This document shows positions 1 to 64,000 of a stretch of DNA of 64,000 bases, one piece after another. A program made the position numbers and the translations under genes. Each line of letters opens with the position of its first letter. Position 1 is the stretch's first letter. The notes below the pieces were generated by a model. That model was not told where the DNA came from. It did no database searches and saw nothing but the letters and a program-made list of their open reading frames with translations. The stretch spans positions 30,389,001 through 30,453,000 of the forward strand of contig CM049395.1 of assembly GCA_026929865.2 (NCBI GenBank), read 5' to 3'. This stretch comes from Hyperoplus lanceolatus. Lineage: Eukaryota > Chordata > Actinopteri > Uranoscopiformes > Ammodytidae.

Positions 1-1535
1 GCCTTGATCTAGCCTCTTGCTTTTATATCCGTCGCATCCCCGTTTGTTTTCATATGGAGGCTTCGTTGATGTGACGTCACTTCACGTGCGCACTGGATTG
101 TGGGTCAGAATCGCCCATATAGGATGCACTTTTCAACACTAACAATCTTGGCCGCATGAAGTATGACATACGGGTACTTCTAACCATCCTAAATCTTGCC
201 ACAAGAATCGGGACATCCTAAATCTTTTTTCTACATACTATATAGTAGAAAGTATGTGATTCGGAACGCAACCTTGATGTTTGGGGCGGAGGGCTCGGCC
301 ATTATTAGGCTTCCAGTTCAGACTGACCAGTGTAATGACCTATAATAACCATAAACACCTACAGTGCTTTTTACAGTAGGATATATAAGGAGACTGAGGT
401 GGGAACCCTGGACCTTGTAGGGGTCCAGGGTGTAAGAAAAAAATGCAACCTTTTAAAATAAAATTCATCAATCTGGTGCACTTTGAGAAGAAAATTGTAT
501 GCAACCAGGCCCAGGGGCCCAAGGGCTCAGGGGGGCCCTAAGCCAGAAATACTGATAGTAACTTTACATGTCGCATTGTCAAAGAGCTCAGTCACTCATG
601 TCAATAACAGGGTCCAAAAAGGAATCACCTAAAATAAGGAAATAAATCATCATGGGCCCATCAGCTAGTAGGTGAAAAATAGAAGTGCAAAACTAAAGTG
701 CAAAACTAAAGCATTATTACCTCTGTCTTAGGGGCTTCATGAGGGGCCTTGAAGGCCCCCTCACACATACAGTAATAAGCTTTCTATGTGTAAATTCTAT
801 ACTGTTCATAAAAAGTAGCTATCCACCCTTTATCTGTTGAATAGAGATAGGGAGGAGTGTGGGGGGTCTTTAAGAGTCTGGGCCCATGGGCCCATTATCT
901 CATAATCCGTCTATGAACCAAATGGTTTCCACAATCTTTTTTTTTTTTTTTTTTTTCGCGGGCAGCATGCACAAGCATTATTTATTAAAAAAAAAAAAAG
1001 TGGGGGGCCCCACACTGGGTCTTGAAACGGGCCTCGAGATCGTTAAGACCGCCCTGACGACGGAACGCAGCGCCTTCTCTCTGCCCGCTCGCCTCACCAT
1101 TGAGAATGCATTAGAGGGCGCAACAAACGCCTCGGCCCGTGTGAAACAACGGCCTTAAATACTGAACGAAGGAAATCAAATGAGGTTTTGGCATTCCCCC
1201 CAAAAGTTCTCTCCAAAAGGAGAATTTTTTTTTTTCCTGGGACAGCTGGTGAAAAAAGAGAACAATTCTGGGAAAAACGGGACGGGTGGCAACACTAGTA
1301 GGCACATTAACACGGTAAAATAATAGTACTGCGGCTGCGACTACTTGAACGCTCCGATGAGAAAAAAAATTAAACTTTCCTGCAGACGCTCTGATTTATT
1401 GATGTCACCGCCCCTCAATGACAAACACTGTTTCTGATTGGCCAAATGACCGTCAAAGCTCATATGATAGGAGTTAACATCCGTCAATCATAGTTAGTCA
1501 CTATGGTCACTCCATGTCTCCGCTCCGCTCCACAC

Positions 1536-1557
1536 CACACACACACACACACACACA
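1536..1557. repeat. (CA)n microsatellite
   Basis: About eleven uninterrupted CA dinucleotides, followed within 30 bases by a C-rich run at about 1573-1590. Confidence 0.9.
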
Positions 1558-2856
1558 GTGCTGGCCATCAGACCCCCCCCCCCCCCTCCCCCTCCGTCCC
1601 AAAAAATATTTTCTCAACGGATCTCCACGAATCACAAAGATAGCCAATTTTGTTTCCAAAACGGCGAATTTCGCCGAAAGGTGTCGAGTTTGCATGCCTG
1701 TATTAGGTTATCATGATGCGTTCAAGTGTAACGTAAAGGAATGGGAAATTTAGTTTTTGGCGAGAAACATGAGTAATACAGTTGTATAGGGCTCTCATCA
1801 TTTTAAAATATATAATTAAACTACTGATGCCAATATTTATTAAAAATGTTATTTAATTTAAAATACAATTATTTATTTCCTAAATATTTTCCTAATCACT
1901 AAAACATGATGCAAAGTGACAGTAGGCAATACATTAACCAGCAAGTGCGAACATTTATATATTTTTTCATAGATAGTATACACTACACACATTTTTTAAA
2001 GCCAAAAATAATATTTTCTTCAAAATATATATTAATAATAATAGAAAAGTATCGATAGTGGTATCGATAAAGACCCGGATCGATAAGGCGTATCGATAAA
2101 GGTATCGATATCAATAAATATTAACGATCCCCATCCCTACACGTAAGTAGCCCGAACTTTATAACACCTATTCAACCTGTAAAAGTGGACAAATAGAAAG
2201 TGATATGGTGTGTGTGTACACCATGGATCTATTATAAGTAGGGATGTTAAACGACTCATTAGCGTGCCTTTTTTTTTTCCACGGCAGCAGCACGCAGTTG
2301 TGGTGCTGATAAGAATGAGCAACTGCGCTTTCCTTTAAACAACACTACTTCTGCCACCCACTGCGTTTGTTCAAACTTAAGAGTTTGCATAAAAGCCTTT
2401 TTGATAATAAAAATTAGATGCTTTAATTAAACGATGTCCATGCGCCGGAGTTGAATGTAACTTAACTTACTCGGCTGAAAACAGAAACTAACAGAGGGAG
2501 GCGGCTCACTGTACAGTCCCTTCAGTCACGCTGTCAGCTTGCCAACATGGCTCTGTATAATCAGGCTCGACACATACAAACAGATTGTGGAAGCCGTTCC
2601 CCTAGACAACGTTAACAGGCAGGATATCCCCGACTATCATTTAGCCATTTAGCACACGTAAACTCGCATCACGGACGTCTCCCATGTCCCTAAAAAATCT
2701 AATAAAGTAAAAAAACCCTGATTGACCGATTTCTATTTTTAGAGTCGTCTTTACTCTTGAGCACGGGTCGAGAATAGACACATTGTTCACATCCGTAATT
2801 ATAAGAGGTGTGTAAACGAGCATAGTTCATGTCAACTGTTTGTTTAAAGGCGAATG

Positions 2857-3007
<151 letters not shown>

Positions 3008-3373
3008 ACGCGCCTACAAGTCGGCTGCTTCAGATGGTGGGTGCACTACAACAATGACGTCACGGTTAACCATCTACACGGGGAAAAAAACGGTGTGTAA
3101 ACGTTTAGCCATTTTTGTAAACGTTCACACTTCACACCCCTAGTAGACACTATTTTTTGTCACCTCTGCTTTCATTGTAAATGTAACTGGGTGGACACGC
3201 TAACTTGCGTGATGAAGTTGAGTCAACATGTCAACTTAAAAAGAAAAATTATAAAATAAGGTGCTTTCTCTATCGTTTCTGTCTTCATTTCTCTGCAGTC
3301 TGCACTGCTCGCTATTGCGTTTTAAAAAACTGTGTCAACCTGCTAATTTAGGTGGAAAAGCAGCATCACTTAC

Positions 3374-3631
3374 CTGAGGCAAAGCAGTGTTAAGTTGTCT
3401 CTGAAGTGAGTCCCTTTCATGGCTGACTTCGTGCAGTTTGCCTTGAGTCAAGCCCAGATTCTCCTGAGTCTCTCTCAGAGTGTCTAGAAGACGATCCCTC
3501 TCCTCCAGCATGGATACCATCAGAGACTCAAAGTGACCCTCTGAGTCTGACTGCAGTGGAGAGCCAGAGCCTCGTCGACCACCGCCTCCCCCTTCAGCCT
3601 CGCTGATGGTGGGCATCACTTCGCACATCAT
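3374..3631 (-). CDS. ppfia4: liprin-alpha, first coding exon (N-terminal 86 residues), PPFIA4-like
   Basis: Liprin-alpha proteins are coiled-coil and SAM-domain scaffolds that organise presynaptic active zones and bind LAR receptor phosphatases, RIM, ELKS and KIF1A. The exon encodes 86 residues from the conserved start [11 protein letters not shown], through a Gly/Ser-rich linker, to the coiled-coil start (about residues 38-86) with [17 protein letters not shown] and ends with [16 protein letters not shown]. It stops in phase 0 at a strong donor (CAG|GTAAGTG). The family's first coding exon is of this kind. From memory, the block with [23 protein letters not shown] and MVSMLEERD is closest to PPFIA4 rather than PPFIA1-3, but paralogue assignment is tentative. 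Just upstream, TTTGTAG before ATGATG could be an acceptor, implying a separate 5' UTR exon further right. The rest of the gene lies left of the window. Confidence 0.88.
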
Positions 3632-6600
3632 CTACAAACATGGTTTGGACGGGACAGAATAGGGCCAAAAGAGAAAGCAGGAAAAGAAAAGATGAGCATT
3701 ATGATGACGGCAAGAAGAGATAAGAAACAGAATAGATATAATAAGTCCAACATTTCAGTATTAAGAAATCTGAATTGTCACCTTCTCCAAAGTAGGCCTT
3801 TTGACTTGTTATAGCAGAGAAGGCACAGGTGGAATTATTCCACAAAGTCCCTCAGTAAGTAAGTGAAACACAGGGACCTGGAACCTGCTAAATGCAGTTT
3901 TCATTATTGTTGTCGATTGTGTTTACTTTTTCTTCTGCAGTGAAATAGGCTTATTGTAATGGTTGAATCTTCTCTCCTACAGAAGCACTTTAGGCTCAGT
4001 TCCTAAAAAGGTTCCCTGAGATAATTTTCAACAAAACAAGTGTACAAATATTAATAACTCTTCTGTTAGTTCAGTGGATTATCTTGCATACCTGATATCT
4101 TCTTTCTAAAAGCTTTCTTTCATGTATATTTTTTAAGTGTTATTTTCAGTGCATTGAAAACCGCAAACAATATCTTCCCACGGTCCTCCTTGACATATTT
4201 GAGATAAAACAGAAGACAGTGGGCACATTTAAAAGTGCACCTTTGAGGTGATTTAATCAGGGTACTTTGCAGACCCCTCCAACAGCTTATTAAGTAAGTA
4301 GAACGGAAGTTAGACTAAAATCAGCTGAACCTGCATACCAATTATTACTAATGGTTAACTAGTACTGTAATATACTTGCCCAGAGTAAACAGTCAAGTAA
4401 ACCTAGTAGCATTCAGAAAGGAACAAAGAGCCCTAAACTAATCAAAGGCAACAAAGCAAGCCGAGTTGTCTGAAGCTTGTTGAGCAAAGTCATCTAACAA
4501 CAGCTGGGCAGGAAGGTCTGGGGAATTAGAACCACTCTCCACACCAAGGAGCTTAGGTGCTGTAGACAGACTGTTAGACAAAAAGCCAAGAATCATGTGA
4601 GCTGGATTTACCATACCTAGTGAACAACAATTTACAAATGGAGACAAGTCGAGTAGGACCTTAGTGGCAGCCAGAGCCGTCCCTTCATCTAGTCCTTTGA
4701 ATTGCCATAGATGACGAAAGGAATTTGCTATTAGAAATCATTGTGTAGGATTCAGCACAAAAACATAGCTGTATCTTCTAACATTCATGCTCAAGCTGGA
4801 CGATACCTGTTCGGTCCAAATAAACCAGACAAAAATCAACACCAACAAATTTCCTGTTCCAAATGATAAAATTAATACATAGAAGGAGCAAAACATAACC
4901 TAATTTATCAAAAGCAAAATATAAAACCAACGCTTCATATCCAGGTCAAGCCACTCAGGCTCAACCATGTTAATGGGGGGGAGGGTCACTCAGCATCCAT
5001 CCAGGGACTGACAGATGGTGGGTCCAGTGTGACTTACCACAGACATCACACCTCAAAAAGTAGAGATGACAAACCACAACCTGGAGGCAGGAAACTTACA
5101 GGCTTCAACTTAAAACCACTTTAAAACACATTTCTGTTACATTACATAGGAAGAATTGAGGAGTATTTATCTATTTTACATAATATCAAAATGATGCACA
5201 CAGGACTGAAAAGCAATTCTAGCATGACAGAAGTCTGAGGGCACTGCCACTTGTGACTATTAGGATTTAATTTGGGCAATTGAATTGAATTTGCACGTAT
5301 CACGTTGAAATGCAATTAGAAGGTTATACGGTTTGATAGTATGATCTTGTGAAAAACATTCAGCTAACATGGTTCCTGTAATGGAAAATAAAATATTATC
5401 ATAGAGCAAATCAACCAAAAACTGAAGTACATGTACAGGCATCCACTATGATACAGTCAAACAAAAAAACATTTGGAAATGTGATTGGTCATTTCCAACA
5501 CAAACTATAACTTAAACCTAAAGTTGCTTAGTGTTTACATATGTTTTTTATCTCACCTTTGAATGATGTTAATCCAATTGTCTTTATGATCCACGTTATT
5601 TTAAGGTGCCAAGACAATGTCAACAAAGTCCAGGTACTCCAATTCCTGTCACAACTTCGTCAAGCTTCAAAAGTATCCACAGTCATTTAAATCCTAAATT
5701 CCGTTCAGAGTCTGGGATGCATTAAGGCTGTGGAATGGGTCTTCTCCATGAAAAAGGGAATAATTTCCAAAAGGCCTCAAAGCGAAACCCACATAAAGTG
5801 AGCAGGGGGCAGTATTCCAACTTTGGCCGGCTAACTCGACGTTAGAAGGCTAGCATTAAGTAAACTGGTGATTCGATGATTGCATATCTGGATTTGGAAG
5901 TAAAGTGTCTACCTTTGCTTATCAAAACAAATGGCCATCCTCGAAAATAAAGTTCAGCTCGCCGGAAAACACATTTCATAACTGGTAGAAATGTGATGAT
6001 ACAGTTAGATGACGTGGAAACAGCTGTAGCCTTGCTAGCTTTAGCTAATTTGAAACAGAGTTCTTTGGCTTGAAGTCAGTGTAAAGTCGACTGCTAGCCA
6101 ACGTTAGCTACTAGCCAGCTAGGTGGCTAACGCTTGCTAGTTTCATACACTAACTTAGCTATGATAACGTCAGTTAGTTATCTAATGACAAGCTTTATTT
6201 TGTATAAAGGACAACATAACACAGTTATCGTATAACTATGTATCTTACATCATCGAAAATACTGAAACGAGTTTTAAAAATCCTGAAATGGATCACGAAA
6301 ACTGTGCTGAAATGATTAATCTACCAAGTAATGTTAGCGCATCGGCTAATGTTAGCTTCCCGTCGAGTCGGTCGAGTCGCGTCACCACATCATTGCTCGA
6401 CTCGAAAACTTCAAGCCAACATTCACGCTAGCGTGGTTTTGGTCCGTTAGGGAAGTCCAAGCAGCAGATTCAAACTCATATTCCCTTCGTTTCCGTCCGA
6501 GTTTCTGGTGTTCTCTCGGTATTTCCACCATTAAAAAGCTCCGACTGTAAGGTCCTTCCCTGTCGCCACTGCCTGCCAGCCTCGGCAGTCGGGACAGCCA

Positions 6601-9011
6601 ATGGTGAGCTATCGGCTAGCGCCTCTCATTAGCCTGCTCGTCCACGAGAAGAGAGCGCTCCGCAGGTTGGCAGAAGGAGGACAGGGGAAACGCAGCAGCT
6701 AGGCCTACTGTCAGTTCCTGTAGGGGACCGGAGTCTTCACTCAGGTAAATGTACACAGCAAAACTTACCCACTTTTTTTTTTTATACATCAAATCCAACT
6801 GGCTGTGTATATGGAATGTCAAGCATTTCGGCTTAATCTACTGCGCCTACTATAGGCTACAGGACTCCTGTATATGTTGCCAAATAGGCCGCCTTATTAA
6901 ATGTCTTAAATCAATCTTTAAAAATTCTGAAAAAATTAAGACATTGAAATGTAATACATCAATTTGATTGGCAGCATCATCATCAGTTTCGCAATGCAGC
7001 ATGGCATGTCACGTACTTGTCTCGCACAGCCAGACCAAACTACAGCAATATGTAGTAGCCTAGTTGTCTTTTCATTTGTGTATTTTGAATGACCTGGAGG
7101 AAAAAATGTACATAGGCCTAAGTAAAAGATAAATCACTCTTATCCCGAGTGGCATTAAAATACGTTTTAAAAGTATTGAATCTAACTTTACCTTACGAAC
7201 CCTTAATGAAATTATAATTATAGGAGCATGGCCTACTCAGCCTGTTAAATATGCCAATAATTGTTATTATTAAATTATAACCTTAATCAACATAGGGAAA
7301 CCTTCTAAATCCCCAAATACACAACCAATACAAAATTACAAAAACATTATGTTTTTTGACTCGACGTCATTGGAAATGAGGGTCACCCCTCAATTGGTCT
7401 CTCGAGGATAAATAAAAGTTTAATGAAAAATGAAAATTATGTGACTAAAAATAAAGTACACTAACAAAGTAGCCTACATTTTCCTTTTGGTTTGACGTTA
7501 AAATGACAGTGAGAATTGTTTTAATTCACACCTTTACGTCGATGAGTAAGGAGGTTCGGTCTGGTCAAACGTCAGTTATTGGGTTACCCATAATTCAAAA
7601 TGTTTTAACAATTTTACTGAGTGACCTACATTCAGCTGTTGCAAAAAAAAAAACGTTCTAATGAAGGACTGACAACAAATAGAATAGTGGCGTCATCTTG
7701 TGGTGTAATGACGAAATGATAGGCAACTCTATTAGAATGTATAATGTAAAATAATCTGACGTTATACCAGGATAATATTTTTCTCTATAACTAAAATTAC
7801 GTTCAACAGGGGTTGTAAAACATTATGATCACAACATTTGGAAATTATTTTAAATGTTTCATTCCAGAATTTGGTATAAAGGTATAATAATAGCAGTAAC
7901 AAAGACATTTTAAGTTTGTTTTATATTGGTGGGGTATGTTGTAGGTACTTAAGATTTATGACCTCAGTATTATTAAAACCCTACTTCAATTGCGGTGTAT
8001 ATAATAAATGATGTAAAGTCTGACAATCTGTATCTCTGAATCAGACCAGTCTGATATTTTTATAATTGTATTTTCAGTAAGCACAAACAATACAACCTTG
8101 TCAACTTTTAGATTTGTCGGGCTGTAGAATGAGGGTTCACTTTTTAAATTAAAGCTCAGAAGTCACCCTGAGCTTTAAATATTTGTTTTAATATGTGTGG
8201 ATGTCTTTCTATTGCTCTGCAGTTATTGTTTTCTTCAGGACTGTAGGTTGTGAATGCAGGTTTTTTGGTGAGTCCAATCAGTAGGCTTTATGCTTGGTGA
8301 TTGGGGGTTAATACACTACTTTTGACCGTTTTAGTCTGAAATTAAGGTGCCTCCACGCTTTGTCAGGCAGCAAAATTTACGAATGTTGCAATGTTGTTGT
8401 TAGGGCTGGGTATCATTCAAATTTTAGTTTGATATCGATTCAGATTCCAATAACTTGACTTTGATACCGGCTCCTGAAAGATACTGTCTTCTATACCAAT
8501 TTTATGAAATCTGACTTCAGCAAGATGAAATTAGATATTTATGATTAAAAAAAACGTAATTTCTATTTTTTAGTTACTTGGCATTTTTACAAAATATCAA
8601 CAAATAAAACCTTAAATGAACTGAAATCGAAGTGACTGCCTTCAGATTACCTAAAATGCCCAATCTCCTAGCCACTGCAGCTCCACCAAGGTATAAAAGC
8701 CAAAAGGAACTAAATGTAAACAATACAATGCACATTGATGTGTACTGTGTAACCCATGTTGAAACCTCATGTATTTTTCCTGGACACATCAAGCATGCTG
8801 CTTGCTAATTGGCTCACTGACTGACAAGACATATTTCCCAACTTCGATACATAGTTGTTGTAAACTTTTACAATGTACCGCCATCCTTTAAATGCACATT
8901 TATGAAGTTCTGATTATCAGTTGTTTGAAACACAGCTAATGAATTATAATGAGGTTCAGTAAAAGGAAAGTACTACTAAATATATAAACCTACTTGCTGG
9001 ATTAGAAATGG

Positions 9012-9047
<36 letters not shown>

Positions 9048-9106
9048 AAGAAAGTAAGATGATTAAAGAGGTCAAGAGCAAACATATACAGTATATAGAA
9101 GAATGT
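3632..9106. other. upstream/5' region of the liprin-alpha gene and intergenic DNA
   Basis: No further coding exon seen. About 5700-6740 is relatively unique, has CpGs and lacks obvious transposon ends, so it is a candidate promoter and 5' UTR exon area for the minus-strand liprin gene (inference; no exon defined). A possible minus-strand donor is at about 5549 (CAAAG|GTGAGAT). The 8395-8560 stretch resembles a decayed fish MITE of the 'GGGCTGGGTATC' kind. The remainder to 9000 is AT-rich and featureless to me. Confidence 0.45.
9014..9045. repeat. (TG)n microsatellite
   Basis: About sixteen GT dinucleotides, just beyond the 3' end of the ZP gene. Confidence 0.9.
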
Positions 9107-9112
9107 TTTATT
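9107..9112 (-). promoter_or_regulatory. candidate poly(A) signal of ZP gene copy 1
   Basis: AATAAA on the minus strand (TTTATT on plus), about 260 bases past the stop codon at 9374. No other canonical signal was noted between them on that strand. Position fits; use is inferred. Confidence 0.45.
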
Positions 9113-9373
9113 GATCCATTAAGCAAGTGTATACGGTAATATTTGACATGACATGATGATGGTATATGAAATAGTAATTAATATGATTGTATAGGGCTAC
9201 ACCCACCAATAAACATACTTGTTTTCAATGATACAACAATGTAGTAAAACCCATTGTTAAGATACATGGGATCCCACAGCGGTAAACAGGACAGCACAGT
9301 TTAACATTCACCCAGCAGCTGCATTACTGTTGGATCATCCTTTCTAATAAATGTAAAATATTCTGTAAACATT

Positions 9374-9510
9374 TTAACTTTCAAATGTGGGCAGAGGTTG
9401 GTATTTCAGCCTGGACATTCTGGTTTTGTACATGGCCGCTGCACTGATCATGCCAACTGCTGCAAGAAGACATCCAGCGATGAATACCAGGTTCAGATTC
9501 AGGTTCATGA
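9374..9510 (-). CDS. ZP copy 1 exon 14: transmembrane helix, tail and stop
   Basis: 137 bases, acceptor TTTCCTTCAG. Encodes MNLNLNLVFIAGCLLAAVG, a hydrophobic helix, then YKTRMSRLKYQPLPTFES and TAA. This tail is a hallmark of the fish ZP family as I recall it. Confidence 0.87.
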
Positions 9511-12500
9511 CTGAAGGAAAGAAAAGATTAAATGTGAATTAAATATTGTCGTCCAAAGTCTATCTGGTGCTAAAACAAGGAAGATAAGAAAACACTCCTT
9601 GATTTCATACCTGGGCTTCCAGTCCTCTCTTCTGATCTCCTTAAGCGCAGGGGACCCTGGGAAACGAAGTGTGTTGCACTCTGAGTGACAATCTCTCTCT
9701 TGTGGTGGTGATGTTCGTGGCTGCCTGAGCTTGTGGAGTTGATACATCCCTGTGAGCACCTGGTGTTGGGTTTCCCTGCTTCACACATCAGGACTTCACA
9801 GCTAATGTACACCTGAATGCAACAGGACACGCTGTCATTAAATGAACAGAAATACATATGTCTCTTTTCGTGGGCAATAGCAGAGTTGTTGTCAGAGATC
9901 CCACATACAAGATCAAACCTCTGCTCCACATTGCTTCTTCATGCCAGTCAGTACTTTTCTATCTCATATTATTTTTTATATATTTTTTTGAAAGATTTTG
10001 GAGTGAGAGAGTTAAAACGGGGCAATGAATATTAGGGGAAGATATGCAGAGAACTGACCCGGGTCGGATTTTAACACAGGTCTGCTGCGAGGCCTGAGCC
10101 TCTAGGGGGGCGCTCTGACCAATGTGCCACGAGCGCTCCCCATCCTCCTTAATTTCATGTTTGTACATTTTTCGTTTGTCTTAGTTTTTCTTTGTTTATT
10201 CAAGATGTGATATATCAGTCATGATCATCATGCATGAAATTAACAATGTGAAACCGCAACAACTTCTCTATACTCGAGCTACAGGTCACAACCAGACAAA
10301 ATGTCAACATATATGTCAGATCATTCTAACACACCTGAGACAATTATCACATAAAAAGTTAGTTAAAGTTAGTGCTAAATGTGCACAGGAATTCAACCTT
10401 TTTCGAAATTATTTTATAACTATGCACCTGTGTACCCCAATAGGTGTGCCTTAGATAACACTTACTAAAACTCAGATAAAAAAAACTGGACCTATTAATG
10501 GTGGGATTTAGATAGATCACATTGACAGTTGCAGGTACTTTATAGTCTAACCACTTAGTCCATTCTATACCTGGTCATGCAAGCCAATGAATGCGAAGGC
10601 CTCCACACTGAACCTGAATTGTCTCTTGTGGGCAGGGGAATAGATTTCAACAGTCAAGTCCTTTGTACACCTAGTCGAAAAAAAAAGAAAAAAAAATCCT
10701 CTGTAACTTCATTCCTTACAGTTGATAACATAGGTAAGATGAGGTACAGGCCCAGGTGAAACTCAAAAACACATTAAATGTTCATCTATCCATACATTAT
10801 CTACAACTGGGCAAGTGGATATAAACATGGGGCAAAGATTGTGTTACAGACAATCATTCACACCTATGAGCAATGAGTCAGGCAAATTCAGTTGCAAACC
10901 TCTCATAAACAAGCAACGTGTGCTCTGTTGCCACTAGAGGGTGTACTCATTCCTACCCATTTTCAATGATGTAGTACTTTGGCCAGTAGTCTGGGTTGTC
11001 ATATGGTGCAGCTGTGCAGGACAGCACAAACAGCTCAGTGTTGTTGACTGAAGAGGTGGCCTCCATCTCCATGTAAATCCTGCTCCCTATGTCATACACT
11101 AGAGGGTAGTTATTGGGATCCATCATGGTTTGGAATTGGTTGTTGGGATAGAACTCAAACTGGTAGGTGAATGTGCCGAAGCCTCTCTCCCACACTGTGA
11201 CATTCTGCCTATGTGCTGTGAAGCCCAGTGTCACGTTCCCTCGTTTGGGGTACTGGCAGTAGAACTGCACTTCCAGCAGGTGTTTCCTGGTGATCAGGTC
11301 TTCGATGTTGTCGGCCGTGGTGATTACATTTTTGAAAATTAGGTTCTGATCATCTTCCTGCAGAATAAATAGTAAGGCAAGGCAAGTTTATTTATATACA
11401 GTTGTGTTCAAAATAATAGCATTGTGTTTAAAAAAGTGAGTAAAGATCAAAATCCTAATAATAGCTTTTATTTCCATATACGCAAATATATTGGGGACAT
11501 TGTACATTCAATTCCAACTCCAAATATGAAGAAACATTTGTCAAATGTTTCTTCATCTTTACAGAAAGTGAAGAAAAAGGAATATTAAACTGTTCAAAAA
11601 AATAGCAGTGTCTGCATTTTTCTTTACAACTCAAACATTTACTATATCAACTGAAAAATGCATGAAGATTTAGCTTTCCTATGAATCACTGAACTAATAT
11701 TTAGTTGTATAACCTCTGTTTCTGAGAACTGCTTCACATCTGTGTTGCAGGGAGCCGACCAACTTATGGCACCTGTGAACAGGTGTTTCAGCCCAGGACG
11801 ATTGGACAACATTCCATAATTCCTCTGCATTTCTTGGTTTTGCCTCAAAAACAGCATTTTTGATGTCACCACATAGGTTTTCTATTGGATTAAGGTCCAG
11901 GGATTGGGCTGGCCACTCCACAACGTTACTCTTGTTGGTCTGGAACCAAGATCTTGTTCGCTTACTGGTGTGTTTGGGGTCGTTGACTTGTTGGAACACC
12001 CATTTCAAGGGCATTTCCTCTTCAGCATAAGGCAACATGACCTCTTCAAGTATTTAAATGTATCCAAACTGATCCATGATCCATGCTATGCGATAAATAG
12101 ACCCGACACCATAGTATGAGAAACATCCCCATAACATGATGTCTGCGCCACCATGCTTCACTGTCTTCAAAGTGTACTGTGGCGTGAATAGGGGCCGCAG
12201 ACAGTTTGTCAGACGATCCCCAAACACTGAATTCAAGCCACGGTACACTTTGAAGACAGTGAAGCATGGTGGCACAGACATCATGTTATGGGGATCATTG
12301 TCATACTATGGTGTCGGGTCTATTTATCGCATACCATGGATCATGGATCAGTTTGGATACATTTAAATACTTGAAGAGGTCATGTTGCCTTATGCAGAAG
12401 AGGAAATGCCCTTGAAATGGGTGTTCCAACAAGTCAACGATCCCAAACACACCAGTAAGCGAACAAGATCTTGGTTCCAGACCAACAAGAGTAACGTTAT

Positions 12501-15500
12501 GGAGTGGCCAGCCCAATCCCTGGACCTTAATCCAATAGAAAACCTATGTGGTGACATCAAAAATGCTGTTTTTGAGGCAAAACCAAGAAATGCAGAGGAA
12601 TTGTGGAATGTTGTCCAATCGTCCTGGGCTGAAACACCTGTTCACAGGTGCCATAAGTTGGTCGGCTCCCTGTAACACAGATGTGAAGCAGTTCTCAGAA
12701 ACAGAGGTTATACAACTAAATATTAGTTCAGTGATTCATAGGAAAGCTAAATCTTCATGCATTTTTCAGTTGATACAGTAAATGTTTGAGTTGTAAAGAA
12801 AAATGCAGAAACTGCTATTTTTCTGAACAGTCTAATATTCCCTTTTCTTCACTTTCTGTAAAGATAAAGAAACATTTGACAAATGTTTCTTCATATTTGG
12901 AGTTGGAATAGAATGTGCAATGTCCCCAATGCATTTGCGTGTTTAGAAATACAAGCTATGGTAAGGATGTTGATCTTTACTCACTTTTTTAAACACACTG
13001 CTATTATTTTGAACACAACTGTAGCACAATTCAGACACAGTGCAATTCAAAGTGCAGGGTCATAAAATACAGTAGAATTTGACATTAGAAAGTGCATTTA
13101 AGAGACAATAGAAACAAAGGAACAAATGCTAGAAACATTTTATTTCATGTGCACTGTTCATGGTTTAAAGGAGCTGTGAGCAGAATGGTCAGTTAAGCTA
13201 ACTTCCTGTCAGTTACTGCAGTTAGCAGTCCCCTCGCTCGTCCCTACGTCACCACATTAATGCACTGCGGTCTTCGAGCAACAAGTTATCTAGCATCATC
13301 TCAGATCCATAAGTGTGATAAAACATGATAAAAACCATCAAAACAGACATTGGGAAGGATTTTTACCTGCTCCGCCATTGTAGGCGCATACACATTCACC
13401 CGTCTGTTGCTCTGCACGTGCACCGGCAGTGAGACGGGTGTCGGTTTGTAGCGTTCTCTGTTGTGATTGGATAAAATTCCGGGATACTACATAAAGTTTA
13501 ATTGCTGATTACATGCAGAGCAGTTGATTAAGAGATTGGCTTTATGAAACGCGCACATCGTGTAAGTGATAACTGTATGAATAAAGAACGATTTAACAGT
13601 TATATTAAAATAAATACACCGCTTACTTCACCTTTTAAAGACAGGTTTTCTTTATAGTAAAATATTCAGTCCTCATGATGTCAAAAAAAAGGAAAAGTAA
13701 CACTTTGTTACCTCGATCTGAGTGCCACAAGCGTTGAGTGGGATGACAGCGATGATGTGAGTGCTGTTGGAGTGTCTCTGGAGGCTGCAGGCGGTGTTGC
13801 TGGGTTCATTGAGCCGCAAATGATCCTCATGGAGTCCAGGAAATGAAGATTTCTCAACCTCCACTGTCATTGTGGACTCAGTGCAGATCACATTGGATTT
13901 AACTATGGCAAAAGATATGGCTATGTTAGATCATATGAGGCTTGGAAGTACTGCTTCATACAGCAGCAATTATTTTGTATATTATATATGTAATTATAAA
14001 TGTTTTATATTGATACATCTTGTATACTAATGTTTTGGTTGTTTGAGTTTGGTTTTTGGTATGTTTTGGACACTCGGTAAAGAGAGGGGTGGAGCTGTCC
14101 ACTGATCACCATCTGTTTGTAAAGGGCTTTGTACAGTAAGGATGGAACGCTGTTGAACTCCTGAATCTGACTAACACACCTTCTATGTTGGAGGCAGAGC
14201 TTGAGGCTAATGGGGGATCGTTGTCAATTTCCCTGGTGGAAGTCACTGAGGTAGTCATACTGTACAACTCCATTGTGACAAAGCCCCGGGGGTTAATGAG
14301 CAAACCACAGCATTTTACTTTTACTTGCTTAGCTGCAGCCAAAACAAATATTCTCAAATGTGCACCAGTCATGTAGTCAGTCTTTGGTACTTTAGGAGAG
14401 TATTCAGCATGTGATATTCAGTATTTTGTGAATTTATACACCATTAGAGTTGTAATTACATTACAAAATGTTGATATTTACATATTGATATATCTCACCT
14501 TGCTCCTTCCGTATCTCCACCAGAACACACCTCATCTCGGACTGATAGATGCCAGACCTGAAAGGCAGCCGTGAACTTTTTTTTAACACTGAGGCAATGA
14601 ATGCCTGTTACCATAAACCATAAGGATGGTTTGTCAGTTTTTAAAATCTCTCTCCTAATTATAGTGAAGTGGCAAAGGTTTAGGGTGTTAGGGTATTTTA
14701 ACAAGATGTTCCTGTCCCTTGGATTCATTGGCAGAGTCATCCTAGCAATCTTGAAAAAGGATCTAAAGACCTTAGTTTTAGTTTGAAAATGCAAATGCTA
14801 TTAGCTTTTGAATTTTCTAGCTAGTGATACACATTTGCTTCTGCCTTCATAACTTTGATAAATAATTGTATCTACTTTTGAATCTTGGCAGCTCAATAGG
14901 TTTCGTTATTTGCTAAACAGCATTATTCATTGTCATCTCTCAGCCTAGGGCAGTGCCCTTTACCTTGTTGCTGAGAGATATAGTTTTCAAAAGACTAAAC
15001 ACAGAAATGTTACTTACTGTGAAGATGGGTTGGAATGGTGATGGTGATGGTGATGGTGCTGTGTCGTTTGAACGCTTACAGCAGACCTGCAAAATGTGTA
15101 AAAAGTTAAATCATGGTTTTCCAATAAAATATTAATTCAGCCATGAAAGAAATGAACCAAAGGCTCACTCTGCCACTGATTCAACAGCAAAGCAGATCGC
15201 ATAATGTTCTCCAAGATCATCTGGAACAGGCGTCCACCGAATGACAAACTCCTCATGTGTTGTCCTGTGCTTGCTGATATTCAGTGGCCCACTCATGATC
15301 AGATCATGAATACTGTATGAAAAAAAAAAAAAAAGAAAACCAAGATTTCTCCGTTATAGTTTTTTTCTTGCTTGCAGAAATGATAAGAATGTTTTGCACT
15401 GAACACTGATCACGTTGGTTCTCACGTTGCGTATGCAGCTTTTGCTTTGACTCTGATCTCCACTTCTTTGTTGACCTCTGCTTGGATGCGTGCTCCATTT

Positions 15501-18500
15501 TCAGGGGTTGGTTGCACAAACTTTGGCAAGTACTGTCCTTCCTGACACGAAGGAGCCGGTGGGTCCACTAGATTAAAAAAATAAATAAAATACAAATAAA
15601 AGGATGAATTGAAGGCAAGACAAGGCAGTCTTAAACATTGATTTAAAAAAAACTATAATGTGTTCTTTCATGCTTGTGCTGCAACAGGTTTTTCAATGTG
15701 AATCAGTGTGGATTGGCCCAGTTTAAAATGTGATATGAAAATGATGTGGACAGGTAAAATCGAATTTACCAAGTAAGGAGAATTGCAAAGGGAGTACACT
15801 GAGAGGAGTGGTGGTCCATGAAGCAGCTGTGGTGGTTGTTGGAGTAGCTTTGGTGGTTCTCGGGGCAGCTGTGAACTGTCCATGCCAATACCACCACCAT
15901 GGGGTTGATGGAGCAGATGTGGTGGATGTCTGGGCAGCTGTGGTGGTTGTCGGGTCTGTTGTGGATTGTCTTTGCCAATACCACCACCATGGGGTTGTGG
16001 GTGTTGGTTCAGTTGTGGAAGGTCCATGCCAATACCACCGCCATGGGGTTGTTGGAGCAGATGTGGTGGATGTCTGGGCAGCTGTGGTGGTTGTCGGGTC
16101 TGTTGTGGATTGTCTTTGCCAATACCACCACCATGGGGTTGTCGGGGCAGCTGTAGTGGTTGTCGGGGCAACTGTGGATTGTCTTTGCCAATACCATCGC
16201 CATGGGGTTGTGGGTACGGTTGTGGATGTTGGTTCAGTTGTGGATTGTCCATGCCAATACCACCACCATGGGGTTGTCGGGGCAGCTGTTGTGGTTGTCG
16301 GAACAGCTGTGGCTCGTCCATGCCAATACCACCAATACCATGGGATTGTGGGTACGCTTGTGGATGGTGCTATTGTTGTGGATGTTCCGTACAATTGCGA
16401 CCACCACCATGGTAAAGCAGATGGGTTGACAACTTGTCTTTTTCTCCTTGCATTCAATGGAGCCCTGTAAGACCGGGATCCGTCTGTGTAGGCCAGAGTG
16501 ATGTGCCCTTGCGGGAAGTCCTCCACCACCATCTCAAATGCATTAACTCGGGGGTCGGCACTGGTGTTGTGGTAGTGTAATGTGCAAGAGTCCTAACAAT
16601 GTGAACATTAAGCAGTTTAGTGAGGCAAAGCACCAGTCTATTGTACAATGCATTAGGAAATTGACTCTTAAACTCACCTGATCCAAGTGAAAGCCTGAAG
16701 GTGGGTTGCACGAGCTGCAGTCTATATTTCTACTATTTCCATATCTACATTGAACTTTGTCCCCATCAGGATCAAATGACATCAGCTTGTATGTCCGTGG
16801 GCAGTTCTGAGGCACCCTTGAATAGACATACACACCACTAGTTAGTATTTTAGTGGAGTTTATTACATGTCATATGCAAAATCACAAATGTTTACTTTAA
16901 ATCAAAAGTACGTTTATTTATGTATTTATTTTTGTTAATCCTTTGCAACCGAAAGGATATTTCAAATCTCCTGGCTTTTAAACTTTTTGAGGTAATCCTT
17001 TTTTTCCCAAAGCCTAAATGAACACCTTTATTATTCAAATAGGACATTACTTTTGATTTCATTTTCCAAATTATTCTGATATTCATCTGTTTATGTTTGC
17101 AGACATTTTGTAGGAACCAATCCCAGTAAAAAAAACTTGCAAAATGTTTACTCACAACATCTATCAAGCTCCAATGGTGACTACATGTATTACTAATGGG
17201 GGCATCAAAGTTGGACATTTTCCATAGGATGCTTAGACTAAATTATCAATATTTAGTCTACCCATTTCATGCTCAGTGTAGGGTACTTACCGTAGGAAAG
17301 GTAGAATTGCAATATCTGGTGATCTGTTGGGTTGTCCAGTGTCAGATCTTGTTCCCAAATCAAGAGAAGTGCGTAGTCTCCATGAACTAACCCCGTTACG
17401 TGTTCGGATCCAACAACAGCTCGCTGCACTGATATGTGTGAAAACACCTCATAAATACAAAGAACAGCAGCAAAAATACTTATTACAATTTCAGTAAACA
17501 AAAAGCTCACCTCATTTCAAAAGGTTTGTCGCTCGGGACTTTGAGAGTACGGACTGTTTCAGTTTCACACCATTGCCTGTTATATTTCGGTGCATTGGTG
17601 CTCCTGTCAAGCGTACCTCTCTCATTTCTGCTGGTATATCCACAGTTGCCACTGTAACAATTCCAGTAGTGAGAGTACTGACACCCATCAAATGTTGCCC
17701 TGTCGCGAATGTCCACCTGTGGAAGAAAATAACCAAAGTAGTGCACTTAGTTAAGAAATGTTTTGTATACTACATTTCTGTATATTTTGTGAACACAACA
17801 TTTATATCACTCGTACTGTAATAATACTATTAATTGTAACAACGGTGTTGTTTTTATTATTTGATAAACTACAACAATAAATGTAGTTAAAGGTCTTATC
17901 TTGGTTGAAAAAGGCATAGCATTTTTTTTAAATCATGAAGCCAATGACTTTGCAATATGTCAAGGATTTCACTCCTTGAATCATAGGAGGAACAAGGCAA
18001 AGAAAATTAAAAATTAAAACTAAAATAATGTTAAAATAATACAGTTTAACCAGCACAGCCTAAATTACATTCAAAAGATCCTCCAGACTAATCATTATTT
18101 TTAAGGCAAATAATAAACCAAAGAAAGGTACAAGGTGTTACAACCAAATATAATTTAGAGATTACGCAAGTGTATCTTAATGTCACTTGTGTGTCTTGAA
18201 TGAATGATTAATGATCATTTATACTCTCAGGGTACACCAGGGAAGCCACCGACAGTTAAGATAAACTGCAAGACTGAAAGACAGATTCAAAAGTAAAGGA
18301 AATGTGAGCGTTTCTATAAAGCAACCCATACAATTATACGTCTTTCCTTTATTCATTTTTACTCGTGACTATATCTGGGTATAAAGTTTTTATATGTTGC
18401 TACAAAAATACGAAGTATGATGACTGCTGTGGTGACATGCTGCCTGCAAACTTATCTTTTTCTTTTTACAATTTCAGAAAGATTGTTATTAAAAATGCCA

Positions 18501-21500
18501 TTGCAGAGTAAGAATAATACATTTGATACAGCTGTTTTCGATGTGCTCAGACGCCTAAAATATTATTATGAGATTAATATAAGTACAGGATGTGCTTCCT
18601 GTTTTCCTACTGTGTAGACGCTTTTCTGTTTGCTCTCTCCTCCTCTTGCACTTTTTGCTTACATTCTTCTTTTTCGTCAACATAAATTTAGCAGCAGCTC
18701 CTGGATACATACAAATCAATGGGACTGTCATTAATTTTATTGTTTAATAGATACTACAGGTATTTTTAGAAACTTTTACGACCTCCTCAACAGAATGTGA
18801 AAAGGCCTACAAACAGGGTAGGCCTGTGGTGACTGTAAGCGAGGCGCTAAGCTAAAGCTAATTAGCAGCAAGATGCCTCCCTTATCAAACGAGGAGTACC
18901 AAATACTCCTACAGAGGATTACAGCACTGGAAACAAAAGTGAATCGAATGGAAGTGAATGTGGAAGTGAATGGACTATGTGGGAACGACACCACTCTATC
19001 AGTGACTGAAAACAGTGGACAAGATCGAGCTAACGCACAGCTAACTAGCACCTGCAAGGCTATGAAGAAACAGAAGGACTGTGTTCAAGGCAGTGATAAC
19101 CCTCCCTGGAATCGTCTTGGTGCAAGGCCAAAGAGATTGGAAAAGGGAGGACGGATAACCGGCAGGGCCAAGCGCCATGAGATGATTGATCTGGACGGCT
19201 GGCCTGCATTACCACCTAGGCACAATGCCTCCTCAACCCCCGTGCCCCGGAGGCCGCAGCAATGGATAGCTGCCAATGGGAGACGTAACAACAAACCTCC
19301 CCAGCAAACAAGTGTGCTAGTGTCAAATAGGTTCACCCCACTGTTACAAGTCCCTGGATTTCCCTCTGATGACAACACAGCAGCCTCACACCGCAAGGTA
19401 AGGCCCGAAAGCCAAGAGCCACAGAGAGAGCTAACAACCAGGCTAACCAAGCTAACAACCGGGCCTGAAAATTTGATTGTTGGAGACCTTTCTGTTAGAG
19501 ATATGAAAAGCATGTTTAGTGCTGATACCAAAGTACTCTGCTATCCAAATGATATGGTATCTGACTTAGAAAAAAGAATCCTGGACATTGCAGCTGCTCA
19601 CACAACTGTAAAGAACATCATTCTGCACATCGGGGCAAATGATGTTGTAAAGCAGGAGTCTGAAATGTTGAAACAGGACTTTAAAGATCTCTTGAACACG
19701 GTCAGCTCACTGAAAGCTAAGGTGTATATCAGTGGTCCTCTGCCACCAATCAGAAGAGGACCTGAGAAATTCACCAGATTGCTGGCACTGAGCATGTGGC
19801 TTTCAGCTGCGTGCCCCGACCACTCAGTGCATTTTATTGACAATTTTAACACTTTCTGGAACCGCAGGCAGTTTTTTAAGACAGATGGGCTCTGCCTAAA
19901 TAAGACAGGATTAAAAGTATTCATATCAAATATTTTCTACGTCCTGCGCCACCCATCTGTTCGTGCCAAGGACAAGTTACTGGAGAAAGCCAAAAAGATA
20001 CTGGAGAAAGCCCAAACACAGCATTGCAGCAGCCCCGAAGGACAACTGCCGGCCCCAGATGACAGCTCAGACCATGAGAGATATCAGGGCAGAGAGGAGG
20101 AGGCTCCACCTATCCCCGTCTCCCCTGGACCCCGCAGGTCATCACCAAGCCGACCTCTCTCTCCTCCTTTCTCTCCTACAACCACCCTTTCTTCATCCTC
20201 TCCTGAGCTGGAGTTCATGGAAATCGTATGTACTCCCCGTCCTCAACGTCAATCCACTCCCCCTCAACTTGTCAATCTTAGCCACAGCGCCCGGCTCGTC
20301 ACCCCTCCACGCACACCCCCTCTGATCCCACCATTCAATCTTAGCCACAGCGCCCGGCTCGTCATCCCTCCATGCACACCCCCTCTGATACGTCATTATC
20401 ATCAGGCTTGGGAGACTTTGAACGGCCGTGTGTCTGATTCGAGCTTTGTAGATAAACTTGCCTTGCCTTGCCTTAATGATGTCAGCACTTGATATGTGCC
20501 GGGCCGCGGCTACACAGGTATCACTTTCGACTCACAGGCGGGCCGCGGCTACACAGGTATCACTTTCGACTCACAGGATAAGACGGGGCCCTGTTTCTCA
20601 AAGTGTATCTTAAGTAACAGGAAACTCTTAAATCCTGTAAATGTATCAAATCTGATAAGCATTCCTCTTCAGCCACAGTGTGCTGAAATAAATCGGGCTG
20701 ACAATGCTTCGAACACACTAAATTTAGCTTTATTAAACATCAGATCCTTGGCAGGTAAAACATTTTTAATTAATGATCTTATTACTAGGCACAATCTTAA
20801 TGTTATGTTTTTAACTGAAACTTGGTTAGACCAAGATAACAGCTCAGCTGTTCTCATAGAGTCCGCCCCCCCCAAATTACAATTTTGTGAGTGAATCCAG
20901 AGTGCATAAAAAAGGAGGAGGGGTTGCTATTTTGTTTAAAGAATCTCTACAATGCAAAAAGATGTCTTATGGAAATTTTGATTCATTTGAGTATGTGGCT
21001 CTCCAGTTAAATTCAGCCTCTAGAGCTATTTTCATCAATATCTACCGGCCACCACAATAAAATACAAGCTTTTTTGATGACCTTTCTGAGCTGCTGTCTG
21101 TAATCTGTACTGAGTTTGACTGTGTATTAATTGTCGGAGATTTCAATATTCATACTGACAAACCAGAGGACAGATGTGCGAAAGAACTGTGCTGTGTCCT
21201 TGACAACTTTGGACTAAATCAGCATGTTGACAAACCAACTCATAACAAAGGGCACACGCTGGACCTTATCATTTCCAGAGGAACAAACATTTCAGACTTA
21301 ACAGTGGCAGATATAGGTCCCCTCTCAGACCATTCCTGTTTATTTTTTGAGAGTAAAATGTCTGTGCACACAATTGATCAATCAAAAGTAATCAAAAAAC
21401 GGTATATTACAGAAAATACCAGTGAAACATTCATTCAAGCATTTTCTTCAGTACCACCCTTCCCCTGTAACTCAGTTAAGGAGCTCTTAGACAACTTTAA

Positions 21501-24500
21501 CGGCAAACTTATAAGTATTATAGATGCTATAGCGCCCACTAAGATGAAGGTTGTCTCGGGTAAGAAAAGATCTCCTTGGAGAAATGCCCCGCAGGTCAGA
21601 ATAGAAAGAAGAGAGTACCGTAAAGCAGAACGCAGGTGGCGAAAAACAAATCTCCAGGTTCATTATGACATCTTCAAAGAGAAACTGTGCACGTTTAACT
21701 CAGAACTGAGAAATGCAAGGCAGTCTTTCTTTTCTGACATAATCACCAAAAACAACAACAATGCACGTGCCCTGTTTGCTACTGTCGACAGATTAACAAA
21801 CCCTCCTGTGTCAGTAGCGTCTGTATATCTCTCCACGAGAGCCTGCAATGAATTTGCCTCCTTCTTTACTGAAAAAATTCACAAAATTAGACAAGCTGTC
21901 ACTGCATCAATACCAAGTTCAACATATGTGTTCCCTCTTAAAATCAATTCAAATGCAATGACAGAATGTTATCTTATAAACCACGAAAATCTGGTGGACA
22001 TTATACAACACCTGAACTCCTCATCCTGCTGCCTTGACATTCTGCCCACAGGCTTCTTTAAAACTGTTTTTAGCTGTATGGCCTCAGATGTTCTACAAAT
22101 TGTCAACATGTCCCTTCAGACAGGTCCCACAGGCCCTGAAAACAGCAGTCATCAAGCCACTCCTAAAAAAGAACAATCTAGATACATCACTCATGAAAAA
22201 TTATAGGCCAATATCTAACCTACCATTTTTAAGTAAAATCATTGAAAAAGCTGTTTATCAACAGCTAAATAACTACTTAGCAAAGAACAACTGCTTTGAT
22301 GTTTTCCATTCAGGATTTCGACAACACCACAGCACTGAGACTGCTCTGGTTAAAGTCCTGAATGACATCCATTTTAACACAGACAGTGGCAAAAGTTCTG
22401 TCTTAGTTTTACTGGATCTCAGTGCCGCTTTTGACACAGTTGACCACAGCATATTACTAGATCGACTAGCAAACTGGGTTGGACTTTCTGGAACTGTACT
22501 AAGCTGGTTTGAATCCTACTTAAAGGATAAAGACTACTATGTGTCAATAGGCAATTTCACATCTGAGCGGACAAATATTGAATGCGGAGTCCCCCAAGGT
22601 TCCATTCTTGGGCCTCTTCTGTTTAACATCTACATGCTCCCACTAGCTCAGATTATGAATAAGAACAAATTATGCTACCATAATTATGCAGACGACACAC
22701 AAATTTACATAACCATATCACCAGGAGACTACAGTCCGATACAGGCACTGAGTAAGTGCATTGAACAAATCAATGATTGGATGTGCCAAAATTTCCTTCA
22801 ATTAAACAACGACAAAACTGAAGTAATTGTCTTTGGTGCCAAAGATGAACAATTAAAAGTCAGCGCACAGCTTACATCCGTTATGTTAGAAACCACACCC
22901 CAAGCCAGAAATCTTGGTGTTATCGTAGACTCCGACTTGAATTTCAAGAAACACATTAAATCAATTAATAAATCAGCCTACTACCACCTGAAAAACATAT
23001 CAAGAATTAAAGGGCTTATGTCTCAGCAAGATTTAGAAAAACTTATCCATGCATTTATCTTTAGTAGACTTGACTACTGTAACAGTGTCCTTGCTGGCCT
23101 TCCAAAAAAATCTATCAGACAGCTTCAGCTAATTCAGAACGCTGCTGCTCGAGTCCTCACTAGGACCAAAAAAGTGGATCACATTACCCCAGTTCTGAGG
23201 TCTTTACACTGGCTTCCTCTCACTCAAAGAATTGATTTCAAAATACTGATGTTGGTTTATAAAGCACTAAATGGTTTAGGGCCAAAATACATTACTGATA
23301 TGCTGATACGTTATGAACCGTCCAGAGCCCTTAGGTCGTCTGGGACAGGTCTACTTACAGTCCCTAGAGTTAGGACTAAACAAGGAGAAGCAGCTTTTAG
23401 TTATTATGCACCAAAAATCTGGAACAAACTCCCAGAAAACTTGAGGTCTGCTGCAACTCTCAGTTCTTTTAAATCGAGTCTGAAGACTTTTTTGTTTCCA
23501 TTTTAACCTGCAATTTTTATTTTATTCGCTTCTTTTATCTGCTTTTAAATGTTTTATAATGTGTTTCCATTTTAACCTGCAATTTTTATTTTTTATTTGC
23601 TTCTTTTATTCGCTTTTAAATGTTTTATAATGTGTTTTATGTATTCTATTCTTGCCCCTGTAAAGCACTTTGAGTGGCCTTGTGTCTTAATTGTGCTATA
23701 TAAATAAACTTGCCTTGCCTTGCCTTGCCTACATAGTACCTAGGGGGCAAAACCCCTTTTTTTTTAAAAAACAGACACTGTTTTTTCCAAGGGAATGTCT
23801 AGCCGTTTCCTAAAATACCAGCTGCAGACTCCAAAAGGACACATTTGGTCCATGGCACATGAAATGTAACTGTGTAAAAAAAATATTTTCAATGGGTTAT
23901 TGATCAAATTTGAACTGTGATTAGGAAAGGCTTCAGGCAGTTGGACACTTGTTTTGTTTTCAAAATTTAAAAACAAATTGACTTTGTTTTCTTCCAACAT
24001 CTAGATTTTGGGGCTTTGCAGATATGCAAATGTACGCATCATTAGTAAGATATTGATGATTTTTCATACTTATTTAAACATTTTGGAAAATACTGTAATA
24101 CAAAAAGTGTTTGTTTCAATGTCAGTAATCAACTGGCAAAGTTTCATAATGATATCTATAATTTCAAAAAAAATCCCTATTAGCCCATCCCCATTCACCC
24201 CCATTCACCCCCATTCGCTTAAACAGTGGTTCTGATATGCTCTATGTCGGCCCGCTGTAGCTTTCCAGCAGCTTGTTGACCAGGTTGTCCACCTAGGTTG
24301 TGATCGTGGAAGGTCCTAGATGTCATTTTTGGTGAACAACCAGCTTTTACAACGCTCCATGTCCATAAAATCACTTTGCCCCCTGGGTAATAGGTTGAAA
24401 ATAAAAGAAGAAAAAAAGGATTCCAAGATAAAAAAAACATTTAATAAGTGAAGTACAGATATATAAAATGCAATTGAAATTAACGTTGTATCAGAACTTA

Positions 24501-24742
24501 ATTGATCAGTTTGATCAGAATAATCAAACCCATATACATTTATGTCATATGGCAGAGTAACCATAGTCACACATTTTCTCTAACGCACGTTTCACATCAT
24601 TAAAAGTTGTGTCTCTCACCCTAAATGTTCTATCAGGATTTCTTCCTTTGTAGCTGTAGGTCACAGTTCCCCCAAAGTGATGTGATGCAGAAGCCAGTGA
24701 GACCAGGAGCAGCTGAAGAACGATCACCAGTGTGGAAGCCAT
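9374..24742 (-). CDS. ZP-domain transmembrane glycoprotein, tandem copy 1, complete 14-exon gene
   Basis: A fish-expanded secreted/membrane ZP family; ZP proteins polymerise after C-terminal cleavage into coats or mucosal filaments. Exons (minus): 24742-24620, 17716-17511, 17428-17291, 16816-16678, 16592-15770, 15567-15426, 15312-15169, 15086-15018, 14557-14499, 13902-13712, 11357-10957, 10670-10571, 9812-9611, 9510-9374. Total 2874 nt = 957 codons plus stop; every junction keeps phase with GT-AG sites. Layout: signal peptide 1-20; N-terminal Cys-rich module about 20-250; RRKR at 251-254; Thr/Pro/Trp repeats about 260-460; linker module 477-614 with an eight-His run; ZP domain about 618-870; HHHHKR cleavage site ending at 884; transmembrane helix about 917-940; tail ending in LPTFES. 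Related to DMBT1/CUZD1-type ZP domains, but the full architecture is teleost-type; I do not know an official symbol or tissue. Intron 1 carries a 5.8-kb LINE-containing insertion. Confidence 0.85.
9611..9812 (-). CDS. ZP copy 1 exon 13: end of ZP domain and cleavage site
   Basis: 202 bases starting VYISCEVLMCEAG after acceptor TTGCATTCAG, then CSQGC, a Ser/His stretch and HEHHHHKRE, a basic site in the position of the consensus furin cleavage site of ZP precursors. Donor CCCAG|GTATGA. Confidence 0.86.
9968..10141 (-). mobile_element. tRNA-derived SINE in intron 12 of ZP copy 1
   Basis: Read on minus, GGCACATTGGTCAGAGCGC resembles a tRNA A-box region, and AAAATCCGACCCGGGTCAG a decayed B-box region. 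The T-rich stretch on the plus strand at 9968-9990 would be the A-rich tail. The corresponding spot in copy 2 (about 35420) runs straight from TCTATCTCAT to CCTCCTCAAT without it, so it inserted after the duplication. Confidence 0.7.
10571..10670 (-). CDS. ZP copy 1 exon 12: ZP-C segment
   Basis: 100 bases: CTKDLTVEIYSPAHKRQF then FAFIGLHDQ, acceptor GACTAG, donor GACCAG|GTATAG. Matches the family pattern of NGC, TVEI, F-F, FxFIG, H-Q. Confidence 0.85.
10957..11357 (-). CDS. ZP copy 1 exon 11: ZP core (end of ZP-N, linker, start of ZP-C)
   Basis: 401 bases, acceptor TATTCTGCAG. Contains FYCQYPKRGNVTLGFTAHR, ERGFGTFTYQFEFYPNNQF and YPLVYDIGSRIYMEMEA, ending in YYIIENG, the usual DMBT1-like ZP run into the NGC motif. 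The donor GG|GTAGGA joins exon 12 to give N-G-C. Confidence 0.88.
11371..11398 (-). repeat. L2 LINE 3'-end relic, left piece (continues at 13022-13080)
   Basis: Read on minus this is the end of an L2 tail (TATAAATAAACTTGCCTTGCC). Its remainder, including GAATTGTGC and the stretch to 13080, lies beyond the palindromic Tc1 element. Copy 2 carries the unbroken relic at about 39745-39825. Confidence 0.7.
11399..13021. mobile_element. palindromic Tc1-like element made of two inverted 3' halves
   Basis: Ends are CAGTTGTGTTCAAAATAA and its inverse, flanked by TA on both sides. Two arms of 779 bases (11399-12177 and 12243-13021) are near-perfect inverted copies around a 65-base spacer. Each arm encodes, reading outward, the C-terminal half of a Tc1/mariner transposase: TVKHGG, VNDPKHTSK (second catalytic Asp) and SLDLNPIENLCGD (catalytic Glu); minus 12038-11694 and plus 12382-12675. 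Neither arm contains the N-terminal DNA-binding domain or first Asp. Both share the same unusual LCGD (family LWGD) and the same frame break after DQFGYI, so one arm was copied from the other after decay began. Copy 2 shows the empty TA site at about 39770. Confidence 0.93.
13169..13634. mobile_element. TTAA-flanked insertion (Kolobok/piggyBac-like, non-autonomous)
   Basis: 466 bases flanked by TTAA at 13165-13168 and 13635-13638. Copy 2 has GGTTTAAAGACGGG with a single TTAA at the same place (about 39867), the clean empty site. Terminal inverted repeats are weak (AGGAGCTGTGAG against AAGGTGAAGTAAG), so the superfamily is uncertain. Confidence 0.72.
13712..13902 (-). CDS. ZP copy 1 exon 10: start of the ZP-N subdomain
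   Basis: 191 bases encoding VKSNVICTESTMTVEVEK then HEDHLRLNEPSNTACSLQ and IAVIPLNACGTQIE. Cys positions and the LND/LNE-type motif fit ZP-N. Donor ATCGAG|GTAAC. Confidence 0.86.
14030..14370 (+). mobile_element. non-LTR retrotransposon fragment (pre-RT segment) in intron 9 of copy 1
   Basis: Includes LEAELEANGGSLSISLVEVTEVV, the stretch just before the reverse transcriptase in a common APE-type fish LINE. Shared with copy 2 (to about 41470), where a much longer part remains, so it predates the duplication and copy 1 lost part of it. Confidence 0.65.
14499..14557 (-). CDS. ZP copy 1 exon 9: SGIYQSEMRC segment
   Basis: 59 bases between acceptor CCTTTCAG and donor GCAAG|GTGAGA, encoding SGIYQSEMRCVLVEIRKEQ just before the ZP domain. 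Confidence 0.83.
15018..15086 (-). CDS. ZP copy 1 exon 8: poly-His mini-exon
   Basis: 69 bases encoding SAVSVQTTQ, eight consecutive His, then SNPSS. The His run comes from a CAT/CAC hexanucleotide repeat. The same exon in copy 2 (42130-42180) has only three His, so tract length changed after duplication. Frame set by phase 2 junctions on both sides. Confidence 0.8.
15169..15312 (-). CDS. ZP copy 1 exon 7: linker module, second half
   Basis: 144 bases, acceptor TTCATACAG, encoding IHDLIMSGPLNISKH and EEFVIRWTPVPDDLGEHYA, donor GCAGA|GTGAGCC. Phase 2 at both ends fits neighbours. Confidence 0.83.
15426..15567 (-). CDS. ZP copy 1 exon 6: linker module, first half
   Basis: 142 bases, acceptor TTAATCTAG, encoding DPPAPSCQEGQYLPKFVQP and NKEVEIRVKAKAAYA, donor GCAAC|GTGAG. 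Conserved in this fish family ahead of the ZP domain; beta-rich character, no named domain that I can assign. Confidence 0.83.
15770..16592 (-). CDS. ZP copy 1 exon 5: RRKR site plus Thr/Pro/Trp tandem repeats
   Basis: 823 bases. The first 48 residues (DSCTLHYHNTSADPR to APLNA) complete the N-terminal module and are followed by RRKR-Q, a furin-like site. Then come seven repeats of a PWWWYW-HG/QR core separated by Thr/Pro/Ser/Ala stretches that resemble mucin O-glycosylation domains, preceded by a partial PWWWSQLYG. In DNA the CCAATA core recurs at 15885, 15975, 16029, 16119, 16188, 16254 and 16323: spacings 90, 54, 90, 69, 66 and 69, all multiples of three. Ends ...QFSLL with one base over at CTTG|GTAAAT. 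Long open frames on the plus strand here (Val/Gly-rich) are repeat shadows. Confidence 0.85.
16678..16816 (-). CDS. ZP copy 1 exon 4: VPQNCPRTY module
   Basis: 139 bases encoding VPQNCPRTYKLMSFDPDGD and SRNIDCSSCNPPSGFHLDQ, with five cysteines. Acceptor TATTCAAG, donor GATCAG|GTGAGT. Intact in copy 2 at 50747-50885. Confidence 0.85.
17291..17428 (-). CDS. ZP copy 1 exon 3: CCWIRTRNGV module
   Basis: 138 bases. The acceptor ATATCAG|TGCAG is chosen because only it restores the frame, giving SAASCCWIRTRNGV and then DLGTRSDTGQPNRSPDIAI. Donor CTACG|GTAAGT. A longer open frame in another phase on this strand is not the coding one: it breaks the phase with exon 4. Confidence 0.82.
17511..17716 (-). 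CDS. ZP copy 1 exon 2: Cys-rich N-terminal module
   Basis: 206 bases, starts phase 0 after acceptor TTCCACAG. Encodes VDIRDRATFDGC then WNCYSGNCGY and NRQWCETETV, with five cysteines. Ends with two bases over at ATGAG|GTGAGC. Nearly identical in copy 2 (51567-51772). Confidence 0.85.
18873..20492 (+). CDS. L2 LINE ORF1, 539 aa, with SGNH/esterase-like domain
   Basis: Open from ATG to TGA. The N-terminus has a short coiled-coil-like stretch (YQILLQRITALETKVNRME). A region around residues 205-370 resembles the lipase/esterase ORF1 of CR1/L2 LINEs: IVGDLSVRDM in the place of the GDS block, ILHIGANDV for the G-x-N block, and FFKTDGLCLNKTG near the final catalytic block. The Ser of GDS and the usual final His are not evident, so activity is doubtful. 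The C-terminus is Pro/Ser-rich and includes two 21-residue tandem repeats (NLSHSARLV...). Confidence 0.8.
   Translation: MPPLSNEEYQILLQRITALETKVNRMEVNVEVNGLCGNDTTLSVTENSGQDRANAQLTSTCKAMKKQKDCVQGSDNPPWNRLGARPKRLEKGGRITGRAKRHEMIDLDGWPALPPRHNASSTPVPRRPQQWIAANGRRNNKPPQQTSVLVSNRFTPLLQVPGFPSDDNTAASHRKVRPESQEPQRELTTRLTKLTTGPENLIVGDLSVRDMKSMFSADTKVLCYPNDMVSDLEKRILDIAAAHTTVKNIILHIGANDVVKQESEMLKQDFKDLLNTVSSLKAKVYISGPLPPIRRGPEKFTRLLALSMWLSAACPDHSVHFIDNFNTFWNRRQFFKTDGLCLNKTGLKVFISNIFYVLRHPSVRAKDKLLEKAKKILEKAQTQHCSSPEGQLPAPDDSSDHERYQGREEEAPPIPVSPGPRRSSPSRPLSPPFSPTTTLSSSSPELEFMEIVCTPRPQRQSTPPQLVNLSHSARLVTPPRTPPLIPPFNLSHSARLVIPPCTPPLIRHYHQAWETLNGRVSDSSFVDKLALPCLNDVST
20274..20399 (+). repeat. 63-bp tandem duplication inside LINE ORF1
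   Basis: Two copies, each encoding a 21-residue unit beginning NLSHSARLV, about 90 percent alike. Confidence 0.88.
20496..23506 (+). pseudogene. L2 LINE ORF2 (endonuclease-reverse transcriptase), frame-broken
   Basis: Starts within three bases of the ORF1 stop. Endonuclease motifs: LALLNIRSLAGK, FLTETWL, IVGDFNIH and PLSDHS. Reverse transcriptase: NYRPISNLPFLSKIIEK, LVLLDLSAAFDTVDH (first Asp), ECGVPQGSILGPLLF, YADDTQIY (catalytic YADD), LGVIVDSDL, and the C-terminal HWLPL...RIDFKI block, ending with FLFPF. The frame is broken about three times: after a C-run at about 20866-20873, by a TAA at about 21057, and by a shift near 22120. The final 490-residue piece (22034-23506) is uninterrupted. 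Not functional as it stands. Confidence 0.87.
20501..20578 (+). repeat. 39-bp tandem repeat at the ORF1/ORF2 junction of the LINE
   Basis: Two identical copies beginning GGGCCGCGGCTACACAGG. They add 13 residues (containing GYTGITFDSQ) near the start of ORF2. Confidence 0.9.
23737..24389. mobile_element. small TIR element directly after the LINE tail
   Basis: Ends TACCTAGGGGGCAAA and TTTGCCCCCTGGGTA form an imperfect inverted repeat, with ATAG on both sides as a possible 4-base duplication. Includes the tandem CATTCACCCC run at about 24187-24217. No coding capacity; superfamily unknown. Confidence 0.6.
24620..24742 (-). CDS. ZP copy 1 exon 1: signal peptide and start of N-terminal module
   Basis: 41 codons from ATG (MASTLVIVLQLLL...) to TFR, phase 0, then donor AGG|GTGAGAG. 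The hydrophobic stretch with an ASAS end is a typical signal peptide. FGGTVTYSYKGRNPD is the conserved start of this fish ZP family. An in-frame upstream ATG exists at 24838, but it lies upstream of the TATA box, so MASTL is preferred. Confidence 0.85.
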
Positions 24743-24786
24743 GTTGCCCAACCTCTCCTCTGTCTGATTCCCTACCACTTCTGCAT

Positions 24787-24795
24787 CTTTATATA
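24787..24795 (-). promoter_or_regulatory. TATA box of ZP copy 1
   Basis: TATATAAAG on the minus strand, 45-53 bases upstream of the ATG at 24742, predicting a short 5' UTR. Copy 2 keeps the same box at 53773-53781. Confidence 0.65.
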
Positions 24796-25945
24796 CACTT
24801 AAAGGCTGGTAGGATAAAGTGGGCACAATCCTTTGCAAGCTTCATGGTATGCAAACTATGTTCCGAAACAAAAGGTAGACTGCAAAACTGGTTTAAGCGA
24901 AGTATGAAAAAAAGATTGTCAAACGTGTTTTTGTACAGAAGGATGTCATTGCCAATAATAACACCACTATAAGCTCAATAACGAAACACACCTTCTGTAT
25001 GACAAATAACTTTTCTCTTAAATTCCTGGCAGCACAGACAAGCATACTGTTCTCACCAAAGATGTTGGGAAAGTGAAACTTAAGCACAAGTGTTGTATAT
25101 ATGCATAGCATGTTGTACACAATGTCCAATCATTTTGAAGACAGTTTTAAAGTAACATGGATTTACTAACTTGAAATTAATCAATCTCTTAGCATTTTCT
25201 TGCAGGATTGTTCAAAACTGGTGATCATCATTATTTTTCAATGTTAATCACTATTTTTTCTTTCTAAAGATCATGACAATAAATTATATCCAATTCTTGT
25301 GATGCCTTTTTTCTTGCAATTGTAACAACTTCAGCAATCAAATAGTTTTCATAAAATGATTAGCCTTCCTCTTATACCGACCTACTTTTCTACATCTCAT
25401 CACAGTCCAATAACATTTTGCGATCAAGGCACAGGTATCTTTCTCTGAACAGCATGACGTTTGTGTAGGTAGGTGCTTTTAATGCTAAGCAGAAAAACAC
25501 TATTCTTTATTAGAATATTATATCTGAAGCTCTTTAATTTTTTGGATTCAGTGATGTTTCCTTTTACCTAAAGTTAAACGTTGCCTAATAATGGTCTTGT
25601 TCTTAACTCACACTCTCTAATAGATTTTTTTTTAAATTTACAGTGGATCCTTTTTTTTAACTTAAAAGTACAGTACAAAGAGCAGTGACAGAAGCCTTAA
25701 GCAACATTTTTGTCCATATCTCATTACATATTTTCATAATTTAAATTCTAATTTTGAATAATTGAATACACTATTTCTGAATACATGTGAATTTAAAACA
25801 TCAGTTTAAATTTGTTTCCCTTGCTGAAGTGCAATCCAAATTTCTTTAGAACTGGTTACAGGAAACAACCGCAATAATGTTTTCAAAATATACAGTATGG
25901 GTATGGGAAAAAAATCTGATGACTCCTACACCTTTATTTTTGCTT
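24796..25945. other. 5' flank of ZP copy 1, homologous to 53782-55320
   Basis: Aligns by eye with the flank of copy 2 up to about 25725 (ACTTAAAAGTACAGTACAAAG against 55255-55280), interrupted in copy 2 by a 1-kb TIR element. No genes seen. About 25725 marks the approximate right edge of the duplicated unit. Confidence 0.6.
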
Positions 25946-25949
25946 TTAA

Positions 25950-26568
25950 CCCATTGATGACTATGGCAATCTAGGATGCATGTCCTTAATGCCTGAGGGT
26001 TTTCTGAAAAAATAGTACGAATTGTCAAGTCTACCAAAACCTTAATATCTAAGCCTGTGTAGCACATAGAAACATGAAATAAAATATATTTAAAAGTTAA
26101 GGTTCACAGGTTTTATTTAAACATGCTCCCTTAGCGCTTACAAACCAACAAATATTTCTAAAAATCGTCAAAATTAGATGAATTAGAAAATTATTAAATA
26201 TTGTTAATAAATAGATGCAATGTGTTGTGTGATTTTCGTCAGTAGTCTATAGTAGACCTTGATTCTGTGCACCAAACGCCACTAACTGTTCCGTCGCCGA
26301 CATAGCCGGCGTATTTTTTTTATTATTTTGTTTTATTTTTATTTTTTATTTTTTTTTGATTGACGTGATTTTCAGCAAACCACACAACTTTTGGGTGGTC
26401 ACGTGGTCTTAAAAAAATCAACAAAACCCACCTCATGTGTATTTGAACCAATGACAGTGCATTCTATGCTGGGAATGCCATGAAAATTAGATAAAGTAAT
26501 AATGCTGCGCGATGCAGCATCAGGCAGGAGAGCCAATGTGGCATCGCGCAGCAGCCGTCATCAATGGG
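25950..26568. mobile_element. piggyBac-like MITE
   Basis: Inverted ends CCCATTGATGAC and GTCATCAATGGG, flanked by TTAA at 25946-25949 and 26569-26572. TTAA duplication plus ends beginning CCC is the piggyBac signature. 619 bases, non-coding, with an internal hairpin-forming GCTGCGCGATGCAGC near 26503. Confidence 0.8.
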
Positions 26569-26572
26569 TTAA

Positions 26573-28486
26573 ATTGGCTCTGCTCAGTGGTCCAGGAGTG
26601 TTTTGACATAGTAAGGCACCAACTGACTGTAGCTGCTCTGTTGTTTAATGTTTATTCCTCCCGCCTCCTTTGAAATCTCATGCTCCTTGTGGTAATATGA
26701 CTTATCTTGTCTTTATGTGTACATCCAGTTCCATAGGTGTGTGTTATACAAATGTCAGTACTCTTATTTTAATCAAACTCTCCCGTTGTGAATATTGTTT
26801 GTGTTTTCAGGATTTGAGAAACTGCTATTGGAATAATACAATTTATATATCTGTATATAACTTTATACATTTTATATTAACTTCTAATGCAGTTCGAAAG
26901 TTTTAATCCCTTTCTGCTGTTTGAAGTGAATTAATTCAATAGTGATTTGCAGTCCACTTGTTATTCTTCATGGTTGAATGTAGGTTGCAGGTAACACACC
27001 CATGCTAAACACATACTGTACTTTCTGTTTAAGGCTTACTAAATTATATAATCAAGTGAATACGTACAAACAATTCAGTCCAATAGGATTATCATGGATT
27101 GAGTGACGTTTTGCTTACAATAGAAAAACCTGAGAAACCTGAACATGTAGAAATATCTGGATCTGTGAGGCTATGTCATGATCTAGTTCACCTGTATATG
27201 TCTGATGTCTTTCACATAGTGAAAGAGAAACGGAGATGTAGGCTATGTTTTGCTGACAGCTCAAACTTAACTGGTCAGACAAAATGAAGAAGCAGGAACC
27301 GTCATTGTTGTTGTATACAAAAGCTGATTTAGTGGAAAATAAAAATATGTTGGTTACTTGAAAGAATCGGGCTGTGTAATGGTGTTTTTCCCATCCGTGA
27401 GGGTTAGCCTATGGTTAGCCTACAGCAGAAGGCTAACATTAGCCTAGCATACATTAGTTAAGAGTTTTGTCTCGATATGGAAAATTACTCAATAATTTTT
27501 CACAAAAACAGCTCGTATAGACAGATAAGAGTCGTGGCTTTAAAGAAAGTAATGTGTATTTGTGAAAGGCATGTCTTATTAAGTTTTAATTAAGTTTGTT
27601 TGCAGAATACTGTGTCATTCAATACAAAGTGAATGTAGCGCTGTGAATTGTTTTCCCCCACGATGGGCGTGGCCTCCGATTATGACGCGTTCCGCACTGT
27701 CTCTATGGAGAAATATGGACATATATGAGACCCTTTCTAAGGAAAAAAATAATAATTAAAAAAAAAAATTCAGCTATTATGCACTAAATTAAACGTACTT
27801 ATGGATAATATAATTATTTTCTACAAAATCTGCTAGTAAATAAAACCCAAAATTCTACACACTGCAGGTTTAAAGCTGTCCTCCTGGGGGCTACTGACTA
27901 AGATCATTTATGATGTTTTTGTTTTGTTTGTTTTAAGACATTTTGCCACTCCCAGGCTAAAAAGTAGTGTTTGCGTACAAGGCTGCAGTAGACGTGTCTC
28001 TGACAAACTTTTTTTCATCAGGGGATTTCATCACTGAGACAAGTCTGATTCACTAAATATAACCACTCACTCATAAATGTCAACGGTTTTCAATTACATT
28101 TTAATTAAAGTAAAACTGATGAAACTGAATCCAGAAGAACAAGGTGGCGTAACAGAAAAGAGATAATTGGAAGTGTACAGTTGTGTGGATTGTTTGAAGC
28201 AAACCTTAAGATTTGTAGCATACAATGCCAGCTCTGAACGATAACAGTGCAGAAAATGCAGCAACATGCCTCTTTCATCACACATATTTCATCTTACGCA
28301 TTCATTTAAATAACAATATATTGTGTAAGTCATTTTATTTGAGTACAATAACCTCTTTATGGACTGTTAAATAAGTCGTCATAAGCCACCTGGAGAACCC
28401 CTGCCTGTCACTGTGAACCTGTTTACCTGTCCTTCAAATGCCCGGTGGGTGGGGCCAGAGATCTTCAGTTCCAACTTGGAGCACCT
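26573..28486. other. intergenic DNA, no gene seen
   Basis: AT-rich unique-looking DNA with short repeated 'aggctaac'-type motifs at 27405-27450. No coding signal, RNA gene or clear element ends. Confidence 0.5.
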
Positions 28487-29873
28487 GGGGCCTCATTTAT
28501 AAAGCTTTGCGTGGGATTCACGGGGAAGCTAGCGTACGGAAGAAATGTAGGATGTACGTGCGAACAAAAAAATTCTGATTTATAAAACAGTGCGCACTCA
28601 CGTCCTACGCCTGTTTCCCTTTATAAATCACAATCAACTCTAAATGTGGCGCAGCCTTTGCGGGCTTCACGTAACGCCCATATTTACCCATACATAGTCA
28701 TTGACACGCCCGAATTAATATAATTTACTGAGTGCATGAAGGCGGCCGGTAGTGGCAATCGCCGACTGAAAGGGAAATGCAAAAATAGACTCCACACGGT
28801 GTGGATCACTGCGGTCACGCCGAAGTAGGCCTACCCGTTGGAGAAGTGGCGACCAGGGAAAATTTAGTTTGGTGGCACAGTGTGAGGGTAAAGGCGTCAG
28901 AGAGTGCAGCCTGTGGCGATCTCTGTGAACGCTGTGGTCGAAATAAAAATAAGCAATCCGACATAAAAGTGGAGGCAAAAAAGTGCATATCCTCACACAG
29001 CAGTGTTTGTGCCACGAGCGGGGGACACTGAGACCCCCCATGAGATACTATTCGTAGAATTCATCCCGGTGCAGTGACGGGCGGCGGAGGGTTAGCCAAA
29101 TAATAAACTTCACAGTCCCTTTCAAAACACAGTTACGACGTGCTTAAACACAAAGAAAAACACATAGATAAAACGGACTAAAAACCGCGAAAAATTAGCA
29201 CAGTAGGCTATGTGATGTACAGTAGGCTTATGATTAGTGTATGAAACTGTGCACTCCTGTCTGCCTGACTGAGGCATCGAGAACAGCGTCAGTGTAAAGG
29301 TAATAGGTTGTATTCCACCTCAATATTATCAGAATGAATCCAATAACATGCAGAGCTTATTCAAACGTTTTGGTAACACAAGGGTACTTACCCTTTTTAA
29401 AAGGTAAATTTACCTTTTAAAAAGGGTAACTACTCTTTTTTTGTGTAGCCTACCTTATTGTAAAGTGTCACCAACGTTTTTTTCATATCTCCGTTTGTAG
29501 GCTATTTAAGATCCTAATTCGTTTTGTTTTTTGTTGGTATCACTCCATGGAAAAATCCGTGGAGGTATTTTTTTAGGCTATTAGTTGTAAGAATGTCTTC
29601 ATCCGTTTTGCAAAGGAACTCCCTATATGATAGACCTACATAATAATAGGCTTATAATAGGCCTATATCTGGATTCATTTTACACAAACACATTCGTTCT
29701 CGCACTTCATACGTTTCTCCTTTCTCCACTTTCTGTGCATACGCATGGGTCAGAGTTTGCGTGGAGGACCGCACATCTTCCCGTCAAATTTGCTTTTCTA
29801 TAAATCCCATTGTTTGCGTAGAAATTCCGTGCGCCCTCTTCTGGGAGTACGCCACGTTTATAAATGAGGCCCC
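28487..29873. mobile_element. 1.4-kb TIR element with GGGGCCTCATTTATAAA ends
   Basis: GGGGCCTCATTTATAAA at the left and its inverse at the right end. Flanking duplication is unclear (CTG on one side, ATG on the other), so superfamily is open; the ends recall teleost PIF/Harbinger-type MITEs. Short frames within (for example 28715-29041 minus) have no recognisable domain. Contains the perfect palindrome at 29388. Confidence 0.75.
29388..29429. repeat. perfect 42-bp palindrome
   Basis: Begins TTACCCTTTTTAAAAGG and reads identically on the other strand, with its axis at AAATTT and no mismatch or spacer. Confidence 0.95.
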
Positions 29874-29966
29874 ATGATGCGCACAGCTGACTCACCCTGT
29901 ATACAGGCAAAGACACATATTATGTTTTATTCACATAGTGCATATCTCATGCTGTCTCAGTCCATA

Positions 29967-29969
<3 letters not shown>

Positions 29970-30026
<57 letters not shown>
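29970..30026. repeat. (ATT)n microsatellite, about 19 units
   Basis: Uninterrupted ATT/TAT run. Confidence 0.95.
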
Positions 30027-30401
30027 CAGTCAGTGTGTAAATTGACCAGCAGGGATACAAATGAAGTGTGAATATCGCAAATATAAGCCATCCTCCTGAA
30101 TGCACCCGCACCAACATGATCTGCGCCTTGATATTTACAGTAGTTACAAGGAAATTAACACATTTATTTGTCTTATCCTCAATTACGGAAGAACATAAAT
30201 CATGAACTAGAACTGGTATAACTAGAATCTACTTGCGTAACAATCTTGAAAAATAGATACAACCTATCCTCTATCTACCGTCCTTGAAACACATTCCATC
30301 TTTCTAGAATAGATGGGGCTTTGTTCTTAGATAAACTGCTGCCAATTTTGGTTCAGGACAGACAGAAAAGTGAGGCAGTGATCAAAACATCAATTGTCCT
30401 T

Positions 30402-30610
30402 AAAGGGATAGTTCAGTATAATTGAAGAGGGGTTGCATGAGGTACTTAGCATAGTTAGTCTGTTACCTTATGGAGATGGTGATCAGTGCAGTCACTGTAC
30501 GGAGTTTGGGGGAGAGGTCGCTGAAGCAGTAGTCAGCCTTGTAGCCTACTGTTGCAGAGGGGACCAGCAGAAACATTTTCACCACATATATAAATGCTTA
30601 CCCAAACAAA
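30402..30610 (+). repeat. one end of a TTAA-type fish repeat
   Basis: Begins TTAAAGGGATAGTTCAG and continues GAGGGGTTGCATGAGGTACTT, a teleost interspersed repeat I recognise from memory. No opposite end found, so it is probably truncated. Confidence 0.5.
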
Positions 30611-30812
30611 TATGATCAGTTTAATTTTACGCTAAATGTAGGACTTTCTCATTGTTTTAGTTCACCGCATGACAGCAGTTTATTTTTGCACTTTTTTTCA
30701 AGCGTTTTTCGGCCATGTATTACTACGCCAACTCGTGCAGGGTGAGTGAAGCGTATCCCTTTGCTAATCAACTCTTCGACTGAGTAGGGTCCAGCTGCAG
30801 CCCCGGAGACAA

Positions 30813-31288
30813 ACACCCTGGCGTGACAAAAACACCGTGGCGTGACAAAAACACCCTGGCGTGACGGACGTGATTTTTGACTATTTAGCTTCCATGACAT
30901 GTCTGCTACGTCACTCATTTGCCCTAACCACCCAGCTATGATGCCTGAACCTAATCCTCAAAACAATATAAATAACACAAACTTAGTAGCCTATCGGTCT
31001 GCGGTCTTTTGTATTGTTTGACGTGACGTACTCAAGATGGCCGCCGCGGTGTTCCGTCAATGTTCTATCTATATTCTAACCTCTCCCTGTCCCCTTGCCC
31101 CTAACCCTAACCACCCAGCTGTGATGCCTGAACCTAATCGCCAAAACAATATAAATAACACAAACTTAGTATCGGTCTGCTGTCTTGTTATTGTTTGACG
31201 TTGTTTACAACTTAGAAGTTTATGACGTTGCAAAAATAAAATCTACAGGTAACTTGTCACGCCTGGGTGTTGTTGTCACGCCAGGCTG
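30813..31288. repeat. GGCGTGACAAAAACACC repeats flanking a duplicated segment
   Basis: Three near-identical CACCCTGGCGTGAC units stand at 30817-30866, and an inverse (GTCACGCCAGG) at about 31274. Between them a segment of roughly 100 bases (CACCCAGCTATGATGCCTGAACC through GTATTGTTTGACG) occurs twice, near 30925 and 31115. Looks like a decayed TIR element with an internal duplication. Confidence 0.55.
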
Positions 31289-31299
31289 CATAGTATTGC

Positions 31300-33520
31300 T
31301 TCGACTAATAGCTAACATTCAAAAGACACAAGAAAACAATGAGTGATTATGAAAGTGACAATGCGCTCCACTGCACTTTTATTTTCTATTCTGCATTTTT
31401 GTTTATTATTTTTAATATAATTTTAATGTATTAATGTTTTCACAAAATGTCACATACAGAAAGTGGTAATCTATGAAAGTGTTCTTTTTGCCTTTAACAC
31501 CACCAGAGTTAGTTGACTTGGATTTTGGATATTGTCTGATGCCAGAAGTGGAAAGTTTTACCACCTCATCTAACTGGTATGTTTCCTGCACAGAGAAACT
31601 GCGATTGTTCGTGTGACTTCACCTTGCTGACAGCAAAGACAAACAAAGTCTTGAGTCTTAAGACATGCTACTGATGTGGTACACATACTTTCACATTTGT
31701 CTTCCCGTAAATCTGAGGTTATCAGTACGCCTACCCACTGTGACATTGCTCCTGTTACATTGTTGTCATATCAAAACATTTGGTTCTAAGAAGCAGCTCA
31801 AAGCTGGTGCAGCTTGATGATAGGTATCAGGAGATAAGGTATACAAGATAAGCATGGTCAATGAGGAAATTGAGTCAAGTTCACAAGTATTGTTGGCATC
31901 CTCCTCATGAATCATCCTGAGTTCATGCCATAATTCATGCATGAAAACGCATGAATTAGTTCACATGAACTATGAGTAATTCACTAGTATTAATGGTATC
32001 TCATGCATTATTAAACACATGAACATTACATTCTGTTATATACTGAATTAGTGTTGCACCCCGGAACCTTTGTGCCGACACCTATGTACCCCGCCGTTTG
32101 GTTATGGTGATTGCTCTGCACCTGGATGTCCCATGTACGTTTGGCTGTTATGCTGTGAGCATGGTTTCAGTAAAGACATAAAAGTGAGTACAAGTGAGCA
32201 TGCATTATTGCCCTCGGGTTACCACACATTCATTAATGCATCAGCTCTAGTATGTCAATCATTATGATCTTTGAGTTATTTCTGATACTAGCATTCATTT
32301 TTCAGAACTTCAAATTAAGTGGTGACCTGGTCATTCAAGGTCATCACTTATAAAGTGGTGACTTTGAATCGTCTACCAGTAATATAAGGTGTGACCAAAA
32401 CTTCATGCTCACACGGTCAGCTGTGCCCAGACCAGGTGATCAAACACCTGGATGGGCCAAGATATTCCAGCCAAGTGTCACTATACACCACAACATAATC
32501 TAAAAACATAGTCCAGAAAGTGCCCAGTAAATTACTTTATACTTGATAGTTGATACTTGATTCACTCCAAGGAGATCAAATGTATACAGTTTGCAAACAC
32601 AGCTTGATGAAAGGGATATATGTCTTCCTAGGTTTTGCCATTAACTTTTTTAGAGTTTTGTGCAATAACATTTTCTAACATGGTTTGTCCTCTGACTCTA
32701 ACTGCTTCTGTTTTTTGTGTGTGAGGGTGGGGGGGGGGGGGTCATTTGTTCTGTCACGGCACATTTATGTCCTGTCAGTGAAGCCCAGCCAGTAAGCTAA
32801 ACTATCCAGCTAATTAAGGCCAGTGTTTGAGAGAAAAACTTGATACAAAACATAGGTCCTCATACCCTCAGGTCAATTACGATCCTCCGCTAGTGAGATG
32901 CTAAAGTCTTGGAACCCACCAAGTCTCCGGCTACGCGCAGTTGACCTGTCAGTTTCTTTAAGGCAGACCTTTAGCAGACGAGAGTTGGTAATTACTAAGT
33001 CAACCCTAACCCTGGGCTATTTACATTGACCTCCACTCATTTCCTGAAGTGCTAGGGTTAGGCTAGGGTCGCTATCTCCCACTACGAAAGTCTTGCATAC
33101 AAGAAACTTACCCCACCTATTAGCATCAGCCCAAAAGATTTGATTATAAGATGAAGAGAAATAGATTTTCATAACCCTAAGTCAACCCTAACGCTGGGCT
33201 ATTATTACAGCACAGTGTGTAAATGCTTTCACTTTAAGGCATTATTCAACCTTGCTTCACACAATCCAATCCTTTATCACACCCATAGCGTTTCAGGCAT
33301 TTTAGTGGTATTTGAACTTTTGCAGTCTTAGCTTATAACACCTTAACTGTCTATCATCTGTCAAGCACACATACACAAGTGTCCAGGTCCAGGCAAAGCG
33401 CTTACAATGCATTCACTTGTATTTAGTTTGCCAACATCTCAAACATTGTCTTACAAATATATGATTTTATGACAAATTTACAGTACTATAACAAGTATAC
33501 CAGGTATTTCCCTCAGACTA
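31300..33520. other. intergenic DNA, no gene seen
   Basis: Includes a G-run at 32727-32742 and a 22-base direct repeat (GTCAACCCTAACCCTGGGCT type) near 33000 and 33183. Homology to the 3' flank of ZP copy 1 begins at about 33520. Confidence 0.5.
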
Positions 33521-34211
33521 AACAAACCAATAAACATGTATTTTTTTCATAAATCATACAGCAATACAAAATAGTAGAAGCAGTTGTACAGCCATATGAT
33601 CCCACAGTGGTAAACTGGGCGGCCCAGTAGCCACTATTTGATCCCTTCATTGTTGTTTAGTATTAAACTTAGAAAGACAGACATAAACTCTTTAAGCATG
33701 TACAAATATATCTCTAGACATTTTTAAAATATGTCATTATAATATATTCTGCAAACATTGCTGTTTTAACTTTCAAATGTTGGCAGAGGTTGGTATTTCA
33801 GCCTGGACATTTTGGTTTTGTACATGGCCACTGCACTGATCATGCCAACTGCTGCAAGAAGACATCCAGCGATGAATACCAGGTTCAGATTCAGGTTCAT
33901 GACTGAAGAAAAGGAAAGATCAAATGTGAATTAAAACTTGTCCAAAGTCTATCTGGTCCTCAAACATGAAAGATGTGCTGTTAACCCTAATCCTTCCACT
34001 GATTTTAAATACATTGACTACAGACAGGGTCACTAAAGAAAAAGTACTGGAAGAAACCACCATCAAAAAAAATAATACATTATTTTTCTTAAATAATATA
34101 ATGATACATTATTTTTCTTCAACGAACAATATTAGTTATGTTAATGCCATCTGAGAGAAAAACAACAGATAATATGCTAGATGTGAAAACTTTGAAAAAT
34201 GTTCATACCTG

Positions 34212-35065
34212 GGGCCTATCCGAAAACTTTTTTTTGCATAGGAAATTTCCTTTCCTATCGAGATGACCCGGAAGTGCTCGGCAGATAGGTGATCCGAATA
34301 ACCAAAATGCTTAGGAAAGGCATAGGAAAGGAGCCTTGATTCATCCTTTAACCCTCCTTTAGCATAGGTTACTCCTGGCTAACCTATGCTAAAGGAAAGG
34401 AGATAGTGGTATCCCATAATCCTTTACGGCGGCAAGATTTAAAGCAACAGGCCACCGCCGGAGTTTACCGACTCTACACGAATACGAACGAGAGGCAAAA
34501 CAGAAGAGAGGAGAGGAGACGAGAGGAAGATTTAACTCAGCTAAAACAAAATACCCCCCCCCATTAAGATAATAAAGAACTCATAAAAGACCAACATCAT
34601 AATTTAGTTATTTTCGTAGCACATCATTTACACCATAAGAAAATAAAATACCAACTTCACATTTAATGAAGTTACTGGGGGCAGTTCATTTCAACATCAA
34701 CATAGGCTAAGTGTAGCCTCTTTTTATTCCACATGTGAATTGGGATATATGGGAGTGATTCTCACTCTGTTGGCGACAACCTGATTAAAATCAATATGAA
34801 AAGAACGCATGGATCAAACGAGCGCTTGTTGTAGTCAATTTTCGGAGAATAGTGTAGTTTCACGCGACTCACGTCAGCAATACTCGCCGTCGCGCAATGA
34901 CGTCGGTTAGGAAAGGTGGAGTCGAATTCATTTGAAACAACGCTGTCCTTTCCTATGTTCGATAGGAAGCAGCTTTCATCTCTCCTTAACCCCGATGACG
35001 TTTTGGGGTTAAGGCATAGGAAAGGAGGCTTATAGGTAAGGAGATTGGACTTTTCGGATAGGCCC
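34212..35065. mobile_element. Harbinger-like MITE at the exon 13 donor of ZP copy 2
   Basis: Inverted ends GGGCCTATCCGAAAA and TTTTCGGATAGGCCC with CTG duplicated at 34209-34211 and 35066-35068. Copy 1 has the uninterrupted ATACCTGGGCTTCC. A CWG duplication within ACCWGG matches the known preference of zebrafish Harbinger3 elements. Repeated CATAGGAAAGGAG motifs lie near both ends. No transposase. Confidence 0.85.
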
Positions 35066-36587
35066 CTGGGCTTCCAGTCCTCTCTTCTGATCTCCTTAAG
35101 CGCAGGGGACCCTGGGAAACGAAGTGTGTTGCACTCTGAGCGATAATCTCTCTCTTGTGGTGGTGATGCTGGTGGCTGCCTGAGCTTGTGGAGTTGATAC
35201 ATCCCTGTGAGCACCTGGTGTTGGGTTTCCCTGCTTCACACATCAGGACTTCACAGCTAATGTACACCTGAATGCAACAGGACACGCTGTCATTATATGA
35301 ACAGAAATACATACGTATGTCTCTTTTAGTGGACAATAGCAGAGTTGTTGTCAGATCCCACATACAAGATCAAACCTCTGCTCCACTTTGCTTCTTCATG
35401 CCAGTCTGTACTGTTCTATCTCATCCTCCTCAATTTCATGTTTGTAAATTTGTTATCCGACTGTTATTAAAGAAACGACATACCAGTCAAGATCATCAGG
35501 CATCAACTTAACAATGCAAATTCCCAACAACATCCCTTTAGTGGAGCTACAGGTTTAAAAAAACAATGAAAATCACCCACTTCGATGTATTTTTTTTCTT
35601 TTGTATTCTAGAATTCTTAATTAAATTAAATTACGTTGATAATTTTAGGGATGTTTTTTTTAATTATTGATTTGATCAGTGTGTCAGACTTGGTTGTCCT
35701 TTTTGATTAGTTGCTACCTATTTATTATTTCATGCTGTGTGTTTGTCTGATTCTATGTTTTTTATTAATGTACAATATACAGTATGTTTTCATAATTTGT
35801 CATTGCACTATGATCTTTTCTAATACCCCGTGTAGTATGCAGATGTTTTTTTTCATTTAGTCACCTAATAAAGTAGTTCTAACAGAAATTAAGCCTTTTT
35901 CCACTTGGTTTCATATCTATGCACTTGTCTTCTAGCCTGGCACCAGCTGCCTACGTACTTCTGCTTAATTTTCATTTCCCTTCAGTAGTCAGTCTGGGCC
36001 TGCGGAATATTCACGGGTTTTCTCCGTCCAGATTGTTCACGTTCCAATCAGTGAACAGAGGGAGTGGCTAAGAACAATGACATGCACCAGTTTCAGTTAT
36101 AGTCAGAAGCTGGCTCATGAAATACGTCACAACCAAACGTTATGATATTGGTTGGCAGATCCAGAGTGGCACTGGGCAGATCCAATAGTTTCAAACTTCA
36201 ACAGACACCCGCCTTCAAGTGAGGTAACGTTTGTCAATTGAGCAATTCCAGACATGTACAAATTAAATGAACTACGATGGTCCGGTAGTACCAGGCTGCC
36301 TGTCTTCACCAGCAGGTTTGTGTCTTCGATAAGAGTTACTAAAACTCAGTTTTAAAAAACTGGAGCTATTATTAGTAGGTTTGAGAGTTAAGACATTAAC
36401 AGGCACTTTAAAGTCTAATTACAGTACATTCCATACCTGGTGATGCAAGCCAATGAACGTGAAGGCCGCCACACTGAACCTGAATTGTCTCTTGTGGGCA
36501 GGGGAATAGATTTCTACAGTTGAATCCTTTACACACCTTGTCCAAAAAAGAAAGGGAAAAAAAGATAAGAAATAATTATACTGTTAA

Positions 36588-37745
36588 AGCTGCAGTTGAG
36601 AGTTTTTTTACTGTAATATTTGGCAAAACTGTCATAATATCCATTCAGCTATATGTAGGTGAAGTGGTCTGAAAATATTTTTTTATCACTTTGCTCTCCC
36701 CTGCCTTTGTGTGCTGCTCCCCAAAATTGCCACCGCTCATGTTAATTTTGACCAATCAGAGCGAGGTCAGATTCTCCGTTCTTATTGGCTGTGGGACCTT
36801 GGCAACGACGTTGATGCGTCAGTTGCGTGAGCGTTCACGACCCTAGCAGTCTGACACTAGCCTACTGTTTGGTACTAGGCTACTACGGCGGACAGCGAGT
36901 AGCAATGTCTTCACAAACGAACCTTCAATTTACCATTCCCAGGATACCAACAACTAACACCGCTAAGACAGCAAAAAAACGAGGAAAGACGAATGTTGAA
37001 AAGTTAACTGCTGAAAGGGAGACGGAGAGAGCTCGAAAAAAAGTACACCGGCCATGTCTTCTTGCCCTATCACATCAAGACCTCTCCGACCGCGACCTCG
37101 TCCCCTTCCTCTGCCCCTAGGCTGCCTGCCGCTAGCAGCAGGACGTCCGCTGGCCCTATAAAGCCCTCGTCCTGTGCTCAGTGTTGCCAACTCAAAGCGA
37201 TTTTGTCGCTATATTTAGTGACTTTTCAGCCCCCCTGGCGACTTTTTTTTCAAAACAGCGACAAGCGACAAATCTATCTTTTTTTTCTGGTGTTATTGGT
37301 GACTTTTTTCGCCAAAGCAAGTATCACCTCTTCTCAACGAGCAGCGGGAGCACTGACATGCAGCCCGCTCCTCGCGCGGCAGCCCCTCCCAGCTGCGGTC
37401 AGAGCAGGAGCATAGATAGTAGGAGATACACACACACCTCTCCGCTCTGTTACAATTAGTTTGCTATCTTGCCTGGCTGTTACAGCTACTTTTGTTAGGT
37501 CTACCAGAACACTTACAATGATTTTAAGCTAACATACATGGTATGTCTGTGATTAAAATGTATGCTCAATATGTACGTATGTAGTTATCATTACTAATGT
37601 TTAATCACCTCGGAATCGGACATGGTGTTTGTCTCCTGTCAATGTAACTCAATTCACATGAACGCGCATAGCTGTCGTTCGGAGGGAGGAGCTACAGCAG
37701 GTAGAGCGTTGGGAAAACAGCCGTTGGAAACTCTCAACTGCAGCT
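36588..37745. mobile_element. Kolobok-like TIR element in intron 11 of ZP copy 2
   Basis: Ends AGCTGCAGTTGAGAGTTT and its inverse, flanked by TTAA at 36584-36587 and 37746-37749. Holds a basic open frame (36905-37118 plus, with KTAKKRGKTNVEKLTAERE) that resembles the N-termini of proteins in fish TTAA elements; too short to be sure. Copy 1 has CTGTAACTTCATTCC at the matching place. Confidence 0.75.
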
Positions 37746-38053
37746 TTAATTCATTCCTGACAATGTATAGGAAAGTTAAGATTACGTATGAGGTGCAATA
37801 CATTAACACATTTTATTTCCATCTATCCATAACTTATGACAGTTAATCACATTTAGCTGAAACTTTTATAATTAATATAATTATAAGAAGGGACCCATCC
37901 GCAATTCTAAAGTTGCGAACAGGCTTACGAAAAGTGACTTTCACTAAGTGCATTCAACCATGAAGGTACAAACACAGCAAGAGAGAACAGCAAGAATCAC
38001 TCAAGCACATTAGCTCCAGATAAGCAAGCCAAACTTCAAAGTGCCACATCTAA

Positions 38054-39141
38054 GGGGCACTTTACACGACAACACGAAACGGTGCAAACGCGGAAAAATT
38101 CACGCGGTTGCACTATATCATTTACAGGAAAACAGCAAACGCAGGCATGAAACCGCAGGTTTTTGAGATCACCTCCGAGGGAGGATTTTTTGGAAAACTT
38201 AACGGTTTTGGTTTCCTGTAAACACCGAAACCATTTCCCCTGATAACGCTGACGTCACGGCTCCACCCTCACACATGCGCAGTCTATAACATTTGCTGTC
38301 AAAATCATGGACCTATAAAGAAAATACCCACAACACAAGCGAGTTATAAAGTTAGAAGACAACAACATGAACGGTGTCTCCACGGCACCATCACTGTGAT
38401 CAGCGGAGAGTGGCGTGCAGGGCTAAAATATAGCCTAACACTCGCCAATTTAGTCTAAGCGATTAGTAAATTATTGAGACCACCGGCCACTTTGTCTGGG
38501 GAAAGATTTGTGCTCTGCCGGTTTTTCTAGCCAAATAAACGTGTGTAGCTTCTATGCCAGGGCAGGGACACGGCTCTCTCTACATTAAAAAACACTATCC
38601 ATAGTTCAGCGCGCAGCGGTTAAGTTACTGTTCAACAAAAGGAGCATTAAAGCTACGGCTTCACAGTAAAAGCATTTCACTGGCTAAACATTAATAGCAT
38701 TTCACTGGACACACGTGAGTTGACTTTTATTTTGAAGTACGCCTAACAGGAAGGTATCCGCTCACGAAGCCCCTTCACTATCAGCATGTCTTCTGTTTTT
38801 ACAAGTTCAATGCGGTGAAATAAGAGGACAGAAAGCTTGTCTTTTACAATACTTGTTACCCCAAGCTTACACCAACCGCTTTATGAACGTTAGTGGCATT
38901 AATGTTCGGTTACAGTAAGGTTTTAAACATCAAATTGTACCGGAAGAGCTATCTAATAGGCTGTGTCACCGCTGACTATTGGCTTGGCATGGCTGCTACA
39001 CTGCTACTACAGCGATTTCGGCCCGTTTCCTCTGAAAACATGTGTACGAGTGAAGATGTCAGATAAATTGTGTCTGAACGGGGTTTTTTTTTTAAACCAA
39101 AAACTGGAAAACTGTCACGTTTTCACAGTGTAAAGTGCCCC
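38054..39141. mobile_element. PIF/Harbinger-like TIR element in intron 11 of ZP copy 2
   Basis: Ends GGGGCACTTTACAC and GTGTAAAGTGCCCC with TAA on both sides (38051-38053, 39142-39144), a TWA-type duplication. About 1.09 kb, non-coding. Absent from the shorter intron of copy 1. Confidence 0.72.
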
Positions 39142-39744
39142 TAAGGGCCGCATGTAGGGGCAACTAGTGCACTTTAAAAAAAGCTTGTGTTACAGACAAT
39201 CATTCACACCTATGAGCAATGCAGAGTCAGGCAATTCAGTTACAAACCTATCATTAACCAGCAAACAATCTTTACAAATACTTTGTTATGTGCTCTGTTG
39301 CCACTAGAGAGTGTACTCATTCCTACCCATTTTCAATGATGTAGTACTTTGGCCAGTAGTCTGGGTTGTCATATGGTGCAGCTGTGCAGGACAGCACAAA
39401 CAGCTCGGTATTGTTGACTGAAGAGGTGGCCTCCATCTCCATGTAAATCCTGCTCCCTATGTTATACACTAGAGGGTAGTTATTGGGATCCATCATGGTT
39501 TGGAATTGGTTGTTGGGATAGAACTCAAACTGGTAGGTGAATGTGCCGAAGCCTCTCTCCCACACTGTGACATTCTGCCTATGTGCTGTGAAGCCCAGTG
39601 TCACGTTCCCTCGTTTGGGGTAGTGGCAGTAGAACTGCATTTCCAGGAGGTGTTTCCTGGTGATCAGGTCTTCAATGTTGGCGATCGTGGTGATTACATT
39701 TTTGAAAATTAGGTTCTGATCATCTTCCTGCAGAATAAATAGTG

Positions 39745-39825
39745 TGGCAAGGCATGTTTATCTATATAGCACAATTCAGACACAGGACAATTCAAAGTAC
39801 TTTACGGGGTCATAAAATACATTAG
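39745..39825 (-). repeat. L2 LINE 3'-end relic in intron 10 of ZP copy 2 (unbroken)
   Basis: On minus: AAGTACTTTGAATTGTCC, then GAATTGTGCTATATAGATAAAC and GCCTTGCC, the L2 tail. It preserves the TATATAGCAC site into which the palindromic Tc1 went in copy 1. Confidence 0.75.
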
Positions 39826-40204
39826 AATTTGACATTAGAAATAGGAACATGTGCACTGTTCACGGTTTAAAGACGGGTTTTCTTTATAGTAAAATATTCA
39901 GTCCTCATAATGTCAATGAAAAGAAAAAATGATACACTGAGTTACCTCGATCTGAGTGCCACAAGCGTTGAGTGGGATGACAGCGATGAAGTGAGTGCTG
40001 TTGGAGTGTCTCTGGAGGCTGCAGGCGGTGTTGCTGGGTTCATTGAGCCGCAAATGATCCTCATGGAGTCCAGGGAATGAAGATTTCTCAACCTCCACTC
40101 TCATTGTGGACTCAGTGCAGATCACATTGGATTTAACTATGGCAAAAGATATGGCTATGTTAGACCATATGAGGCTTGGAAGTACTGCTTCATACAGCAA
40201 TAAT

Positions 40205-41470
40205 TAACATTTAGGATGGCTTTGGGGATGTGGAATGTCACCTCGCTGTGGGGGAAGGAGCCGGAACTGGTGTGGGATGGGGAGCGCTACAAATAAGATA
40301 TGGTAGGGTTTACCTCCACGCACAGTCTTTGTTCTGGAACCGTACTCCTGGACAGGTTGGACTATGTTCTTATCTGGAGTTGCCCAAGGTGTGAGGCGCT
40401 GGGCCGGTGTGGGGATACACACGAGCCCCCATCTGAGCGCTTCTACTTTGGAGTTTACCCCTGTGGACGAGAGGGTAGCCTCCCTACGCCTCTGGGCTGT
40501 GGGGTTGTGTGTGTGTGTGTGTGTGTGTGGGGGGGGAGGGGGGGGGGGACTCTGACTGTTGTCTGTGCGTATGCTTTAGTATTCTGCCTTCTTGGAGACC
40601 CTGAATGTACTGCATGGGGCTCTGGTAGGGGACTCCATAGTTCTGGTGGAAGACTTCAACGTGTACATGGGCATTGATGGAGACACCTGGATTGAGAGGA
40701 ACGGCCTCCCTGATCTGAACGAGTGATTGTTTGTTATTAGTGTGCTGGTCATGGTTTGTCTATAACAAAAACCATGTTTGAACATAAGGATGCTCATAAG
40801 TGTACACGGTAGGTACCAGAGCACCCTAGGCTGAAGGTCGATGATCAATTTCAAGATCATATCCTCTGATCTGAAGCCGCATGTTTTGGACCCTCGGTAA
40901 AGAGAGGGATGGAGTTGGGTCAAAGGGTCGGTGAAGATTCTGGACTGACCTGGTAAGCCCAAACGGGTAGTGCAGTGAACTGAGAACGTCTGGAAGGGGG
41001 CCCCCGTTCGAGAGATCTTTTCTGGCATCCCTGTGGAGGTTGGGGCATTGAATCCGAGTGGTCAATGTTAAAAATGTTCATTGCTGTAGCAGTGGCGGGG
41101 TGCTGTGCTCTCAAGGTCTTAGGTGCTTCAAGGGTCAGTAATCCTTGGCTGCAGCTAACCAAGGTAAAAGGACTTTTGGTCGGTACCAAAGTGTTTCTGG
41201 AAGTCCCTCCAGCACCTCGGGGGGGAGGTCTGTGTACAGTTAGGATGGGATGCTGTTGAACTCAAATAAGGAGGTAATCTGTCTGTTGCACTTTGAGGAA
41301 CTCCTGAATCTGACTAACACGCTTTCTATGTTGGAGGCAGAGCTTGAGGCTGATGGGGGGTCGTCGTCAATTTCCCTGGTGGAAGTCACCGAGGTAGTCA
41401 TACTGTACAACTCCATTGTGACAAAGCCCCAGGGATTGATGAGCAAACCACAGCATTTTACTTTGCTTAG
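40205..41470 (+). mobile_element. decayed APE-type non-LTR retrotransposon fragment in intron 9 of ZP copy 2
   Basis: Pieces in several frames match a common fish LINE ORF2: VGFTSTHSLCSG near 40300, LTVVCAYA near 40555, GDSIVLLEDFN with a mutated DFN block near 40640, and LEAELEADGGSSSISLVEVTEVV near 41335. Endonuclease and pre-RT segments remain, no reverse transcriptase. Clade not assigned. Copy 1 retains only the last part. Confidence 0.72.
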
Positions 41471-43897
41471 CTGCAGCCAAAACAAATATTCTCAAATGTG
41501 CACCAGTCATGTAGTCAGTCTTTGGCACTTTAGGAGAGTATTCAGCATGTGATATTCAGTATTTTGTGAATTTATACACCATTAGAGTTGTATTTACATT
41601 ACAAAATGTTGATATTTACATATTTATATCTCACCTTGCTCCTTCCGTATCTCCACCAGGACACACCTCATCTCGGACTGATAGATGCCAGACCTGAAAG
41701 GCAGCCGTGAACTTTTTTTAACACTTTAACTGAGGCAATGAATGCCTGTTACCATAAACCATAAGGATGGTTTGTCAGTTTTTAAAATCTCTCTCCTAAT
41801 TATAGTGAAGTGGCAAAGGTTTAGGGTGTTAGGGTTTTTTAACAAGATGTTCCTGTCCCGTGGATTCATTGTCCGAGTCATCCTAGCAATCTTGAAAAAG
41901 ATAAAGACCTTAGTTTTAGTTTGAAAATGCAAATGCTATTAGCTTTTGAATTTTCCAGCTAGTGATACAAATTTGCTTCTGTCTTCATAACTTTGGTAAA
42001 TTATTGTACTATCTAGTTTTGAATATTGGCAGCTCAATAGGTTTTGTTATTTGCTAACAGCAGTGTCCTTTACCTTGTTGTCGAAAGATATAGTTTTCAA
42101 AAGACCGAACACAGAGAAATGTTACTTACTGTGAAGATGAGTTGGAATGGTGATGTGTTGTTTGAACGCTTACAGCAGACCTGCAAAATGTGTAAAAAGT
42201 TAAATCATGGTTTTCCAATAAAATATTAATTCAGCCATGAAAGAAATTAACCAAAGGCTCACCCTGCCACTGATTCAACAGCAAAGCAGATCGCATAATG
42301 TTCTCCAAGATCATCTGGAACAGGCGTCCACCGAATGACAAACTCCTCATGTGTTGTCCTGTGCTTGCTGATATTCAGAGGCCCACTCATGATCAGATCA
42401 TGAATACTCTATGAAAAAAAAGAAGATTTCTCCGTTATAGTTTTTTTTCTTGCTTGCAGAAATGATAAGAATGTTTTTTGTCCCAACACTGATCACGTTG
42501 GTTCTCACGTTGCGTATGCAGCTTGTGCTTTGACTCTGATCTCCACTTCTTTGTTGACCTCTGCTTGGATGCGTGCTCCATTTTCAGGGGTTGGTTGCAC
42601 AAACTTTGGCAAGTACTGTCCTTCCTGACACGAAGGAGCCGGTGGGTCCACTAGATAAAAAAATACAAATAAAAGGATGAATTGAAGGCAAGACAAGGCA
42701 ATCTTAAACAATGATTAAAAAAAACATAGCATGTTCTTTCATGCTTGTGCTGCAACAGGTTTTTCAATGGGATTCAGTGTGGATTGGCCCAGTTTAAAAT
42801 GTTATCTGAAAATTATGAGGACAGGTAAAATCGAATTTACCAAGTAAGGAGAATTGCAAAGGGAGTCCACTGAGAGGAGTGGTGGTCCATGAAGCAGCTG
42901 TGGTGGTTGTTGGAGTAGCTTTGGAGGTTGTTAAAGTAGTTGTGGATTGTCTTTGCCAATACCACCACCATGGGGTTGTGGGTATGGTTGTGGATGTTGG
43001 TTCAGTTGTGGAAGGTCCATGCCAATACCACCGCCATGGGGTTGTTGGAGCAGGTGTGGTGGTTGTCGGGTTAGTTGTGGTGGTTGTCGGCTCTGTTGTG
43101 GTGGTTGTCGGGGCAGTTGTGGATTGTCCATGCCAATAGACTCTGTGCACTAGAACCCGGAAGTCAACTGACGGTGTCGGCATTCTAGTTTCCGGTCTAC
43201 TTACTGACTGGTCTATACAGTTCAATTTCATAATATTTTGCTCCAACAAGCAAGCGGGAAAGGGATTTAAGTTTGATATTTAAGTTATTTGTATAAGTAA
43301 GAGGTTAAGTAAGTGGTGTACCGGATTTTTAATTAACAGCGTAATTTTTGTTTTGTACGCCAGCATTAGGATTAACGCAAAAGAAGAACATTGTTGGAAG
43401 GTATTTTACCAACAAGTAGAAACAACATGGGATAGACTGACTGCAGGAAGTAACTGGTTGCAGGCTGCTTTTTTCATCGGACAAATCGTGGAATATTATA
43501 GTGAAATATTTGTGGATTCACCATGGGATTTAGCCTGCTAGCCTACCACCATCGTGTTTGAGGATGCTGCTGCACACCTGCAAGCTACGGTGAGTTTAAA
43601 ATCTTTTGAGGGTGGCGGAGTAGATAAATAGGAAAGTTAATTCATGCTGTGATATCCAATGACTTTTATTCTATTTTAGTCGTTTGAGGCAATGCGCTGC
43701 TGGTGATGATGGTGCGTGGGTCAAAGACGTGACGCCTTCATTTTCTGTACTCCTGCATTCATTTGAAATTGAAAAATTATTCAAATACATAAATATATAC
43801 CATATATTTGTGGCATATTGACCATATATGTGCTCACTTAAACTTTTCAAAAAACATTAGTCATTTGCAATTTTCTGTTATCCAAAGTGTCAAAAAA

Positions 43898-44493
43898 TCA
43901 TGTGGTGCGACCGTCCACAATGATTTTCTGTTTTTAAAACTTCTTTGACATTACTCTGAATGTATTTAATTATTAGTCTGCCCTATTTGGCATGACCTCC
44001 TACATGTGTTGTAGTTCTGTGCAAAATTGCAAAGCTTTTGCATTTACATTTCCATCATTAGGCCTATATACAAACAAACTTTGTACCAAATTGTCCATTT
44101 CATGAAATATCATGTGGTGCGACCATCAAGAACAACCACTTTTAGTACTTTTATGTTGAAATCCATTCAAAGACAGGACGTTGCATCATATGCCAATTTA
44201 CCAAGGACCCATGGAAGGTTCAAACAGGTTTGTAGCTCACTCTTAAATTTGGAAAAAATCAACCTTTATAACAGCTGGTATGATGTGTCGACTTTTGGAT
44301 GTCATGTGGTACGACCGCAAAAAAACAATAAATATGAAGTTATTTCTACAAATATATACTTTTATTATAAATGTCTTGGTGCCCTATTGTTAAAAGCTAG
44401 CTTGTTTTCTTTAGGTGGCCCATTCTGTGCCTGTAAATTCTGATTGAACTTGAAAATATCATGCGGCGCGACCAAATATCATGTGGTGCGACC
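43898..44493 (+). repeat. cluster of five CATGTGGTGCGACC motifs
   Basis: Sites at about 43899, 44111, 44303 (one change), 44460 (CATGCGGCGCGACC) and 44480, all the same orientation. Surrounding DNA is not repeated, so this is not a tandem satellite. Further sites lie at 50172, 50192 and, inverted, 50528. Confidence 0.85.
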
Positions 44494-44823
44494 ATTGTTA
44501 AGTGCTTTCCATGATAGAAATATGTCCTTGATTGGCAGTTTTTGTGTTTATATAGTCGATGATTCACATGCATTAAGTACTTTTTTTTTTTAAAATATTA
44601 TTAAAATACTTTTATGTAATCTGAGATCTATTTTCTAACATTTCAGAAAAAATGGCTTATGTCTAATAATATGAGAACAAAAATGTAAAGATTATTTTGG
44701 AGAATGTCATTTCACTTTCATAATGATGCATTTATTATTAACATATGTATTTCTATTACAGTTTTAATCTTTTTTACTAGATGCCACTGCCAAACAAAGT
44801 GAAATCTGTCAACAGGCAGCATG

Positions 44824-45140
44824 TTAAAGGTGGATGTCAGCGACTCTGGAGAAAGCTTGTTGTAAAAATCCCATTTTGACAAATCAGTGAATATCTCCTC
44901 ATGATCTGCTGCTACCTGTGTTTACTGTGTGTGTTCACTGAAAAAAAATACACAGCCTAGGCTCAGTAAACGGGCAACTTTGTTTACATACCAGTTCACA
45001 GGGTCTAGGCTGTGCATTAACACCAGATTTGTTTTCAGCACGCACACAGTATGGACAGGTAGTGTGAGGAGATATTCACTGATTCTGACAAAAAAGTGAT
45101 TTTGACAAGCGTTCTCCAGAATCGCTGACTTCTCCTTTAA
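44824..45140. mobile_element. palindromic MITE, intact copy
   Basis: Ends TTAAAGGTGGATGTCAGCGA and an inverse ending CTTCTCCTTTAA. Most of its 317 bases form one long imperfect hairpin (both arms include the CTCCTCA...CCTGTC...CTGTGTG blocks). TTAA may be the target duplication. Confidence 0.75.
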
Positions 45141-45257
45141 TCCTTTATCTACAGAGTCGAGTACCTTGCGAGGAGGAGAAGGACGTTCCATAAACCCATC
45201 ATCGACATGATTACTGTCAAGTTAAATTACTTGTCTATTCATGAATGTGTACTGCAA

Positions 45258-45440
45258 TTAAAGGTGGGAGTCAGCAATTCTGGAGAAGGCTTGTTGTCAA
45301 TATCCATTTTTGACAAAATCAGTGAATACCTCCTCACGATCCACTACCTGTCTGTACTGTGTGTGCATTGGAAAAAACATCTGGTGTTAATTCACATCCT
45401 AGGCTGTTATGTAAACAAAGGGGTTCCGACCAACCGTAAC
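45258..45440. mobile_element. left part of a second copy of the palindromic MITE
   Basis: TTAAAGGTGGGAGTCAGCAA then the same arm as at 44824, ending near GTAAACAAAGG. Its counterpart right arm is not here but at 49848-50000, on the far side of the 45624-49845 element. Confidence 0.65.
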
Positions 45441-46932
45441 TAGGGGTTGCATGTTTTTTTGTAGTAGTCTCCTAGCTAGTGTGGCAATAAGCATGTCAAC
45501 ACTTAATTTGGTGTTGAAGCCAAGCACTTGTCAAAGCTAAAGTATAAGCCGATCAGCTTAGCCTATATCGATAGCATTGCTGCTGGTTACAATGGGTTGG
45601 ACAAAGCCCCTTTTGTTAACATACACTGAAAAAAAAAATTCATTGGATTTACTTGATTTTATTACAGACATCGGTCCCACGTGATCAGAATATGGCCAAC
45701 CAATGAGATATTGCTTGTTAATCCAACATATTGTTTTCACTTAAAACTGTTTGAAAAAATCATGTTGATTGGACACATTATGTTTAAGTAACCTTAACAC
45801 TAAAATATTGTGTAATGCTAACATGATTTTATCACATCAGGGGTACCTGATTTTCAAGTATAAATCCAACTTGATTTCTTCATGTTTATATTATCCAATA
45901 TTTATGTGACTTTTTAAGGCAATTTGATTATGTCTCTGGAATCCATGTAAGGTATATAAATCTAACTTGATTTGTTCAAATAAACTATCCAAATGTATTG
46001 TACAGATCAGTTCCATGATTGAGTGTGCAAAATACAAAATACAGGAAAAAAAGGCAGTCAGTCAACTATACTCAGATGTTCTGTATTGAGCTTCAAAACA
46101 GACAAATCCATGCAGTTGTAACATGTTACATTCAAAATACAAACTTGATACCGCATCAACAGCACTGTCAAATACCACATTTACTGTTTTCACTGTAATC
46201 AATATAAAAATGTACTCGTCTAGAACAGTCAAGTTTGCAAACTCACAGTAGCATTCAAATGCTCAAAATTATTGTAAACTCGATGGTTTGATTGCATGTG
46301 GAAAAATTGGCAACTTCAGACATGACAGCTTCAGATAGTATTACTGGGTAAAGTAGCAAATACAGGCACGCCACTTTCAGAAGTGGGTCATATGCTCAAT
46401 CAAAATAGTTTCAACTCACTATTTGATAGATAGGAACTTATCCGACATTTAACTAGATAAAAAAATCTATCGGAGTATAACTTTATACAGACAAAAGTGT
46501 AAAAACTAAAAAGTAAACTGAAGTAATCCAAACAATGCATAGTAGTAAAAAGGAAAAGAAAGCGGTGCCCCTTAAGAAAATAAATAAATAGATAAATACA
46601 AATCAATGCTAGAGTTTTTGTCTTGTCCAACTGTACATTATAAATGATGGTAATGCAAACTTACACTGCTTCTGTACAACATATGGCGAGTGCAGATAAA
46701 TTCACATACTACACATACACATACATACATACTAACAAGTTCATTGCCTCTTTCACTACACTAGATAACTATCAACAGCAGTTGCTCAACACACAAACAC
46801 AAAATACACTTTTATCACTGTATCAATAGAAACCTCGATCAACACCTGTTTATACACCAAATAAGGCACATACATGAATAACACTAAAGCTAGTGGTCAT
46901 CTGAGAGGCAGCGCATTGTTTGACCCGTTCAT

Positions 46933-49323
46933 TCAAAGAGACGGTTTTTCAGCGTGAGTATTGTTCTTGTTTGAAGGTTTACCGACATCCATGTCCATTA
47001 TTATCTTCTGTACTACCTCAACTGTGTACCGGAGGTCAGGGGGATGGCTGATGTTCAGTGCATACATCAGTCCAAAAAGCATAGCAACAGCTAATGCTAT
47101 ATTGTCTAAATCTCTTATCACCCTGACACCGTCAAGGACAACTCCAATGTCCTCAGATTCTTCGCTTGCCTCATGCTCTTCTAGAAAATAAATCCAGTAT
47201 TTTTTCCAATAGCAGCATTGAAGGCGTCTCCATCCATGCCCTGTACAAAAATACAGAGGTTGGTAAATAAGACCTCAATTTGTCAGCAAATACAGAAGTA
47301 GCAGGCAATACAATTTTAAAATCTCTGGCTTCCTTGACAAACAAACTGTAAGTATTAAGAATACACAAGATAATCTAAGACATGAAGACACTGTTGCAAA
47401 GTCCTATAGTATAAAAATAGTAAGTGTGGACAAGAAGTATGATACAAGTATCACTAGAATGAAAAGTTTAGATAAAAGAAAGTGTTACATTTAGTCAACC
47501 AGAAATAATGGTTTTAAAATATATGTAAAGAAAAACTAAGCCCTGATCAATGTACATACCGTATTCGTGCACAAGGTTTTCTGGATTTTCACCCATTTGA
47601 CAGACTCCCTTGATATGAGGTTTCGTCCAACAGACATCATCACACTGAAAGGAGATTCTGTATTAGTGTCAGAATTCAGCCTGTTTGCTTAAGTAAAGTC
47701 AACTACCGGTGTAAATGGAAGTGACTTTCCAAAGAAAGCCAGTGAAGAGTTGCATGAGATAAAAAAGTCACTAACGGCATGATTTCCTCCATTTAATTAA
47801 TTCATATTTATATTGTTAATAAATTATTTTAATATGACAGAGCCTAAGTGCAGAAATCAATTAAGAAATACGTTGCAATTATATACCGTGTAGACTGTCT
47901 TTTGAAATAAGAAGAGATAATTAAAAAGTAAGAAATATAGAACCTGGCCTCTTATATGATTAAGGCATGTTGTGACAAAAGATGTACAAAAATTGGAAGA
48001 GAGATGAAAAATAAATCACTTATTGTCTCCCTGCCGTGTAAAATTAATCTACCTCCTTGCCAATCAATTATCAACTAACACATTCTATAGTGTTGCATAA
48101 CATTGTCTATTATTTTTCTATGAAAGTTTGACTCCTGTAAAACTTACATCGATTTGTGAATGGTTGTTTTGAGCCTTTGCCCTAGGTCTCCTCTCTTTTG
48201 GAACAGCTTTGTCAGGTTATCAGAGGAACGTCCAGCTAGACAGGAACCTGGATTGAAGTGGGATGGTGGTGATTCTCTTGAACTCAGCGTTGATCTAAAT
48301 AGTAGTAAACACAAAAAAAAGAAAGGATTCAGGTTTCAAACGTATTATCAAAGAAAATGTACATAGCACATACACAGACCAGGACATTCTAGGAGAGATG
48401 AAGCAAAGGAAGAATAAACAATTAGGTTGATCAACAGTTTGCAAGGGTACCATAACTTTCCTTAGACAACAACCAGTACAAGATGAAATCCAAACATGAG
48501 AGAAGCCTTACCTCATTGACAGCGAATAAAGCAGGCCACCTTGCCATGAATTCTCCACCATTGCCACATCAGGAACCTTGTGTTCTGAGGGCAAAAGTCG
48601 AATGTTAAATCACTAGTGTCCCCTGTGGAGTGAATTATACTTTTAGATTAAATATGACAGACTTACCAGTATCAAGCCTTTGTGTATGTTTGGCAATTAT
48701 GATGATAGACCCTTTAAAAGAAAATATTTAGAATTAGAGACAGAACTCAGTCAATCATATCAATTGATTAAAAGACCAAAAGAAAAAATATGCTACTGAT
48801 GTATTATAATTGTTTTTTCAATGTTTATATAAAGACATAACAGAAAGGTACAACGAGTACAATGGACCATACTTTGCATGACAGGTCATGACTGGCAATA
48901 ACAGCCAGTGAGAAAAAATGCCAACAACGGAAAATCATTTTAAATCAAGTTTAGCCCATGGACCTATCATAAGAGGTTTAGCTTGACCTCGCTGCTTCAT
49001 TCATGTGAATACTTTTTTTCCTTATTTAAATTTGAGGAGAGTGGATATGGTGGGGCCTATAATGTTCACAAGTGCCACATTATGACATACAACGGCACAC
49101 TTGATTGCTCAAACACATCCACGTGTGAATGCATAAGCAACCCATTCCCAGCAAGTAAGGCCCTCCGAGTCCGACACGGTCACATTTCGTGCACACACAT
49201 ATGTTTATAAATGCACAAACTCCAACATATATAGCCTGAGTTACTAGCGTTAGCCGTAAGGCTCTCACAATGCAGACACAGGCTAGTTAGCAAGCTAGAA
49301 ACAAAATATAGCCAATACATAGC

Positions 49324-49358
<35 letters not shown>

Positions 49359-49620
49359 AATGGGCTAACTATTTTAATAGTTACAGAGTGAACCACAGCA
49401 GTCTAGTTCAAATATTTCCAACTTGACAAACTTACTTTATCAGTAGTTGAGCTGTGTCCGTCCGTCCGTTGTGACTGAAGCTGAAGGGGGGGAAATGTAA
49501 CTGCTGCTTCCAGAGAAGCTTCGCGGTCAAAGGAGTTTTCTTCTTCCTTTTTCTTCAGCGCAATTTGAATCCTACCTATGGGCGCACTACTGCCACCTTC
49601 TGCTCGCAATGCAAATTATG
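46933..49620 (-). pseudogene. decayed SAMD3-like gene (fish 'sterile alpha motif domain-containing protein 3-like' family)
   Basis: Candidate exons on minus: 5' UTR up to 49440 (donor AAA|GTAAGT), 48714-48667, 48584-48512, 48294-48148, 47644-47560, 47240-46933. Recognisable blocks: MARWPALFAVNE then INAEFKRITTIPLQSRFL, SSDNLTKLFQKRG, MGENPENLVHEYG, and the C-terminal EDIGVVLDGVRVIRDLD followed by LFGLMYALNISHPPDLRYT. These match the C-terminal half of the SAMD3-like family as I recall it. The frame is broken within the 48148-48294 exon, right after SRFLS, and the 47240-46933 junction does not give one clean frame. The SAM domain and N-terminal half are not seen. Biochemical function of the family is unknown to me. 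Confidence 0.7.
49325..49354. repeat. (CA)n microsatellite
   Basis: About fifteen CA units. Confidence 0.9.
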
Positions 49621-49847
49621 TTTTGGCGCCAGAAAGTCACCAAACTCGATTACATCAAGATGAGTTTTTTAATTAAATCAAGTTGAATCAATGTGAGAGA
49701 TATTAGTACATTCAACATTCTCCAAAAACACTCAAAGTTAACATGATTAAAGCATGTCCATAAGAAGAATATGAATTTATCATGTTGCATTTACGTGCTT
49801 CCTTTTTGTAAATTGAAAGACCTGCTATGTTCCTTTTTTTCAGTGTA

Positions 49848-50000
49848 CCAGTTTACGGAGCCTAGGCTGTGTATTAACACCAGATTTATTTTCAGTGGAC
49901 ACACAGTAGGGACAGGTAGTGGCTCGTGAGGAGATATTCATTGACTTTGAAACTAAAGGGACTTGACAAGCATTCTCGAGAGTTGCCGAAGCACCTTTAA
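49848..50000. mobile_element. right part of the second palindromic MITE copy
   Basis: Runs from CCAGTTTACGGAGCC to GCACCTTTAA and completes the arm missing at 45440, suggesting the 45624-49845 element landed inside this MITE. Confidence 0.6.
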
Positions 50001-50171
50001 ATGTTTGTTTTGTTGCTTCAAATTTTTATGAAAATGTGATGTTTATGAAATATTTTTTCATGAAAATTCTGTGGAAGTTTAATAAAATCTGGTTTGAATC
50101 AATGTTTTTGTATGAAATTTATTGTTTATTGACCTATTTTATATATTTTCAATCATATAAGGTATTTATGT

Positions 50172-50541
50172 CATTTGGTGCGACCAATAGTCATCCGGTG
50201 CGACCAGTAATAGTAATAATTGTATTCAATTAAAAATAAAATATGCCATTTTTGTGGGTGAAATGGTAATCACTTATACAGTATGCTCAAATGTATGGTA
50301 TATTCATTAAACATTTATATCAGTTTTATGCAATATACAGGAAAATCAAGTCTGCTGACGGCATTTACGTAGGCAGCTTGGATATTATAGAAAATAATTA
50401 TGGTATTATTTGTTACAAAATCAAAAAAAAATGCAATTACATTATTTCTAAAATTGTTTATTACTAATCAACTGGTAAAATAAATATGAAGCATGTTTTG
50501 TAAATTCATTATTTTAAGTTAAATCACGGTCGCACCACATG
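50172..50541. repeat. right-hand group of GGTGCGACC motifs
   Basis: CATTTGGTGCGACC at 50172, CATCCGGTGCGACC at 50192, and the inverted GGTCGCACCACATG at 50528-50541. Confidence 0.85.
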
Positions 50542-52569
50542 ACACTTGAAGGCCATGGCCCAATCATATACATGAAAAAGCACTAAAATAACTTAATCTA
50601 AAAAATGTATATGAATTTATCAGCACGCAACATTCTTATTGTTTGAACAATTGCAAAATATGTTCTTTTTTTTGTATTTTTAAATTAGCTTGTTGAAAAC
50701 ACCAGTGTATTGTACAATGTATTAGGAAATTGACTCTTAAACTCACCTGATCCAAGTGAAAGCCTGAAGGTGGGTTGCACGAGCTGCAGTCTATATTTCT
50801 ACTATTTCCATATCTACATTGAACTTTGTCCCCATCAGGATCAAATGACATCAGCTTGTATGTCCGTGGGCAGTTCTGAGGCACCCTTGAATAGACATAC
50901 ACAACATTAGTTAGTATTTTAGTGGAGGTTATAACATGTCATAATGCAAAATCACAAATGTTTACTGTACATCAAAAGTACGTTTATTATGTATTTATTT
51001 TTGTAATGGCTTCCCAACAGAACGGATATTGCAAATTTGCTGGCTTTTTAACTTTTTGAGGGAATCCTTTTTTGCCCAAAGCCTAAATGAACACCTTGAG
51101 TATTCAAATAGGATTTAACTTTTTATTTCATTTTCCAAATTATTCTGATAATCTGTTTATGTTTGCAGACATTTTGTAGGAACCAATCCCAGTAGTTTGA
51201 TTTTTTTTTTTTACTTGCAACATCTATCTAGCTGCAATGGTGTCTTTTGGGTAGCATCAAATTTGGACATTTTCCATAGGATCCTAGACCAAATTATCAA
51301 TATTATTTAGCCTACCCATTTCATGCTCAGTACAGCGTACTTACCGTAGGAAAGGTAGAATTGCAATGGCTGGTGATCTGTTGGGTTGTCCAGTGTCAGA
51401 TCTTGTTCCCAAATCGACAGAAGTGCGTGGTCTCCATGAACTAACCCCGTTACGTGTTGGGATCCAACAACAGCTCGCTTTCCTGGTAAGTGTGCAAACA
51501 ACTCTCATAAATATAAATAACAGCAGCAAAAATATCTACTATGATTTCAATGAACCAAAAGCTCACCTCATTTCAAAAGGTTTGTCGTTCGGGACTTTGA
51601 GAGTACGGACTGTTTCAGTTTCACACCATTGCCTGTTATATTTCGGTGCATTGGTGCTCCTGTCAAGCGTACCTCTCTCATTTCTGCTGGTATATCCACA
51701 GTTGCCACTGTAACAATTCCAGTAGTGAGAGTACTGACACCCATCAAATGTTGCCCTGTCGCGAATGTCCACCTGTGGAAGAAAATAACCAAAGTAGTGC
51801 ACTTACTATACAACATTTTTGCATACTACATTGCATATCCTAATGGAATGTGTGACTATTGAAATTCAAACGAATGATAAATGTATGGGATAAATTATCA
51901 TGAAAGTCTGGAGTTATTAGCTAATCTTTACGAGGAACCTAGATTATCAGACCCAAATGACATTAAAGCATGGACAATTTGAATTAAAGTTGGCATGGTC
52001 TTTGAATTAAAGGGATTTAAACTGGTTTGTGTCATAATATAAGGTTTGAAATTGTAAATACAATGTGCTCTGCTATTGATAACCTAATGGAATGTGTGAC
52101 TATTGAAATTTAAATGAAAGATACATGTTAATTATCAGCTGTGTGTTCAGAACACCCGAGTTAAAATTGGAAGACTTTCTCTGACTGAAGAATTTGTAAA
52201 TACACTGCATGTTATGGGACTGTAGCCAAGGTCAGCAGACACACTGACTGTTTTGAATACTTTTGCAGAGGTGTTTAGGCTACTAGAGAAGAAATGGACA
52301 AGGCCATATCTGCATTGTCACAGGGAGAGAGGAAAATAGAGACCTAAAATTATTTGTGTATTAGAATGAATCTTCTTAAGAAAAAAAAAATAATGTGTTC
52401 TAACTGTAGTAGCTGTGTATCTGTGTATCTGAATCTTATGGCAGTGGGGGCGGGACTCGATAAGCCTTTGGCTTCTCCTGCTACCCTTCGGACGATAACA
52501 CAAAGTAATATGTATGAATATGCAATGTGAAAATTATGTATTATGTGTAATTGTCCGGAAGAATAATAA

Positions 52570-52602
52570 TAAATAAATAAATAAATAAATAAATAAATAT
52601 AT
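52570..52602. repeat. (AAAT)n microsatellite
   Basis: About eight AAAT units in intron 1 of ZP copy 2. Confidence 0.9.
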
Positions 52603-53772
52603 TTTTTGAACACAACATTCATATAACTCTTACTGTAATAATACTATTAATCGTGACAAAGGTGTTTATCAGTTTTGATTATTTGATAAACTACAACAAT
52701 AAATGTAGTTAAAGGTCTTATCTTGGTTGAAAAGGCATATCATTGTTTTAAATCATGATTCCAATGACTTTGCAATATGTCAAGGAAGTCACTCCTTGAA
52801 TCATAGGAGGAACAAGGCAAACAAAATTAAAACAAAAATAATGTTAAAATAATACACCATAACCAGCACAGCCTAAATTACATTCAAAAGATCATCCAGA
52901 CTAAACATTATTTTTAAGGCAAATAATAAACCAAACAAAGGTACAAGGTTTTAATCATTTAGGGAGTACACAAGTGTATCTTATGTGTCTTGATTTTCAG
53001 AAAATTCATTAATGATAAATGATCATTTATACTGTCAGGGTACACCACGGATGGCACCAACAGTTAAGAGACACTGCAAAACTGAAAGCAAAATTAAAAA
53101 GTAAAGGAAATTTGAGTGTTTTCTATGAAGCAAGCCATAAAATTATACGTCTTTCCTTTATTAATTTTTTACTTGTGAGTCGTGAATATATCTGGCAATA
53201 AAGTGTTTGTATGTTTCACCAAATATACGAAGTATGATGGCTGCTGTGGTGACATGCATTCTGCCAACTTATCTTTTTCTTTTTACAATTTCAGAAAGAT
53301 AGTTATTAAAAATGTAATTGCAGAGTAAAAGTAACACATTTAATGCAGCTATTTTCAATGTGCTCAGACGCCTAAAACAATAAAAGATAAATATAAGTAC
53401 ATAGGTTCAAAAGAAAAGAAAAAAAAATATTTAATAAACAAAGTACAAGTAGATCAAATGCAATTGAAATAAATGTTCTATCAGAACTACAATTATCAGT
53501 ATGATCCGAATAATCAAACCCATATACATTTATGCCATATTAGCACATTATCTCCAACACACGTTTCACATCATTAAAAGTTGTGTCTCTCACCCTAAAT
53601 GTTCCATCAGGATTTCTTCCTTTGTAGCTGTAGGTCGCAATTCCCCCAAAGTGATGTGATGCAGACGCCAGTGAGACCAGGAGCAGCTGAAGAACGAGCA
53701 CCAGTGTGGAAGCAATGTTGCCCCAAACTCTCCTCTGTCTGATTCTCTGCTACTTCTGTCTACCTGCAGCAT

Positions 53773-53781
53773 CTTTATATA
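53773..53781 (-). promoter_or_regulatory. TATA box of ZP copy 2
   Basis: TATATAAAG on minus, 57-65 bases upstream of the former start codon, matching copy 1. Confidence 0.6.
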
Positions 53782-54144
53782 CACTTGGCTAGGCTGGCAG
53801 GATAAGGTGGGCACAATCCTTTCCCAAGCTTAATTGTATGCAAACTAGGTTTCAGAACAAAAGGGTCAGCTGCAAAACTGGTTTCACTGAACAACTAAAA
53901 AAGATTGAACACATTTGATATAGTACACCTTGATTTAATTACCTACAACATAATAACAACACCGCTAAGACCAATAACAAAACATAACTTGTGTATGACA
54001 AAGGAACTTTTATCTGAAATTCCTGGCAGCCCAGACAATCTGCATATATTGTTTTCACCTTAGATGTTAGAAAAGTGATACTAAAGAACTTTGCATTGCG
54101 TTCTGTTGGAGGGCTGAAAGGGACCAAGTGTGAAAACACCCTTA

Positions 54145-55152
54145 GGGTGTATTCACACATGCTGTGTTTAGTTCGGTTGAAACGAACTCAGGTGCACTTC
54201 CACCTTCGGTGCGCATCTTTCAGACAGGTGTGAATACAGCAATCGCACCCGGGGGCGGACCAAACAAACGCTCCGAGACTCAGCTGAAGAGGTGGTCTCG
54301 ATGCGCTTCGAAACGCACTCTGCTGCAGTTCGTTTGTGGTGTGAATTTGGCCGGACTCGATCCGACCCAATTGCAGGAAGCACTGCGCCTTTTCTTTCTT
54401 TTCTTTTTTAATAAATCGCCATCAGCTTCACATTATGGGAAAGTGTTGTTGTCGCCATTGTTAGGAAGATTAGCTGTGGTTTGACCGGGAGCCCCGAGCG
54501 AAAATATTACATTTGATAATGACGCGTGCGGATCAGCGATCAGATGGAGAGGAGCGCCTCACGTAGCCTACAGTGCCAACAGGTTCACGCTGCGCTTTGC
54601 ATGAAGTGTGTGTTTTTATTGTTCTTCGTCAATACTATCCCAGTGTCAGTTTGGTGCTGAACTGCGCCGAACTGACACCCAGCTGATACACAGCTAAATC
54701 AGCTGTGTTTCAGTTTGAGCCTATTCTTCACGCGAGCCGCGCGTCCAGCAGCAAAAATACAGTAAAAATTATGTTTCACATCGTAGGCTAGAAGCCACAT
54801 AACGTGGCATTGACATGGGGCTACATATTATAACCATATGAAACAATAATAATTTGATGTGTTTCTTCTTTATTTATAGGCTAGATGTAGGCATTTTTAT
54901 TATTTTTAACCATATTATATCAATGATATATTTCGCAGTTTTTAGTTCGTTCTTCCTGCTTCTCTCCACCCCAGAATGTCTGTCCAATGAATGAATGACA
55001 TCAGATCACGTGTGGTTTTGCTTCGTATTGCTGGTTCACTTGCAAAAGGGGCAATATGAAAGTGGACCACACCAACAAAAAAAAAATCCAAATTCTATTT
55101 GGTCTGGACCAAAGCAAGTGAACTAACGGACTTTCCATGTGTGAATACACCC
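54145..55152. mobile_element. 1-kb TIR element, GGGTGTATTCACACATG ends
   Basis: GGGTGTATTCACACATG and its near-perfect inverse, with TTA at 54142-54144 and 55153-55155. The 3-base TWA-type duplication suggests PIF/Harbinger. Inserted in the 5' flank of ZP copy 2, about 430 bases upstream of the former start codon; copy 1 lacks it. Non-coding. Confidence 0.78.
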
Positions 55153-55319
55153 TTAGACTCTAAAAACCAGTTTTGTTTTGAAATGTGCTGTAGTGGGATC
55201 ACTTCCTTCTCTTCTGACACAATTATTTAATAAAATACAGTTTTGAATGTAGACTTAAAAGTGCAGTACAAAAGCAGTGGCAGAAGCCTGATGCAACATT
55301 TGTCCATACTTGATTATTA

Positions 55320-56513
55320 CTCAATCACTCGCTCACTCAATGGTCAACCGCTCATCCGGGCTCGGCTCTGATTGGCCTGACCATTTTTTTCCCCCTCAAA
55401 ACCGTTGCATGCAGCAGGTCAACCAAACAAGCGTTAGCTATGTATTGATGATGAGCAAGCTAACCTAGGAAGCTCAGTGATGCCAGGACCTGGACATAAA
55501 TCAGGGTACCAGAAAATAAAGGGAAAAAAGAGGTAACTTTCAAGGGCTTTAGACCCCCGGAAAATTCCTTAATATCAATATTTCTGCCAGCAGAAGTGGA
55601 TTTTCAATTTAGAGATACTGTGATATTTCATCAAGTTTTGAGGTGTCTTTGCAAATTATTCTGTATATTGTATCTATTATTTTCTAAGAAAATTTGAACA
55701 TTACATATTTAGCCTTTAAACGAAGGTGGCATATGGTTGTTATACTGATGAGGAAAGCTTCTGGTAGTGCTATCATGGTAACCCCCCCCCCACAGCATTG
55801 GTGTGTCTAAAAGCTTACATTACAGTAAATGTGCCAAAAAGCAGGTGCAGAGATCTTGCAAGGGCAAAAATGTATTGCTTGCGCGCTGCGTGCACTCGCA
55901 TCGTCAGTGTCTCTGCCCACTATTATTTCTATTAGCCCACCCTAATCTAACTGGCTAGAACCGGCCCTGTGTACAGGTATGTGTTTATGTAGGAATAAGC
56001 GCATCATGCACATTGATACAAGTTCAGTATGAGTAAAGGGGGCCCAAGACTGGACCTTTTCAGGGGCCCAGTCGTTTGTCTGGGCAGGCCTGAATAAAAG
56101 ACACCAAAAGTTGTAAAGATTTGGACATTCCCAAAAGTGGTGAGCAACTGTACCCTCGGCAATCTTACACCTGTTACATAAAGGCGAAACATCTGGTTAA
56201 ATGTTATGCAGTTTAACCTTAGAATAGTGCAATCTAAGTGTGACCTTAAATTGAATTAACTGAAGCCTCGAGTTTATAGAGCAGGATTTTATGCTTTTTA
56301 GCGCTCCCTCCCAGACATCGTCAGCTATTCCAATGTGAAGTCTTTCGTGCAGCAGCAATATGCATACTGTATGGGCCACCAGTCACCAGACAGACATCAG
56401 GAGGAAATAATTGTTAACATGAACAAGCTGTGACAGACTTTCTATTAATCATATCCCCCTCATTTTACCCTAACTACAGTTATGGTATGTGGGTATAATC
56501 CCCAGTACATTTA
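55320..56513. other. intergenic DNA right of the duplicated unit
   Basis: No gene seen. A C-run at 55783-55792 and a TIR-like TAGAACCGGCCCTG at about 55958 suggest decayed elements. Confidence 0.45.
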
Positions 56514-56753
56514 GGGTGTATTCACACATGCCGTGTTTAGTTCGGTTGAAACGAACTCAGATGCACTTCTGCCTTCGGTGCGCATCTTTCAGGCAGGTGT
56601 GAATACAGCAATCGCACTCGGGGGCGGACCAAACAAACGCTCCGAGACCCAGCTGAAGAGGTAGTCTCGGTGCGTTTCCAAACGCACTCTGCTGCAGTTC
56701 GTTTGTGGTGTGAATTTGTCCGGACTCGATCCGACCCAAATGCAGGAGGCACT
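56514..56753. mobile_element. truncated second copy of the GGGTGTATTCACACATG element
   Basis: Matches 54145-54385 at roughly 95 percent by eye and stops after GGAGGCACTG; the right end is absent. Confidence 0.8.
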
Positions 56754-57705
56754 GAAAAGTGAGTTCAATAGCTGACCGCACAGATCTAAAGTTACAGAAG
56801 ATTAAAGAAGGAGATAATTGGACTTGTGGACAAAGAGGAAAGCAGAGAGGGGCTACGTCTGAGAGGAAGCATTAATATCAGACAAGTCAGAGGGGCTTTT
56901 GGAGAATTAATGTGTCAATATCATCCTTTCCAAGGGTCCTACTGGAGAGAGAACAGGCGACACTTCCCAGTCATGATGTATATTTTATTCACTACTACTT
57001 AGAGAACATTAACCTTACTGTAAAGTTCAGCACGTGTAACCGAACACCGCAACTTCTATTATCAAAGGATTCCTCGGGAATGACATGCTTGTCATGTGCC
57101 GCTGCACATTCTGGATCAATGGGATTGGCTGTCTGATTTAATGCCTAATTTAAGTCATAAAAACTTAATTATCCACAACAGGATTGCCCTTTAAGCTCCA
57201 AACATCCATGTATCCATGTCACCTTGAACATTCCAGCTGTCAATGGCAATCTAAAATACACCGTTACAGTTTAATCAATTAACAAAAGTGGACAAAACCG
57301 TCCCAGTGTCCCTGATTGGCTCTTTAATCTTAGTCTATTGAGCACTTTGCCCTCCCTCCTCCCCTTTTCCTTAATTATCATAAAAAACGCTGAACAAAGA
57401 AAGATTCATGACGTACACTCACTTCATCATATGTAATCTACAGTAGACGGAATTTAACTGCCACTATTTTAAAATGACAAGACGCTACATTTTGGTTCTC
57501 AGCATAGGAGAGAGCTGCCATGCCATTTTAGTCTTATCAGCTTCCCTATGCAAAGCCATGCCAGGCAAGTGAAATGGAAACTGTGCATGGCCTGTAGGTA
57601 TGACTGTGTTTGTCTGCGTTAGCCCTGTGATAAACTGCCACTCCGTTCAGATGTAACCAACTCTAGACTAGAGCCTGAACATGGCAAATAGACTGCACTT
57701 ATATA
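56754..57705. other. intergenic DNA, nothing recognised
   Basis: Unique-looking sequence; no coding, RNA or repeat signal that I can support. Confidence 0.45.
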
Positions 57706-59227
57706 CAGTCATATGAAAAAGTTTGGGAATTTCTTTTTCTCAGTCACTGGACTCCTGCCATCACACAAAAATATAAAAGTGGCATGTCTTTAATTTACCA
57801 TAAACAGCTAAGTACTGGGATGTTTTCCAAACAAAGATTTTTTGAAAAAGCAGTATTTAGTTTTATGAAATTAAATAAAATGTGAAAACTCACAAAAAGT
57901 GGAACCCTGTGGTCTTGCTGATTTTAATGCATAACAGCATGTAAAACTGGAGTATAGGACTAAATACTAAAAATTGGTTGGATTATGTTGTTACCTTGAA
58001 CCTCAAATAAAGGTCTGTTTAATCATGATAAAATGTATTTTGTGGTGCCTAAATGCGTGAACACTTGACTCTGCAGAGTGAGACAGAATGCATCATCAAA
58101 ACAGCCCCAAAAAGATCTTAAAAACAAAGATTTTTTATATGAGTTTAGGGAAGGCTACAAGAAGCTTTCCCAAAGGTTTCAATTGTCAATTTCTACTGTA
58201 AGGAACGTTGTCAGGGAATGGAAGGACACAGGCACAGTTGTGAACCCAGGTCTAGCAGACCAAGAAAGTACAAGAGCGGCATATGCTGGGCGGATTGTGA
58301 AAATGGTCGCACACAACCCAAAGATCACCTCCAAAGACCTACAAGAAATATCTGCTGCAGATTGTGCATCTGTACATGGTTCTACAATTCAGTACTTGCA
58401 CCAAACACCTGTATGGCCGGGTGATGAGGAGGAAGCCCTTTCTGCGCCCACGCCACAGATACAGTTGCATGGAGTATGCTAAAGCTCATTTAGACAAGCC
58501 AGATTCATATTGGAAGAAAATGCTTTGGACTGATGAGACAACAATTAAGTTATTTGGTCTTTATAAAAAGCAGATGTTTTGGTGCAAATTGCACTGAATT
58601 GTTGAACGATGCAGGTCTTTGGAGGTGATCTGTGGGTTGTGTGCAACCATTCTCACAATCCTCCACCTATGCCGCTCCTGTTTTTTCTTTGGTCTGCCAC
58701 CTGGGTTTAACTGCCACTGTAGCCTGTGTCCTTCCATTCCCTGACAACGCCCTCAGCCTGAAATTGACAATTGAAACCTTTGGGAAAGCTTCTTGTAGCC
58801 TTCCCCTAAACCATGACAATGAACAATCTTTGTTTTTCAGATCTTTTGGGAGCTGTTTTGATGATCCCATTCTGTCTCACTTCAGCAGAGAGTCAAAGAG
58901 AAGTGCAACTTGCATTTAGGCACCTAAAATACATTTTCTGATGATTAAACAGACATTTCTATGAGGTTCAAGGCTTAACAACATAATCCAACCAACTTAA
59001 TGTTTAAAGTAATCAGTTTTACATGCTGGTACAGGCATTAAAATCAACAAAACCACAAGGGTTCCTATATTTTTGCACAGCCAGTTTTTCACATTTGTTT
59101 GGAAAACATCCCAGTACTTAGCTGTTCCTGGTAAATGAAAGACATACCACATTTATCTTTTTTTTGTGAAAGCAGAGTCAATTATAATGCCGGCTGAGAG
59201 GGTTTCCCAAACTTTTTCATATGACTG
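57706..59227. mobile_element. palindromic Tc1-like element made of two inverted 5' halves
   Basis: Ends CAGTCATATGAAAAAGTTTG and its inverse (24 bases identical), TA on both sides. The left arm (57706 to about 58343) and right arm (about 58609-59227) are inverted, diverged copies of the 5' UTR and N-terminal helix-turn-helix part of a Tc1-type transposase: plus 58078-58482 begins MRQNASSKQPQKDLKNK and minus 58870-58667 begins MGSSKQLPKDLKNK. Only the left side continues past the palindrome (58344-58608) to LWTDETTIKLFG, the first catalytic Asp. The C-terminal half with the second Asp and Glu is absent from both sides. Frame breaks are present. Dead and non-coding as it stands. Confidence 0.9.
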
Positions 59228-59249
59228 TATCACTGTTTTTCAACATGCT

Positions 59250-59450
59250 TTACATAGCCTCATTCACTGATACAACGTTAGAAGCAGCTACCATTCAGGT
59301 AAGAAGCTAACCAATGGGACCAATTTGGGGTTCAGTGCCTGCCCAGGGGACACTTAAACATGCGGCAGGAGGTGGGGTATCGAACCACCAACCCACCATG
59401 CAGTGGGTGATTGCTTTATCCACTGCCTACCCACTGCTGCGCCCCTGAAT
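59250..59450 (-). mobile_element. tRNA-derived SINE
   Basis: Read on minus: CAGTGGATAAAGC resembles an A-box region, GGTGGTTCGATACCCC a B-box, then CCCTGGGCAGGCACTGAACC, which is the conserved body of a common teleost SINE. It begins about 25 bases from the palindromic Tc1. Confidence 0.75.
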
Positions 59451-59454
59451 AGGT

Positions 59455-61060
59455 TTAGTAGTTTGGTTAACAAATAGATGGATGTTTTACCTGATCTGCA
59501 GCTATCTGATTTTGGCTCCACGCTAGCAAATGACGCGGCCTGCTCCTTCTTGTGCACTTCAACTGCAACCAGATTGATTGCAGCACCAGGCTGCTCCCCC
59601 ATGTGTCAACAGGGTCCCCGCTGGTAGTGTCTAATTATTGCAGAAGCTGTGATCTATGCTCAGAATTACTCTCTGTCTAATATGTTCCTGTAAGTTGTCA
59701 ATTCAGCTCACACCGTGTGGGCATACAATTGTTCCTTCGGATTACTATGTACTGCTGCATCAGTGCTCCTCAACCATTCCCATACTACATTTTATAAAAG
59801 TTGCTAATGTTCACATAGTAGACAAAACTGACACTATAACTTCTATCTGGTCCTAGAATTGTGTTGACAGTATTGCTTTACATAGGGTGGTCCTCACAAT
59901 AAGGAACCCTGGTCAAACCTAGCAGCAGACTCTGTCAGAATCCCTTTCCTTGGCTTCCCATTCCATGTCAAACTGAGATCTGGCAGTAGACCTGGGATGC
60001 CTCCACCTTCATCAGGCTACCACTGTTGGCTTCTCCCTCTTCCTGTGTATCTGGACTGCGGAGGCGTTAAAGCTGTGCTGTTCCTATGCCCAAGGCTTCT
60101 ACTGTAACTGCTACATTTCCTGAATGCAGGCTCATTAATCAATGACTATTGCACACCCAAACATTTTACTGCCCTTCTCCAAGTTCTCTGTAACTTATCT
60201 TTCTAAACTTTAAAACTCTAGCTAATCCAATGTCTCTCCATTTGTTTCTCATTGTGGTCATAGACTTGTCTTGTTTCTAACTCTGCCTGGGTTTTCACTA
60301 ATATCATTTCCCATGGACACGGCAGCCAGTTTCTCCACTCAACAATGGTAGAAAAGCACAAAAGGGTCATACCTCTGCCCATCTTTTACTACCCAAAACT
60401 ACAAATCACTCCCACTCAGGGATACACATCCACGATGCCACAAAAAGCTCCTAGAATCCACAATTACTACCATTAAATATGAATAGTTGTTTTTAATAAT
60501 ATAAAACCTGTAAGTTCAAACTGCATACACACCCTGTAGCCAAATTATATACACTATCAAACAATTTTGCTATCAAACTATCAAACAGGTTGACACTGTT
60601 TCAGTATTACCTGTTTTATTCTTATAAGAGGAATATTTCCAACTGTGGAATTCAAAAGTCTTACAAAGGTATTACTACTTTGTTTTTAAGTCATTAACTG
60701 ATAGTATACAAATCAAATGCTTTAAAATGTAATAATAAAGGAAAACATTTAATACTAAAATGGGCCAATTCTTTTTTTTTAAATATATATTGATAAGAAA
60801 TTAGCTAAAGCACAGATCAAATCTTCCATAACACAATTACCTTACATTATTTTGAAAGTGTATAATAAATACAGTGTTTATAAAATACAGCCACTTTTTA
60901 GACCTAGCTGTTTCATATGACTAAAATGTGTCAGACAATAGGCTCATTAGTATGTTGATATTTCAGAAGAGAAATACAATTGATTGTAACACTGACCAGT
61001 CAGCTGTATGAGAAGGATGATTTTCAGTTTCAAAACTATTTGGTTTGTGCAATAGTGTAC
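59455..61060. other. intergenic DNA, no gene seen
   Basis: AT-rich in its right half. Short frames have no recognisable domain. Confidence 0.45.
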
Positions 61061-61063
61061 TTA

Positions 61064-61626
61064 TGGCACTTTTCCACCGCACACATGTAGCTCTACTCGA
61101 CTCAACTCGACATAGCTCAACTTGGTTTGGTGTAGCAAAAAGATAATGTCACTTTCTGCAAATAGTACCTCTCCCATCTGGCAGTCAATTATACAAAGGG
61201 GCAGGAAGCCGACTCCGGAGCCAAGTAGCAAAGCAGTAATTACGAGCAGTTGTTGTACTATTTATTGAACTAACCGCCAAAAATACGGATGGAAAATGTT
61301 TAAGGAAAACCACCCTTGTATCTGTTTGCTAAAAGAAGTAGAAGAATATTGCGACGGGCCATTAAAATAGTCCTGATGTGTTTGCTAATGCAAGCCATGT
61401 CTCAGCCTGAATATTTTATTGAGGAGAGTTTGGGAGAATATACAACAGAATGAAGCTGGGAGTCTCTGGCCAATCAGTGGCCGGCTGGCTGATGTCACCT
61501 TTTAGCATTGTTTAGCAACATAGAGCGAGGCGCTACCAGGTACCAGGTACCATGATTTTGAGATGGAAACGCCAAAAATGCGAGTTGAGTCGAGTCGAGC
61601 TGATACCACGCAGTGGAAAAGCGGCA
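61064..61626. mobile_element. TIR element of the TGGCRCTTTTCCACCGCA family, internally deleted copy
   Basis: Ends TGGCACTTTTCCACCGCA and GCAGTGGAAAAGCGGCA, with subterminal CGACTC repeats on both sides. Shares its interior (AATTACGAGCAGTTGTTGTA, ATATTGCGACGGGCC) with 62565-63526 but lacks several hundred bases. No clear target duplication. Confidence 0.75.
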
Positions 61627-61919
61627 TTTATCATTTCCGTGTGATCAGCAATACAATATGATGTGTGCACTAAGTGCAGCCAAATAAAACGTAGGAGTGA
61701 AAGACACTGGTAAAGTATAAAGCCTTGACAGCTTTAGTTTGATAGGTCAGATGTATAGCCTGACAGTAAGGAAAACAATTAAGAGTGTACTTAAGACAGT
61801 GTTGGAAAAGGCTGTCAGGGAGATCTATCATTTGGGAGAGCTCAGGAATTGTAGCAGTAGTGGTTGTTGTGTGTGAGCGTAAACATACTGACACAGATTA
61901 GTGCATCTACATACACAGG

Positions 61920-61921
<2 letters not shown>

Positions 61922-61955
<34 letters not shown>
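61922..61955. repeat. (TG)n microsatellite
   Basis: About sixteen units. Confidence 0.9.
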
Positions 61956-61957
<2 letters not shown>

Positions 61958-62164
61958 CGTACTGTATACATCAGTGTGTGTTAGAGCTGTGGGGCTCATA
62001 ACACAATGGTGAGCAGCACTGATAGTTTGGTCTGATGATTACAAAAAGTAACACACACTCATACTGTAGCAAATACAGTAGACACACACACACAAACATA
62101 TGCCCCAAGCCTTATTACAGACACATAAAGTCTCACTAACACAAACAAACACATGCTCAAACAA

Positions 62165-62187
62165 ACACACACACACACACACACACA
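62165..62187. repeat. (CA)n microsatellite
   Basis: About eleven units. Confidence 0.88.
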
Positions 62188-62564
62188 TTCTAAAAGTTGG
62201 CTCAGTTGATAAGCTGATTTCCCATCTTGTTCTGTGTGACAGGCCCATGAGAGCTGAAAAATATAAGAATACAGGGGGGTGAGGGATAAAAAGAGAGACT
62301 GAAAAATTAAGTATGAATAGGGACGTGGAAGTGAAGAGAAGAGATGACAAGAGAAGTGAAGCCGTGTCAAAGCTAGAAAAATAAATAAGTAGATTTTCCA
62401 TCAGATGTGTGCAAGGCCAAATGATAATGTTGCAGCTGCCTCCTGTGTCATCACACTGAATACAACTGACTGCCCTGCTGCACCCACACTGCACTCAAGC
62501 AGACAGAGAGGAGAGGAGAGGGGTGGAGAGTTCTTCCATGATACATCTAAGCAATATACAGTAT

Positions 62565-63526
62565 TGGCGCTTTTCCACCGCACATGTAGCTCGACTCGAC
62601 TCAACTCGACTCGACTCAACTTGGTTTGGTAGCAGCACGGGTTGTTTTCCACCGCAAATAGTACCCCAAGGAACGGGCGGGTCAAGCCGTAAGGGGCAGA
62701 AAGCTGACTCCGGAGCCATGTAGCAAAGCAAAAATTACGAGCAGTTGTTGTACTAATAACTGAACCAACCGCCAAAAATACGGATGGAAAATGTTTAGGA
62801 ATTCCCCACTTGTATCTGTTTGTTAAAAGAAGTAGAAGAATATTGCGACGGGCCATTAAAAGGGAGGATTGGTGTCCTGATGTGACTGTACTACACAGTC
62901 AGCAGTAGGAGGCCACGTACATCCCTATAAATAAATGGCATGATAAAGTTGACTGTTTAGTGCTTGTTTCAGGATAGGTGTTTTCAAATGCAAGCCGTGT
63001 CTCCAGCCTGGAATATTTATTGAGGTAACTAGTCCAGTCCGAGGCTGCATGTAACGCTTCGCATGTCTGTCCCAGCTGGCTACTATTTAGCCTAGCTGCT
63101 AGCTGCCTCACATGTCTCCTCTCGTATGTAAGTAACTTCCCCAACAACCAACACTGGGTGAGCTTAGCGAATATATGGAAAATAAATTCGGATCTGTGAT
63201 GCAAATCAAATGAAAGAGAGCCAGAGAAGGCTGACGCGGCGTAAATACACTAAAAGTCCCGGAGAGTTGGGGAGAATAAACAACAGAATGAAGCCGGTAG
63301 CTTGCCACTGATTGGGCCAGACAATAGCTCCTGGCCAATCAGTGCGGCCGGCCGTCTGCCGATCGTCACCTTAGCATCGGCTCAGCTCGCTTTGGACCCT
63401 AGAGCGAGGCTACACAAAAAAGCAGCCGCCACGTGCGCCAGGTACCATGAAATTGCGGTGGAAAAGCCAAAAATGCGAGTCGAGTCGAGTTGAGTCGAGC
63501 TGATACCATGCGGTGGAAAAGCGCCA
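62565..63526. mobile_element. TIR element of the TGGCGCTTTTCCACCGCA family, longer copy
   Basis: Ends TGGCGCTTTTCCACCGCA and TGCGGTGGAAAAGCGCCA. Next to the ends, CGACT/GACTC units are tandemly arrayed (62591-62617 and 63474-63500) in inverse orientation. 962 bases, no transposase. Flanking TAT and TAA do not match exactly. Confidence 0.78.
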
Positions 63527-63529
63527 TAA

Positions 63530-64000
63530 GGGTCTTGTGTTCTGACCCCAAGGCTGTTTTTTAAACTAACTGGTTCTATCTTTCATTTGAATGATAATTA
63601 TGGAAAATGAATTATGTGTTGTATTTGATCAGTTACTTTCAAGTGTTTGGAAAAATTACACTTGGAATATTTGATTTTCAAGTTAGCTGTCAGGATTGTA
63701 ACTGTTACAACATGTGTTGTTATGGCAGTTTAGAGTGGAAAAAGCAAATGGTTCAGTTTATCCCCTTGATTTTTTTGGTCTGTCTAAAAAAAGCTGGGGT
63801 AAAGTGACACGCATGACAACTTTTTTTGAAACAATCATATTTTTTCTGCCGTTCGTCCTGAATAAATTCTGATAAGGTACATTGCTAGGAAACATCCTGA
63901 ATTAATGGGAAATGTGTACATTTGACAGATAAATCATTTTAGCTCGCTAAGAGGAGAGCCAGGGCCGCAACTAACACCAGCTGCTCTACTTGGTGGCTAA
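63530..64000. other. intergenic DNA to window end, nothing recognised
   Basis: No coding or repeat feature that I can support. Confidence 0.45.

Follow-up and report, generated by a model that had tools for sequence, protein, structure and literature searches.

How does a Tc1 transposon come to consist of two copies of its own 3' half facing each other, and is the palindrome at 11399-13021 of the window (the whole 64,000-nt stretch analysed here) peculiar to this locus or part of something that moves? Inverted alignment matched 11397-12189 to 12231-13023 without gaps, with 762 of 793 positions identical (96%) and the 31 differences divided into 17 transitions and 14 transversions. The TIR CAGTTGTGTTCAAAATAATAGCA is present at both ends (two matches with at most three mismatches, none in 100 shuffles), and TA flanks the whole on either side (11397-11398 and 13022-13023), which bears out the original prediction of two facing Tc1 3' halves, each with an intact TIR and TA. 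The features referred to below are as follows.

11397..11398, no strand: left TA target site duplication; the paralogous intron has a single-TA empty site
11399..12189, minus strand: left arm, with the TIR at its outer end and the 3' part of a Tc1 transposase gene; inverted match to 12231-13021
11399..11611, no strand: left TIR region, with two direct repeats (11405-11425 and 11591-11611)
12190..12230, plus strand: asymmetric centre of 41 nt, into which the transposase gene of the right arm carries on
12231..13021, plus strand: right arm, with the 3' part of a Tc1 transposase gene and the TIR
12433..12435, plus strand: GTC (Val) at the position of a Sleeping Beauty Asp, with its mirror image at 11985-11987
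12809..13021, no strand: right TIR region, laid out as the left one
13022..13023, no strand: right TA target site duplication; the paralogous intron has a single-TA empty site
39571..39841, no strand: paralogous empty site, with a single TA between the two flanks
57706..59227, no strand: second palindromic Tc1-like element of a different family, with TA flanks

The palindrome had been described as two 779-base arms around a 65-base spacer. Those segments do lie inside the real arms and hold 29 of the 31 differences, but the gap-free homology runs 12 nt further inward, so that the arm limits become 11399-12189 and 12231-13021; the 41 nt left between them are not a spacer but transposase gene running on from the right arm. 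Inverted arms of 791 nt and a 41-nt centre thus make up nearly the whole element, as in foldback-type elements. The ends carry TIRs as in Tc1/mariner elements, and their layout with two direct repeats is one that we take to be the IR/DR type. At the paralogous empty site, the flanks match those of the palindrome at 94.4% over 198 nt and 86.7% over 75 nt.

The 65-bp centre, as first delimited, was searched for in the element's own genome, where it gave 40 scored matches (from 115 candidates, the window's copy included) that were 95-100% identical across 63-65 of the 65 nt. Thirty-nine copies besides the window's palindrome were excised for alignment, and 20 of these align to it from end to end. 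TA was found at both ends of 18 of the 20 (15 exactly, three with one mutated terminal base allowed), while L013 and L042 each lack one TA; together with the single-TA empty site, this is the TA target site duplication of Tc1/mariner elements. One junction is therefore shared by many loci with target duplications of their own, as in a multicopy transposing family. Judging from these copies, the palindrome itself transposes as a unit, and has done so many times, because the same centre occurs at many loci with TA at both ends in 18 of 20; the suggestion that it could be mobilised as a foldback element is borne out to that extent. The copy in the window would then belong to an established family and not be a rearrangement born at 11399-13021. 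The chance that it is a one-off local event or an assembly artefact seems to us negligible: recurrence of the centre at 39 other scored places refutes a one-off rearrangement, an artefact is made unlikely by the 31 mismatches between the arms and by the other loci with this structure, and nothing was found in favour of either.

Long palindromes are considered unstable, and instability through a giant hairpin had been predicted for this one. The copies agree with that in part: of the 20 end-to-end copies, 11 have lost at least 150 nt from one arm and 0 from both (raw counts).

The arms clearly derive from a Tc1 transposase. The palindrome's transposase 3' half matches SB100X (E 3.1e-22), 12202-12351 can be aligned to residues 56-105 of Sleeping Beauty 5cr4_A, and two DDE_3 matches, one in the left arm at 11694-12053 (E 4.9e-06, 26.9 bits) and another elsewhere in the palindrome (E 3.3e-06, 27.5 bits), fall just below the gathering cut-off of 28.6. 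The SB100X and DDE_3 matches relate the element to the DD34E transposases. Between the second and third catalytic positions, placed from Sleeping Beauty, 34 residues were counted on the sequence. It is not an autonomous Tc1, with a complete transposase and three catalytic acids: it has no more than the 3' half, and in both arms Val stands in for the second Asp, a catalytic residue in Sleeping Beauty. Where an arm is readable in the other 39 copies, Val occurs in 25 of 25 right and 23 of 24 left arms, the remaining left arm having Ile. Because nearly every readable arm has Val for the second catalytic Asp, the palindrome would have to use transposase supplied in trans.

The original prediction had taken a shared LCGD and a shared frame break as signs that one arm was copied from the other. 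Nearly every arm that can be read in the other 39 copies also has LCGD, the Val and a Leu, so that these say nothing of local copying. The frame break proved to be an in-frame TAA (12364-12366, mirrored at 12054-12056) with no frameshift; nor can this TAA serve as a founder marker, since it occurs in a minority of arms (8 of the 26 right arms and 9 of the 26 left ones), with AGA in 14 right and 15 left.

We next consider the ends of the copies. With types a and b defined from the very copies then typed, 18 of the 40 copies were typable at both ends: 11 were a/b, five b/a, one a/a and one b/b, so that 16 of 18 have one end of each type (Fisher p 0.004). The other 22 have at least one untypable end, among them the window's palindrome, whose right end is mixed. 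This pattern fits a founder with unlike TIRs, which would have arisen when copying changed template within the TIR. Depending on the copy, the a end lies to one side or the other of the asymmetric centre, which fits a crossover between the arms that would invert the centre. The majority letter on the left is not that on the right at 4 of 213 positions in the TIR and at 2 of 578 further in; of the idea that one arm copies the other, what holds is the agreement of the interior, but the ends have seemingly been unlike from early on. Taken over all 16 sites that vary in both arms, agreement between left and right matches expectation (161 of 314 against 165.5), which speaks against this picture, with opposite pulls by site: a deficit at 38, 43, 44 and 79, and an excess at 58 and in the interior. 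Sites 43 and 44 adjoin each other. The window's own copy has 12 arm differences clustered in 60 nt at its end (0 of 20,000 shuffles), of which three or four are family sites and the rest private to it; being mostly private, this cluster was rejected as sole proof of unlike ends.

The reading that we favour, and think probable, is a non-autonomous palindromic (foldback-type) Tc1 family, the main form of which goes back to one founder made by gap repair, was mobilised in trans and has undergone recombination between its arms. The founder would have been an ordinary Tc1 element in which the 3' half, duplicated in inverted orientation, took the place of the 5' half, with two unlike ends retained. 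Gap repair following excision would be the likeliest route: the broken left end may have copied the left TIR and then, while still within it, switched to its homologue on the right, with copying continuing inward through the transposase 3' half, after which this left product would have been joined to the right side, where copying had gone 41 nt further. The element would then have spread by cut-and-paste with transposase in trans, its own catalytic site not working. Later recombination between the arms would have flipped the 41-nt centre with respect to the ends, leaving patches of conversion as well, and many copies would afterwards have shed sequence from the centre or from one arm. Perhaps, as we suggest only tentatively, the family consists of two isomers, with arm crossover continuing to invert the centre relative to the unlike ends and conversion keeping the arms alike; if so, the same exchanges could mend arms that have suffered losses, allowing a long palindrome to persist in an animal genome.

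The unlike ends also bear on two other accounts. An excised or broken 3' half might have snapped back, primed its own copying into two identical right ends and re-inserted; this would give the short asymmetric centre and identical interiors that are observed, but it predicts like ends, and with 16 of 18 typable copies being a plus b we regard it as very improbable. Alternatively, the two centre orientations could stem from separate copies having swapped ends, instead of from crossover within one. Mixed ancestry in the a/a copy, in the b/b copy and in L079 speaks for such exchange; at the same time, random exchange would give a/a and b/b at chance level, and with two of 18 found (p 0.004) we consider it unlikely as the source of the orientations. 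L079, with Val in its left arm and Asp in its right, hints that other elements may take part in exchange as well.

Eighteen further loci, recovered via the transposase part and absent from the set with the 65-bp centre, comprise eight with the same centre, eight with other centres and two without a facing arm. Four of the eight other-centre loci (L061, L062, L065 and L072) keep the founder's left-arm edge, as expected if later deletion had shaped them, while four (L050, L051, L068 and L071) have neither founder edge. The eight, four of them with neither edge, and the centres common to L050/L051 and to L061/L062, speak against a simple history with one founder and would suit palindromes born several times independently in this Tc1 family; deletions of the centre region would look the same, however, and the main centre is 95-100% identical at 40 scored places, so that we think repeated birth doubtful. 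One relative, L081, is degenerate and one-armed, matches the 41-nt centre and reads on upstream as transposase. Its sole recognised end is a-like at four of six sites, and it is from L081 that a and b are read as the parent's two TIRs. No intact parent was found in the genome; a search of the genome with the 41-residue upstream part of L081 (150 scored of 5139 candidates) returned L081 itself and otherwise at most 62% identity (58% for the second-best by E-value), with no second parental-type copy seen. As candidate parents, L053 (Val, a single arm and no upstream transposase by eye in three forward frames) and L078 (a single arm, DDE_3 only) were ruled out.

The second palindromic element, at 57706-59227, belongs to an unrelated family; in its outer 740 nt, 43 near-fixed differences separate the two arms, at 3 to 9 per 100 nt. 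Such differences are better suited to another origin, in which a second family copy inserted into the first in inverse orientation, followed by deletion between like-oriented TIRs and by loss of both 5' halves. For the family at 11399-13021 nested insertion would likewise yield a palindrome with unlike ends, but it requires more events, and it would need near-identical source copies because the interior majorities differ at only 2 of 578 positions; we judge it improbable there. Despite the presumed instability of long palindromes, this genome holds two Tc1 families, unrelated to each other, that have turned palindromic and multiplied. An invertible centre and unlike ends are natural markers for recombination between arms, so that the sequence by itself allows births, inversions and losses from one arm to be counted.

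Foldback (FB) elements have arms built of short tandem units. Like them, the palindrome consists almost entirely of inverted repeats, but its arms are transposase gene and TIR, and the direct-repeat listing for 10500-14000 holds two-copy repeats only, not the short tandem subrepeats of Drosophila FB. It resembles Sleeping Beauty and vertebrate Tc1 elements in its alignable 3' half, TA target, IR/DR-like ends and 34-residue spacing, and differs from Sleeping Beauty in lacking the N-terminal part and in having Val for the second Asp. Products of abortive gap repair in Ds, mariner and Bari are for the most part internal deletions, whereas the palindrome is an inverted duplication of one half. Non-autonomous derivatives of these three elements are ascribed to faulty post-excision repair (PMC4877112, citing Rubin and Levy 1997). 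Among the titles and opening lines of abstracts listed, no palindromic Tc1 family was seen. The closest precedent found is Galileo, a Drosophila element of the P superfamily in which the 3' end of the transposase ORF has been recruited into both TIRs, over 69 bp in one copy and more than 500 bp in copy 147, with ectopic recombination, template switching and faulty gap repair discussed as causes of TIR extension (PMC4168063). The palindrome is no Galileo, since it has a Tc1 transposase and TA where Galileo has a P-superfamily transposase and a 7-8 bp TSD; in the palindrome, moreover, the copied part is nearly the whole element and the centre occurs in both orientations relative to the ends. Recruitment of transposase gene sequence into TIRs, as described in Galileo, would thereby be carried over to Tc1.

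The external collections searched cover viruses, prokaryotes and plasmids and may omit the window's own genome. The TIR had no match in the viral contigs, the transposase part none in the viral or the genome contigs, and the whole palindrome none in the phage and plasmid collections; the TIR letters had no match in papers, and Rfam gave nothing over 9000-15000. The family may already carry a Repbase or Dfam name.

As for its host, the palindrome sits in a predicted phase-0 intron (11358-13711) of a ZP-domain gene. The two exons on either side, which are those examined, are both open, in keeping with the intronic position originally proposed. A transcript of this intron with the palindrome is predicted to form a long hairpin (-1396.9 kcal/mol).

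Our analysis bore out the palindrome itself: counting the TA flanks, two 793-nt stretches in inverted orientation (11397-12189 and 12231-13023) align with 96% identity and without a gap, and the outermost 23 nt are identical at both ends, with no mismatch. Starting at the centre, the right arm reads outward as a Tc1 transposase 3' half, with 12202-12351 and 12406-12663 aligning to Sleeping Beauty SB100X, and the left arm mirrors it; the element lacks the transposase part bearing the first catalytic Asp. In each arm a TIR motif of 19 to 21 nt occurs twice in direct orientation, spaced about 190 nt apart, a layout resembling the one known as IR/DR from many vertebrate Tc1 elements. Between the arms of this copy, 18 of the 213 positions of the TIR region (the outer 213 nt of each arm) are mismatched, as are 13 of the 578 inside its boundary. 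Both arms contain an in-frame TAA and have Val where the catalytic triad has its second Asp.

When the source genome of the window (806.7 Mb, 527 contigs), presumably that of a bony fish, was searched for other copies of the 65-bp centre, as originally proposed, at least 40 scored matches, window copy included, were found among 115 candidates; the palindrome is not a one-off. The 39 matches outside the window were cut out for comparison. Twenty aligned end to end in a single alignment, 18 of them with TA on both sides (3 of these when one mutated terminal base is allowed), which confirms the guess that the palindrome is mobile. At least one end lay outside the alignment in 19 of the 39, and three of these 19 matched at fewer than 350 positions (L030, L044 and L045). 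Eight of the 39 kept at least 1500 of the 1623 positions. One arm was short by at least 150 nt in 11 of the 20 end-to-end copies, and both arms in none. The copies make up a non-autonomous Tc1 family of foldback-like kind.

The original prediction treated the 65-base stretch as a spacer, which was not borne out. In the one-armed, degenerate relative L081 (87% alike), the transposase continues upstream of the centre, with a WTDE motif at the place expected for the first Asp; no 5' TIR was recognised in this locus. The 41-nt centre (12190-12230) thus reads as transposase gene, not filler, so that the left arm of the main form reaches 41 nt less far into the gene than the right arm, to which it is joined directly. 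A second sampling, by transposase part, gave 30 loci: the window's own two, ten overlapping the 39, and 18 new ones, of which eight had the main-form centre, eight another centre and two no facing arm. Four of the eight other-centre loci have retained the main form's left-arm edge, as would be expected of a deletion, so that deletions around the centre can account for much of the variety; the remaining four keep neither edge. One other centre is common to L050 and L051, and another to L061 and L062. Separate births of palindromes are a possible source of such centres.

Among the 39 copies, the second-Asp codon is GTC in 25/25 readable right arms and 23/24 readable left arms, the remaining left arm having ATC. 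When the whole genome was scanned for the Asp version of the motif with one mismatch allowed, which misses more-changed copies, 96 places were found (two in the window copy), 92 with Val and 4 with Asp plus another change; none matched the Asp motif exactly. With Val in nearly all readable arms, the family is catalytically dead, and we infer that transposase must have been supplied from elsewhere. A subgroup (L078, L079 and L080) has Asp-Asn-Asn instead of Val-Asn-Asp; the two arms of L079 differ, with Val on the left and Asp on the right, a hint of exchange between elements.

The two ends of a copy are often unlike. At sites 38, 43, 44 and 79, counted in 19-20 copies, the ends match in 2, 3, 3 and 4 copies versus 7.5, 8.5, 8.5 and 9.2 expected from frequencies. 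These sites define two end types, a and b, typable at both ends in 18 of 40 copies (the other 22, window copy included, were not typable). With copies oriented by the 41-nt centre (score 37-41 one way, 10-14 the other), 11 were a/b, 5 b/a, 1 a/a and 1 b/b (Fisher p 0.004). The simplest explanation would be one founder with an a and a b end, followed by inversion of the centre through crossover between the arms. Site 58 shows the opposite trend, its two ends agreeing in 18/18 copies, with a subgroup having G at both; a conversion patch would explain this. Outside the TIR, agreement summed over six polymorphic sites exceeds expectation (82 vs 64.6 of 113), only 259 and 665 individually reaching p < 0.05. 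TIR sites 62, 112, 120, 138 and 156 show no significant excess of left-right agreement, 120 and 156 leaning to deficit, and all 16 polymorphic sites together give 161 vs 165.5 expected, of 314. In the arm interior (positions 214-719), divergence is 3.8% within a copy and 4.8% from copy to copy; for the TIR the figures are 6.8% within a copy and, between copies, 5.8% (same arm) and 6.1% (across arms). In the literature surveyed, chiefly titles and abstract openings, the nearest parallel found to the palindromic Tc1 family was Galileo (PMC4168063), and no description was found of unlike ends with an invertible centre.

The flanks of the palindrome are part of a region duplicated within the window, and in the paralogous intron (39571-39841) both flanks are joined across a single TA, so insertion of the palindrome into a TA most likely postdates the regional duplication. 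Six comparisons of the two region copies gave mismatches of 2.4, 3.4, 3.9, 4.9, 12.1 and 12.5%; the two highest values come from a stretch that aligned poorly and another of 32 nt. The palindrome is situated within a predicted phase-0 intron, 41 nt from the 3' splice site. Of the two adjoining exons, one has the start of a ZP-N domain and the other a ZP-C domain together with a weak match to the end of ZP-N (E 0.085). The diverged duplication of this ZP-domain gene region spans 9372-18587 and 33764-53401 (about 82-96% identity piecewise), and a degenerate repeated array is seen in both copies (15818-16412 and 42889-43101). The insertion target is a dispersed repeat (AAGGCAAGTTTATTTATATAGCACAATTC) present at four places in the window.

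Places of the dispersed repeat AAGGCAAGTTTATTTATATAGCACAATTC in the window
Place 1: 11374-11398 with 13022-13091
Place 2: 39746-39841
Place 3: 23583-23721
Place 4: 20415-20469

An unrelated palindromic Tc1-like element, with TIRs unlike those of the first family and TA flanks, lies at 57706-59227. Its left arm weakly matches HTH_SB (E 0.0012) and HTH_Tnp_Tc3_2 (E 0.0026), under curated cut-offs; the profile search gave no HTH match on the right-arm strand. The right arm matches the left as DNA, and the element therefore appears to consist of 5' halves. Full-length matches to its 241-bp centre number at least 40, window copy included, among 527 candidates. Both ends are present in 11 of 12 other copies cut out, ten of these with TA on both sides. 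Within their outer 740 nt the arms carry 43 near-fixed differences (3 to 9 per 100 nt), with 23 further near-fixed sites in the unmatched centre, and the founder would either have aged before spreading or have been built from two different copies. Over the outermost 130 nt at either end, left and right states are mostly constant across the 11 copies, none of which is swapped; one left site deviates in L083 and L087, and at several sites L093 shows the right-arm state on both sides. That 93% of length is kept in 10/12 copies vs 7/39 of the first family (Fisher p 7e-5), with query lengths that differed, is only a lead towards better preservation of the second family. Elsewhere in the window are further imperfect inverted repeats (44824-45459 and 49848-50003, 66-78%) and a short palindrome of 68 nt (29375-29442) with 88% self-complementarity.
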